A stretch of 64,000 nucleotides of DNA. Source: Panopea generosa (Eukaryota; Mollusca; Bivalvia; Adapedonta; Hiatellidae). The position numbers and the translations under genes were made by a program. Where the stretch lies: NCBI GenBank assembly GCA_029582155.1, contig CM055909.1, positions 47,866,412 to 47,930,411 on the forward strand, in the 5' to 3' direction. The first letter of the stretch is position 1, and each line of letters opens with the position of its first letter. This document shows positions 1-64,000 of this stretch, one piece after another. The notes under the pieces were generated by a model. The model saw only the letters and a program-made list of their open reading frames with translations, searched no databases and was not told where the DNA came from.

Positions 1-220
1 TTGATAAAAGGGAAGTATAGACCGCGACCAAAGAAAGAACATAACAGACTCGGGTTCATTGTGTCTGTTCATGACGGGTACTGAAATATGCATTTAGATC
101 TATGATTGACGGGTCTTCTATAATTCTGTATTGAACAGTATTGAATAACTAATGTCAATCGTCCCATAGAATATGAACCGTGAACATGTAAATCGTGATT
201 GTAAACCGTTCTTAAACGAA
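1..220. other. Unique AT-rich flank, no gene seen
   Basis: Non-repetitive sequence before the first minisatellite. No splice-site-bounded reading frame, RNA gene or transposon end is visible. Confidence 0.5.
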
Positions 221-1555
221 ATATGTCTTGATACACTTGCGACTAATATTTTATAAACAGAGATATGATCGTAAACTACTTATACGAAATATGTCTTGTT
301 ACACTTGCAACCAATATAAAATAAACAGAGTTATGATCGTAAACTACTTATACGAAATATGTCTTGTTACACTTGCGCCCATTATGTTATAAACAGAGGT
401 ATGATCGTCAACTACTAATACAAAATATGTCTTGTTACACTTGCGACCATTATGTTATAAACAGAGGTATGATCGTAAACTACTCATACGAAATATGTCT
501 TTTTACACTTGCGGCCATTATGTCATAAACAGAGGTATGATCGTCAACTACTAATTGTTACATTTGCAACCATTATGACATAAAAAGCGGTATGACCGTA
601 AACTACTCATACAAAATATGTCTTGTTACACTTGCGACTATTATGACATAAACAGATGTATGATCGTAAACTACTCATATGGAATATGTTTTGTTGCACT
701 TGCGGTTTATATGGCATTAACAGAGGTATGATTGTAAACTACACTTGCAACCAGTATAACAGAAACAGTGATATGATCGTTAACTACTAATACGGAATAC
801 GTCGTGGTACACTTACGACCATTATGACTTAAACAAAGGTATGATCATAAACTACTTATACGAAATATGTCTTGTACACTGCGACAGTTATAACATAAAC
901 ATAGATATGATCGTTAACTACTTATACGAAATATGTCGTGTTACTCTTGCAACCAGTACGACATAAACAGTGGTATGGTAGTAAACTACGCATGCGAAAT
1001 ATGTCGTGTTACACTTGCGACCAGTATGACATAAACATAGGTATGATCGTAAAATACTCATACAAAATATGTCTTGTTACACTTGCAGCCAGTATGACAT
1101 ACACAGAGGTATGATCGTAAAATACTCATACAAAATATGTCTTGTTACACTTGCGACCAGTATGACATAAACAGAAGTATGATCGTTAAATACTCATACA
1201 ATATATGTCTTGTAACACTTGCGACCAGTATGACATAAACAGAGGTATGATAATACAAAATATTTCTTGTTACACTTGCGACCAGTATGACATAAACAGA
1301 GGTATGATCGTAAAATATTCATACAAAATATGTCTTGTTTTACTTGCGATCAATATGATATAAACAGAGGTATGATCGTAAACTAAATATTCAAAATGTT
1401 TGTTACAATTGCAACCATTATGACATAAACAGAAGTATGATCATTAATTACTAATACGAAATATGTCTTGTTACAGTTGCGACCAATACAACACAAACAG
1501 ATATAGGATCGTTAACTTCTTATACGAAATGTGTCTTGTTACATTTGCGACCAGC
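221..1555. repeat. Minisatellite of about 68-bp units (about 19-20 copies)
   Basis: Diverged head-to-tail units, each containing variants of GAAATATGTCTTGTTACAC, then TTGCGACCAxTATGACATAA, then ACAGAGGTATGATCGTAAAC. The spacing is close to 68 bp with frequent small indels, and some units are shortened (for example near 1240). No long reading frame crosses it. It is unrelated in sequence to the 94-, 75- and 102-bp arrays elsewhere in the window. Confidence 0.9.
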
Positions 1556-1839
1556 ATGGAATATACATAAGTTGTTTTCGAAACAGATAAATTCGGTTCA
1601 ATATATGTAAGCACACATTAAACATTTAAACTGCTGTTTCTTTATTTCAGAGAACGTTTAATATACTGAGACAATCCTAGAAAAAGCTTATGCTCACATT
1701 AGTGTACATCATATTGATATTGGGACATGTTTTTATATAAATATATATACATATATAACTAATAGTGAGAAAAATTTCTAATCACTCTTGTTAAGTTAAA
1801 GTATCCATAACGTACTGCTCAAAACGTGATGGCTGTTCG

Positions 1840-3812
1840 AGTAATGTTCTGGGCTTATAACCCATATGATTGTATTAATATTAGTATATATGTCTAACAT
1901 GCGATGTAATCAGTCAAAGGACACAGCCACCACAACAATGTTCTGGGCTTGTAACCGATATGATTGTATTAATATTAGTATATATGTATAACATGCGATG
2001 TAACCAGTCAAAGGACACATCCTCCACAACAATGTTCTGGGCTTGTAACCGGTATGTTTGTATTAATATTAGTATATATGTCTAACATGCGATGTAACCA
2101 GTCAAAGGACACATCTTCCACAACAATGTTCTGGGCTTGTAACCGGTATGTTTGTATTAATATTAGTATATATGTCTAACATGCGATGTAATCAGTCAAA
2201 GGACACATCTTCCACAACAATGTTCTGGGCTTGTAACCGGTATGTTTGTATTAATATTAGTATATATGTATAACATGCGATGTAATCCGTCAAAGGACAC
2301 ATCCTCCACAACAATGTTCTGGGCTTGTAACCGGTATGTTTGTATTAATATTAGTATATATGTCTAACATGCGATGTAATCAGTCAAAGGACACATCCAC
2401 CACAACAATGTTCTGGGCTTGTAACCGATATGATTGTATTAATATTAGTATATATGTCTAACATGCGATGTAACCAGTCAAAGGACACATCCTCCACAAC
2501 AATGTTCTGGGCTTGTAACCGATATGATTTTATTGATATTAGTTTATATGTATAACATGCGATGTAACCAGTCAAAGGACACTTCCTCCACAACAATGTT
2601 CTGGGCTTGTAACCGGTATGTTTGTATTAATATTAGTACATATGTCTAACATGCGATGTAACCAGCCAAAGGACACAGCCTCCACAACAATGTTCTGGGC
2701 TTGTAACCGATATGATTTTATTAATATTAGTTTATATGCATAACATGCAATGTAACCAGTCAAAGGACACAGCCACCACAACAATGTTCTGGGCTTGTAA
2801 CCGGTATGTTTGTATTAATATTAGTACATATGTCTAACATGCGATGTAACCAGCCAAAGGACACAGCCTCCACAACAATGTTCTGGGCTTGTAACCGATA
2901 TGATTGTATAAATATTAGTACATATGTATAACACGCGATGTAACCAACCAAATGACACATCCTCCACAACAATGTTCTGGGCTTGTAACCGATATTATTT
3001 TATTAATATAAGTATAATATATAACATGCGATGTAACCAGTCAAAGGACACAGCCACCACAACAATGTTCTGGGCTTGTAACCGATATTATTTTATTAAT
3101 ATTAGTACATATGTATAACATGCGATGTAACCAGTCAAAGGACACAGCCACCACAACAATGTTCTGGGCTTGTAACCGATATGATTTTATTAATATAAAT
3201 ATAATGTATAACATGCGATGTAACCAGTCAAAGGACACAGCCACCACAACCATGTTCTTGGCTTGTAACCGATATGATTGTATTAATATTAGTGTATATG
3301 TCTAACATGAGATGTAACCAGCCAAAGGACACATTTTCCACAACAATGTTCTGGGCTTATAACCGATATGATTGTATGAATATTAGTATATATGTATAAC
3401 ATGCGATGTAACCAGTCAAAGGACACATCCTCCACAACAATGTTCTGGGCTTGTAACCGATATGATTGTATTAATATTAGTATATATGTCTAACATGCGA
3501 TGTAATCCGTCAAAGGACACATCCTCCACAACAATGTTCTTGGCTTATAACCGATATGATTGTATGAATATTAGTATATATGTATAACATGCGATGTAAT
3601 CCGTCAAAGGACACATCCTCCACAATAATGTTCTGGGCTTGTAACCGATATGATTGTAGTAATATTAATATATATGTCTAACATGCGATGTAACCAGCCA
3701 AAGAACACATCCTCCACAACAATGTTCTGGGCTTATAACCGATATGATTGTATTAATATTAGCATATATGTCTTACATGCGATGTAATCAGTCATAGGAC
3801 ACAGCCAACATT
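1840..3812. repeat. Minisatellite of 94-bp units (about 21 copies)
   Basis: Regular 94-bp head-to-tail units. Each contains AACATGCGATGTAACCAG, a variable AAAGGACACAxCCxCCACAA segment, CAATGTTCTGGGCTTGTAACC, and an AT-rich TATTAATATTAGTATATATG tail. Units are well homogenised in the middle and more diverged at both ends, as expected from unequal exchange. The several reading frames of 60-70 codons on both strands here are translations of this repeat and not genes. Confidence 0.95.
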
Positions 3813-4829
3813 ACAGTCTAAACATACAGTTGTATATATTTCCAACAATAGATTGGAGTCCCGATCGCTCAACAACATTATGTGAGAAAGTATGAAGGTT
3901 ACTTGGTTATACGCAAATTCATTCTAAGGTTTACCTCCGCCAAAAAAAAACAACTGGATATGCCATATATAACCTGAAATGTGTAGAAAATAGCGTTAAA
4001 GCCAATTAAAAAATCAGCATTAAATTATACAAAAGAATATGCGTTATATAAAAGCCATATTTTTATTTCTAATATTATAATATTACTTTCGATCTATTCA
4101 AATACACTAACCTATTATTATGATATAAAACTGAAGTAGACTAAAAATTAACATCTACTTACTAAACATACTGATGTTGTTTTGTTTTTCTTATATCTCA
4201 GTATATTTAGATTCGTGTATTATAGTGTTTATGGTTAATATATATTTCCCCATTCTCCTAAAACCCCATTCAAAAAACAATTCGATCAGTTTGATAGTGT
4301 GAACAGTCTACCGAATTTTGCAAAACAAAATCTGTATTTATCAATAGTATATAAACCATTACGGATATTACAGAAATAAAAAAAAAAATCGGTAAATCAG
4401 CAATTTATATGCCCCCCTGTAATATATAACATTACCAGTAATATATCAATGATGAATTACGTAATTACCTCTTCAATAACCGTTTTTGCTGTATATATAA
4501 TTAAAAAAGGTAAAAACTGACAGCGTTATGAAGTGAATACTAACAGGTGTTGATACCCCTCAAGACGTATCATTGTTCTCAACGTATATAAAACATTTCA
4601 ATTTTAAATGTGTGCGCTACAGAACATCTACACTTGGATTGCTTAGGACGCTTGTTTCACCTAAATTATTTTGGTAATATTTAAATTTAATGATTCATTG
4701 GACGCTGTTATTTTGGACCTGTAACCATTCGTGTGACATCCTTATTGTTATTTAGTGAAACACTATACCATATACTATTACCTGGAAATTTGTAAACGGT
4801 TCTCTAGCATGTATTAATGAATGTGACTC
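3813..4829 (+). other. Spacer and leader block of unit 1
   Basis: AT-rich spacer (3813-4530), then a block that recurs upstream of other copies (near 25280, 40310 and 52610): an AACAGGTGTTG-like start, a TATAAA-like motif, an ACAGAATA/ACAGAACA motif, and a stretch with GACGCTGTTATxTTGGACC. Because coding exon 1 of the gene is preceded by a splice acceptor, a 5' non-coding exon should lie in or near this block. Its donor cannot be fixed from sequence alone. Confidence 0.45.
4585..4593 (+). promoter_or_regulatory. Candidate TATA box, unit 1
   Basis: TATATAAAA followed by CATTTCA. The TATAAACATTTCA core is kept at the matching place in units 3 and 5, about 3-4.5 kb before their start codons, and is degraded in unit 4. 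Conservation of position is the only support. Confidence 0.3.
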
Positions 4830-5250
4830 AGGGAACGGCTAAATATCATGAGATACCGTATAACTCCGACACTGTAAACAATGCAATGTAATTTTATGTA
4901 TGACTCAGGGAACGGCTCAATATCATGAGATACCGAATAACTCCGACACTGTAAACAATGCAATGTAATTTTAAGTGTGACTCAGGGAACGGCTCAATAT
5001 CATGAGATACCGAATAACTCCGACACTGTAAACAATGCTATGTATTTTTAAGTGTGACGTACGGAACGACCCAATATCATGAGATACCGAATAACTCCGA
5101 CACTGTAAACAATGCTATGTATTTTTAAGTGTGACGTACGGAGCTACTCAATATCATGAGATTCCATTAACTTTTACGCTGTTATGTTTTAAAGTGTTTA
5201 TCAGTGAACGGCTCACTATCATGAGATACTGTTAACTCGTAATCTATGTA
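4830..5250. repeat. 75/76-bp minisatellite, unit 1 (about 5-6 units)
   Basis: Short form of the repeat found upstream of every gene copy. Each unit holds AGTGTGACxCAGGGAACGGC, then TCAATATCATGAGATACC, then AACTCxGACxCTGTAAACAATGC. Units are lost gradually towards 5250. It lies between the leader block and the splice acceptor of coding exon 1, so it is probably in the 5' UTR intron or proximal promoter. Confidence 0.9.
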
Positions 5251-5589
5251 CTATTAAGCTAACTTTGTGTTATCATTTGTATGTATCATAATTCAAGAGT
5301 GACATTTTGAACGGTACCTACATATTCATGTATAATAATAGTCTGCAAAAATAGTAATTTATCAACTTATAATGTCGTTCATACACTATATAATGTACAA
5401 CTGTATCGCAACATACTGACAACTATTTTTGTATGATCTGAACTGAAGCTGCAAGAACCCGCACATTAGATAAACATATAACCATTATTGTCTTTTAGTG
5501 TTATACGAAATGCTTTAGTGGTTTGTTTATTCAAGTAAGTTTTGTTTCGTCCTTAATTAATTTTACTCTCATTTTGCTTTCAGAACAAC

Positions 5590-6934
5590 ATGTTTTCCGA
5601 AATAAGACGCAATGCTTTTGTTGTACTTTTATGTGTGCCCATCATGACACAGGTACATGGTATAAAACTGGAAAGAACTGAAAGGTAATTAACTATATTA
5701 CAGGGAAGTGTTAGCTTAGTTATGATATCATATTTCGTGAATCATTTCCAGTTCAGTTGATAAATATGAAAGCATTGATAATTTTACTCCACAATTGGAT
5801 TCAGGGCTATTGTTGCAAAGACATTAAGGTAAAGGCAACACAACAACAATCTATATGGTGCTTTTTGTTGGATTTACAAACACATACTACTACTACTATA
5901 AAGTTACGCTACTTTTGGTGACGATAACACGCTAATTGCAAAACTATTTTTAATATGGTTTAGCTTATAAGAAAACCCTCGTTTTATAAATACAGTAGAA
6001 CTTCCCATATTGCCATTTAATCTTTTTTTTTAAAATTTGGTTTAGATTAACAGGCAATAATCGTTTTATAAATACCTAGTACAAATTATTGGCCGGGAGA
6101 TGATTTTACACGCATTTGACTATTTAGAGCACATGACGGATCTACTCTTTAAAATAAAAACAGGCGCACGTCCCACAAACCCACGCTCCTTAAACTCAGA
6201 TTTTGTAGTGCTGCCCTTAAGTATGATTCCTCTAAACTGAAGTCCTGCAACTTGATTGTATATGGTTGTTTATGTTTCAGAGCAGTGGACGGTGTAACAG
6301 ATTATATGAGGCAGAGCTGGTCAATATGGTTTATAAGTTTGGATACCAACAAAGATGGATTTTTGTCTGTAATAGATCGGGATATGGAAATGTAATACAT
6401 TTAAGGAATTTATTTTATTTATCTAGCATTCATTCACTGACTTAAAGTGGATATGAGCATATAACATTCCCGAGGTAGTATTTTAATTCTTTAAGAGTTA
6501 TATCCCTTGTTCATAATTGTTTTGATTCCCTAAAAGGCTGAAAGTATCAAATCACTGAAGCTATCGTTTTACGTTTGTATGAGTATGTTAGTTCAAAAAA
6601 GGACAGAAATAAAGTATCGATCTGTTTTTATAATTATGACTCATGTCAGTAGCTGCGTAGATATTGTATTTCTTTCATTGATGGGGTTGAAGGCCATTAA
6701 CACATTTCAGGTTATTTATGTCATATCCGGTTTTATTGGCGGAGGAAGACCTCAGGATGATTCTGAAAAGAACCTGCATCCTTCCACAACTAACTGACAA
6801 ACTTTCTCACATAAATGTTTTGGATCGAGCGGTACTCGAACCTATGACCTTAGCGTGAGAGGCAAGTGATATTAAGACGGTGCCATACGCCACTCGGTCA
6901 CGGGGTTGGGCAGGTGTGTGTGAGGGGGGTTGGG

Positions 6935-6965
<31 letters not shown>

Positions 6966-7672
6966 GGTTGGGTTGTGCGTGTGTGGGGGAGGTGTGTGCT
7001 GGGTTTTGATGGTGGTCTTAATATCATGCTCTTGAATTTACATAATACTTTTTCATTAGATTCATATGGTAGTGATAAAATCGTTAATGGCAACGGAGGA
7101 CCCTCATATATTGTATCAAACAGACACCGACCTGAAATGACGAAAGCTGCTGATAAACGAAAAAAATCTCTACTAGTTTATTCCAACAGATCATCTTAAT
7201 TACTTTCAGAGACAGGTACACAGCAGCCTTTGAGTTGAGCCCTGAAAAGCTATCGGAAATGATCTATACAACTAACTTTTGGTGGGAGAAGTTCATATTA
7301 CAAGGTGACAACTCGAATGAAATTTCAAAAGAAGATTTCGTTCAATATCTAAGTAAAAGATATCTGGAGGACAAACAATTCAGAGCCAATGCTGTGGTCT
7401 TTCAAGAAATAATCAGTGAAATGATTGATGTCGATGAAGATGGGAAAATATCAAAGGATGAATTCTTGGCGCTGTACAAAGCTTTTAAATTTAAGCATAA
7501 AGGAATTATAGAAGAGTTTTTCTACGCATACAAACCTATTCATGATAAAGTACCAATGCAACAGATGGCTAGAGCATGGGCAGATTTTAATGCCGGTAAC
7601 CATAGAACAAATAATTTCGTAAGAAAATATATGATTAAAATACTTGGTTTGCAAGATCAGTTTACATACTGA
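5590..7672 (+). CDS. Secreted SCP-like EF-hand protein, copy 1 (3 exons)
   Basis: Coding exons are 5590-5684, 6281-6391 and 7210-7672 (669 nt, 222 aa), with GT/AG introns, both phase 2. The start is the ATG six bases after a splice acceptor (TTTGCTTTCAG), the same in all intact copies. Residues 1-24 look like a signal peptide (basic RR, hydrophobic FVVLLCV, cleavage after VHG). EF1 loop is 53-64 (D, N, D, G, S and an Asp at position 12). EF2, about 100-111, is degenerate with Gln first. EF3, 142-153, is canonical (DVDEDGKISKDE). EF4, about 194-205, lacks the last acidic residue. Four EF-hands with an aromatic FWWEKF helix before EF2 resemble sarcoplasmic calcium-binding proteins. The likely role is extracellular or secretory-pathway calcium binding, which is inference. 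Unlike its sisters, the exon 2 donor reads AAT|GT instead of AAG|GT, changing residue 69 from Arg to Ile. Confidence 0.9.
5993..6004 (+). mobile_element. Left-end remnant of the intron 1 MITE, copy 1
   Basis: CAGTAGAACTTC after a TA matches the first bases of the terminal inverted repeat of the MITE at 30179-30382. The rest of the element is missing. It sits at the same place in intron 1 as in copies 2 and 3, so it is a deletion remnant and not an independent insertion. Confidence 0.6.
6700..6905 (-). mobile_element. tRNA-derived SINE in intron 2, copy 1
   Basis: Read on the minus strand, a tRNA-like head near 6905 carries box A (GACCGAGTGG) and box B (AGGTTCGAGTACC). It is followed by a body with TGTCAGTTAGTTGTGGAAGG and a 3' part ending near TCTTCCTCCGCCAATAAAACC. 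The same element is recognisable at the same place in intron 2 of copies 2-5, so it inserted before the family expanded. This copy keeps the best box B. Confidence 0.7.
6906..7000. repeat. G-rich (TG)n microsatellite in intron 2
   Basis: A run of TG/GTG repeats with G tracts and GAGAGA at the tRNA-head end of the SINE. It is absent from the other copies, so it is a local expansion. The reading frames through it on both strands are low complexity. Confidence 0.85.
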
Positions 7673-8496
7673 TACATAAGGCTACAAAAACTTAATTTGG
7701 TGTATTCAATGCTAGAATATCCAAACGTTATCAGGTATATAATTATTTTAATAAAGCAATTGGTACGTAAAGATATTTGATTTTAAAAGACAAAAGACAA
7801 TTTACATTGTCATATATACGTGACAAAGTAGGTACATTTTTATTTTTCATTTATTTTCGTTTACTTAAAAGGACGACCGGCAGATCTGCCTTCATACCGG
7901 AGTATAATATTTTATTTCCATATTTGAATCATGCAAAAAGTGTAAGGTGGATAAATTATCAAAACTGCCATAAAGTGATCAAAAGTGTAAACGCTATACA
8001 TTTCTCTATGATAAAAAATTGAATGTTTAATAATGGATTATTTGCTTTGTTTATTTTCTTTGAATAAAGATATATAATCAAGTCATTGTTTGGAGTATAA
8101 TTCATTTCTCTTACACAGTCCTAAGTATCCATAGAGTCCTCATTGGTTTGAAGTAGGTAGTGTGAACGAACACGTACATGTATATATATCATATAAAAGA
8201 TAAAACAAAAAAAAATCCGCAATGTCCCTTTGTATATTTTGGTTATCATCTATTTATTATGTACTAAACGGAACAGCTAACCTGTCACTTTTATATTTCC
8301 AATATCTTTTTAAAATATGAATTGGTATACGACGTTAACAAGATATAATAATTATTTTTGTATTAATTTTGTGGCAAATAAGCGATATCATTAGAGTCAT
8401 TTTTAGACATGCATGTTATGTAAGACCTATTCTCGTTGAGATCACACGGTATTAGGTTTCTTAATGAAGATCCTAAAACAAATACAAGCTTTAAGG
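7673..8496 (+). other. 3' UTR and conserved downstream block of copy 1
   Basis: After the TGA comes sequence shared with all other units: a GACGxxCGGxAGGTCTGC segment near 7873, a TTTGCTTTGTTT-to-AATAAA block near 8041-8068, and a GTGTGAACGAACACG block near 8161. No further coding exon is visible. Confidence 0.6.
8063..8068 (+). terminator. Polyadenylation signal AATAAA, copy 1
   Basis: AATAAA within TTTGAATAAAxATATATAATC, about 390 bp after the stop codon. It is conserved in units 3, 4, 5 and the relic, but changed to AATAAT in pseudogene copy 2. An earlier AATAAA at 7750-7755 is a second candidate. Confidence 0.55.
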
Positions 8497-8553
8497 TACA
8501 CACAAATACATGAAATAAGACATTTGTTTTCATTATCAATCGTGGACCATTAC

Positions 8554-8587
<34 letters not shown>

Positions 8588-8730
8588 GTAATAATAATAA
8601 TAATAATAATAATATAATTATTATTATTATTATCATTATTATTATCATTATTATTATTATTATAGAAATAATAGTAATGGTCCACGATTGATAATGAAAA
8701 CAACTATCTTATTTCATGTATTTGTGTGTA
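8497..8730. repeat. 58-bp inverted repeat around a (TAA)n microsatellite
   Basis: The left arm (8497-8554) and right arm (8673-8730) are almost perfect reverse complements, with about three mismatches. Between them (TAA)n runs into (TTA)n, so the centre is itself palindromic. Units at about 36430 and 47170 carry only one arm followed by a short (TTA)n tract. The right arm is therefore a secondary inverted duplication, directly next to the retroelement fragment. Confidence 0.9.
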
Positions 8731-8744
8731 AATATGCAAGGTGT

Positions 8745-10178
8745 CTTGGCAGAGAGCGGTAGGGATTGTTTCCGGGACCCGGGCCAAATTGGGTGCGGAC
8801 TGCAGTGCCTCTGTCACCTGCAAGCGAGAAAGCTTATCACATATAACATTTTTCGAAGATGGAATATGTTTTGCAGCAAAACAGAAGTTGTGATCCAAAC
8901 CGTGAAGCACAATCACAATCATTCTAAGAAGCTTCATGATGAGAGGAAGTTAAGATGATTGTTTATTTATGCAATTTATGCAGAGATTATCACAAATGAA
9001 GAGAATATTCTTGTTTGCCCATTTGTGGCCAAATAAAAAGACTGCTAAAACAATAGGGTATAATTCAAGAATAGTAATATGTAACATTTTATAAATTTGA
9101 GTAAACGCAAGCAAATCCCTTTGTATTTGCAGCATCCGTATGCAGGGTCTAATGTGACGGACGAAATGAAACAATCTCCCGCCAAAATGGTACACCCATT
9201 AAAATTGCTTAAAAATGTTGACCAAAGCGCTAAGTCAGCACGTGCTGCTGTTGTGAGCTTAATGAAATGGTTTGGGTTTGTTTTACCTATTTTCAAGTCG
9301 TATAACCTTCGTAAGAAACACTTCCCCGGCTTAATAACCTTGCAAGCAAAATAAAGATGGCCCAGAAGACTTTGAAACTGACGTAGTCGAACTTTTTTCA
9401 TTTTCTTAACTTTGCTCAAAAGTAACTGTAAAGTGCGAAATTTTACATCATATCCTTTGTCAGTTCGACATTTTGTTGACAAGGGTCTGGATTAAGGACA
9501 TGTATTTAAACATTGAGGCAGCTTCAGAGTCATAGCGTTTGGTGTATATACTGGCATACAACTGAAAAGCTCTACACCAAGACAGAATGTTGTCGATCGA
9601 CTTGGAAGCCTGCCTCTGTACAGAGATCACTGTTTTGGAACTCGTTTGATGAATAGTTGTTTTTGTATGGGTATCAGACGACCCATAATACAACTTGGAT
9701 AAAGTCGATAAAGTCACGGTTCTAAATAGAATGGCGCGTTTTTTTTTTGTTTATGGACGGGTGGATTTGGGAAAATACCCCAATATCAGATTGAACTGTA
9801 GCAGGAACGTCCATATCCCCGCTAGACCCTGAATTCACACTTTTTGTTACTGTGGTATCAGACACAGAAATGACTGGTTGGTCAGATACACAATGAATAT
9901 CAGTTATAGTATTATTACTTATAGATGTAGATTGTTTCTGCAATATTGCTTGTGGTATGGAAACTGGAACACTGGGAGTGTCACTAATAAGTGTTCATAT
10001 TTCTTCCAGTACAGCTGGATCGCGAGATATAGCATCAGTTATCACGGATGCTAGTCGTGATGGTTGTGGATTGGATTTGCTGGCGTCAGACATTGTTCTG
10101 GTAGCCGTCCTAAAAGGTCCTTCAGTTGGAACCTTGCGCTTTGCAGAGAGCCCCGAACGTGGGTGAGTTTTAGGCATT
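8745..10178 (-). mobile_element. Degraded DIRS-like retrotransposon (gag-like plus RT/RNase H 3' part)
   Basis: On the minus strand, 10178-9460 encodes a gag-like region with ASVITDAISRDPAVLEEI and, in another frame, SWCRAFQLYASIYTKRY and EAASMFKYMSLIQTLV. Then 9482-9045 encodes the reverse transcriptase thumb, with FQSLLGHLYFACKVIKPGK, FLRRLYDL and ARADLALWSTFLSNFNG. Frames at 9195-8950 and 8937-8745 continue into RNase H (ELYPIVLAVFLFG, FICDN, AKHIPSSKN, DKLSRLQ). This order and these motifs are typical of DIRS-type RT/RNase H. The RT palm with its catalytic aspartates is missing between the gag-like part and the thumb. There are at least two frameshifts in RNase H, and no tyrosine recombinase is seen. 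It is a dead copy in the 3' flank of copy 1. The exact subgroup is uncertain. Confidence 0.75.
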
Positions 10179-10189
10179 ATACTAGAAAT

Positions 10190-10600
10190 ACATGAAACGA
10201 TATGTATAACATATGCGTATTAGCACAGAATGGTGGATTGGTGTAGTACATATCAGCACAAATGTAAGAAACTGTGCGTATCCGCACGAAATGGTGCTTT
10301 AACACGTCAGCATAAAATAGATAACATAAAATACCTGGGCATTGCCATGGTACATTATTATGGTATCAGTACAAATGGAAATGGATCAGCACAAAATGGT
10401 GCATTGACCCAGTACATATCAGTTAGAAATGAACACAAATAAAAAAGTGTGTATTAGCAGAAAAATAACACATGTGTGTATCAGCAAAACTTGTTTCATT
10501 GACAAAGTATATAACAGCATAAACATAAGAAAACTTCAATCAGCACAAAATGTGGCAATGACATTGTACAAATCAGCAAAAAGAATCGTCAAAAAAATCC
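10190..10600. repeat. Degenerate CAGCACAAAATGGTG-type tandem repeat
   Basis: Repeated but diverged motifs: ATCAGCACAAATG, CAGCACAAAATGGTGCATTG, TAGTACATATCAGCAC. The unit length is irregular. It follows the 5' side of the DIRS-like fragment and is absent from other units, so it may belong to that element. The 70-codon frame at 10230 is a repeat translation. Confidence 0.6.
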
Positions 10601-11160
10601 AACTTTAAACTTTACTTATTGGTGTATACAAAGGGAATGAAAACAAAAGTCGGGTCAAAATTATACATGCGTGAAAGGTCGACGATAAAAGTAGTACTAA
10701 TCCTATCACGGCACTGATTGGCTAAGGAGCGGCTATCGGGCCAGTTATATGTGTGTGTTTATCGCAGAGTGGTCAGTATGCTCCGAGGTCGTTATAGATT
10801 AGATTGAACACGTATGTACACATGTTGTCTACGTGACTCCCTACGCAGTCTGCCCTAAAGCTCCCCACATTTTACATTAAAGGTACATGATCACAAATAA
10901 TAGTTACAAACTAAAATACAATGAAATTGTCATATAAAATTAAATCAGTATATGATCACAAATATAAACAAATTTATATTTGTTTAACAACATAAATTAC
11001 TGTTTTTTCCTACAATATCCAATAGATTTGGTACAAAATCTCAACATTTACTACGTAGATCATTCCGTTGTTGTGCTATCTTAGAAATAACAAACATATC
11101 TTATACGTGTAATAAAGTGTTATAAGTGTTAATAAATAGCTAACAGAAGGACATATTTAA
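10601..11160. other. Insertion tail and return to shared unit sequence
   Basis: 10601-10990 has no counterpart in other units and no recognisable gene. From about 11000 the sequence again matches the 3' flank of copies 2 and 3 (for example CAACATTTACTxCGTAGAT), so the DIRS-related insertion ends near here. Confidence 0.5.
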
Positions 11161-12900
11161 TCAAAGCGCTGTAGTGCTGATGGGGGCGGAGCATATAAGA
11201 TGTAAAATGTCGCTATTGTTTTAGACAAACAGGTCAGTTTGCATACGTTGAAGTAGAATAATCCCGATTACCTTTGATTCTTATACATGGTACAGAATCT
11301 ACATGTTCTATGCTTAACGTTGACTCTTTTCTCGAAAATGTCAGAAACGTAACTGAATGGTTTGCCTTTGAAAGAATAGTAAGAATATTAACTGTTAAAT
11401 TTGGCAAATGTCCAACTTCAAGATATTAGTTCAACTCAATGATATGAGATTTGTATCTTCAACTCAACTCGTGATATTTTCAGAAATGCCAAGCTTTCTA
11501 TCATATACAGTATTTATAAAATATCAAAGTGCTCTGAATCTAGCACGATGAATTCCACTTTGAGTATATTCATTTACTATTTTCTTTATTGATTTCTCTA
11601 GCGCAACAGTGAAACAATTCGTTTAAAAGACGAAAAATAGAAATGTGTGTGTCGACATTAATAATTGATTCTTACATTTATATTTTCTATGGTCCTATAT
11701 GAACGCGGCGTGGTCTAGTGGTAGAGCGTCCGCCTCGCATTCGGAAGGTCGTGGGTTCGATCCCCGGTCGGGTCATACTAAAGACTTAAAAAAGTACTAA
11801 AAGCTTATTCGCTTGACACTCAGCATTTAGAGGAGAATTCTAGGTCTGGTCGGCCCGGTGTCAGTATAATGTGACTGGGTGGGGTATCATACCATGTGTC
11901 TGCGGCATGATACTCCAGTGTGACAGCGCTCAGAATACTGTTTCAAGTAGACACCGCCGCGATATGACTGAAAAATTGTTGAAAGCGACGCTAAACACCA
12001 TACAACAATAACAACAACACCCCGTAAACGGAACCGCACTAACCAAAATGTTATGGCGCCGATTTTTAGACACATCTGGATGTTTGCGTATTTTCGTTTA
12101 GAAACACAAATGCTTTTTCTATTATATGTTTAAGTAGAAATTATCTACCGTTCCAATTATTGGAAATTTGTGAAATATTTACTAAACAATAAAAAAAACA
12201 GCACTGACATTATTCATAACTCGATCAATCTCGAATTCTTTTTAGGAATACAAGTCTATTTTTAAAACATTTGGGAGAAACCACAAGTCACATGATCGGC
12301 ATTAGCATATCTCTATTTTTAGAACGAGTATTAGTTGTTTATTGAAATAAGCAAGGAGTATAGTTCCTTGGCATAAGGGACAGATCTAGAAAAGTTTCGT
12401 TATGACACATTTTTAAAATGATAGAAAAAAGCGAAATCAGACTCCCGAATCAAATACTTATTATCCGAAGTCCTTGCCGAAATATACTACTCTTTCAATG
12501 TGCATGTTGGCGATATAGTTTGTGACCTGGAATTTGATTTACAAGATGGCGTAATCTTTTGGTCACGTGACCATAGTTCAGCGCGTCTGTATTCATGCGC
12601 TTTAATTCCTTTGTGCTGATTAATGCTACAGAATATAAACTTGGAATTTATACGATACGTAATTGTTTATAGGTATAAATCGTCGCTGTATATTATAATA
12701 TTAACTGTATATTATAATATTAATGTTTTCGTTGAAATAGGCGAATTTACGGTTTATAGTGAGTTCGAGCGCTTATCAGGGGTGGAACTATTTGATAAGT
12801 GGTTGTTAGGTTTGCATTAACACGAAACACGGTTGTAGATTTGCGGTATTGAAAATAAAATCATGTTAGCTCTGAGAGCGGCTGCTAAAGCACCGCCCCC
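11161..12900 (+). mobile_element. Unrecognised 1.43-kb mobile element, copy A (carries a nested SINE)
   Basis: Begins TCAAAGCGCTGTAGTGCTGA followed by TGGGGGCGGAGCATATAAG, and ends GCTAAAGCACCGCCCCC. A near-identical segment lies at 21194-22619 but at a different position within its unit. In units 2 and 3 the flanks of this site are contiguous (CATxTCAAAATCCTAG), proving an insertion. The ends share a subterminal inverted TGGGGGCGGxGC. Minus the SINE it is about 1423 bp. A GC-box/TATA-like start and an internal frame of 66 codons (open in the other copy, frameshifted here by one extra A near 12424) are visible. No transposase, RT or integrase motif was recognised. It could be a non-autonomous DNA transposon or another class. 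Confidence 0.75.
11701..12017 (+). mobile_element. tRNA-derived SINE nested in the 1.43-kb element
   Basis: The tRNA-like head has box A TGGTCTAGTGGTAGAGC and box B GTGGGTTCGATCCCC, but the acceptor stem does not pair, so it is not a functional tRNA gene. The body is about 240 bp, and the 3' end has TTGTTGAAAGCGACGCTAAAC followed by a CAA-rich tail. The second copy of the host element (near 21738-21746) lacks it and runs straight from CCTACAT to CACCCCGTAAACGG, which defines both borders. No clear target duplication remains. Confidence 0.85.
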
Positions 12901-14310
12901 AAAAATCCTAGTTGTTTGAATTGTGTTTATCAGTTGTATTGCTTTATAGCTGCATATTAATTTATAAATTTGGTTCAATTTATAAAGGTTATTTAAGGTC
13001 AAAAGTCTTTCGAAATCACTTAAATATAACAATTATGTGCATTTTGTCTGATAATCATATACGATACTTTGCTTTGAAATGCAGTTCAGAATGGATCCAA
13101 GAAAATTTAATGAACTTCTTTTCACCGCGCATTCATTCATTCTTATAGAGGAGTGCTTTGCACATTTTTGTTGGCAATCAGCCAAGTGGATAGCGTTAGA
13201 AATCCAGCATTGGTTCAATGGCGTTTTGGGTAAGCTCAGGCAAAAACAGTAATTAATCATATAATTTGCCGAATAACTAGTGCAATTAGCTGTCTCGAAT
13301 GACACATAGTAAAGCAAGTTGAACAATTCATATAATCAATTTATTTCTTTCATCCTCTGACAATGAGTCAATTTTAATTATTGTCCTTCTGGTGAAAACA
13401 CAATGTTAATTACATACAGTTGCAATTAACAACGGATGTTACCGGTAGACCGAAGTTTAATTGGTATAAAACAAAACGGTACAGCGATGCCTCAATTTGC
13501 CATTGTATTTTCCTGCGGAAATGTAGGTAAGGTACGAGGACAGAGAACAGCTCGACATGTGAGACAGTTTATCATTTACTTAAGGGTCACCATTGATATT
13601 TTTGTTCTTTATGACATAGATCAACCACTACACTGACATATGATATGAAAAGAAGGGACCATGTTTCATCCAAGGGGTATAATACTAGGCCTTATAGTTG
13701 AATTATTATCTTCAAACAAGATTTTGTGTTTTTTTTACATTTTAATGAATATATTTTTGCTAAAAGGAAATTCTCTCGGGAAGCCATTATGCGACTACCA
13801 CCATAAAAAACAAGGAATCAGTTTTGTGTGTGTTTCCTGTTAAAGAAAGCACTGGAACATATCATCTAAATGATGTAGTACATACTTAATAATTTTCATT
13901 TATTTTGGTGTTTATATAACTACAAAGCGTAATTATAGTTTCATTGATGCCGTGAATGTTAACAGATGTATATTTCTTCTCACCATATTTACTTCAAACT
14001 TAAACACGTATCCGAAAAAATATACTGTATCTCACTCTGTTTGTAAACTACGTTACCGATTGGTGGGTACACTTCTTTCAGCCAAACTATTTTGGCATTT
14101 AAAACGGTTCTTTGGACCCTGTAACCGCAGGTGAACGGGTATACGTTTACTGTTACCAGAGAATGTGTTAACGGTTCTATGTGATATTAAAATTTCTATT
14201 TATCATGTCTTTGTTTTCGTGTTTAATGTAACTATTGTCCAGCAAACACACTTTTGTGTGCACATCTGCGGTAATGTAAATGCGCCTGAAAATAGTTCCA
14301 AATTTGATTG
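12901..14310 (+). other. Shared 3' flank of unit 1 and type 1 leader of unit 2
   Basis: Non-coding sequence conserved between units. It includes a block at 13430-13590 repeated near 22810, 33725, 50400 and 61340, and from about 13950 a leader block with a TATCCGAAxxAATATACTGTAT motif and CTTTGGACCCTGTAACC. Small frames here are not conserved between units (frameshifts and stops differ), so I call no gene. Confidence 0.5.
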
Positions 14311-14313
14311 ACA

Positions 14314-14540
14314 TTAACCCTTTACTTCATATAGACACCTTTGGACACCTCTAATAAAGACGCCTTTGGACACCTAATATAGAAGGCTTTTGAATTATTG
14401 GTTGAATTATGTTTATATTAACTGACAGAGCGGAAAACAGTGAAGGAAGTGTTCAGATTGCTCGTCAGGAGCAATCTGAACTCTTCCTGCACTGTTTTCA
14501 AAGGCCTTCTGTGATTGGTATCTATGGAGTAAAGGGTTAA
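14314..14540. mobile_element. piggyBac-like MITE with TTAA target duplication
   Basis: The element 14318-14536 (219 bp) is flanked by TTAA on both sides (14314-14317 and 14537-14540). Terminal inverted repeats are CCCTTTACTTCATATAGACACC on the left against the complement of GGTATCTATGGAGTAAAGGG on the right. The centre holds a long hairpin with arms GAGCAATCTGAAC and its complement around GTCAG. Unit 5 at about 51900 has the empty site with one TTAA in the same flanks (TTGACATTAAAACAAAT). No coding capacity. Confidence 0.88.
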
Positions 14541-15335
14541 CACAAAAAAATGTAGTTTTAATGGAAGCTGTTTGAATCATTTCTGTCTACTGACATAATT
14601 AACAGTAAATAAACGGTAAACTTGAATTTATACGCGGGTTGAACATAAAACAATGATGTCATCAATTTGTGTGTTGCTGCCTGGTAAACGTTCTCTGTCG
14701 ATAAACATGGTATCAAATTCAATTGGTTTTACTATGCTCAGAGCTATGTGCCACTTATTAAACAAAACTCTGCTAATCGGGATACTAAAGATGACATCAG
14801 TCCGTATACCTCGCTTTCAATTAGCCAACCGAAATACGACTAAACAGTGATCAACTAACCACGGTATAACAGAAAACACCGAAGAGTAATACTACAATTT
14901 TGTTTATAAGTCCGTTATCGAACACGAACTAATGATGTTAGACATCAAAATGTCAGCAGGTGATTAAAAGTAGAAGAAATTAGGAAATTATCTGAAAACA
15001 GATAGCGTTTACTTTTAGAAGATCTCTTAAATTGTACTTTTATGTGTGCACATTATGCGACAGGTACATGGTGTAAAATTGGAAGAAACTGAAAGGTAAT
15101 ACAACTATTTACAGGGTAGTGTTAGCTTAGTCATTGCATCATATTTCTTTCCAGTTCAGTTGATAAAGTTGAAAGCATTCATCATTTTACTCCGCAATTA
15201 GATTCTTAGCTAGTGGTGTAAACTAATATTATTAACGTCTCGCTATAAAGATACCTTTTGGTGACGATAAGACGCTTATTGCAAAAGATTTTTTAATTTG
15301 GTTTAGATTATAAGACAGCGCTCGTTTTATAAATA

Positions 15336-18300
15336 CAGTAGAACTTCGTTGGCTCGAACATGGATGGCAGGAACACCATATATAGCCCAAACCACTTAGC
15401 TGGTCCGGGCAGAACTCCTATTTCGATGTATATTCTCGTATGGTATGATGTCGAACAATAGTTGGATGGCTGGAACACCATATATAGTCCAAACCACTTA
15501 GCTGATCCGGGCAGAACTCCTATTTCGATGTATATTCTCGTATGGTATGATGTCAAACAATACTTGGATGGCTGGAACACCATATATAGCCCAAACCACT
15601 TAGCTGGTCCGGGCTTAACTCATATTTCGATGTATATTCTCGTATGGTATGATGTCGAACAATACTTGGTTGGCTGGAACACCATATATAGCCCAAACCA
15701 CTTAGCTGGTCCGGGCGTAACTCATATTTCGATGTATATTCTCGTATGGTTTGATGTCGAACAATACTTGGATGGCTGGAACACCATATATAGCCCAAAC
15801 CACTTTGCTGGTCCGGGTGTTACTCATATTTCGATGTATATTCTCGTATGGTATGATGTCGAACAATACTTGAATGGCTGGAACACCATATGTAGCCTAA
15901 CCACTTAGCTGGTCCGGGCATAACTCCTATTTCGATGTATATTCTCGTATGGTATGCTATCAAACAATACTTAGATGGCTAAAACACCATATGTAGCCAT
16001 AACCACTTTGCTGGTCCTGTCAGAACTCCTATTTCGATGTATATTCTCGTATGGTATGATGTCGAACAATACTTGGATGGCTGAAACACCATATGTAGCC
16101 ATAACCACTTAGCTGGTCCGGGCAGAACTCCTACTTCTATGTATATTCTCTTATGGTATGATGTCGAACAATACTTGGGTGGCTGAAACACCATATGTAG
16201 CCATAACCACTTAGCTGGTCCGGTCAGAACTCCTCTTTCGATGTATATTCTCGTATGGTATGATGTCGAACAATACTTGGATGGCTGGAACACCATATGT
16301 AGCCATAACCACTTAGCTGGTCCGGGCAGAACTCCTATTTTGATGTATATTCTCGTATTGTATGATGTCGAACAATACTTGGATGAATGGAACACCATAT
16401 GTAGCCATAACCACTTAGCTGGTCCGGGCAGAACTCCTATTTCTATGTATATTCTCTTATGGTATGATGTCGAACAATACTTGGATGGCTGGAACACCAT
16501 ATATAGCCCAAACCGCTTAGCTGGTCCGGTCAGAACTCCTCTTTCAATGTATATTCTCGTATGGTATGATGTCGAACAATACTTGGATGGGTGGAACACC
16601 ATATGTAGCCATAACTACTTAGCTGGTCCGGGCAGAACTCCTATTTCGATGTATATTCTCGTATGGTATGATGTCGAACAATACTTGGATGGCTGGAACA
16701 CCATATGTAGCCATAACCACTTAGCTGGTCCAGGCAGAACTCCTATTTCGATGTATATTCTCGTATGGTATGATGTCGAACAATACTTGGATGGCTGGAA
16801 CACCATATGTAGCCATAACCACTTAGCTGGTCCAGGCAGAACTCCTATTTCGATGTATATTCTCGTATGGTATGATGTCGAACAATACTTTGATGGCTGG
16901 AACACCATATGTAGCCATAACCACTTAGCTGGTCCGGGCAGAACTCCTATTTCGATGTATATTCTCGTATGGTATGATGTCGAACAATACTTGGATGGCT
17001 GGAACACCATATGTAGCCATAACCACTTAGCTGGTCCAGGCAGAACTCCTATTTCGATGTATATTCTCGTATGGTATGATGTCGAACAATACTTTGATGG
17101 CTGGAACACCATATGTAGCCATAACCACTTAGCTGGTCCAGGCAGAACTCCTATTTCGATGTATATTCTCGTATGGTATGATGTCGAACAATACTTTGAT
17201 GGCTGGAACACCATATGTAGCCATAACCACTTAGCTGGTCCAGGCAGAACTCCTATTTCGATGTATATTCTCGTATGGTATGATGTCGAACAATACTTGG
17301 ATGGCTGGAACACCATATGTAGCCATAACCACTTAGCTGGTCCGGGCAGAACTCCTATTTTGATGTATATTCACGTATGTTATGATGTCGAACAATACTT
17401 GGATGGCTGGAACACCATATATAGCCCAAACCGCTTAGCTGGTCCGGTCAGAACTCCTCTTTCAATGTATATTCTCGTATGGTATGATGTCGAACAATAC
17501 TTGGATGGGTGGAACACCATATGTAGCCATAACTACTTAGCTGGTCCGGGCAGAACTCATATCTTGTGATGTATATTTTCGTATGGTATGATGTCGAACA
17601 ATACTTTGATGGCTGGAACACCATATGTAGCCATAACCACTTAGCTGGTCCAGGCAGAACTCCTATTTCGATGTATATTCTCGTATGGTATGATGTCGAA
17701 CAATACTTGGATGGCTGGAACACCATATGTAGCCATAACCACTTAGCTGGTCCAGGCAGAACTCCTATTTCGATGTATATTTTCGTATGGTATGATGTCG
17801 AACAATACTTTGATGGCTGGAACACCATATGTAGCCATAACCACTTAGCTGGTCCGGGCAGAACTCCTATTTTGATGTATATTCACGTATGTTATGATGT
17901 CGAACAATACTTGGATGAATGGAACACCATATGTAGCCATAACCACTTAGCTGGTCCGGACAGAACTCCTATTTCGATGTATATTCTTGTATGGTATGAT
18001 GTCGAACAATACTTGGATGACTGGAACACCATATGTAGCCATAGCTACTAAGCTGGTCAAGTCAGAACTCCTTTTTCGTTGATATTCTCGTATGGTATGA
18101 TGTCGAACAATACTTGGGTGGCTTGAACACCATATGTAGCCATAACCACTTTGCTGGTCCGGACAGAGCTCCTATTTCGATGTATATTCTCGTATGGTAT
18201 GATGTCGAACAATACTTGGATGGCTGGTACCATATGTAGCCATAACCACTTAGCTGGTCCGGGCGTAACTCATATTTAGATGTATATTCTCGTATGGTAC

Positions 18301-18496
18301 GATGTCGAACAATACTTGGGTGGCTGGAATACCATATGTAGCCATAACCACTTAGCTGGTCCGGGCAGAACTCCTATTTCGATGTATAATTTTGTATATG
18401 TATGGTATGAGGTCGAACAATACTTGGCTGGAACAAACCCTCAACTCAAACTATTTTGTCCTGTCCCGTTGGGTTCGAGCCATCGAAGTTCTACTG
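15336..18496. mobile_element. MITE expanded internally to 3.16 kb, intron 1 of copy 2
   Basis: Bounded by TA on each side, with terminal inverted repeats CAGTAGAACTTCGTTGGCTC at the left and the complement, ending CGAAGTTCTACTG, at the right. The same element in copy 3 is 204 bp. The 2957-bp excess equals almost exactly 29 units of 102 bp. TA flanks and CAGT termini suggest the Tc1/mariner/pogo group, which is an inference from ends only. Confidence 0.85.
15355..18440. repeat. 102-bp tandem repeat (about 30 units) inside the MITE
   Basis: Each unit holds TGGCTGGAACACCATATxTAG, CCxxAACCACTTAGCTGGTCC, GGCAGAACTCCTATTTCGATG and TATGATGTCGAACAATACTTG. The edge units carry ATATAGCCCAAACC and the central ones ATGTAGCCATAACC. 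A pair of variant units near 16440-16640 recurs near 17350-17550, showing block duplication. 102 is divisible by three, so reading frames of up to 442 codons run through it on both strands. They are repeat translations with no splice signal, signal peptide or domain. Confidence 0.95.
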
Positions 18497-19029
18497 TACT
18501 TTGTACAAAGAATAGGAGATGAACTTGCACCCAATTGACTATTAGTAGTAACTTGATTCTGTTTTGTTGGTTATGTTTCAGAGCTGTAGACGGTGTTACA
18601 GATTATCTGAGGGAGAGCTGGTTAATATGGTTCATAGGTATGGACATCAACAAAGATGGGTTTTTGTCTGTAATAGATCGGGATATGGAAAGGTAATACA
18701 TTTAAGGAATTCACTGTTACACACAGTATTTGTTTAACATTCATTAGCTATTATTGACTGACTTCAAGTGGTTATGAATATATAACTTTCCCGTTGTAGT
18801 AATGTATTTCTTCCAAGAGTTGTATCCCTTATTCACAAATGTTTTGATTCCCAAAAAGGCTGGACATATCAAATCACTGAAGTTCTTGTTTTATGTTTGT
18901 ATGAGCATGTAAGTTTATAAAATAACAAAAAATAAATTATCGTTCTGTTTTTTTTTTCAAGTTGTGCATAATGTTAAGGACAGCATCGATTTTATTTTTT
19001 TGATGGGGCTTAACGCTATTTTCAACATA

Positions 19030-19205
19030 TTTCAGGTTATATAATTATGTCATTTCAAGATTTATTGTTGGATGAAGACCTTAGGATGAATCTGAGTAGA
19101 ACCATGATCCTTTCACAAATAACTGTCAATCTTGATCACATACAGCTATTGTTGGAGTGAGTAGGACTCTAACTCAATATGAAATCAGCGGTGAAATGTA
19201 AGTAT
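19030..19205 (-). mobile_element. Decayed intronic SINE, copy 2
   Basis: Aligns with the SINE in intron 2 of the other copies (TGGATGAAGACC, GAGTAGAACCATGATCCTTTC, GTTGGAGTGAGTAGGAC), but its tRNA-like head has lost boxes A and B. Confidence 0.5.
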
Positions 19206-19774
19206 CCCTCAGATATTATGTCAAGCAGACACCGACCAGAAATGACGAACGACTCTGTAAAACGAAATAAATCTTTACTAGTTTATTCCAATAGATCTCA
19301 TTTCTTTGCAGGGATAGTTTCACAGCAGCCGTAGAGGTGAGCGCCGAAGAGTTATCTGAAAATATTTATTCAAAACGCTTTTGGTGGGATAAGTTCATAC
19401 TACAAGGTGACAAATCGAACAAAATTGCTAAAGAAAAATTCGTTCAATATCTAAGTAAAATATTTCTGGATGATAAACAATTCAGAGCCAATGCTGTTGT
19501 TTTTCAAGAAGTATTGCTAGAAATAATTGATGTCGATGGAGATGGGAAAATATCAAAAGATGAATTCTTGGCGAATTACAAAGCTTTCAAAATGTAGAAT
19601 AAAACAATTATAGAAGAGTTTTTCTACGCATACAAACCAATTCAAGATAAAGTACCAATGAGACAGATGGCTAGAGCATGGGCAGATTTTAATGCCAATA
19701 ATCATAAAACAAATAATTTCGCCAGGCCATATATGATTAAAATTCTTGGTTTGCAAGATCAGTTCACGTACTGA

Positions 19775-21193
19775 TGCATATTCATGCAATTACTTTTTTT
19801 ATTTGATATATTCGCAGCTAAAATACACAAACTTTACCAGCTATTGAACTATTTTGATAAAATGATTTGCATGTAAGGACATAAACTTATAAAAAAAACA
19901 CATCTCAATTGACATATGTTTGTACAAGTTACAATTACTTGCATTTTTACTTTCACTTATGGTCATATACTTAAAGGGACGCACGGTAGGTCTGCAATCA
20001 TGTCAGAGTATGATATTTCAATTTAACATTTTTATTTACATCATGAAACCATATAATTTTCAGAAACAATGTAAAGAGGATAGATTATCAAAACTGACAT
20101 ATGTTGATCGCAAGTACATGTTTTTTTTTATGAAAATGAAAGTTTAATGTTCGATTATTTGCTTTGTTTTTTTCCTTTGAATAATTATGTATAACCAAGT
20201 CATGTTTTGGAGTTCTTTAACATAGTTATTAATATTCCTATAATTCGCATTGATTTGAAGAAAGTAGTGTGAACGAACACGTATATGTATCATATCAAAT
20301 ACCCACAATGCACTCTGTAAATTTGGTTGTTAATTTATGACATTTGTTCTACTGTAATTATTTGATAACCAATACTAATTGACCAAATTGAATCAAGTGT
20401 TTGAGATTATAATTCCATATATTGGTTTTTATTCACACAAAAAAGGTATATGTTATCTTTCTTGTTGTCTAATGCATGATATGACCACATATACAAAACA
20501 AACTAATTAGGTCATTTTCTGAATATACAAGGGTCATAACTCTTACATTAGTTATCAGATTTACCATGTTTCAATTAAACTTGTCTTGTCTTTGACTGGT
20601 AGTGAATTAACATTTCATACGAACTACTTTGATATTTTTCATTCAAATACATATCCAAGATATTGTCACCGACAATTGTATTTGAACCAAACGGACCAAT
20701 AGGATACTAGAATAAAATACATTTTTCTAAAATGTTCATTAGGTTCGGTACGAAATCACAACATTTACTCCGTAGATTATCTCGTTGTTGTGTTATCTTA
20801 GAAATAACAAAAATATCTCTACATGTAAAATTATTTATAAGTGCTAATGCATAGCTAATAGAAGGACACATCTCAAAATCCTAGTTGTTCTTATTAGGTT
20901 TAGCAGTTGTATTGCGTTCGAGTCGCGCAGTCATTTATTAAATTTGTTCAATTTGTATTGGTTCTAAAAGGTCTTTCAAAATGATTAATACATTATTATA
21001 TGGTATTGTTTTCTGCTTATTATTAACGATATTTTGCTATGAAATGCAGTTCAGTTGGATCCAAGAGTTGAACTATTATTGCGCGGAATTCTTATAAAGG
21101 TGTACTTTGTACTTTTTGCTCGGCAGTCAGCCAAGTGGATAGCGTAAGATAGCGTACTTAGTACTATGGCATTTGTGGTAAGACCCAGACAAA
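19775..21193 (+). other. 3' flank of pseudogene copy 2
   Basis: Matches the 3' flank of copies 1 and 3. The signal block near 20178 reads TTTGAATAATTATGTATAACC, so AATAAA is lost. No independent gene seen. Confidence 0.5.
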
Positions 21194-22619
21194 TCAAAGC
21201 ACTGCAGTGCTGATGGGGGCGGAGCATATAAGATGTAAACTATCGCTATTGTTTCAGACAAACAGGTCAGTTTGCATACGCTGAAGTAGAATAATCCCGA
21301 TTACCTTTGATTCTTATACATGGTACAGAAACTACGTTTTCTATGCCTAACGTTGACTCTTTTCTCGAATATGTCAGAAACGTAACTGAATGGTTTGTCT
21401 TTGAAAGTGTATTTCTGCTATAGTAAGAATATTAACTCTTAAATTTGGCAAATGTCCAACTTCAAGATATTAGTTCAACTCAATTATATGAGATTTGTAT
21501 CTTCAACTCAACTCGTGATATTTTCAGAAATACCAAGCTTTCAATCATATACAGTATATATAAAATATCAAAGTGCTCTGAATCTAGCACGATGAATTCC
21601 ACTTTGAGTATATTCATTTACTATTTTCTTTATTGATTTCTCTAGCGCAACAGTGAAACAATTCGTTTAAAAGACGAAAAGTAGAAATGTGTATTTTGAC
21701 ATTAATAACTGATTCTTACATTATATTTTTAAGGGCCCTACATCACCCCGTAAACGGTACCGCACTAACCAAAATGTTATAGCGCCGATTTTTAGACACA
21801 TCTGGATGTTTGCGTATTTTTGCTACGGAAACACAAATACTTTAACTCTAATATGTTTAAGTAAAAATTATCTAACGTTCCAATTATTGGAAATATATGA
21901 AATATCTACTAAGTAACAAAAAAAACAACACAAAAAACAGCACTGACATTATTCATAAATCGACAATCTCGAATTCTTTTTAGGAATACAAGTCTATTTT
22001 TAAACATTTGGGAGAAACCGCAAGTCACATGATCGACATTAGCATATCTCTATTTTTAGAACGAGTATTGATTGTTTATTGACATAAGCAAGGAGTATGT
22101 TCCTTGGCATAAGGGACAGATCTAGAAAAGTTTCGTTACCGTACACATTTTTAAAATGATAGAAAAAGCGAAATCAGACTCCCGAATCAAGTACTCATTA
22201 TCTGAAGTCCTTGCCAAAATATACGACTCTTTCAATGCGCATGTTGGCGATATAGTTCGTGACCTGGAATTTGATTTACAAGATGGCGTTATATTTTGGT
22301 CACGTGACCATAGTTCAGCGCGTCTGTATTCATGCGCTTTAATTCCTTTGTGCTGATTAATGCTACAGAATATAAACTTGGAATTTATACGATACGTAAT
22401 TGTTTATAGGTATAAATCGTCGCTGTATGTTATAATATTAATGTTTTCGTTGAAATAGGCGAATCTACTGTTTATAGTGAGTTCGAGCGCTTATCAGGGG
22501 GTGGAACTATTTGATAAGTGGTTGTTAGGTTTGCATTAACACGAAACACGGTTGTAGATTTGCGGTATTGAAAATAAAATCATGTTAGCACTGAGAGCGG
22601 CTGCTAAAGCACCGCCCCC
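21194..22619 (+). mobile_element. Unrecognised 1.43-kb mobile element, copy B (no SINE)
   Basis: Second copy of the element at 11161-12900, ending in the same ACCGCCCCC but inserted elsewhere. Here its flanks (GACCCAGACAAA on the left, AAAAATAGTAATTAATCAC on the right) are contiguous in unit 3 near 33538. A 66-codon frame at 22156-22356 begins MIEKAKSDSRIKYSLSEV. I do not recognise it, and it is frameshifted in the other copy. A 21-bp stretch (GTATATTATAATATTAACT) duplicated in copy A is single here. Confidence 0.75.
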
Positions 22620-24526
22620 AAAAATAGTAATTAATCACATAACTTGCCGCATAACTAGCGCGATTAGCTGCTGGGAATAATGGTACATACCAAGTTAAGC
22701 AAGTTGAACAATTTATATAATCAATTTATTTCTGATAACCTCTAACAACGAGTTAATGTTAATTATTGGCCTTCCGGTGAAAACACATTGTTAATTACAT
22801 ACAGTTGCAATTATCAACCGAATTTGCCGGTAGCGCGAAGTTTGACTGATTTAAAACAAAACGATCAAGGGGTGTTTCATCTGTCTGTATTTACAAGCAG
22901 AAATATTAGTAAGGAACGAGGACAAACAGCAGCTCGACGTATGAGGCAGTTTGTCAGTAACTTCAGGTAAAAGCCAATCAGTGATTTTTGTTCTTTGTTA
23001 CATAGTCAATAGAGGAGGTTGCCGATATTTCATTCATAGAAAGACCAAAATGAAAGAAGTCAATTGAGAAATGACAAGAAATATGTAAGACTCTTGAAAT
23101 TAATATTTGATGAAAGAACTGGGGTAAATAAAAGGTATACAATGTTCTGAGACTAATGTTGCACCGCCAAGTCTTGTTAAACTGAAAACACAGCTTGACA
23201 GAGATTTCAATATTGATAACACAAACGTTCGCACCGAGAAGTTAACCGTAGACTTTACATGTATGTGCATTTACAGGAAACATTCAAATGTGGAATAAAA
23301 ACATAGTTCGTCAGGAAATGCGATTGTGAATTTAATATTGATTGCTTCTTAAGTTATCAAATACTTATAATAAACACCCAGAGTTGAACTAATGCTAAGG
23401 TCGGTCCGATCCAAACCCAACCTCCACAAACTTATACCAACTTATTGGCCATCAGTATGCGTGGAAGAGAACTATACAATAAACAGGTTAGTTTCATTTA
23501 ACAAGTGTCTGAAACAATCCCTTGTTGTCTGGACTGTCAGAAAACACTGCACTTAAAAGTTGCACAAAAACTGAAAACTAGAAAAACAACTTCTCAAACA
23601 GGTTTTTGTTTTGCTTAAATTATGTTGATAAAGAAAAATTCACACACGCTGTAAACATTAAGCTATAAAATGCACCTTGAAAAACGTTCTATTCGCAATT
23701 TTTAGTAGAGCACTTGTCGCAACAACGGTCGTTTTTTTATGCACTGTGGCTCTATAATAACAAGAGCAAAAAGGCGGGTGCAGACGCTCTCCTTTTTTTC
23801 CCAAATCTATGTCATAGGTCAAAGGCAGTGAAGTAAACTGTTTAAACATAATGCGATTAGTTGAAAAAATCAATACTATTAATGAAAAAATATATAATAT
23901 AAATATATTAAAAAAAAATCTAAAAAAAAAAAAGAGATGTCGAAGAACAGCATTATCTCGACAATTTTAGCCTTGACACAGAACAGTATATTGTAATGTA
24001 CCATCAGAAGAAACAGTTATCTGTATGAATGAAACCATCTTTCATATTAGCAAAATAGTAGATACATGTATATATGTGCAAGTAGGTATATTAGGGCAGA
24101 ATATACACTATGTCTATGTCTGGCTATGGCTAGCTAGCCAGTACTTAAGCTGAAATGTATGTTATTTGATCTTGGTGTGGATGTGGGGGTGTATGTGCCA
24201 AAGTTTAATAAACAGGGCGGTGCAGTTTTAATACATTAAAAAAAAAGTTGGAGGGAGAGGGTGTCTTGGGATTGGTAAAAAAGTTGAAAAGGTGTATCTA
24301 ATTCAATAAAGAAAAAAAATCAAAAAAGCAATTGGAGGGGATGGGGGTCTTGGGGTTGGTAACAAAGGGGCAGAATAGTATTTAATTTAAAACAAAATAA
24401 AATTTTAAAAAAGTATGGAAATTTAGGTAAGTTTGCTATGTACATTGTTTGTATCTGCATTTCTGATTACGAGGGAGGTTTTGTTGATATTAAAAGCCAT
24501 TTCAACACTTTGCATGTTATATAGAA
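22620..24526 (+). other. Shared 3' flank of unit 2 with low-complexity tracts
   Basis: Continues the unit 3' flank (block near 22810 with AAAACAAAACGATCA). Poly-A and AT runs lie at about 23880-23935. From 24240 to 24375 are two diverged direct copies, about 85 bp apart, of a G-rich segment (TTGGAGGGAGAGGGTGTCTTGG). No gene seen. Confidence 0.5.
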
Positions 24527-24664
24527 AATACCACGTTGGTGCCTGATAGTCTTAACTTTATCAGGTGAGGTTGAGAAAAATATTAGGCACGAGCCATAGC
24601 GAGTTCTTGATTTTGTTAGAGTCAAACCAGATCAATTTTAGAATATCAGGCACTAATATGGTAT
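24527..24664. mobile_element. 138-bp TIR MITE, unit 3
   Basis: Inverted ends AATACCACGTTGGTGCCTGATA and the complement of TATCAGGCACTAATATGGTATT. The same element sits in the same flanks at 39469-39605 and 51649-51782, so it predates those duplications. Subterminal CCTGATAGTCTTAACTTTATCAGG forms a small hairpin. Confidence 0.7.
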
Positions 24665-25574
24665 TCTGTTTATCATGTTTTTGTTTTCGTGTTTAAAATT
24701 TACAAATGCAGTTTTGATTGAAGCTGCTCGAATCTATTATAATTATCATTTATATTTATTGACATAATAAACAGTTAATCAACGGTAAAACTGTGTTTAA
24801 ACTCAGTTTAACATAAACTAATTACGTCATCAATTTAAATCCGTTATCGAACACGAATTAATTATGTTGGACGATTAAACAAAGCTTAATCAAGATATAA
24901 CACTCAAAACGTCAGCGGGATATTAAAAGTAGAAGAAAATACAAGAAAAAATATCTGAAACCAGACAGCGTATACTGCTGGAAGATCACGAAATGTACAT
25001 AACATATCATAATTCTTTATTTACTAGACATATTTTCCCACTTTGATGGTCATATACAATTTTTCACATATCAAAGAAAAATCAAAATGTCGGTGTTCCT
25101 TGAACAACCGAAGCCATCCGAAACCAAATAATTAAATACTATTTCATCTACCAAACCGCCTACTGCAATTGGCCGATGTGATCATTTACATATAAACAAA
25201 TTGAATCTGTTGCCTGCATATATTTCTTCCTACTAGCTAGTGATAACTGTTATTATTGATGGCATTATTATATGAATTCTAACAGGTGGTGTAACCTCTC
25301 CAGAAATATCTGTGTGATCAACTGATATAAACATTTCACTTTGAGACGCGTGCCTGACAGAATATACTCTATTTAAGCCGGTTCTTGGATCGTTGGGGAC
25401 GCTAGCTTCTCCTTACTATTTCGGTAATTTGTAAATTTGATGATTCGTTTGACGCTTTTATCTTGGACTTGCAACCATTCTTGTGACATCCTTAATTGTG
25501 TTTAAGTGAGCAGTTATACTGTTACCTGGAAATTTGTGAACGGTTCTCAATATATTATATAATTTATTCAATAT
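24665..25574 (+). other. Leader region of unit 3
   Basis: Shared with units 4 and 5: TCTGAAACCAGACAGCG near 24955, then a leader with TATAAACATTTCA at 25326 and ACAGAATATACTCTATTTAAGCC. Probably holds the promoter and 5' non-coding exon of copy 3; not provable here. Confidence 0.4.
25326..25331 (+). promoter_or_regulatory. Candidate TATA box, unit 3
   Basis: TATAAA followed by CATTTCA, aligned with candidates in units 1 and 5. It lies about 4.5 kb from the start codon because of the insertion and array between. Confidence 0.3.
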
Positions 25575-25870
25575 GTATTTTTAAGTGTGAACCAGGGAAC
25601 GGCTCAGATTCATGAGATAATGTTAACTCGGACGCTGTAAACAATGCAATGTATTATTAAGTTTGGCCCAGGGAACGGCTCAGGTATCATGAGATAATGT
25701 TAACTCGGACGCTGTAAACAATGCTAAATATTATTAAGTGTGGCTCAGGGAACGGCTCAGGTATCATGCGATACTGTTAACTTGGACGCTGTAAACAATG
25801 CTAAATATTATTAAGTGTGGCTCAGGGAACGGCTCAGGTATCATGCAATACTGTTAACTCGGACGCTGTA
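25575..25870. repeat. 75/76-bp minisatellite, unit 3, first block (about 4 units)
   Basis: Units with GGGAACGGCTCAGGTATCATG and AACTCGGACGCTGTAAACAATGC. Separated from the second block at 28195 by about 2.3 kb of unrelated AT-rich DNA. Confidence 0.9.
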
Positions 25871-28194
25871 TAATGACGTGTGTCAGATGTTGGAGTACAT
25901 TACAAATATCTCGTACTTATCAAGTTTACAATATCGTCATTTATCGAAAATTTAATGGAGATTATAACATATGTCATTATATTAAATTATTGTTACTCTT
26001 TTTAAGTACAAAATAAAAAAAAATATTGAAAGAATTTGATTTTATAATATTCAAAACATACATTTCTAAAACGTCAAAAAACGTCTGTGTAAGATTTAAC
26101 TAAATCGTAAAACCGATTAAGAAAAACGCATGAAAATCAGTTTCGTGCTATGATTTTTTAGTTCAAAATCCATTATTTGAAGTGTTGTTAAGAGTTCTAA
26201 GCGACGTAACGATTACAAACCAGAAATCAACACAGCTGATAAACAAAATTTGCGAAGTAGGAAAAGTTATTTTCTTTCACCGACTCGCTATGTAAAACTC
26301 GTATTTAAAATGTCTTTTGTATATTCTACATACTCCGTTTTCTCAATAAAAACACTTCTTTATACCATTTTATTTAATTCTCTTTGACGAATTATTGATA
26401 TTTCTCACTGGATTATTTTATGGTAATCCAATGTTTCAAACAGTAAATTATGAAAAAAAATGTTTTAATTTTTTGCCCTTTCATATAGATTTAAGAAAAA
26501 ATATTTAACAAAAAGTACTTTAGTTTTTTTATTATACCTAATATATCTAATGGCGAATTTAGGTCAAAACAAATAAATAATATGTAAATGCATAAAATAA
26601 GAATATGACTTTTGGTGATCACTTGATGAAATATAATTCGATCTTACACCAAAGTAAACAAATATCCTCTTTTTAATATCAATCTATTTTAGAGAAAAAA
26701 CTGAAGTATTATCTACATTAAGTGAAATTAATTTTCTAGCCGCGATGTAACATTTGTAAAGTAGTTGACAAAAGTAAATTCTAACAAAATTTGTCGTATT
26801 TTCTGACAGTGTGGCCGGTTTGGAAGTTAAAGATGTTTATACATACAACGTATGTCTTCATATATGATTTTGGTGTTATTTTCCCACTGTCTAGCCATGA
26901 TGTAAATGTAAGACCGTAAAAACAATTAAAGTTAACGTCATTTTCTACAGGCATATAAAGTGCAATAAGAGGTCAATTACCGATTATTTCGTCTACAACA
27001 TAATAATACATTTGCTATGTCAAAGTTTTAATCTAGTCTGTCTTCTAAACTTTATTATATTATCCCATACAGTGATTCAATTAGCCAACCAATCAATCAA
27101 AACCAATAAGTCAATCATTTATTAAAAATCAATATATTGAATATTCTTATGTGGTTGTATTTTAATATAACCATGATATATTTTACTAAATAAAGTACTA
27201 TAGTTACCGTCAACAATTAAGGAAAGTTGTATATTACATCCCGTTTTCTTTTTCAATCATAAAATGTAAAGCGTTCCTTTGACTTATAGTTATCTTTATT
27301 GTTCGATTATGGTTTCTTATCCGCATTGCTGCGCGCACAAAATGACCTATTTATGTGTCGACGTGCCGTAAAACACCATTCATTCATTCATTATCCGCAT
27401 TGTAACGGGTGTTAATTTGATCATGAGACTTAATTTTGGTCACATGACTTTATCTTTCTGCACTGCGATTGGTAACATTTGTAACCCCAAGTGTACCGCT
27501 TTTGTGCGGTTTAAGACCAAGAGTTTATGTTTAGGCCTTTTTGGGACAAGAAGCAATAGATGGAAATAATCAAAATTATGTTTTAATTTAGAACTTTTCA
27601 AATTAACATTACGAAGAAAGTAAAAATGGATATTACTTAAATTTATACACTACATCATTAACCGTTTTTGAAGAAGTATTTTCTACAAATTAATTAACAC
27701 AACGTTCTTTCATACATTACCAAAACGACATCAGATTCTTGAATACTGTATGAAAAAATGTGCTTACTGATACCGGATTGCTGAATACTGTAGATAAAAT
27801 CTGTTTACCGAAATCGGACTCCTGCATATGATAAAAGTGATTACACTGAACGTATTTATGCAATTGCATGCTATTGTGCGTTTGGTTGCTGAAACATGCA
27901 TTCATAAACGGATATAATCAAACGGCTTCAATATATATATTGGACTTTATGTATAAATAGCATGAAATTATAAAATCATGAAGAAAAAAGAAATATTGTA
28001 AGAAAAAGAAACACATTACCCTATTTAATAAAAGTTTCTTGTAATATTAACATCAAAGTTTTGTTATTTATATCTACGTTTGATATATAAATACTAACTG
28101 AACCGTTTAATTAAAGCCGAAAATCGACACGTTACGTCGTGTTACGGACCATAGGCCAACATCTGACGCAACGTCGTATGCAATGCGATAAGTG
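25871..28194. other. 2.3-kb AT-rich insertion splitting the unit 3 array
   Basis: Very AT-rich, no open frame of note. 26065-26340 matches 40635-40910 in unit 4, where the intervening part is deleted. At 27335-27397 a fragment with GACGTGCCGTAAAACACC followed by (ATTC)n looks like the 3' tail of a SINE. The nature of the rest is unknown. Confidence 0.5.
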
Positions 28195-29345
28195 TGACCC
28201 AGGGAATAACTCAGGTATCATGCGATACTGTTAACTCGGAGGATGTTAACAACGCTATGGATTTAAGTGTTACCCAGGGAACGGCTCAATAGCATGACAT
28301 ACCATTAACTCTGATGCTGTAAACATAATTTTTTTAAGTGTTACCTATGGAACGGATCAGGTATCTTGACTGTAAACTTCGACGCTGTTAACAATGCGAT
28401 GTATTATTATGTGTGACCTACGGAAGGGCTCAGGTGTCATGTGATACCATTAACTCTGATGCTGTATACAATGCTATGTATTTTGAAGTGTGACCCATGG
28501 AACGGCTCAATATCATGAGATACCACAACTCGGACGCTGTTTGTGTATATAAGGTGTACCTCGAGGAACGGCTCAATATCATGAGATACAATTAACTCAG
28601 ACGCTGTTCAGAATGCTATGTATTTTTAGTGTGACCTAAGGAACAGCTCAATATTATGAGATACCATTAACTCGGACGCTGTAAATAATACTATGTATTT
28701 TAAGTGTGAAATTGGGAACAACTCAATATACCATTAACACGGACGCTGTTAAGAATGCTATGTATTTTAACTGTGACCTAATGAACGGCTCAATAGCATG
28801 AGATACCGTTAACTCGGACGCTGTTAAGAATGCTAAGTATTTTAAGTGTGACCCATTGAACAGCTCAATATCATAATATACCATTAACACGGACGTTGTT
28901 AAGAATGCTATGTATTTTAAGTGTGACCTAATGAACGGCTCAATAGCATGAGATACCATTAACTCTGGCGCTGTTAAGAATGCTATGTATTTTAAGTGTG
29001 ATCCATTGAACAGCTCAATATCATAAGATACAATTAACACGGACGCTGTTAATAATGCTATGTATTTTAAGTGTGTCCTAGTGAACGGCTCATTAGCATG
29101 AGATACCATTAACTCGTACGCTGTTAATAATGCTATGTATTTTAAGTGTGACCTAGTGAACGGCTCAATATCATGAGATACCATTTACTTGGACGCTGTT
29201 AAGAATGCTATGTATTTTAAGTGTGACCCATTGAACGGCTCAATATCATGAGATACCATTAACTAGGACGCTTGTATTTTTAATGTGACCGAGGGAACGG
29301 CTCAAACATCATGAGATAATGTTAACTCGTATTCTATGTATTATT
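28195..29345. repeat. 75-bp minisatellite, unit 3, second block (about 15 units)
   Basis: Diverged units with GAACGGCTCAATAxCATGAGATACCA and ACTCGGACGCTGTTAAGAATGC. The two halves of neighbouring units alternate (TCATAATATACC against GCATGAGATACC), hinting at a two-unit higher-order period near 28720-29100. The 153-codon minus-strand frame is a repeat translation. Confidence 0.9.
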
Positions 29346-29787
29346 AAGCGCAATTCCAGAAATCATGAGACACCGGGTAATTGGACGTTGTATGTATCAT
29401 AATTTAAGGGTGACATTATGAACGGTACCTACATATCCATTAAATGCTCACAGTTCCGAGTATTTATGGCAAAAGTCTGCAAGAAGTGAAACTTACAATG
29501 TCGTAACTACACTAAATGATGCAAAATAACTAGTCGCATCATACTGACATCGAGTCGAAAAGTACAAAGTAAGTCATGAGCAACAAATGAAGAAACTGCT
29601 TGTATCATTTTAAAACTAGATTGTTTGATCCGGCCGGGAAATGAACCTGCACGGACCAGCACGTGAGATAAACATATGACCATTATTGTATTTTAGTGTC
29701 ATGTGAAATGCTTTGATGATTTGTTTGTTCAAATAAGTTTTGTTTTGTCCTTCATAAATTTGACTTCAATTTTGTTTTCAGAATAAC

Positions 29788-31670
29788 ATGTTTTCCGAAA
29801 TAAGACGCAATGTTTTGGTTGTTCTTTTATGTGTGCCCACCATGCCACAAGTACATGGTATAAAACTAGAGGGATCTGAAAGGTAATATAACTATATTAT
29901 AGGGTAGTTTTATTTTAGTTATACGTCCTATTTCTTGAATTCTTTCCATTTCAGTTGATAAAGTTGAAAGCATTGATCATTTTCCGCAATTAGATATTTA
30001 ACTAGATTTGCAACATCAACAAAGCAACAAGCACCCAACAACAACCAATAGTGTGATTTTTGTTTGCTTTCCAAACACATACTACTACTACTACTACTAC
30101 TACTTACGTCTCGCTATAAAGTTACGCTCCTTTTGGTGACGATAGGGCGCTTATTGCAAAACAAACGTTTTATAAATACAGTAGAACTTTGTTGGCTCGA
30201 ACACGGATGGCTGGAACACCACATATAGCCCAACCCACTTAACTGGTCCCGACAAAATTCCTATTTCGATGTATATTCTTGTACATGTATGGTATTATGT
30301 CGAACAATACATTGCTCGAACAACCTTTAACTCGAAATATTTTGACCAAGCCAGTCGGGTTCGAGCCATCGAAGTTCTACTGTACCTTGTACAAAGAATA
30401 GGAGATGAACTCGCACCCAGCTGACTATTAGTAGTAACTTGATTCTGTTTTGTTGGTTATGTTTCAGAGCTGTAGACGGTGTAACAGATTATCTGAGGGA
30501 GAGCTGGTTAATATGGTTCATAGGTATGGACATCAACAAAGATGGGTTTTTGTCTGTAATAGATCGGGATATAGAAAGGTAATACATTTAAGGAATTCAC
30601 TGTTACACACAGTATTTGTTTAGCATTCATATGCTATAATTGGTGGACTTCTATTGGATATGAGCATATAATAGTCCCGTTGCAGTATTTTATTACGTTC
30701 AAGAGTTATTTCCTTTGTTTACAGATGTTTCGATTCCCAAAAAGGCTGGACATATCAAATCACTGAAGCTATAGTTTTATGTTTGTATGAGCATATAAGT
30801 TTATAGAATAACAGAAATAAAATATCGTTCTGTTTTTCAAGATGTGCATAATTTTACTGACAGCGTATATATTGCGTCTTTTTAATGAGGCGTAACGCTT
30901 TATTTTAACATATACCAGGCTATATTAAATTTATGTTATATCCAGTTTTTCTGGTGGATGAAAACTTCAGGATGAATCTGAGTAGAACCGTTCTTTCGCA
31001 AGTGACTGGCAAACATTATCACATAAAGATTTTGGACTCCAATTACGACCTCAGTGGTGAGAAGTAAGTGATCACGTGGACAATTCGTCCACGGAGAGTT
31101 CTTAGCTATTGTATCAAGCAGACAACGAACAGAAATGACGAAGGACGCTGTTAAACGAAATAAAAATCAGCTAGTTTATTCCAATAAATAATATTGTTTC
31201 CTTGCAGGGATATGTTAACAGCTGCCTTCGAGTTGAGCCCTGAAAAGTTATCCGAAATGATTTATTCAACTAAACTTTGGTGGGAGGAGTTCATCCTACA
31301 AGGTGACAACTCGAACAAAATTTCTAAGGAAGACTTCGTTCAATACTTAAGTAAAAGATATCTGGAGGACAAACATTTTAGAGCCAATGCTGTGGTTTTT
31401 CAAGATATAATCGGTGAAATAACTGATGCCGATGAAGATGGAAAAATATCCAAGGATGAATTCTTTGCTATTGAAAATGCTTTCAATTTCAAGAATAAAA
31501 AAATTACAGAAGAGTTTTTTTACGCATTCAAACCTATTGAGGATAAAGTACCAATGAAACAGATGGCTAGAGCATGGGCAGATTTTAATGCCAATAATCA
31601 TGAAACAAATAATTTTGTCAGAAAATATATGATTAAAATTTTTGGTTTGCAAGATCAGTTCACGTATTGA
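29788..31670 (+). CDS. Secreted SCP-like EF-hand protein, copy 3 (3 exons)
   Basis: Coding exons are 29788-29882, 30468-30578 and 31208-31670; 222 aa, GT/AG, phase 2. The start follows the acceptor TTTTGTTTTCAG plus AATAAC. Signal peptide: basic RR at 6-7, then NVLVVLLCVPTM, cleavage probably after VHG. EF1 loop 53-64 is DINKDGFLSVID. EF3 loop 142-153 is DADEDGKISKDE, with Ala at position 2 where the sisters have Val, which should not affect binding. EF2 and EF4 are degenerate. Exon 2 and its flanks are nearly identical to pseudogene copy 2 (REWLIWFIG-type residues RESWLIWFIGMD), whereas exon 3 is nearly identical to copy 4, so the gene is a mosaic. No disabling change is seen. Inferred role: export-pathway or extracellular calcium-binding protein. 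Confidence 0.9.
30179..30382. mobile_element. Intact 204-bp MITE in intron 1, copy 3
   Basis: Flanked by TA on both sides. The left end CAGTAGAACTTTGTTGGCTC pairs with the complement of the right end GAGCCATCGAAGTTCTACTG. Contains a single copy of the segment that forms the 102-bp array in copy 2. No coding capacity. Confidence 0.85.
30930..31115 (-). mobile_element. Intronic SINE, copy 3
   Basis: Orthologous with the intron 2 SINE of the other copies. Here the tRNA-like head is decayed (GACCTCAGTGGTGAGAAGTAAG) and box B is barely recognisable. Confidence 0.5.
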
Positions 31671-34624
31671 TGCATATTCATGCAATTACTATTTTTATTT
31701 GATATATTCACTGCTAAAATACACAAACTTTACCAGTTATTGAACTATTTTGATCAAATGATTTGCATGTAAGAACATTCGATTGAAAAAGACACACCAC
31801 AATTGACATATTCATGTACAAGTTACAAATACTTGCATTTTTACTTTAACTTTTGGTTATTTGCTTGAAGGGATGCACGGTAGGTCTGCAATCATGCCGG
31901 AGTATGCTATTTTAATTTCACTTTTCATTTGCATCATGAAATCATATAATTTACAGAAACAATGTAAGGAGGATAAAATATCAAAACTGACATATGTTGA
32001 TCGCAAGGAAGAACGCTATACATGTTTCTTTAATAAATATTAAAGTTTAATGTTTGATTATTTGCTTTGTTTGTTTCCTTTGAATAAATATATATAATCA
32101 AATCATGTTTTTGAGTTCTTTTAAATAGTAAATAAATATTCCTATAAATTGCATTGATTTGAAGAAGGTAGTGTGAACGAACACGTATATGAATCATATC
32201 AAATTTAAAACAAAAATATCCGCTTTGCCCTCTGTATATTTTGGTTGTTATTTATGGCATTTGTTCTACTGTAATTATTTAATAACCAATACAAATTGAC
32301 CAAATTGAAACAAGTGTTTGAGATTATAATTCCACATATAGGTTTTTATTCACAAAAAGGTATATGTTATCTTTCTTGTTGTCTAATTCATGATATGATC
32401 ACATATAAACACATTGTGATAAAATTAGTGAGAAATATGAACTTCAATTTAATATCAATTATAATAATTTTCAGAAACAAGTGGACAATGAAGCCCGGAA
32501 TCTCCAAACTGTGGTACATGATATAGTGATAAAAAATATATTATTTTAAGAGCCACAACTATGTATGTAACATAAACGTTATTTGAGGTTACACGGCATT
32601 TTGGTACCTTGATGAAAATCTCACTACAAATACTAGATTTAGAAGTCACTCAAATACATGTTTTTATCAGATTAACATATCATCGAAGATATTATGGCAA
32701 TAATTAGAGCTGTAAAGATGCAAAGTTTGCTAGAACGTACCCTAGACAAATATAGCAATGTTTAATGAATGTACTGATTTAAGGGCTATGGCATCAACAC
32801 TAAGTATTGAAACCTGTCTGATATGGTTACATAACTAGTACATGCGTTTTTCGAATACAAGTGTCATAACTCTTACATTTATTTAGTTCTCCGATTTACC
32901 ATGTTTCAACTTGCCAATGCCCTGTATTTGACTGGTAGTGAAATAACATTTCATGCGGACTATTTTAATATTTTTCATTCAAATACGTGCCCAACATATT
33001 GCCATCGAAAAGTATACAATTGTATTTAAGCCAAAAGGATCAATAGGATACTAGAATAAATGCTTTTCCCGACGATATGCATTAATGTTCGGTACGAAAT
33101 CACAACATTTACTCCGTAGATTATCTCGTTGTTGTGTTATCTCAGAAATAACAAAAATATATTTAAATGTAAAATTATTTATAAGTTCTAAGACATAGCT
33201 CATAGACAGAAACATTTCAAAATCCTAGTTGTTCTTAGTAGGTCTATCAGTTGTATTGCGTTCGAGTCGCGCATTAATTTATAACATTTGTCAATTTTTA
33301 ATGTTTTTTAATGGTCTTAAGTCTTTCAAAATTATTTAAACATTACTATATGCATTTTTTTACTAATATTTACGATACTTTGCTTTTAAATGCAGTTCTT
33401 TTGGATCCAGTAGTTAAACTTCTTTTCACCGCGCATTTATTCTTATAGAGGTGTACTTTAAAATTTTTGGGTGGCAGTCGGCCAAGTGGACAGCGTTAGA
33501 AAGCCAGCATTGGTACTATGGCATTTGGGGTAAGCTCTAGGCAAAAAACAGTAATTATTAATCACATAATTTGCTGCATAACTAGTGCGCTTAGCTGGTT
33601 CAAATGACACATAGTAAAGCAAGTTTAACATTTGATCTAATCAATTGATTTCTTTCATCCTCTGACAATGAGTCAGATTTAATTATTATCCTTCTGGTGA
33701 ACTGTTAATTACATACAGTTGCAATTAACAACGGATGTTACCGGTAGCCCGAAGATTGATTGATTTGAAACTAAACGGTACAGTGGTGCCCCATATGTCA
33801 TTGTATTTTCCTGTGGAAATGTTAGTAAGGCAAGAGGACAGAGAACAGCTCGACATGTAAGGCAGCTTGTCAGTTGCTTAAGTGTAAGCCCACCATTGAA
33901 TTTTTGTTCTTTATTACATAGTAAATAAAAACACATTTACAGAATTTCAATTCATAGAAAGACCAAAATGAAAAAAGCGAAACATTGTATTGTTGATCAA
34001 CCACTGCGCTGACATATGATAAGAAAAGAAAGGACCATGTTTCATCCAAGACGTATGAGACTAGGCTTTGAAATTTAATTATAACCTTCAAACATAAATT
34101 TTGTCGTTCTTTACATTTTAATGAATATGTTTGGGGTGACAAAATAACCAAAACGAAATTCATTCAGGAAAGTCATTATACGACTACAACCACTAAAGCA
34201 CGGAATACGTTTTTATTTGTGATTCCTTTATATAATATAACTGGAAAATGTAATCTAAATGATAAAGTACATACTTACATACCAATTCAATAAACATTAA
34301 TTTTCATTTATTTTGTTGTTTATAACATTATCAAACGTTATTGTAGTTATATTGTAGCCGTGAATGTTAACAGGTCTAACCGTATCTTTGTCCTCACCTT
34401 ATATACTTCAAATTTAGATACATATCCGAAAGAAAAAATATACTGTATTTAACTCTGTGTGTGAACTTCGTTACTGATTGGTGGGTACGCTTCTTTCAGC
34501 CAAAATATTTTGGTATTTAAAAACGGTTCTTTGGACCCTGTAACCGTTCTTGCGACATCCTTAATTGTCAGCAGGTGAACGGGTAAACGTTTTACTACTC
34601 TCGGGGATTGTGTTCTATGTGGTA
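31671..34624 (+). other. 3' UTR and shared 3' flank of unit 3, leader of the relic unit
   Basis: Contains AATAAA at 32083-32088 in the conserved TTTGAATAAATATATATAATC block, the conserved block near 33725-33885, and a type 1 leader near 34370-34580. No independent gene seen. Frames in this stretch differ between units. Confidence 0.5.
32083..32088 (+). terminator. Polyadenylation signal AATAAA, copy 3
   Basis: Within TTTGAATAAATATATATAATC, about 410 bp after the stop codon, aligned with units 1, 4 and 5. Confidence 0.55.
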
Positions 34625-34835
34625 TTTTAAATATGACTAAGAGAACTGGTCAATATCATGAGATACCGTTAATTCTGACGCTGTAAATGATGCTAGGTAC
34701 TATAAAAAATGGTGGCTCGGGGAACGGCTAAGTAGTGTGAAGTATCGTTAATTCCGTCGCTGTAAATGGTGTTATGTACTATTAAGTGTGGCTCAGGGAA
34801 CGGATCAATATCGTGAGATACCGTTATGTATACAT
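34625..34835. repeat. 75/76-bp minisatellite remnant (about 3 units)
   Basis: Three diverged units (GAACGGCTAAGTAGTGTGAAG, GAACGGATCAATATCGTGAG) upstream of the relic gene, the smallest array of the series. Confidence 0.8.
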
Positions 34836-34840
34836 CATGT

Positions 34841-35309
34841 ACATTTGAAAAGTCTGAAATGTAATATCAAAGGCAGTTGTTGTTTGCTAGCGTAATAATT
34901 ACATCTAAATTCTTGCATTTATTCCTGAAACGAATAATAATATACTAATTTCAAAAGCATTCGTCATTTGTACTCCACAATAACTTCTTAGCTAGTGTTA
35001 TCTGTACATTATACTTTATACAAGCTAATAAGCAACACAACAACAAGCAATATATTTATATTTCATTTCAATATCTATGATATTACTATCAATGTTTCAC
35101 TACAAAGTTACGTCCTGTAGGGCGGTGCTCGCAATAGGAAATTCAAGAAAAAAAATATTTTAGAAGAGTTTTTCTATGCATACACACCTATTCAAGATTA
35201 AGTACCAATGCGACAGATGTCTAGATCATGGACGATTTGAATGCCGACAAAAATAAAACAAATAATTTCGTCAGAAATTTTTGGTTTGCAAGATCAGTTC
35301 ACGTATTGA
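34841..35309 (+). pseudogene. Relic EF-hand gene with most exons deleted
   Basis: The end of exon 1 and its donor region survive at about 34841-34867 (TTTGAAAAGTCTGAAATGTAATAT against GGATCTGAAAGGTAATAT in copy 3). Intron 1 follows with the CGTCCTxTxGGGCGGTGCTCGCAATA stretch and then jumps directly to the middle of exon 3 at 35141-35309. Exon 2, the MITE, intron 2 and the first half of exon 3 are gone. The exon 3 part has an in-frame TAA (ATTCAAGATTAAGTACC) and an internal deletion before GGTTTGCAAGATCAGTTC. The 3' flank continues normally, with AATAAA at 35825-35830. Confidence 0.85.
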
Positions 35310-38300
35310 TGCATATTCATTCAATTACTATTTTTATTTGATATATCACTGCTAAAATACACAAACTTAATTGAATTATTTTGATAAAATGATTTGCATA
35401 TAAGAACATTTGATTGAAAAAGACACACCGTTCATGTACTGATGCATATTTGTCCAATGACATTTTATTTGATGTACTCACAGCTCAAATACACAACCTT
35501 TACCAGGTATTGAATTATCTTCATAAAACGAATCGCATTTTAGAACATTCGATTGAAAAAGGCACACCACAACTGACCTATGGTCATGTACTTGAAGAGA
35601 CGCACGGCAGGTCTGCAATCATTTCAGAGTATGATATTTTAATTTCATTTAATTTCATTTTATTTCATTTGAATCATGCAAACATATACATTTTAGAAAC
35701 AGTTTAAGGAGGACAGATTATCAAAACTGCCATATGTTGATCAAAAGTATAAACGCTTTACATCTTTTTTTGGAAAAAAAATGAACGTGTAATGTTGGGT
35801 TATATGCTTTGTTTGTTTCCTTTGAATAAATATATTTAATTAAGTCATATTTTGGAGTTATATTTGTCTTACATAGTCATAAATATTCATAGACTTCGCA
35901 TTGATTTGAAATAGGCAGTGTGAACAATTACGTATATGTATCATTTATAAGATAAAACAAAAAAAATCCGCAATGCCCTTTTGAATATTTTGGTAGTTAT
36001 CGATGACAATGTCTTTTACTGTAATAATTTTATAACAGATACTTACTGATCATATTTAATCAAGTATTTGAGATTACAATTCAATAGGTATTTATTCACA
36101 AAATATGTTCATGTTATCTTTATTGTTATCTGTTATCTAAGGCTATGATGTATATTGTGATATCACACATTGTGATATAAATTAATATGAAATAAGAATT
36201 TCAATATATCAATTCTAATACTGGTGGTGAGAAACAAGTGGGCCACGAAGCCTAGAATCGCCCAACTGTGCCATATGAGATCGTGGTAAATAATTGATTA
36301 TTTTTGGAGCCACAACTTAGATATGCTTGTTATATAAGGCCTTATTCAAACAGAAGCTGGGGTCACACGGTATTAGATAACTTTGTGAAGATCCGAAAAC
36401 AAACACTATCTTTGGGGTATAGTACACATGAGTACGTGAAATAAGACATTTGTTTTAATAGTACATCATGGACCATTACATTTATAATTATTATTATTCT
36501 TGGATTTGGCCGGTTGAAAAACCTGTTTAAGATCGCATTGAAACTGCTGTGTGTGTTCAATTAAGATTTAATTGAATATGCAGGAGCAAAAGGACACACA
36601 TCGTTCAATAATACCGTTTTTACAATTTAAATGTCATAATATAGACTTTGTTAATTGAATTGGCCAGATATTAATATCATCGGAGATAGTATGGTAACAT
36701 ATCTACTTCATAAGAGTGGAAAATATCCATTGTAAAAGGTGAGTGCTATAGCGTAACCTGAACCAAATAGAGCAATTAATGATGACTTTGATGTTTCAAT
36801 GTCTACAACGCCAACACTAATTATCAAAACCGGTCTGAAATTGTATAAGTTATAACTACTGTTTACGTCTGGATAAGATCCAATGAAAAAAAGCGAGTGC
36901 TAGAGAAAACAAACTAATCAGGGCATTTTAGAGGATACAACGGACATAACTCATACATTTGTTATCCGATTGACCTAGTATCAAAAACGTGTCATGTCAC
37001 CCGGTATTATATGACATGATAAAGGGTGATTGAATATATTTAGGTAGCTAGTGAAAAAACCTTTCATTCGGACTACTTCAATATTTTCCTTCAAATTAAT
37101 GTCTCCAAAATTTTGCTATTGAAACATATGCAATGGTACTTTAGCCAAAATGATGATTAGATATAAAAGCAAAATTCCTTTTTCTCGAAATGTTCATTAG
37201 GTTAGGTACCAAAACAATTACTCCTTGGAGCATACCTTTGTTGTGAAATAGCAAAATTATAAAAACATGTACAAATATTCTGATTGAAGAGTTAATAAAT
37301 TACTCATAACATAAAACACATTTCAAAATCCTAGCTGTTCAATTTGTGTTTATCAGTTGCATTGCTTTGTTACTTACAGATTTAAACAAGATGTTTCAAC
37401 AAATTCTACAAATGCTTGGCATGTTTCACCATTGACCAAAACATATCCTCTATATAAAATTCAAAGCGCTAATAGCCCGAAGCTGCTGATGGATTGGTGG
37501 GGAAGTACGTTACACATTTTTCAAATTCTACCCCAAGAAGCATAGAGTTTTTAAAATTATTCTACTGTTAGGTTTAATATTCACAAAAGTACGATTTCTT
37601 TGTCCCTCTTTAAATTATCCGTGCATATCACATAAAATTACAGAACTTTATATTCATATGAATAAAAGGATGATTTATTTGGTACCGCCAGGTTTTTCCA
37701 ACAGCAAAATGTAATGCCAAATAATTTATTTTTTCGGTACTTATTTTAAAAGGATGTGGCTTCTATAATTATTTATCGATTTTCAGTCACTTATCCAGAC
37801 TACATTATGTTTCTAACACAATCACATAGCGATTTAAAACAAACGATAAGTGAAAAAACTTCCCCTTACTCTGCATCACTTTTACCAGTTACACAATAAC
37901 CTGCATTTCCAAATAGGAAGTTGATTGAACCAGTCCAGTATAGTTGGGTTACACAACATCAATCCGCTGGACTGGTTACTCTACCTCCTATTCGGTCTCA
38001 GTCAAGATATATAGATTGGCTGCTGTATGCAGATGACGAATTATAATGATGCATTTTTTAGAGGTGTATTTTGCACGGTTTGGTTGACAGTCAGTCAGAT
38101 GGATAAAGTACGAAATTCCGAATTGTTACATTGGGATAAGCGCCAGGCACAAAAACACTTATTAATCACATAATTTCAACAAATACATACAGTTGCAAAA
38201 ACAACGAATGTTACCAGAGGCATGAAGTTTGAACGATATAAAACAAAACGGTAAAGCGGTGGACAGGGACTTCGATATTGACAACACTAAGGTCCACACC

Positions 38301-39468
38301 GACTATTTAACCGACAAACTGCATATGTTAGTGCGTTTACAGGCAACGTTCAACAGTGAAATAGAATACACGTCGTTTGTATAGAAATGCATGCGTTGCG
38401 AATTAAACATCGATTAGTCTTCAATTATCAAACACTTGGTTAAGACCGACACCAACACAAACGAAGAAAAAGTCAGAGGTAAGCAGCTGGAGAAAAGACA
38501 TCACGCTGCGCTGCTCGCTTGTGACGATATAAAATGCACCCAGTGTTACATGGTTGCTAAGGTATTTCCGATCCAAAACCAACCTCCTCAAATTTACACC
38601 AACTTAATGGTCATCAGTATACATAGAACTATACAATAAGAGATTAATTTCGTTTAAACACTTTATTTAAACAATCCCTTGGCTGGGCTACCACGAAACA
38701 CTGCAGTTAAATGTTGCACAAACACTGAAAACTAAAACCACAATTTCTAAAACAGGTTATGAACAGTTAATAAAACTATAATATGTACATTGTGAATTCA
38801 TAATCTATAGTTTTGTTTTACTTAAATTATGATTTATAAAGAAATACGAACACTAACTGTACATATTAAACCTTGGTACTACCGAAATATAATGAAAAAA
38901 GTAGGTTTCATGCTTCATCAATGAATTGAATTTTGTCCAGTTTGTAAATCGTGATTAAAACGAGAGTAAACTTTCCAAATGTTGTATTCATACCCCATTT
39001 TCATATTTATTTATTTTTATAAATTCACAATTCAAACATTACTATGCTTTTATTAAGTTCCAAACAAATCACCAATGCCATCCAAATAAAAAATGACCAT
39101 AGGAATGTGAAAATACATGTTTAGAGAAAAAGAAACTAGGGTATTATATTTATTTCAGCCATTACGCAATTACCCCCCCCACAATAGCACGGACTCAGTT
39201 TTGTGTGTGTTTCTTGTCAAATAAAACATTGGAATATATTGCATACTAACATTAATTTTCAAAGCGTAATTATAGTTTTATTGATGTCGTGTATGCCAAC
39301 AGGTGTTGTTACCCCTCTAGACGTATCGTTGTTCTCACCATATACACTTCAAACTTAGACACGTATCCGACCGAATATACTGTATTTAACTATGTGTGTG
39401 GATTTCGTTTTGAGGAAGGTATTGTTAATAATAAAAGCCATTTCAACAATTTGCATGTTATATAGAAA
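35310..39468 (+). other. Shared 3' flank of the relic unit and type 1 leader of unit 4
   Basis: Follows the unit 3' flank: AATAAA at 35825, the single-arm (TTA)n site near 36430-36500, a hairpin at 37927-37979, and a diverged conserved block near 38205. A C8 run lies at 39172-39180. A type 1 leader lies near 39290-39410. The frame of 67 codons at 38436 is not conserved in other units. Confidence 0.45.
37927..37979. repeat. Hairpin-forming inverted repeat, relic unit
   Basis: GAACCAGTCCAG and CTGGACTGGTTACTC face each other across 27 bp. Diverged relative of the longer hairpins in units 4 and 5. Confidence 0.7.
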
Positions 39469-39605
39469 ATACCATGTTAGTGTCTGATAGTCTTAACTTT
39501 ATCAGGTGAGGAAGAGAAAAATATAAGTTACGAGCCTTCGCGAGTTCTTGATTTGTTTCGGGCCAAAGCTAGTCAATTTTAGTTTATCAGGCACTAACAT
39601 GGTAT
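39469..39605. mobile_element. 137-bp TIR MITE, unit 4
   Basis: Same element and flanks as 24527-24664. Ends ATACCATGTTAGTGTCTGAT and the complement of ATCAGGCACTAACATGGTAT. Confidence 0.7.
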
Positions 39606-40904
39606 TATGTTTATCATGTTTTTGTTTTCGTGTTTAATGTAACTTTAGTCCAACAAACACACTAGAGTGTATACATTTTTAGTGCTGTAAATGCGCATAA
39701 AAATAGTTGATTTACATTGCAAATGCAGTTTTTTTATGGAAGCTGTTCGAATTTGTTATAATTATCATTTATATTTATTGACATATTAAACAGTTTATCA
39801 ACAGTCAAACGGTGTTTAAACGAGGGTTTAACTTAAAATAATAACGTCATCAATGTTTGTGTTGCTGCCTGGCAAAATTTCGCTGTTGATAAAGCGAACG
39901 TTTATCTTTCCCCGCTTTATTGCGTAGAATAATTCATAATGATATGATAGTTATCAATATATGGTATCAAGTTTCATTGGCCTAACTGTACTCAGAGCCA
40001 TGTGCCACATAAACTGTGCTAATCAGGATACTGATTGTTTTTTAGTCCGTTATCGAACATGGATTAATGATATTAGACTAGTAAATAATGCTTAATCAAG
40101 ATATAACACTTAAAACGTCAACGGGTGATTTAAAGTAGAAGTTTTCACATATCAAAGAAAAATCCAACAAAATCTCGGTGATCCTTGAACAACCGAAGAA
40201 AATTTCGTTTACCAAACCGCCTACTGCAATTTACTGCAATTAACAAACAAATTTTGCCTGTATATAATTTCTTCCTATCAGCTAGTGAAAGCTGTTGTTA
40301 TTGATGGCATAAATTCTAACAGTTGGTGTTACCCTCCAGATGTATCTTTGTGATCAACGGATATTTATATTTCAATTGGAGACGTGTGCTCGACAGAATA
40401 TACTTTATTTAAGCCGGTTCTTGGATTGTTGGGGACGCTAGTTTCATCTGAACCATTCTGGTATTTGTAAAATTGATGATTCGTTGGACGCTTTTATCTT
40501 TGACTTGCAACCATTCTTGTGACATTCTTAATTGTGTTAAAGTGAGCAGATATACGTTATACTGTTACCTTGGAATTTGTGACCGTTCTCTTTATATTCT
40601 TCAATTTAATCAATATGCATTTTTAAGTGTGACCGTCAAAAAACGTCATTGTAAGATTAGACTAAAACGTTAAACCGATTATGTAAAACGCATGAAAATA
40701 GCTTTCATGCTATGATTCGTATGCTCAAAACCCGTTATTTGACGTGTTGTCAAGAGTTGTAAGCGACGTAACGATTACAAATCGGATATCAACACAGGTG
40801 ATTAACAAGAAGCTAAAAAAATGCGAGATAGAAAAACCGTAATTTTTTACTCGATATACAAAACTCGTAATAAAAATGTCTTTTGTATATTCTACATACT
40901 TCAA
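39606..40904 (+). other. Leader region of unit 4
   Basis: Second (type 2) leader near 40310-40600 (AACAGTTGGTGTTACCCTCC, ACAGAATATACTTTATTTAAG). 40635-40910 matches 26065-26340. No gene seen. Confidence 0.4.
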
Positions 40905-43330
40905 GATGTAAACAATGTTATGTATTATCAAGTGTGACCAGGGAACGGCTCCGGTATCATGCGATACTGTTATCTCGGACGATGTAAACAATGCTATGTA
41001 TGATCAAGTGTGACAAGGGAACGGCTCCGGTATCATGCGATACTGTTATCTCGGTCGATGTAAAAATGCTCTGTATTATCAAGTGTGACAAGGGAACGGC
41101 TCCGGTATCATGCGATACTGTTATCTCGGTCGATGTAAAAATGCTTTGTATTATCAAGTGTGACAAGGGAACGGCTCCGGTATCATGCGATACTGTTATC
41201 TCGGTCGATGTAAAAATGCTTTGTATTATCAAGTGTGACCAGGGAACGGCTCCGGTATCATGCGATACTGTTATCTCGGTCGATGTAAAAATGCTATGTA
41301 TTATCAAGTGTGACCAGGGAACGGCTCTGGTATCATGCGATACTGTTATCTCGGTCGATGTAAAAATGCTTTGTATTATCAAGTGTGACAAGGGAACGGC
41401 TCCGGTATCATGTGATACTGTTAACTCGGACGATGTAAACAATGCTTTGTATTATCAAGTGTGACAAGGGAACGGCTCCGGTATCATGCGATACTGTTAT
41501 CTCGGTCGATGTAAAAATGCTTTGTATTATCAAGTGTGACAAGGGAACGGCTCTGGTATCATGCGATACTGTTATCTCGATCGATGTAAAAATGCTTTGT
41601 ATTATCAAGTGTGACAAGGGAACGGCTCCGGTATCATGCGATACTGTTATCTCGGTCGATGTAAAAATGCTATGTATTATCAAGTGTGACAAGGGAACGG
41701 CTCCGGTATCATGCGATACTGCTATCTCGGTCGATGTAAAAATGCTTTGTATTATCAAGTGTGACAAGGGAACGGCTCCGGTATCATGCGATACTGTTAT
41801 CTCGGTCGATGTAAAAATGCTATGTATTATCAAGTGTGACAAGGGAACGGCTCCGGTATCATGCGATACTGTTATCTCGGTCGATGTAAAAATGCTATGT
41901 ATTATCAAGTGTGACAAGGGAACGGCTCCGGTATCATGCGATACTGTTATCTCGGTCGATGTAAAAATGCTTTGTATTATCAAGTGTGACCAGGGAACGG
42001 CTCCGGTATCATGCGATACTGTTATCTCGGTCGATGTAAAAATGCTTTGTATTATCAAGTGTGACAAGGGAACGGCTCCGGTATCATGTGATACTGTTAT
42101 CTCGGTCAATGTAAAAATGCTATGTATTATCAAGTGTGACAAGGGAACGGCTCCGGTATCATGCGATACTGTTATCTCGGTCGATGTAAAAATGCTATGT
42201 ATTATCAAGTGTGACAAGGGAACGGCTCCGGTATCATGCGATACTGTTATCTCGGTCGATGTAAAAATGCTTTGTATTATCAAGTGTGACCAGGGAACGG
42301 CTCCGGTATCATGCGATACTGTTATCTCAGTCGATGTAAAAATGCTTTGTATTATCAAGTGTGACAAGGGAACGGCTCCGGTATCATGTGATACTGTTAA
42401 CTCGGACGATGTAAACAATGCTTTGTATTATCAAGTGTGATCAGGGAACGGCTCCGGTATCATGCGATACTGTTATCTCGGACGATGTAAACAATGCTAT
42501 GTATTATCAAATGCGACCAGGGAACGGCTCCGGTATCATGTGATACTGTTAACTGTTAACTCGGACAATGTAAACAATGCTATGTATGATCAAGTATGAC
42601 CAGGGAACGGCTCCGGTATCATGCGATACTGTTATCTCGGTTGATGTAAAAATGCTTTGTATTATCAAGTGTGACAAGGGAACGGCTCCGGTATCATGTG
42701 ATACTGTTATCTCGGTCGATGTAAAAATGCTATGTATTATCAAGTGTGACCAGGGAACGGCTCTGGTATCATGCGATACTGTTATCTCGGTCGATGTAAA
42801 AATGCTTTGTATTATCAAGTGTGACAAGGGAACGGCTCCGGTATCATGTGATACTGTTAACTCGGACGATGTAAACAATGCTTTGTATTATCAAGTGTGA
42901 CCAGGGAACGGCTCCGGTATCATGCGATACTGTTATCTCGGACGATGTAAACAATGCTATGTATTATCAAATGCGACCAGGGAACGGCTCCGGTATCATG
43001 TGATACTGTTAACTCGGACGATGTAAACAATGCTTTGTATTATCAAATGTGACCAGGGTACGGCTCCGGTATCATGCGATACTGTTATCTCGGACGATGT
43101 AAACAATGCTATGTATTATCAAATGCGACCAGGGAACGGCTCCGGTATCATGTGATACTGTTAACTCGGACGATGTAAACAATGCTTTGTATTATCAAGT
43201 GTGACCAGGGAACGGCTCCGGTATCATGCGATACTGTTATCTCGGACGATGTAAACAATGCTATGTATTATCAAATGCGACCAGGGAACGGCTCCGGTAT
43301 CATGTGATACTGTTAACTCGGACGATGTTA
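40905..43330. repeat. 75/76-bp minisatellite, unit 4 (about 32 homogenised units)
   Basis: Two forms alternate in blocks: a 76-bp form with ACTCGGACGATGTAAACAATGC and a 75-bp form with ATCTCGGTCGATGTAAAAATGC, one base shorter. The 75-bp form dominates and is almost identical from unit to unit, which points to recent amplification. Blocks of about 240 bp near 42360-42600 and 42840-43320 repeat as higher-order units. Because 75 is divisible by three, frames of 332 and 336 codons run through both strands. They have no start context, splice sites or domain. Confidence 0.95.
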
Positions 43331-43990
43331 ACAATGCAATCGATTTAAGGGTTATCCAGGGAACGGCTCATTATCATGAAATACCATTAACTCTGAGCTG
43401 TAAACAATGTATTTTTAAGTGTTACATGTACCCATGGAACGGATCAGGTATCATGACTGTTAACTTGAATGCTGTAAACAATGCGATGTTTTATTAAACG
43501 TGACCTAGTGAACGACTCATGCTATACTGTTTACTCGCACGCTGTAAACGATTTGATGAATTATTAAGTGTGACCCATGGAACGGTTCAGGTATCATGAG
43601 ATACTGTTAACTCGAATGTTGTAAACAATGCTATGTATTTTAAGTGTTACCTATGGAACGGCTCAATATCATGAGGTACTATTAACGCGGACTCTGTTAA
43701 GAATGCTATGTATTTTAAGTGTGCCCCAGTGAACGGCATAATACCATGAGGTACTATTAACGCGGACGCTGTTAAGAATACTATGTATTTATGTGTGATC
43801 CAGGGAACGTATCAATATCATGAAATACCATAAGCTTGGACACTTTTAAGAATGCTTTGGATTTTAAGTGTGAACGAGGGAACATCATAAGATAATGATA
43901 ACTCGGGCTCTATGTATTATTAAGCGTGAATCGGGCACGGCACTAGATCATGAGACACCGTTTAATCGGACTTTTATGTATCATAATTTA
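43331..43990. repeat. Degenerate edge of the unit 4 array (about 8 units)
   Basis: Older diverged units (CCATGGAACGGATCAGGTATC, ACGCGGACGCTGTTAAGAATG) with indels, grading into the unique sequence before the gene. These resemble the unit 3 and 5 arrays more than the homogenised core. Confidence 0.8.
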
Positions 43991-44370
43991 TGGGTGACAT
44001 TATGAACGGTACCTACATATCAATTAAATGCTCACAGTCCCGAATGTTTATGGAAATAGTCTGCAAAAAAGAGTAACTTATAATGTCGTTTATACACTAA
44101 ATAATGCAAACCCGTGTCGCATCGTTCTGACATCGACTCGAAAAGTACGAAGTGATGAGCAACATATGGAGAAAATGATGGTATTATTTTTAAAATAATA
44201 TTGTATTATCCGGCCGGGGTTTGAACCTGCAAGGACCACCACGTGAGATAAACATATAACCATCATGATTATCTTTTAGTATCAGAAGAAATGCTTTGAT
44301 GCTTTGTTTGTTCAAATAAGATTTGTTTTGTCCTTCACTAATGTGACTTTAATTTTGTTTTCAGAACAAC

Positions 44371-46250
44371 ATGTTTTCCGAAATAAGACGCAATGTTTTG
44401 GTTGTACTTTTATGTGTGCCCACCATGCCACAGGTATATGGTATAAAATTGGAAGGCAGTGAAAGGTAATATAGCTATATTACAGGGAAGTATTAGCTTA
44501 GTTCAACATCCTATTTCTTGAAATCTTTCCAGTTCAGTTGATAAAGTTGAAAGCATTGATAATTTCGGCAATTAGATTTTAAGCTAATTATGCAACAGCA
44601 ACAAAGCGACAATCAACCCAACAACAATCAATACGGTGCTTTTTGTTTGCTTTCCAAACACATTCTACTAATTCTATTTACGTCTCGCTATAAAGTTACG
44701 CTCCTGGTGACGATAAGACGCTAATTGCAAAACTAATTTTAATTTGCTTTAGCTTTTAAGACAACACTCGTTTTATAAACACGGATGGCTGGACCACCAC
44801 ATATAGCCCAAAGCACATGTCTAGTCCCGGCGGAATTCCTATTTCGATGTGTATCCTCGTACATGTATGGTATGATTTCGAACATTACTTGGCTTGGAAA
44901 ACCCTTAACTCGACTTATTTTGTGAAGTTCCGTCGGGTTCGAGCTATCAAAATTCTACTGTACCGTGAACAAAGAATAGGAGATGAACTCGCACCCAATC
45001 GAGTAGTATGAGCAAAACAGACACTGTAGTAACTTGATTGTGTTTTATTGATAATGTTTCAGAGCTGTAAAAGGTGTAACAGATTATCTCAGACAGAGTT
45101 GGTTTATATGGTACATAGTTTTGGATATCAACAAAGATGGATTTTTGTCTGTTATAGATCGAGATATGGAAAGGTAATACATCTAAATAATTTATTTTAT
45201 TTGTTAAGCATTCATATGCTGTCATTGATTGACTTTTACTGGATATAAGTTAGTAATATTCCCGTTGTAGTAATTTCTTTCTTTCAAAAGTTATATCCTT
45301 TGTTCACAGATGTTTTGATTCCCGAAACGGCTGGAAATATCAAATCACTGAAGCTATTGTTTTATGATTGTATGAGCATATTAGTTAATAAAATAACAGA
45401 AATAAAATATCGTTCTGTTTTTTAAAGTTCCGCATAAAGTTAGTGACAGTGTCTTTTTTATGGGGCATAACGCTTTTTTCAACACACGTCAGGTTATATA
45501 TGTTATATCCAGTTTTATTTGTGGAGGAAAACCCCAGGATGAATCTGAGTAGAACCATCATCCTTTCGCAATTAACTGGCAAACTTTATATCACATAACG
45601 TTTTTGGAGCGAGTGGGCTCTAACTTACGACCTCGGCAGTGAGAGGTGAGTGATCACTGACCATTCGGCTACGGAGGACCCTCAGCTATTGCATCAAGCA
45701 AAAACCAACAAGAAATGACGAAGTACGCTGTTAAACGAAATAAAACTGATCTAGTTTATTCCAATAGATAACCCTATTTACTTGCAGGGATAGGTTAACA
45801 GCAGCCTTTGAGTTGAGCCCTGAAAAGCTATCCGAAATGATTTATTCAACTAACCTTTGGTGGAAGGAGTTCATCCTACAAGGTGACAACTCGAACAAAA
45901 TTTCAAACGAAGAATTCGTTCAATATCTTAGTAAAAGATATCTGGAGGACAAACATTTTAGAGCCAATGCTGTGGTTTTTCAAGATATAATCGGTGAAAT
46001 AACTGATGTCGATGAAGATGGAAAAATATCCAAGGATGAATTCTTTGCTATTGAAAATGCTTTCAATTTCAAGAATAAAAAAATTACAGAAGAGTTTTTT
46101 TACGCATTCAAACCTATTCAAGATAAAATACCAATGAGGCAAACGGCTAGAGCATGGGCAGATTTTAATGCCAATAATCATAAAACTAATAATATCGTCA
46201 GAAAATATATGATTAAAATGTTTGGTTTGCAAGACCAGTTCACGTACTGA
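44371..46250 (+). CDS. Secreted SCP-like EF-hand protein, copy 4 (3 exons)
   Basis: Coding exons are 44371-44465, 45063-45173 and 45788-46250; 222 aa, GT/AG, phase 2. The start is six bases after a TTTTGTTTTCAG acceptor. Signal peptide as in copy 3, with VYG instead of VHG before the mature end. EF1 53-64 is DINKDGFLSVID (Asp at position 12). EF2 is degenerate. EF3 142-153 is the canonical DVDEDGKISKDE. EF4 is degenerate (NANNHKTNNIV). Residue 35 is Lys where the others have Asp. Exon 3 is nearly the same as in copy 3. The gene sits right after the longest 75-bp array. No disabling change is seen, and function is inferred only from the fold. Confidence 0.9.
44781..44960. mobile_element. MITE lacking its left end, intron 1 of copy 4
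   Basis: Starts inside the element (ACGGATGGCTGGACCACC) and ends with the right terminus AAAATTCTACTG before TA. The left terminal repeat is deleted, and the 102-bp segment is present once. Confidence 0.75.
45500..45690 (-). mobile_element. Intronic SINE, copy 4
   Basis: On the minus strand: GTAGCCGAATGGTCAGTGATC (box A region), GAGGTCGTAAGTTAGAGCCC (box B region, decayed), GCCAGTTAATTGCGAAAGG, and a CCTCCACAAATAAAAC end. Same site as in the other copies. Confidence 0.65.
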
Positions 46251-48359
46251 TACATATTTGTGCAATGACATTTTATTTGATGTATTTACTGCTAAAGTAC
46301 ACAAACTTGACCAACAATTGAATTATTTTGATAAAATGATTTGCATGTAAGGACATTCGATTGAAAAAGACACACCACAATTGACATATTTATGCATAAG
46401 TAACACATACGCGCATTTTTACTTTCACTTTTCACTTATTTTTTTTATTTGAATCATGCAAACATATAGTTTTCAGAAACATTGTAAGGAGGATAGATTA
46501 TCAAAACTGCCATATGTTGATCAAAAGTATAAACGCTTTACATCTTTTTTGGAAAAAAAAATGAACGTGTAATGTTTGGTTATATGCTTTGTTTGTTTCC
46601 TTTGAATAAATATATATAATCAAGTCATGTTTGTTTCTAGTTTTATTTCTCTAACATAGTCAATAATATTCAAAGAGTTCGCATTGATTTGAAACAGGTA
46701 GTGTGAATAAACACATATAAAATTATTTATCATATATAAAATAATCAAAAAAGTCCACAAGATGACAATGTCCTTTACTGTAATTATTTTATAACAGATA
46801 CTTACTTATCATATTTAATGAGTATTTGAGATTCAAATTCAATAGGTTTTTATTCACAAAAAGTGTTCATGTTATCTTTATTGTTATCTAATGCATGCTA
46901 TGGTATATAGTGTTATATCACACATTGTGATATTAATATGAAATAAGAATTTTAATATATCAATTCTAATACTGGTGGTGAGAAACAAGTGGGTCACGAA
47001 GCCCGGAATCGCCCAACTGTGACACATGAGGTCGTGGAAAATAAGCAATTACTTTTAGAGCCACAACCTAGATATGCTTGTTATATTAGGCCTCATTTAA
47101 ACAGGAGCCGGGATCACACGGTATTAGATAACTTGGTAAAGATTCTAAAACAAACACTAGCTTTTGGGTACAGTACACATAAGTACGTGAAATAAGACAT
47201 TTGTTTGAATTATAAATCATGGACCAATATATTTATTATTATTATTATAATTGGATTTGACCGGTTGAAAAAACTGTTTGATGTCGCATTGAGACTGCTG
47301 TATGTGATTAATTAAGATTTAATGAAATATGCAGGAGCTTAAGGACACACATCGTTCAATAATACCGTTTTTACAATTAAAATGTCATAACTTAGACTTT
47401 GTTACTTGAATTGGCCAGATCTTAATATCATCGGAGATAGTATGGTAACTCCATAACAGTGTTTAATATCAAATGTAAAAGGTGGGAGCTACAGCGTACC
47501 CTTAACCAAATAGAGCAAATATTGATGACTTTGACTACAAAACCAACATTAATATTGAAACCTATTAGAAATAGTGTAATGTATGATTACATAACTACTG
47601 TATACGTCTGGATAAGATCCAATAAAAAAACGAGTACTAGAGAAAACAAACTAATTAGGGCATTTTAGAGGATACAAAGGACATAACTCATACATTTGTT
47701 ATCCGATTTACCAAGTTTCAAAAACGTATCCTGTAACCAATTATCATGTGACATGATAAAAGGGTGACTGAATACATTAAGATAGTGAAATAACCTTTCA
47801 TTCGAACTACTTTTTTCCTTCAAATTAATGTCTCCATGTTATTGCTATTGAACTTACAGATTTGTACTTTGATTAGATCTAAGAGTAAAAATCATTTTCC
47901 TGTAATGTTCATTAGGTTCGGTACTTAAACAATTACTCTTTGATGCATCTCCTTGTTGTGAAATAACAAAATTATCAATACACGTTCAAATACTCTGGTT
48001 GAAGTGTTAATAAATTACTTATGAAATAAAACAGATTTCAAAAGCTTAGTTGTTCAAATTAGGTTCATCAGTGGTATTGCTTTATTGCTTTCAGAAGTAA
48101 TTCAAATAATAAAACTGTATGATCTCAGGGCTAGAGCCAACCTGAAAGAACAAGATTCAACAAATTCTGCATTTGCTTATCATATGTTTCACTATTGACC
48201 GAAACATGCCTGCATATGAAACCAAAGCGCTGAAAGTCCGAGACTGCTGGTGGATTGATGAGGAAGTAAGGAGGATAGAGTTTTTACAAAAATTCTACTC
48301 CAAGTTTTAAAATTCCCAAAAGTCAGATATCTTTGTCAGTCTTTATTATTTGTTTGGAT
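46251..48359 (+). other. 3' UTR and shared 3' flank of unit 4
   Basis: AATAAA at 46605-46610 in the conserved block, and the single-arm site with (TTA)n at about 47190-47260. No gene. The frames at 46989 and 47459 are broken in the paralogous units. Confidence 0.5.
46605..46610 (+). terminator. Polyadenylation signal AATAAA, copy 4
   Basis: Within TTTGAATAAATATATATAATC, about 355 bp after the stop codon. Confidence 0.55.
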
Positions 48360-49395
48360 TGAATTGGACAAGAATCCATGGTTATTACCCGTAAAATCAA
48401 TAAACCGATACACCCGAATCCCATAATGAATAATAATATTATACAAGAAGTGACTATGTATAAACATCTAGGTCTTACTGTTTATATCAATGGGTCATGG
48501 TACGAACACATACAATACATAAAAAGATAAGGCATGGAAGAGAATACATATTATGCGGCTACTAAAATTCCAGTTAGACAGAAAATTACTTGAGATAATA
48601 TATATAACATTCATACGTCCAACTCTAGAATATGCAAATATTGTATGGGACAATCACACTACATATGAAGCTAATGAAATAAAAAAATCCAGGTAGAAGC
48701 AACAAGAATAGTAAAGAGAGCAACAAAAATTGTTTCGGTATCTCTACCGAGAGACCGGCTGGGAATCCTTAAAACTAGAAGATACAAACACAAAAATTAA
48801 TTCTTTATTACAAAATGTATAATGAACTATCTCCTTCGTACCTATCTTCTTTTATCCCTGAAAATGTTGGGAATCTTAATATCTATATTATTCGAAATGC
48901 ACATGACCTTAGGACCTTCTCATATAATACACAATTATACTCTAATTTATTCATACCCTCTTCTGTACGTGACTGGAAGAGTCGTCCACAAAAAATAAGA
49001 GAGTCAACCTCTTTTAATATATTCAAAGCAAATATTAATGCTAATAAACAAAATGTTCCCAATCACTATTATGTAGGTAACCAAACTGCCCAAATATACC
49101 ATTTACGAATCCGTACTAACTGCAGTAGTCTGAATCAACATTTATTTAATAAAACTTAGTAGCAAATCCAAATTGCCATTGTGGTGAAAGTGAGAATACA
49201 TATCATTATCTATTTAGCTGCAGACTATTTCGCCACTATAGACAAAGTATGATGACAGAAATAAAATTGACTTACCCACATGAACCCTCCTTAAACGACC
49301 TTCTGTATGGAAAGGAAACTCTTTTCACTTACTCGATTTTGGCAGTGTAAAATTACATAACAAAAACCAAACGTTTCGAATATCGTACACAATTG
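48360..49395 (+). mobile_element. 5'-truncated non-LTR retrotransposon (RT thumb and C-terminus)
   Basis: Frames read KHLGLTVYINGSWYEHI, then after frameshifts LLEIIYITFIRPTLEYANI, and ETGWESLKTRRYKHK. A longer frame (48815-49159) holds ELSPSYLSSFIP, RTFSYNTQLYSNLFIPSSV and IRTNCSSLNQHLFN. A further frame has NCHCGESENTYHYLFSC, a Cys/His motif. This order is the C-terminal third of CR1/jockey-group reverse transcriptases. There are at least three frameshifts or stops. The 5' truncation is typical of LINEs. The extent of the 3' UTR beyond 49395 is not clear. It inserted into the 3' flank of unit 4 only. Confidence 0.8.
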
Positions 49396-51648
49396 AATAG
49401 ATCTTGATTTTGTCAAGTTCGATGTTATGTTTATATACACAAATATGAAGTCGTCGCGTCTCTATATGATCCCAGAAAGCTAAAGTAATTACTATTGAAT
49501 GTATTGTATAATATAGATTAACACGAGCATGCAAAACACCTTTCCCCTGTATCAGAATGAACCGATAAAAGAAAAATCAGTGAAGTCTCTTTCTTTCATT
49601 CTCTTCCATAGCTATGTTTTATTACTTGAACTAGTCTAAATAAACTATTGTGTTATGTTTTCTTATTTTATGCATAACTTGCCAAACGGAAATTAGTACA
49701 GAACAATATGAAAAAGTCTATAATTGAAAGTTAAATAACTGCCACGGAAGCAGATTCACACAAGCTTCAAAAGCTTTTTCTATATCCTTTTCCACATAAT
49801 GTGTTAGATGTATGACTCGATGGCTTCATTGTTAAATGTATGCTTAATATATGTACTTATGTGAATAAAATATTGTTTAAACTAATCTTTATTATTTATC
49901 TTCAAATTATCCGTTATGTTTTACAACTTCCCCTTACTCTGCATCACTTTTACGTGTTGCCCAATAAACTGCATACAGTAGACCGTCTATGTTTTTTTTT
50001 CAAAATAAGAAGTGGAGTGAACCAGTCACATGGAGTTTGGTTTCAAAATTCATTGGACTGGTTACTCTCCTATTCGGTCACAGTCAAGATATGTAGACTG
50101 GCTAATGTATGCAGATGGCGCATTATAGTCATACATTAATTTTAAATAGTGTTCAATTCAAAATGTTTCAGTAAGGTCTTAAGTTTTTCAAAAGTATTAA
50201 ACATTATTATAAAGTTGATTTTCTGCAAAATATGTCCGATCTTTTGCTTTGAAATACAGTTCAGCTGGATCCAAGAGTTTCACCATCTTTTCATTGCGCA
50301 TTCATTTTTATAGAGGAGTACTTTGCACTATTTAGATGACAGTTAGCCAAGTGGCTAAAGTTAGAAATTCTGCAATAGTACTATTGGGTAAGCTTCAGGC
50401 AAAAATATTACCTGTGAAGATGTTGGAAAGGTACAAGGACAGAAAGCAGCTCGACATGTGAGGCAGTGTGTCAGTTATTTAACGTTAAAACTCATCAGTG
50501 ACTATTGTTTGTTATTACATATCATTCATTGAAATACCAAAATGAAAGAAGTGAAACATTTTATTGTTTATCAACCCCGGCGCTAACATATGATAAGAAA
50601 AGAAGGAACCATGCTTCATCCAAGAGGTATGAGACTAGGCTTTGAAGTTGAGTTATAATCTTCACACACTATTTTTTTTACATGTTCATGCATTTGTTTT
50701 GGGGTGACAAAATTGCCAAATAGAAATTTACTCGGGAAAGTCACGCTGCAAAGATAGGATTTAAAAATGGTATTGAAATCTGTAACAAAGGTAAACATTC
50801 TGCCATTCGAAATTAATAAGAAAAATGTGATTTGATGAAAGAGCTGGGATAAATAAGATCCATAAGAGGTATAGATTGTTCCAAAACCAATGTCGCACCG
50901 CCGCGTCTGCCTTTTAACTTAAAACACAGCTTGACAGGGACTTCAGATTGACAGGGACTTCAGCTTGACAGAGACTTCAATATTGATAAAATTAACGTTC
51001 ACAACGACTAGTTAAACGACAAACTGCATATGTTGATGCATTAATGGGCAACGTTACACAGTGAAATGAAATACACGTTGTTTGTACGGACATGCATGCG
51101 ATTGCGAATTGAATATTGATTGTTTCTTTAGTTATCAAATACTTTGTTTCAAGAGACAAACGAAGAAAATATAGCCCGAGCAAAGACATCACGATACGCT
51201 ACTCGCTTGCAACGATATAAAATACACCCAGCGTTGCACTGTTGCTAAGGTCTGTCCGATCCAAAACCGACCTGCTCAAACTTACACCAACTAAATGGCC
51301 ACCAGTATACATGGAAGGGAAGTATAAAATAAACTGGTTAGTTTCATTAAACAACAGTCTGAAACAATCCCTTGCTAGTTTGGCTGTTAAAAGTTGCATA
51401 AACACTGAAAACTAAAATAATAATTTCTAAAACAGTAAATGAATACATAAAATTGTAATATGTACATTATGAGTTTATTATCTTTAGTTATGTTTTACTT
51501 AAATTATGTTTAAAGAAATATGCAAACACACACTTTTAAATTATTATATACAATGCATTGTTGGTGCACTCGGGTCCAATTTGCTTATAACGAGGGAAGT
51601 GTTGTTGATATTAAAAGCTATTTCAACACTTTGCATGTTATATAAAAA
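49396..51648 (+). other. Shared 3' flank of unit 4 after the LINE
   Basis: AT-rich sequence, possibly including the LINE 3' UTR to about 49560. From 49920 it matches other units (CTTCCCCTTACTCTGCATCAC), followed by the hairpin, the conserved block near 50400-50480 and short direct repeats of TTGACAGGGACTTCA near 50930-50985. No gene seen. Confidence 0.45.
50014..50069. repeat. Hairpin-forming inverted repeat, unit 4
   Basis: GGAGTGAACCAGTCACATGG and the complement of CATTGGACTGGTTACTC, somewhat diverged. Same site as the hairpin of unit 5. Confidence 0.65.
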
Positions 51649-51782
51649 ATGCAATGTTAGTGCCTGATAGTCTTAACTTTATCAGGTGCGGTTGAGGAAA
51701 ATATTAGGCAAGAGCCTTAGCGAGTGCTAAATTCTTTTCTAGTCTAACCTGAACTGAAAATTATCAGGCACTAACATGGTAT
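51649..51782. mobile_element. 134-bp TIR MITE, unit 5
   Basis: Third copy of the element at 24527 and 39469 with the same flanks. Its right end ATCAGGCACTAACATGGTAT is well kept and the left end has one change (GCAATG). Confidence 0.7.
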
Positions 51783-52919
51783 TCTGTTTATCATGTTTTT
51801 GTTTGCCTTTTTAATGTAACTTTAGTTCAGCGAACACACTTTTGTGTGTACATCTGCAGTGCGGTAAATGCGCATAAAATAGTTCCAAATTTAATTGACA
51901 TTAAAACAAATCAAATATAGTTTTTATGGAAGCCGTTCGTATTTAATATAATTATCATTTCTATCTATTGATATAATCAACAATAAATTAACGGTAAACT
52001 TCTACCTAAACGCGGGTTGAACATAAAACAATGACGTCATCAATTTGTGTGTTGCTGCCTGGCAAACATTCCATGTCGATAGGCTAAACATTTGTTTATC
52101 ATACAGATGTACCTGCTTTGTAACGTAGAATAATACATGCTGATATGATAAGTATCAATACATTGTGGCAAATTTCATTGGCTTAACTCTGCTCGGAGGC
52201 ATGTGCAACATATTAAACAAAACTGCCAGTCGGGACACCAAAGATTAGCCAATCGAAATACGACTAAATTGTGATCAACTGACCACGGCATAACAGAAAA
52301 CACCAAAGAGTCATAAATCATGTTTATGTTATCGAACATAAACTAACGATGTTAGACGATTGAAGACTTAATCAAGATATAACACTCAAAACGTCAGCAA
52401 ATGATTAAAAGTAGAAGAAAATAGGAAAATATCTGAAACCAGACAGCGTTTACTGTTCGAATATCTCAGAATGTATTTAAGCTAGCCTAAGTCTGTATTT
52501 ACTATAAAACTTCCATTTTGAAGGACATATACAGTTTTTCAGACATCATTATAACTTTCATCTATCAGCTGATTATAGCTGTAATTATTGATGGTATTAT
52601 CACGTGAATGGAAACAGGTGATGTTACCCTTCCGGTCGTTTCTTTGCTCACATCGGTTATAAACATTTCAATTTGAAACGTGTGCGCTACAGAATAAACA
52701 CTTTATTAGCCTTCTCTTGGATTGCTTGGGACGCTAGTTTCACCTAACTATTTTGGTAATTTGTAAATTTATTAATTAATTTGACGCTGTTATCTTGGAC
52801 CTGTAATAATTCTTGGGATATCCTTAATTGTCATTAAGAAAACAGGTGTACATTGTACTGTTACCTGGGAATTTGTGAACGGTTCTACATGTATTTTTTA
52901 ATTTATTCAAAATGTATTT
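51783..52919 (+). other. Leader region of unit 5
   Basis: Matches unit 3 and 4 leaders. TCTGAAACCAGACAGCGTTTACT near 52433 marks the point that was fused to exon 1 in pseudogene copy 2. TTATAAACATTTCAATTTG at 52657 is the candidate promoter. No gene seen. Confidence 0.4.
52658..52663 (+). promoter_or_regulatory. Candidate TATA box, unit 5
   Basis: TATAAA before CATTTCA, aligned with units 1 and 3. About 2.8 kb from the start codon, with the minisatellite between. Confidence 0.3.
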
Positions 52920-54840
52920 TTAAGTGTGACCCAGGGAACTCTCGCACTCATAAGATAATGTTAACTCGGACGATGTAAAAATCCGATGTATTATTCAGTG
53001 TGACCACGGAATGGTTAAGGTAGCATGTGATACTGTTAACTCGGACGCTGTAAACAATGGGATGTATTATTCAGTGTGACCACGGAATGGCACAGGTAGC
53101 ATGTGATACAGTTAACTCGGACGCTGTAAACAATGTGATGTATTATTCAGTGTGACCACGGAATGGCGCAGGTTGCATGTGATACTGTTAACACGGACGC
53201 TGTAAACAATGTGATGTATTATTCAGTGTGACCACGGAATGGCGCAGGTAGCATGTGATACTGTTAACTCGGACGCTGTAAACAATGGGATGTTTTATTA
53301 AGTGTGACCAGAGAACGGCTCAGGTAACATGCGATACAGTTAACTCGGACGCTGTAAACAATTCGAGATATTATTAAGTGTGACACCAACGGAACCGCTC
53401 ATGTATCATGAATACTGTTAACTCGGATGCTGTATACAAAACGTTCAAGTTTGCCCAAGAAAACGGCTAAGGTACCATGAAATACATCGGACGCTGTAAA
53501 TAATGCGATGTATTATTAAGTGTGCCCCAGGGAACGGCTCAGGCACCATGAAATACTGTTAACTCGGACGTTGTAAACAATGCGGTGCATTATTAAATGT
53601 ATCCCAGAGGAAGGCACCTGCAGGTATCATGAAATACTGAAAACTTCAGGCACTGTAAACAATTCTTTGTATTCATGTGTGGCCATGGAACAGCTCACTA
53701 TAATGAGATACCATTTACTCGAATGCTGTTAAGAATGCTATGTATTTTAAGTGTGACCCAGGGAACGACTCAATATCATGAGTAATCATTAATTCAGACG
53801 CTGTTAAGAATGCTATGTATTTTAAGTGTGACCCAGGGAACGGTTCAATATCATGAGATACCATTAACACGGATGCAGTTAAAAATGTTATGTATCTTAA
53901 GTTTGACCCAGGGAACGGTTCAATAACATTAGTTACCATTAACTCGGACGCTGTTAAGAATGCTATGTATTTTAATTGTGACCTGGGAACGGCTCAATAT
54001 CATGAGTTACCATTAACGCGGATGCTGTTAAGAATGCTATGTATCTTAATTGTGACCCAGGGAATGGCTCAATATCACGAGGTTCCTTCAACTCGGACGC
54101 TGTTAATAATGCTATGTATCTTAAGTGTGACCCAGGGAACGGTTCAATATCATGAGTTACCATTAACTCGGACGCTGTTAAAAATGCTATGTATTTTAAG
54201 TGTGACCCGGGAACGGCTCAATATCATGATTACCATTAACACGGATGCTGTTAAGAATGCTATGTATTTTAAGTGTGACCCAGGGAACGGCTCAATATCA
54301 CGAGGTACCATCAACTCGGACGCTGTTAAGAATGCTATGTATTTTAAGTGTGACCCAGGAACGGCTCAATATCAAGAGGTACCACCAACTTGGACGCTGT
54401 TAAGAATGCTATGTATTTTAAGTGTGACCCAGGAAACGGCTCAATATCACTAGGTACCATCAACTCGGACGCTGTTAAGAATGCTATGTATTTTGATTAC
54501 GACCCAGGGAACTGCTCAATATCATGAGGTACAATTAACTCGGACGCTGTTAAGAATGCTGATGTATTTTAAATGTGACCCAGGGAACGGCTCAATATCA
54601 CGAGGTACCATCAACTCGGACGCTGTTAAGAATGCTATGTATTTTAAGTGTGACCCAGGGAACGGCTCAATATCACGAGGTACCATCAACTCGGACGCTG
54701 TTAAGAATGCTATGTATTTTAAGTGTGACCCAGGGAACGGCTCAATATCACTAGGTACCATCAACTCGGACGCTGTTAAAAATGCTATGTATTTTGAGTG
54801 CGACCCAGGAAACTGCTCAATATCATGAGATTATGTTAAC
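52920..54840. repeat. 75/76-bp minisatellite, unit 5 (about 25 units)
   Basis: The left part carries a private form (TGACCACGGAATGGCxCAGG, GCATGTGATACTG). The right part carries GGGAACGGCTCAATATCACGAGG with AACTCGGACGCTGTTAAGAATGC. Left and right subfamilies differ more from each other than neighbours do, so amplification was local. Frames of up to 187 codons are repeat translations. Confidence 0.93.
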
Positions 54841-55464
54841 TTGGACTCTATATTTTATATAGCATGATCCCGAAATATCATTTAATCGGATTTGTATATA
54901 TCATAATTTAAAATGACATTTTGAATGGTACCTACATAAATAAATAATAAATTCTCACATTCCTGACTGTTTATGGTAAAGCAAAAACAGTAATTTATCA
55001 ACTTAAAGTGTCGTTACTACACTGTACGATGCACAGCTATACTAAGTACTTGATAAGCAGAATATGGAGAAATTGCTTGTATCATTTTAAAATGAATGTG
55101 TATGATCTGGCTCCTGTTTCACCAACATATACTTTAATACTTTAAAACTTAAATCTAAAAAAAGCAGCCAGGTGATCATGATTTTAGACAGGTTCCAGTT
55201 AAACTGCATATTGTGTCGATGATATTGAGTATATAATAGATAAATAACCAGTCAAAACTTAGTTAAGTTTTTAAGTAATTAAGTAAAATGTTGGTGAAAC
55301 AGAAGCCTGGCCGGGAACTGAAGCTGCATGGACCCGCACATGAGATAAACATATAACCATTATTGTCTTTTAGTGTCAAACGAAACGGTTTGATGGTTTG
55401 TTTGTTCATGTAAGTTTTGTTTTATCTTTAATTAATTTGACTTTAATTTTGTTTTCAGAGCAGC

Positions 55465-57071
55465 ATGTTTTCCGAAATAAGACGCAATATTTTGGTTGTA
55501 CTTTTATGTGTGCCCACCATGCGACAGGTACATGGTATAAAACTGAAAGGATCTGAAAGGTAATATAACTATATTAGCTTAATTATGCATCCTGTTTCTT
55601 GAATTATTTCCAGTTCAGTTGGTAATGTTGAAAGCATTCATCATCTTACTCCGCAATGAGATTTTTAGCTATTGTTGCAACAGCAATAAAAAACAAGCAA
55701 TACGGTGCTTTTTGTTTGCTTTCCAAACACTACTACTATCAATGTCTCGCTTTAACCCTTAACTCGAAATATTGTCCAGTCCCATCGTGTCCGAGCTATC
55801 GAAGTTCTACTGTACTTTGTACAAATAATTGGAGATGAACTTGCACCCAACTGATCATTATGAGCAAACCGATAATAACTTGATTGTGTTTTGTTGGTTA
55901 TGTTTCAGAGCTGTAGATGGTGTAACAGATTATCTAAGGCAGAGTTGGTCGATATGGTACATTAGTTTGGACGTCAACAAAGATGGGTTTTTGTCTGTAA
56001 TAGATCGGGATATGCAAAGGTAATACATTTAAGGAATTTATTTTATTCATTTATCATTCATAAGCTGTCATTGATTGACTTCAAGTGGACATGAGCATGC
56101 AATTTTTTCCGTTGTAGTAAATTAATTCTTTCAATCGTTATATCCTTTGTTCACAAATGTTTTGATTCCAAAAAATGCTGGAAATATCAAATCACTAAAG
56201 TATTGTTTTTTGTTTGTTCATAAAAGAACAGAGATAAATTATCATTCTGTGCATAATGTAAGTTTTTTTAATGGGGCTTAACGCTATTTTCAACACATTT
56301 CAGGTTATATAATTTCATGTCATATACAGTTTAATTGGTGGGAGAATAACTCAGGGTAAATCTTAGTCGAGTAACCGTCCTTTCGCAAGTAACTTCATCA
56401 CATAAAGTTTTTGGAGTGAGTAGGCCTCTAACTTACGACCTTAACGGTGACAGGTAAGTGATCTTAAGACAGCATCTTAGATCACTTGGGCACACAGTGG
56501 GCCATCAACTATTGTTTCAAGCAGATACCGATCAGAAATGACGAAGAGCGATGTAAAACGAAATAATACTCAGCTAGTTTATTTAAATGAAATTGTATTT
56601 CCTTGCAGGGATAGGTTAATAGCAGCCTTTGAGATGAGCCCTAAAAAGCTTTCCGAAGTGGTTTATTCAGCTAACTTTTGGTGGGAGAACTTCATCCTAC
56701 AGGGTGATAACTCGAACAAAGTTTCTAACGAAGAATTCGTTCAATATCTAAGTAAAAGATATCTGGAGGACAAACATTTTAGAGCCAATGCTGCTGTTTT
56801 TCAAAATATAATCGGTGAAACAGTTGATGTCGATGAAGATGGAAAAATATCAAAGGATGAATTCTTTGCGATTGAAAAAGCTTTCAATTTCAAGGATAAA
56901 ATAATTTTTGAAGAGTTTTTCTACGCATTCAAACCTATTCAGGATAAAGTTCCAATGAAACAGATTACTAGAGCATATGCAGATTTTATTGCCAACAACC
57001 ATAAAACAAATAATTTCATCAGAAAATATGTGATAAAAGGTTTTGGTTTGCAAGATCAGTTCACGTACTGA
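55465..57071 (+). CDS. Secreted SCP-like EF-hand protein, copy 5 (3 exons)
   Basis: Coding exons are 55465-55559, 55909-56019 and 56609-57071; 222 aa, GT/AG, phase 2. The start is six bases after the TTTTGTTTTCAG acceptor. Signal peptide: RRNILVVLLCVPTM, cleavage probably after VHG. EF1 53-64 is DVNKDGFLSVID. EF2 is degenerate. EF3 142-153 is the canonical DVDEDGKISKDE. EF4 is more degenerate than in the sisters (Ile replaces Asn at loop position 3: DFIANNHKTNNF). Intron 1 is the shortest of the intact copies (349 bp) because most of the MITE is lost. Several replacements in exon 3 (EMSPKKLSEVVYSANF, IIFEEFF) make it the most diverged intact member after copy 1. No disabling change is seen. 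Confidence 0.9.
55753..55812. mobile_element. Right-end remnant of the intron 1 MITE, copy 5
   Basis: AACCCTTAACTCGAAATATT followed by the right terminus ATCGAAGTTCTACTG and TA. The left part, including the 102-bp segment, is deleted. Confidence 0.7.
56310..56505 (-). mobile_element. Intronic SINE, copy 5
   Basis: Same intron 2 site. On the minus strand the head retains GTTAAGGTCGTAAGTTAG; box B is decayed. The body has GAAGTTACTTGCGAAAGGACGG. Confidence 0.55.
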
Positions 57072-57548
57072 TGCATATTTGTGCAATGACTTACAATTTA
57101 TTTGATGTATTCACTGCTAAAACACACACACATTGTGATTAAATGATTTGCAAGGAACGAGGTTCTACTTAAAAAGACACACCACAATTAACATAATTAT
57201 GTATGAGTATAAAATACGTTCATTTTTACTTTTAAATTATTCAATGTTCTTTTGCTTGAATGGACGCACGGCAAGTCTGCCTTCATTTAATTAGATTTTT
57301 TATTTTCATCCTGCAAACATATAATTTTCAGAAACAGTCTTAGGTGGATAGATCATCAAAACTGCTATAAAGATATCAAAAGTACAAACACTTTGTATCG
57401 TTCTTTGAAGTAATGAAAGTTTAATGTTAGGTTATGTGCTTTGTTTCCTTTGAATAAATATACGTAATCAAGTCATGTTTTGGAGTATAATTTAGTTCTC
57501 TTACATAGTCATGAGTTTTCAAAGAATTCCCATTGATTTGAAGTAGGT
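57072..57548 (+). other. 3' UTR of copy 5
   Basis: Shared 3' UTR with AATAAA at 57453-57458, followed by the GTAGGTAGxGTGAACGA site that received a SINE. Confidence 0.5.
57453..57458 (+). terminator. Polyadenylation signal AATAAA, copy 5
   Basis: In the conserved TTTGAATAAATATACGTAATC block, about 380 bp after the stop codon. Confidence 0.55.
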
Positions 57549-57809
57549 AGCGTGAACGATTGATTGATTGATTGATTTATTTATTTATTGTATATAAAGC
57601 GCCATTTCTATGCCATCGAGGACTAATAGACGATCAGTTAACCACTGTTATTACTGGTATTAACCAGTACTTGAGCACATCCTATCTCCGCAAGTAACTG
57701 ATAACTTTCCCACTTGAATCAGCGGTGAGAGACGAATGATAATGAGACGCAATGTCGTATATCAATCATCACAGAGACTGTTGCCGGGCGAAGATGCGAG
57801 TGTGAACGA
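57549..57809 (-). mobile_element. SINE with 11-bp target duplication
   Basis: Inserted element 57560-57798 (239 bp) between AGCGTGAACGA (57549-57559) and AGTGTGAACGA (57799-57809). Units 1, 2 and 3 have the site once (AGTGTGAACGAACACG). On the minus strand it runs from TCGCATCTTCGCCCGG through GGAAAGTTATCAGTTACTTGC and AGTACTGGTTAATACC to ATGGCGCTTTATATACAATA, ending in a (AAAT)n(AATC)n tail. The tRNA-like head is poor. The central part resembles that of the intronic SINE. Confidence 0.8.
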
Positions 57810-58656
57810 ACACGTATATTTATTATACAAAAGATAAAACAAACAAGCCTGCAATGCCCTCTGTAATTTGGTTGTTAATTTATTACATTTGTTTTACTGT
57901 AATTATTTGATAAACAATACTAAATGAGCAAATTGAATCAAGTGTTTGAGATTATAATTCAATTTATAAGTTTTTATTATCAAAAACGAAGGGTTCATGT
58001 TGTCTAATGATATGATCACATTTAAACACATTGTGATATAAATTGATAAGTCATAAGTACTTAGATATATCAATCAAATACTGGTGAGAAACAAGTGGAC
58101 CACGAAGCCTGGAACCGCCCAACTGTGGCACATGAGATCGTGGCAAATAAGCGATTATCTTTAGGGAAACAACTTGGATATGTATGTTATATATGACCTC
58201 ATTCAAACAGAAGCCGAGGCCGCATGGTTTTAGATCAATTGGTGAAGATCCTTAAACAAACACTAGTTTTATGGTACAGTACACATCTACAGAACTTTAT
58301 ATACATATAAATAACAATATAAATATTTTAAGAGGTACCGTCAGATTTCTCCAACCGCAAAATTAAATGGCAAATGGTTTATTTTTTCAGTACATATTTC
58401 TAAAGGAATTTGCTTCCATTAAGATTAATTCAAATGGTATATAAAAATAATTAAAGAATATTGTCAGGGTTTTTTCGAGCAAAAAACCTTGTGTAAATTT
58501 AATCGCAACGACTAACTCATCTCTCATTCATATAATATTTTTTCCCCCATAGCTTTCTGAACCTATAAACATTGGTATGATCAGCTGATAAATAAAGAAA
58601 GTAATATGCACTACAATTATCATTTCTAAATCAAAGTTGGCTACTTTTAAAAACAA
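57810..58656 (+). other. Shared 3' flank of unit 5
   Basis: Continues the unit flank to about 58440, then AT-rich sequence without match in other units up to the first inverted TIR element. No gene seen. Confidence 0.4.
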
Positions 58657-59135
58657 CCAATGATTAGGTCATATAAAAGAGGTGGCAATTACAGTGAATG
58701 ACGGTGTAACGAATAATGCTTGTTAACTGGTGTAAAGCTATCAAAATTTGAGCGGATGGGCATCTTTTTATCAAGAAATATAAAAACAACCGCGCACAGA
58801 GGGGTATGACTAAAATACGCAAATTCATACTATAAATATTAATAAAATAGATATTTTCCGATCATAATTTGCTTATAAACGAATTACATAGATTTGTATT
58901 CTTTAAATAAATTCAATTTGTCATCAACATTGCGTTCAATAAATCGCAATGGTGCCGTTTGTTATAATAAAGACAAATAAATATGTAGACTAATTACATC
59001 ACTGTTTATAGATATGGGAATTTTTAACTTTTATGGGAACTTAAAAGTGTAATATTTTAAATTCATTGTTTTTTTATTTACAAACCATAATTATTGATGA
59101 ATCAAGTATATTCTGAGCTCATGCGACCTAACCAA
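58657..59135. mobile_element. TIR element A (about 480 bp, internally deleted)
   Basis: Left end CCAATGATTAGGTCATATAA AAGAGG, right end CTCATGCGACCTAACCAA. Both ends match element B at 59226-60389 in reverse orientation, and internal motifs are shared near the left end (AAACAACCGCGCA, AATATGCTTG/AATAATGCTTG). No coding capacity seen. Confidence 0.7.
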
Positions 59136-59225
59136 CAGTGCCGCTATGTTTTACAACTTTCCTTACTCTGTATCACTTTGGCGTGTAACACAATAACCTG
59201 CATACAGTAACCATTCTATGTATTT

Positions 59226-60389
59226 TTGGTTAGGTCGCATGAGCGACCGGGGTCACTTGACTCTGGGCGCTGCCATATTGAAACGTCACGATCTCGTGTT
59301 AAAAACACGGCATTCGATAGAAGAAGGTCGCCATTGCTTTTCATAACAGTGCATTATAGGAAGGTATAAACCGCAAATGATACTAAAACCAGGCTATATG
59401 TAGCAGCTGATCCGACCATTTATCGGCTGCAGTACAAGGAAAATGCTAATGCTGTGTATGTAATTTAGTTTTAACTTATTTAAATGCACTAATCGGAATC
59501 ATTATGCATTGCCTTTTTGCATACTTGATAAAAAAAATTATTGAAAAATAAAATAAAAATGCATTATTTGAGGTCCCTAAACTTATCTTTTTTGAAGATT
59601 TATCGCCGTTTTTGACAAATTCCTGCCGAGTTGGTTTAAACATATTTTATTCATAAGTTATGTTCAACACATTCCACAACTAACATAGTAAAGGGATTGA
59701 AACGATAGAAACCAATTCTTACGTAGTTTCTCTCCATAGTAATTTATACAATCATTTGTGTAAGGTGGCGAAGATTCATTTGGTTAGTTTTGACATATCA
59801 ACAAAATACAGTTAATAAAAGAAATATAATTTACATCGATAGTTGAATGTCGTGTTTAATCTTTTTTTTTTTATAATTAATCATATAATTTAGAATAAAA
59901 AAAAGAATAAACAGAAAGAAAAGGCTGACGATTTCAGGACTAAGACGAGCGAGTCAAGGGAAACAATAAAGCAACATATATGACACTAAATCCACAAATT
60001 AGTTTAAAATATGTATACAAATTATTTTAAAATATATATATGATCACAGTAGTAAATTTCATAGAACATAACAGTAATACGTTAGAAAATATATATGGTA
60101 AGTTTTAAATATGCAAATCGAAATGCATCATGATTGAGATTAGCACATTTAAACATCAATGTTACTATTAAGCACACCACATTTGTCTTATCTCTGCAGC
60201 AGAAATTTGACCGTGTCAGCCGGTAAGTGGTTGGGATTGGGTATCACCCGTGTATTTAGTACCATTTGCGCGGTTGTTTGTATCCTTCTTAAATTAAATA
60301 TACTGTTTCACAAGCATATTTCGTACATATTCAAACTGACACATTCATTCACTTTAATTACAACCTCTTTTATAAGACCTAACCATTGG
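59226..60389. mobile_element. TIR element B (about 1.16 kb), inverted relative to A
   Basis: Begins TTGGTTAGGTCGCATGAG, a perfect 18-bp complement of the right end of element A, and ends CTCTTTTATAAGACCTAACC ATTGG, the complement of A's left end. Terminal similarity of the two ends is about 10 bp (TGGTTAGGTC). Unit 4 lacks it: TCTATG is followed there by a T-run and CAAAATAAGAAGTGGAGTGAACC. The internal frame of 88 codons at 60159 is not recognised. Confidence 0.7.
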
Positions 60390-60422
60390 ATGCATTTTAA
60401 AAGCGGCCAACTTGTTTCAAAA

Positions 60423-60501
60423 TAGGACGTAGAGTGAACCAGTCCAGTGGAGTATGGTTACACAACAGAAAACTCCACTGGACTGGTTACTCTACCTCCT
60501 A
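60423..60501. repeat. Near-perfect 31-bp inverted repeat (hairpin), unit 5
   Basis: Left arm 60423-60453 and right arm 60472-60501 pair with one bulge and about one mismatch around an 18-base loop. Arms contain GTAGAGTxAACCAGTCCAGTGG. Related, weaker hairpins lie at the same site in the relic unit (37927) and unit 4 (50014). Confidence 0.88.
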
Positions 60502-61959
60502 TATAGGACTTAGGGGGTCAAAATGGTAGTTCCTGAAAGTAGTTCCATAGAAAATTAACAGTGCTCGATCAAGATGGTGTGAGTGTGAAAATGCACTTCA
60601 CATGTACTTTTGCAATGTAAACTTGTGAAGAGAATATATTTTCCCAGAGAATGGTACAAATATTGAGTGGACTGGTAGCTATAACGCGCAGATGCAACTA
60701 TTTCTTAGACAGTAAGAATTTTGCTAATTTGGCTGATTTGACCCCTGTATGTGAAATAGAGACACCTACTTTCGATTTGAGCAAAATTGTGGAATTGAAA
60801 GCAGTTAATGCCCATGTCTTTAACTTTTTTTGTATTCTGCTTGAATTGAATATGAATTCTGGAATTTTCATGAAGTTTGGAGTACAACTATAAGTGTGAC
60901 AGTCTACAGTGCTAATATTACGACCTATGTGAAGTTAATGGTGGGCCAGCTTCATTCGGTCACAGCCAAGATAGGTAAACTGACTACTGTATGTAGATGG
61001 CGCATTATAGTCACGCATTACCTTTAACTTTTGTTAAATGTTTTATGTTTAATTATGGTCTAAAGTATTTCAAAATCATTTAAAATTATTATGTGGTATT
61101 TGTCTGCCAGCCAAAAGTGGAGAGTGTCAGAAATCCAGCATTGATACTAGTGTCGTTTGGGTAAGTCCAGACGAAAAACAGTAAATAATCACTTAATTTG
61201 CTGCATAAATAATGGGCGTATATGGGAAGAATAGCACTTAGTCATCGATAAAATTAAGTTATTTCTGACGACGTTTGACCATGAGTCAGTGCTTGCTAAG
61301 TATTGCCCTTGTTGTGTAAACATATTGTTTATCAAAGTATCAATTAAGAGCGGTTGTTACCAGTAGCCTGAAGTTTGAAATAAAACAAAACGGTAAAGCG
61401 GTGCTCCATCTCCCATTGTATTTACCTGTGGCAATGTAAGAAAGGTATAAAGACAGAAATCAGCATGACCTGTCAGAAAGCTTTTCTATTGTTTAAGGTG
61501 TAATTCATCAGTGTTTTTTTTTTGTTCTTAGTCTATAGTTCATTGTATGTGAATATATAAGGTTTGCAATCTTATCATTTATAGAAAGACCAAAATGAAA
61601 GAAGTGAAATATACGTATGATAATGTTGATCAACCTCTGCACTAACATATGGTAAGAAAAGAAGGGGTCATATCTCATCAAAGTGGTATACGACTAGGTT
61701 TTAAAGTTGAATTTAAATCTTGAAATATAATTGTTTTTTTATATTTTTATGCATTTTATGTGACATAAATTACCAAAACGAAATTCTCTCAGAAAAGACA
61801 TTGAAAAAAGGTAACATTTAAGGTGTTCAAAGGCGTGAAAAACGTAAATCTTACACATTCTGAAATTCAAGAAATTATAAGAAATATGTTAGACTCTTGA
61901 AAGAGGCATTGGATAAAAAAATAATTGAAAGAAAACTTAACATTTAAGAAATTGATTGT
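60502..61959 (+). other. Insertion of about 450 bp, then shared 3' flank of unit 5
   Basis: 60502-60955 separates CCTCCTAT from TCGGTCACAGxCAAGAT, which are adjacent in the relic unit and unit 4, so it is an insertion of unknown type. It has an 80-codon frame (60651) with no recognisable feature. The remainder matches other units (conserved block near 61340-61500). Confidence 0.45.
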
Positions 61960-62137
61960 TAGTTTAAACTTACTTATTTTACTTCGATTGTGAAACAATT
62001 TCTTACAATCACGATCGAAGTCTTCCCGGTAAGAACCAGTACTAAGCATATGCGGATAAAGTGTCACATATCCGTGGAAGATCGAACCCGCGACACTCCG
62101 ACTATGGGTTCGGTCTATCACTGGACCACGCGCTCCT
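61960..62137 (-). mobile_element. tRNA-derived SINE, 3' flank of unit 5
   Basis: On the minus strand from 62137: GAGCGCGTGGTCCAGTGATAG (box A) and TCGCGGGTTCGATCTTCC (box B), then a short body with AGTACTGGTTCTTACCGGG. It ends with a hairpin (ACTTCGATCGTGATTGTAAG against CTTACAATC-like sequence) and an AAATAAG tail. The acceptor stem is not tRNA-like enough for a functional gene. The head resembles that of the SINE at 11701. Confidence 0.7.
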
Positions 62138-63759
62138 GAACTTATGTCGCACGGCTACGTTTACAGCCAGACGCGTACTCTAATATTAATAAAATCTCGA
62201 CCAGTTAACCGTAAACTATACAGGTTGGTGCATTTACAGGCAATATTCAACAGCGAAATGAAATAAACATTGTTTGTACGAAAATGCATACGATTGCGAA
62301 CTGAACATTAATAAGTTATTCAGTTATCAAATACTTTGTTAAGATTGAGCCAAGAAACAAACGTAGAAAAAAATCAGAGGTATGCATCTAGAGAAAATAC
62401 ATCATAATACACTCATGGATGCACTATTTCCAAGGTATGTCCTATTCAAAACCAACCTTCGCAAACTTTACACCAAGTTAATGATCATCATTATGCACGA
62501 AAAGGTAACTATACAATAAACAATAAAGTTTAAACAGTGGCTGAAATAATCGCTATATGGCTCGACTGTCAGGAAACACTGCTGTTAAAAGTTGCACAAA
62601 CACTGAAAGCTAAAGTATCCATTTCCAGAACAGTTACCTAAGACTTAAAACTGTAAAAATGTTCATCATGGGTTAAGTATCTTTAGTTTTGTTTTACTTC
62701 AATTATGTTTAAGGAAATATGCACATACACTGTAAACGTTAAGCTATAAAATGCAGTTAGGAAACTGTATGTTTGCCAAGTTGTGTGTAGAGCAGTGGTC
62801 GTAACAAAGCTGTCGGTCGTTGTTGATGTGCCGTGGACAGAAGCCTAAATGTGATGGATTGACACAGACACAGAGAAGTTGCACATAAGAAACATGTAAA
62901 ACCCTCTGGTAGGTCTGGCAAGCAATTGTTTAACACGATATGAATCTGTATGCATTAAATTGCTTTGAATGTTGTTGATCTGGAAAAAATTAACACGTGT
63001 TTGCCGTATTGTGTCATCCTCCTCAGCATGTTCTCCTTGACCACGTTATACACCCCTTGCTTCCATAATGTATGTTATTGTCATGTATACATTATTTTGT
63101 TGTTTTAATATAATGCTTCTTATCCATTGAAGATAATGAAAAAAAATATGTAAACGTAAATGTCAACATCTAACGGTTGTCTCCCATTAAGGTGTAAGTC
63201 CATCATTTAGTTTTGTTTTTTATTCTATATTAAATATTAGTAACATAGCAAGCTTGCCATTCATAGAAGACCCAAAATGAAAAAAGTGAAGCTTACATTT
63301 TATTGTTTGTCAACCTCTGCACTACCAACATTTGATGAAAAAAGTAGGGGGCCAAATTCATCCAAAATATTTTTTTTCTATTCAGAGTGTACACCATTGA
63401 TTAAAACGAGAGTGAACTTCCGAAATATTGTACATGTATTAATGCCCTTCTTTCCAAATTTCCTTTTAAAAATTAACAATTAAAAAATGACAATGATTCT
63501 GAAGAGTTATAAAAAGATCAATGAATGACATCTAAACCACAAAATGACCATAAAAATACTAGGATTGTTTATATCAGTCATCATGCTACCACGCCGACGG
63601 AAACACGGAATCATTTTTGTTTGTGTTTCCTGCCAAATTAAACATTTCAATATATTATTTCAATTTTGTATTACATACTTGCCACTTCAATAAACATTTG
63701 TTTTGCCTTATATGTAATTGCAAAACGTTTTCATAATTTATTGACGACATATTGCCGTG
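62138..63759 (+). other. Shared 3' flank at the end of unit 5
   Basis: AT-rich sequence matching downstream parts of other units (GACCAAAATGAAxxAAGTGAA type blocks, GTTTTTATTTGTGTTTCCTG type). No gene seen; the 68-codon frame at 63277 is unsupported. Confidence 0.45.
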
Positions 63760-64000
63760 AATGTTAGCATGTGTTGATTCCCTCTGGACTTATCTTTGTT
63801 ATTTACGTATACATTTCGATTTTAGAAGCGTGTCCGAAGGAATAAGCCATATTTACTTGTGTGTGTGGATGTCGTTAACGAGTGTTGGAAACGCTGCTTT
63901 CAGTCAAACTATTTTGGTAATGTGTAAATAGTTATTTGGGCGCTGTTATCTTGGATCATGTAACCGTTTGTGTGACATCTTTCATTGCCATTCGTTTTAC
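63760..64000 (+). other. Type 1 leader of a further repeat unit, cut by the window end
   Basis: GAATGTTAGCATGTGTTGAT, TCCGAAGGAATAAGCC and GGGCGCTGTTATCTTGGATC match the leaders at about 13960, 34370 and 39290. This predicts that the tandem gene array continues beyond the window. Confidence 0.6.

Follow-up and report, generated by a model that had tools for sequence, protein, structure and literature searches.

How a satellite acquires its first units is, as a rule, deduced from old arrays. The locus described here raises the question of whether such a beginning can be seen beside its starting point: at one and the same intron site of a tandemly duplicated gene, a MITE of 204 bp in one gene copy has a counterpart of 3161 bp in another, and the latter is filled by a tandem array. 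Gene duplication has preserved the one-unit state next to the 30-unit state. We consider it very probable that a single insertion of the MITE was followed by duplication of the gene and then by an expansion in copy 2 only, driven by unequal exchange. The window, i. e. the whole stretch of 64,000 nucleotides that was analysed (C16:47866412-47930411 of a 1.47-Gb genome in 39 contigs), contains five tandem copies of an EF-hand gene region.

Three joined exon pieces of the gene match Pfam EF-hand families, and their best match in the PDB is a sarcoplasmic calcium-binding protein (9l5m, E 2.5e-14); from these matches, the host gene is predicted to be a sarcoplasmic-calcium-binding-protein-like EF-hand gene. 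Between copies 3 and 4, short pieces at 35121-35836 match the last exon of the EF-hand gene and the region following it, perhaps a partial sixth gene copy.

The element in copy 2 has the limits, the TA flanks and the inverted termini that a first-pass annotation of the window had assigned to it (Table 1). A single inverted match was listed from one side of the array to the other, and it is that of the element ends (29 positions, 93%, E 5e-8); the termini are CAGTAGAACTTCG. The fairly fixed short length and the many dispersed copies by which MITEs are recognised are seen in its family: the consensus, derived from 40 elements, is 204 bp long, and the core of the one-unit element has 1,918 matches in the genome (976 + 942; control 0). 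TA target-site duplications, as for Tc1/mariner/pogo MITEs, are present at either end of the element in copies 2 and 3 and flank most, not all, of the sampled family elements with a recognised left end. Moreover, the array of an internal segment lies within intact termini, as in tandem-repeat-containing MITEs. By these features, the copy-2 element appears to be a non-autonomous, TA-targeting MITE. The DDE_1 family (PF03184) has 152 matches in the genome, a plain count with none of them tied to the termini of the MITE. The literature, searched with the terminal sequence, yielded a single, unrelated paper.

Table 1. Features of the window and internal arrays in other members of the MITE family.
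Feature	Position	Strand	Size or repeat	Basis or remark
Expanded MITE, gene copy 2	15336-18496	+	3161 bp	CAGTAG...CTACTG ends, TA on either side
Left TA target-site duplication	15334-15335	.		Sequence flanking element
Right TA target-site duplication	18497-18498	.		Sequence flanking element
Left terminal inverted repeat	15336-15359	+	~24 bp	Inverted match 15331-15359 to 18473-18501, 93%
Right terminal inverted repeat	18473-18496	-	~24 bp	Pairs with left end in inverted match
Tandem array	15361-18431	+	30 units of ~102 bp	Tandem Repeats Finder and unit split
Last unit, longer form (TATATG stretch)	18318-18424	+		Unit split; 108-column match 18317-18424
Exon directly after array-bearing intron	18582-18694	+		Bounds approximate (by eye); conserved in copies 1, 3, 4, 5
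Unexpanded MITE, gene copy 3, same site	30179-30382	+	204 bp	TA-flanked; site alignment
One-unit MITE, gene copy 4, left terminal repeat deleted	44780-44960	+		Site comparison
MITE right-end remnant, gene copy 5	55754-55812	+	~last 59 bp	Site comparison
MITE left-end stub after TA, gene copy 1	5993-6004	+	12 bp	Exact CAGTAGAACTTC behind conserved flank
L030			56 bp x 13.5	Internal array, right-end sample
L032			33 bp x 2.3	Internal array, right-end sample
L044			94 bp x 1.9	Internal array, right-end sample
L009			113 bp x 2.2	Picked for repeated look
L010			105 bp x 2.0	Picked for repeated look
L011			99 bp x 7.8	Terminus within unit; picked for repeated look
L012			103 bp x 3.2	Picked for repeated look
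L013			56 bp x 5.6	Picked for repeated look
L109-L116, L118, L119			55-56 bp units	Junction searches
L117			58 bp units	Junction searches
L120			61 bp units	Junction searches
L121/L122			122 bp units	One segmental duplicate; junction searches
L123			117 bp x 7.3	Runs past examined stretch; junction searches

That copies 2 and 3 share the element, its intron site, its inverted termini and its TA flanks had been claimed from the window alone and was borne out, as was a size difference of 2957 bp (3161 versus 204 bp), almost exactly 29 x 102 bp. Compared across all five copies, the element is whole in copies 2 and 3, whereas copy 4 has lost the left end and copies 5 and 1 retain remnants; the expanded form is found in copy 2 only. 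Since the MITE or its remnants lie at one site across the gene copies, the insertion appears to be older than the gene duplications. The K2P distance over 1 kb of flank is 0.16 between copies 2 and 3, 0.195 between 2 and 4, 0.194 between 2 and 5, and 0.149 between 3 and 4. As the distance between copies 3 and 4 is no larger than that between copies 2 and 3, the latter two are not clearly sisters: the unexpanded state is indeed kept in copy 3, and also in the truncated copy 4, but the term sister copies is a loose one. Judging from the one-unit copies 3 and 4 and the remnants in copies 5 and 1, the array most likely grew in place once the insertion had been duplicated with the gene.

For the array, Tandem Repeats Finder gives a period of 102 bp, 30.1 copies and 92% matches. 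After a split into 30 units, the spacing is exactly 102 bp in 25 of 29 cases and 100, 101, 101 and 104 bp in the rest, and the first and last unit starts are 2956 bp apart. The array nowhere extends past the termini and lies wholly within the element, as the first-pass annotation had stated. Its proposal that a 102-bp internal segment was amplified agrees with the 30 units of about 102 bp, but 29 of them are without an ancestral stretch of about six bases that is kept by the last unit and by the copy-3 element. The family consensus has the longer middle form, matching the TATATG form of the last unit, and the 102-bp unit that was amplified is a derived form.

The arrangement of the units has the marks expected of unequal exchange, i. 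e. a homogeneous centre, alike neighbours and repeated blocks: (i) The central units are nearly identical and the edge units divergent, and the divergence from the consensus rises toward the edges (Spearman 0.68, p 5e-5, 29 units). (ii) Adjacent units resemble each other more than they do after shuffling (6.79 versus 8.02 differences, P 0.0004). (iii) Identical runs of 120-203 bp occur at offsets of 1, 2, 3, 4, 5, 7, 9 and 10 units, units 12 and 21, nine units apart, are identical, and variants partly recur in the unit blocks 10-13, 20-22 and 25-26. The mean pairwise difference of the first 29 units (7.9%, uncorrected) is smaller than the flank distance between copies 2 and 3 (K2P), and homogenisation among the units makes the age of the array uncertain. 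The array length is taken from one assembly, and long arrays can be mis-sized, the more so with near-identical central units and exact runs of up to 203 bp. Still, we regard an assembly artefact as highly improbable: the first 29 units differ pairwise at up to 19 of about 102 positions, the edges are divergent, the variant blocks are ordered, the element contains no N, and a faulty assembly would more probably misjudge how many central units there are than create the array itself.

Unequal exchange can also shrink a tandem array, and copy 3 taken by itself could be such a collapsed array. However, copy 4 likewise has one unit, and copy 3 retains the stretch that is missing from 29 of the 30 units. 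The family points in the same direction: the exact right end with TA has 159 matches in the genome, and in a sample of 80 elements among the 100 matches listed, 58 show a left end upstream when up to five mismatches to the terminus are allowed, 40 are 190-210 bp long, with a mean identity to the consensus of 0.897, and only three contain internal tandem repeats. Finally, the genome was searched for other arrays of the 102-bp unit by its head-to-tail junction (up to three mismatches, 1.47 Gb), and none was found elsewhere: all 27 matches lie in the window array, which has 29 junctions, and the reversed pattern used as a control had no match. Copy 3, the truncated copy 4 and the length of the family members all support an ancestral state of one unit. 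Copy 3 is unlikely to be a collapsed array, and an ancestral array reduced to one unit in copy 3 (and 4) is very improbable.

The internal amplification within a MITE that had been read from the window is supported by the one-unit copies 3 and 4, the position of the array inside the termini and the restriction of the junction to this locus. The birth of a satellite within a transposon, also claimed, is right in so far as the array has grown inside a MITE, but it is a single-locus array rather than a genome-wide satellite: unlike satellite DNA in the strict sense, the 102-bp unit is not arrayed beyond one locus. The 56-bp unit of the same family, in contrast, occurs at many places.

Repeated insertion of the MITE into itself would place a terminus within the unit, and in another family member (L011) the unit does include the left terminus and starts after TATA. 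The units of the window array are all free of terminal repeats, and the sequence of the locus contradicts nesting; the arrival of an already expanded element is opposed by the one-unit MITE that occupies this site in copy 3, which indicates that the insertion predates the array. An origin of the array by either route is extremely improbable.

For growth in place, the following course would account for the locus. A single MITE would have inserted into the intron of the EF-hand gene before the tandem duplication of that gene. Within the element of copy 2 alone, some 108 bp would have been duplicated, probably through faulty repair or replication where short stretches of the element resemble each other; 6 bp would then have been lost from one unit, which is the simplest order of events. 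Unequal exchange between misaligned units, rather than rolling circle, would have raised the 102-bp form to about 29 units and left the termini unchanged. The element may be prone to duplication because of its scattered copies of a CTCGAAC-like motif. The family offers a series of arrays from two units up and in several registers, and together with the paired states at the window locus it makes this two-step model, duplication at short similarity and then unequal exchange, testable by junction counts.

The internal arrays in other family members have periods of about 33, 56-61, 94, 99, 103, 105 and 113-122 bp, and the window array is thus one of several births and not unique. Loci L009-L013 were chosen for their repeated look, outside the right-end sample, and L109-L123 through junction searches. 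The 56-bp junction has 533 matches in the genome; the 100 listed fall in 19 places, and one place among them spans about 5.5 kb on C18. Junctions of the 113-type and the 105-type have seven matches and one match, respectively. At 12 loci with 55-61-bp units, both termini were detected at three (L109, L113, L115), one at five and none at four (up to four mismatches), counts in which several arrays reach the edge of the examined stretch. For 14 loci with such units, identity is 0.92 inside a locus and 0.83 from one locus to another. A single 56-bp dimer that transposed and gave rise to all 56-bp arrays was not supported in a weak test: the array loci were not clustered among the 40 one-unit elements (7 label changes against a mean of 7.5 in 500 shuffles, 194 of which were as low) in an almost unresolved tree, for which 8 of the 14 loci had a usable right part, one of these (L112) being a poor match with a long branch. 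L121 and L122 were also considered as two transpositions of one dimer; their alignment (677 bp, 97%) includes the flanks, so that they form a segmental duplicate. At L011 (C2:35343600-35345500), the 99-bp (and 85-bp) unit at 565-1310 holds the left terminal repeat, with eight termini in a row. This array could be a nested insertion that was then amplified, and L044 is also a candidate for nested insertion.

CTCGAAC-like words are present at positions 17, 32, 50, 136 and 152 of the consensus. Such words are joined in the 33-bp and 113/117-bp registers, with exact microhomology of 8 and 12 bp; in the 56-bp register, the partner of the first word is the less similar GGCCGAA (4 bp), and in the 99-bp register, TATA is linked to the terminus (4 bp). 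Exact microhomology is 2 bp at the window junction, 2 bp for the 105-bp, 1 bp for the 103-bp and 0 bp for the 94-bp register. Taken alone, the window junction has microhomology no better than chance (2 bp are reached by 14.5% of random pairs). For the eight junction classes together, the mean is 4.1 bp versus 0.69 bp for 12,336 random pairs, and none of 50,000 draws was as high, the junctions having been placed on the consensus by hand after being seen, not blind. A looser similarity measure also indicated enrichment (P 0.0014); these ungapped measures were the second tried and replaced a gapped alignment of junction similarity that gave no enrichment (P 0.85), presumably because the alignment extended into further motif copies. 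We see evenly balanced chances that the MITE family is a recurrent satellite nursery, in which arrays would have started independently at many insertions because 204 bp hold scattered copies of the motif, the period being set by the similar spots that were joined. Motif-motif or motif-terminus joins would give periods of 33, 56, 94, 99, 102-108 and 113-119 bp, and the range of possible satellites would be largely written into one short element.

The precedents of Xstir, miDNA4 and the bivalve Pearl/CvA and BIV160 elements mean that the formation of satellites from MITEs is already known, and the window array is one clean instance of this process. According to the account in PMC12628747, miDNA4 of Xenopus (Scalvenzi and Pollet 2014) is a Tc1/mariner MITE with an internal satellite; it resembles the window family as a TA-type MITE with an internal repeat present as one monomer or as an array, and microhomology has been proposed as the cause. 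In miDNA4, a captured repeat varies in number, whereas in the window family the element's own sequence was duplicated, in several registers, and paralogous gene copies bracket one of the births. The tandem repeats of the Xstir/Xmix MITE of Xenopus (Hikosaka and Kawahara 2004), as summarised in PMC12628747 and PMC9659126, likewise derive from the MITE interior; for Xstir, a stem-loop between two neighbouring elements was proposed, in contrast to the single element at one site in the window. Tandem repeat-containing MITEs of the clam Donax trunculus (Satovic and Plohl 2013, a title cited in PMC8268682) share the internal array and the bivalve host, a likeness judged by title and not by sequence. 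The Pearl/CvA, HindIII and BIV160 satellites of bivalves, as tabulated in PMC9659126 and PMC6947457, are similar as satellite-like arrays borne by small class II elements and, by description rather than by sequence, are different elements from the window MITE. The window locus adds the paired states before and after expansion at one intron site, together with a MITE family that has several coexisting registers; no statement on several registers from one MITE family was found in the parts of the literature searched, which is not proof of absence. The family-wide array pattern is worth a full survey.

The window contains further arrays of other periods. A homogeneous 94-bp array (1843-3803, 20.9 copies) lies near a diverged 68-bp array (211-1572) at the start of the window. 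Related arrays of 75-77-bp units are found by the gene copies (4822-5162, 28189-29272, 40905-43883 and 52912-54846), with a further related array at 25576-25870 and a fragment near 34622-34826. Their lengths are very different, about 4 to 39 units, and as the flanks are partly homologous between copies, they may be paralogous arrays of unequal size. The 68-, 94- and 75-77-bp arrays were also considered as internal to MITEs; a search of their flanks for inverted matches revealed no clear terminal repeats, even the top matches being A+T-rich and weak (best E 3e-4). At seven loci (L029, L036, L058, L079, L080, L090, L107), unrelated arrays with 20-54-bp units begin no more than about 1.2 kb from a sampled MITE end, and four of these seven arrays are longer than 1 kb.
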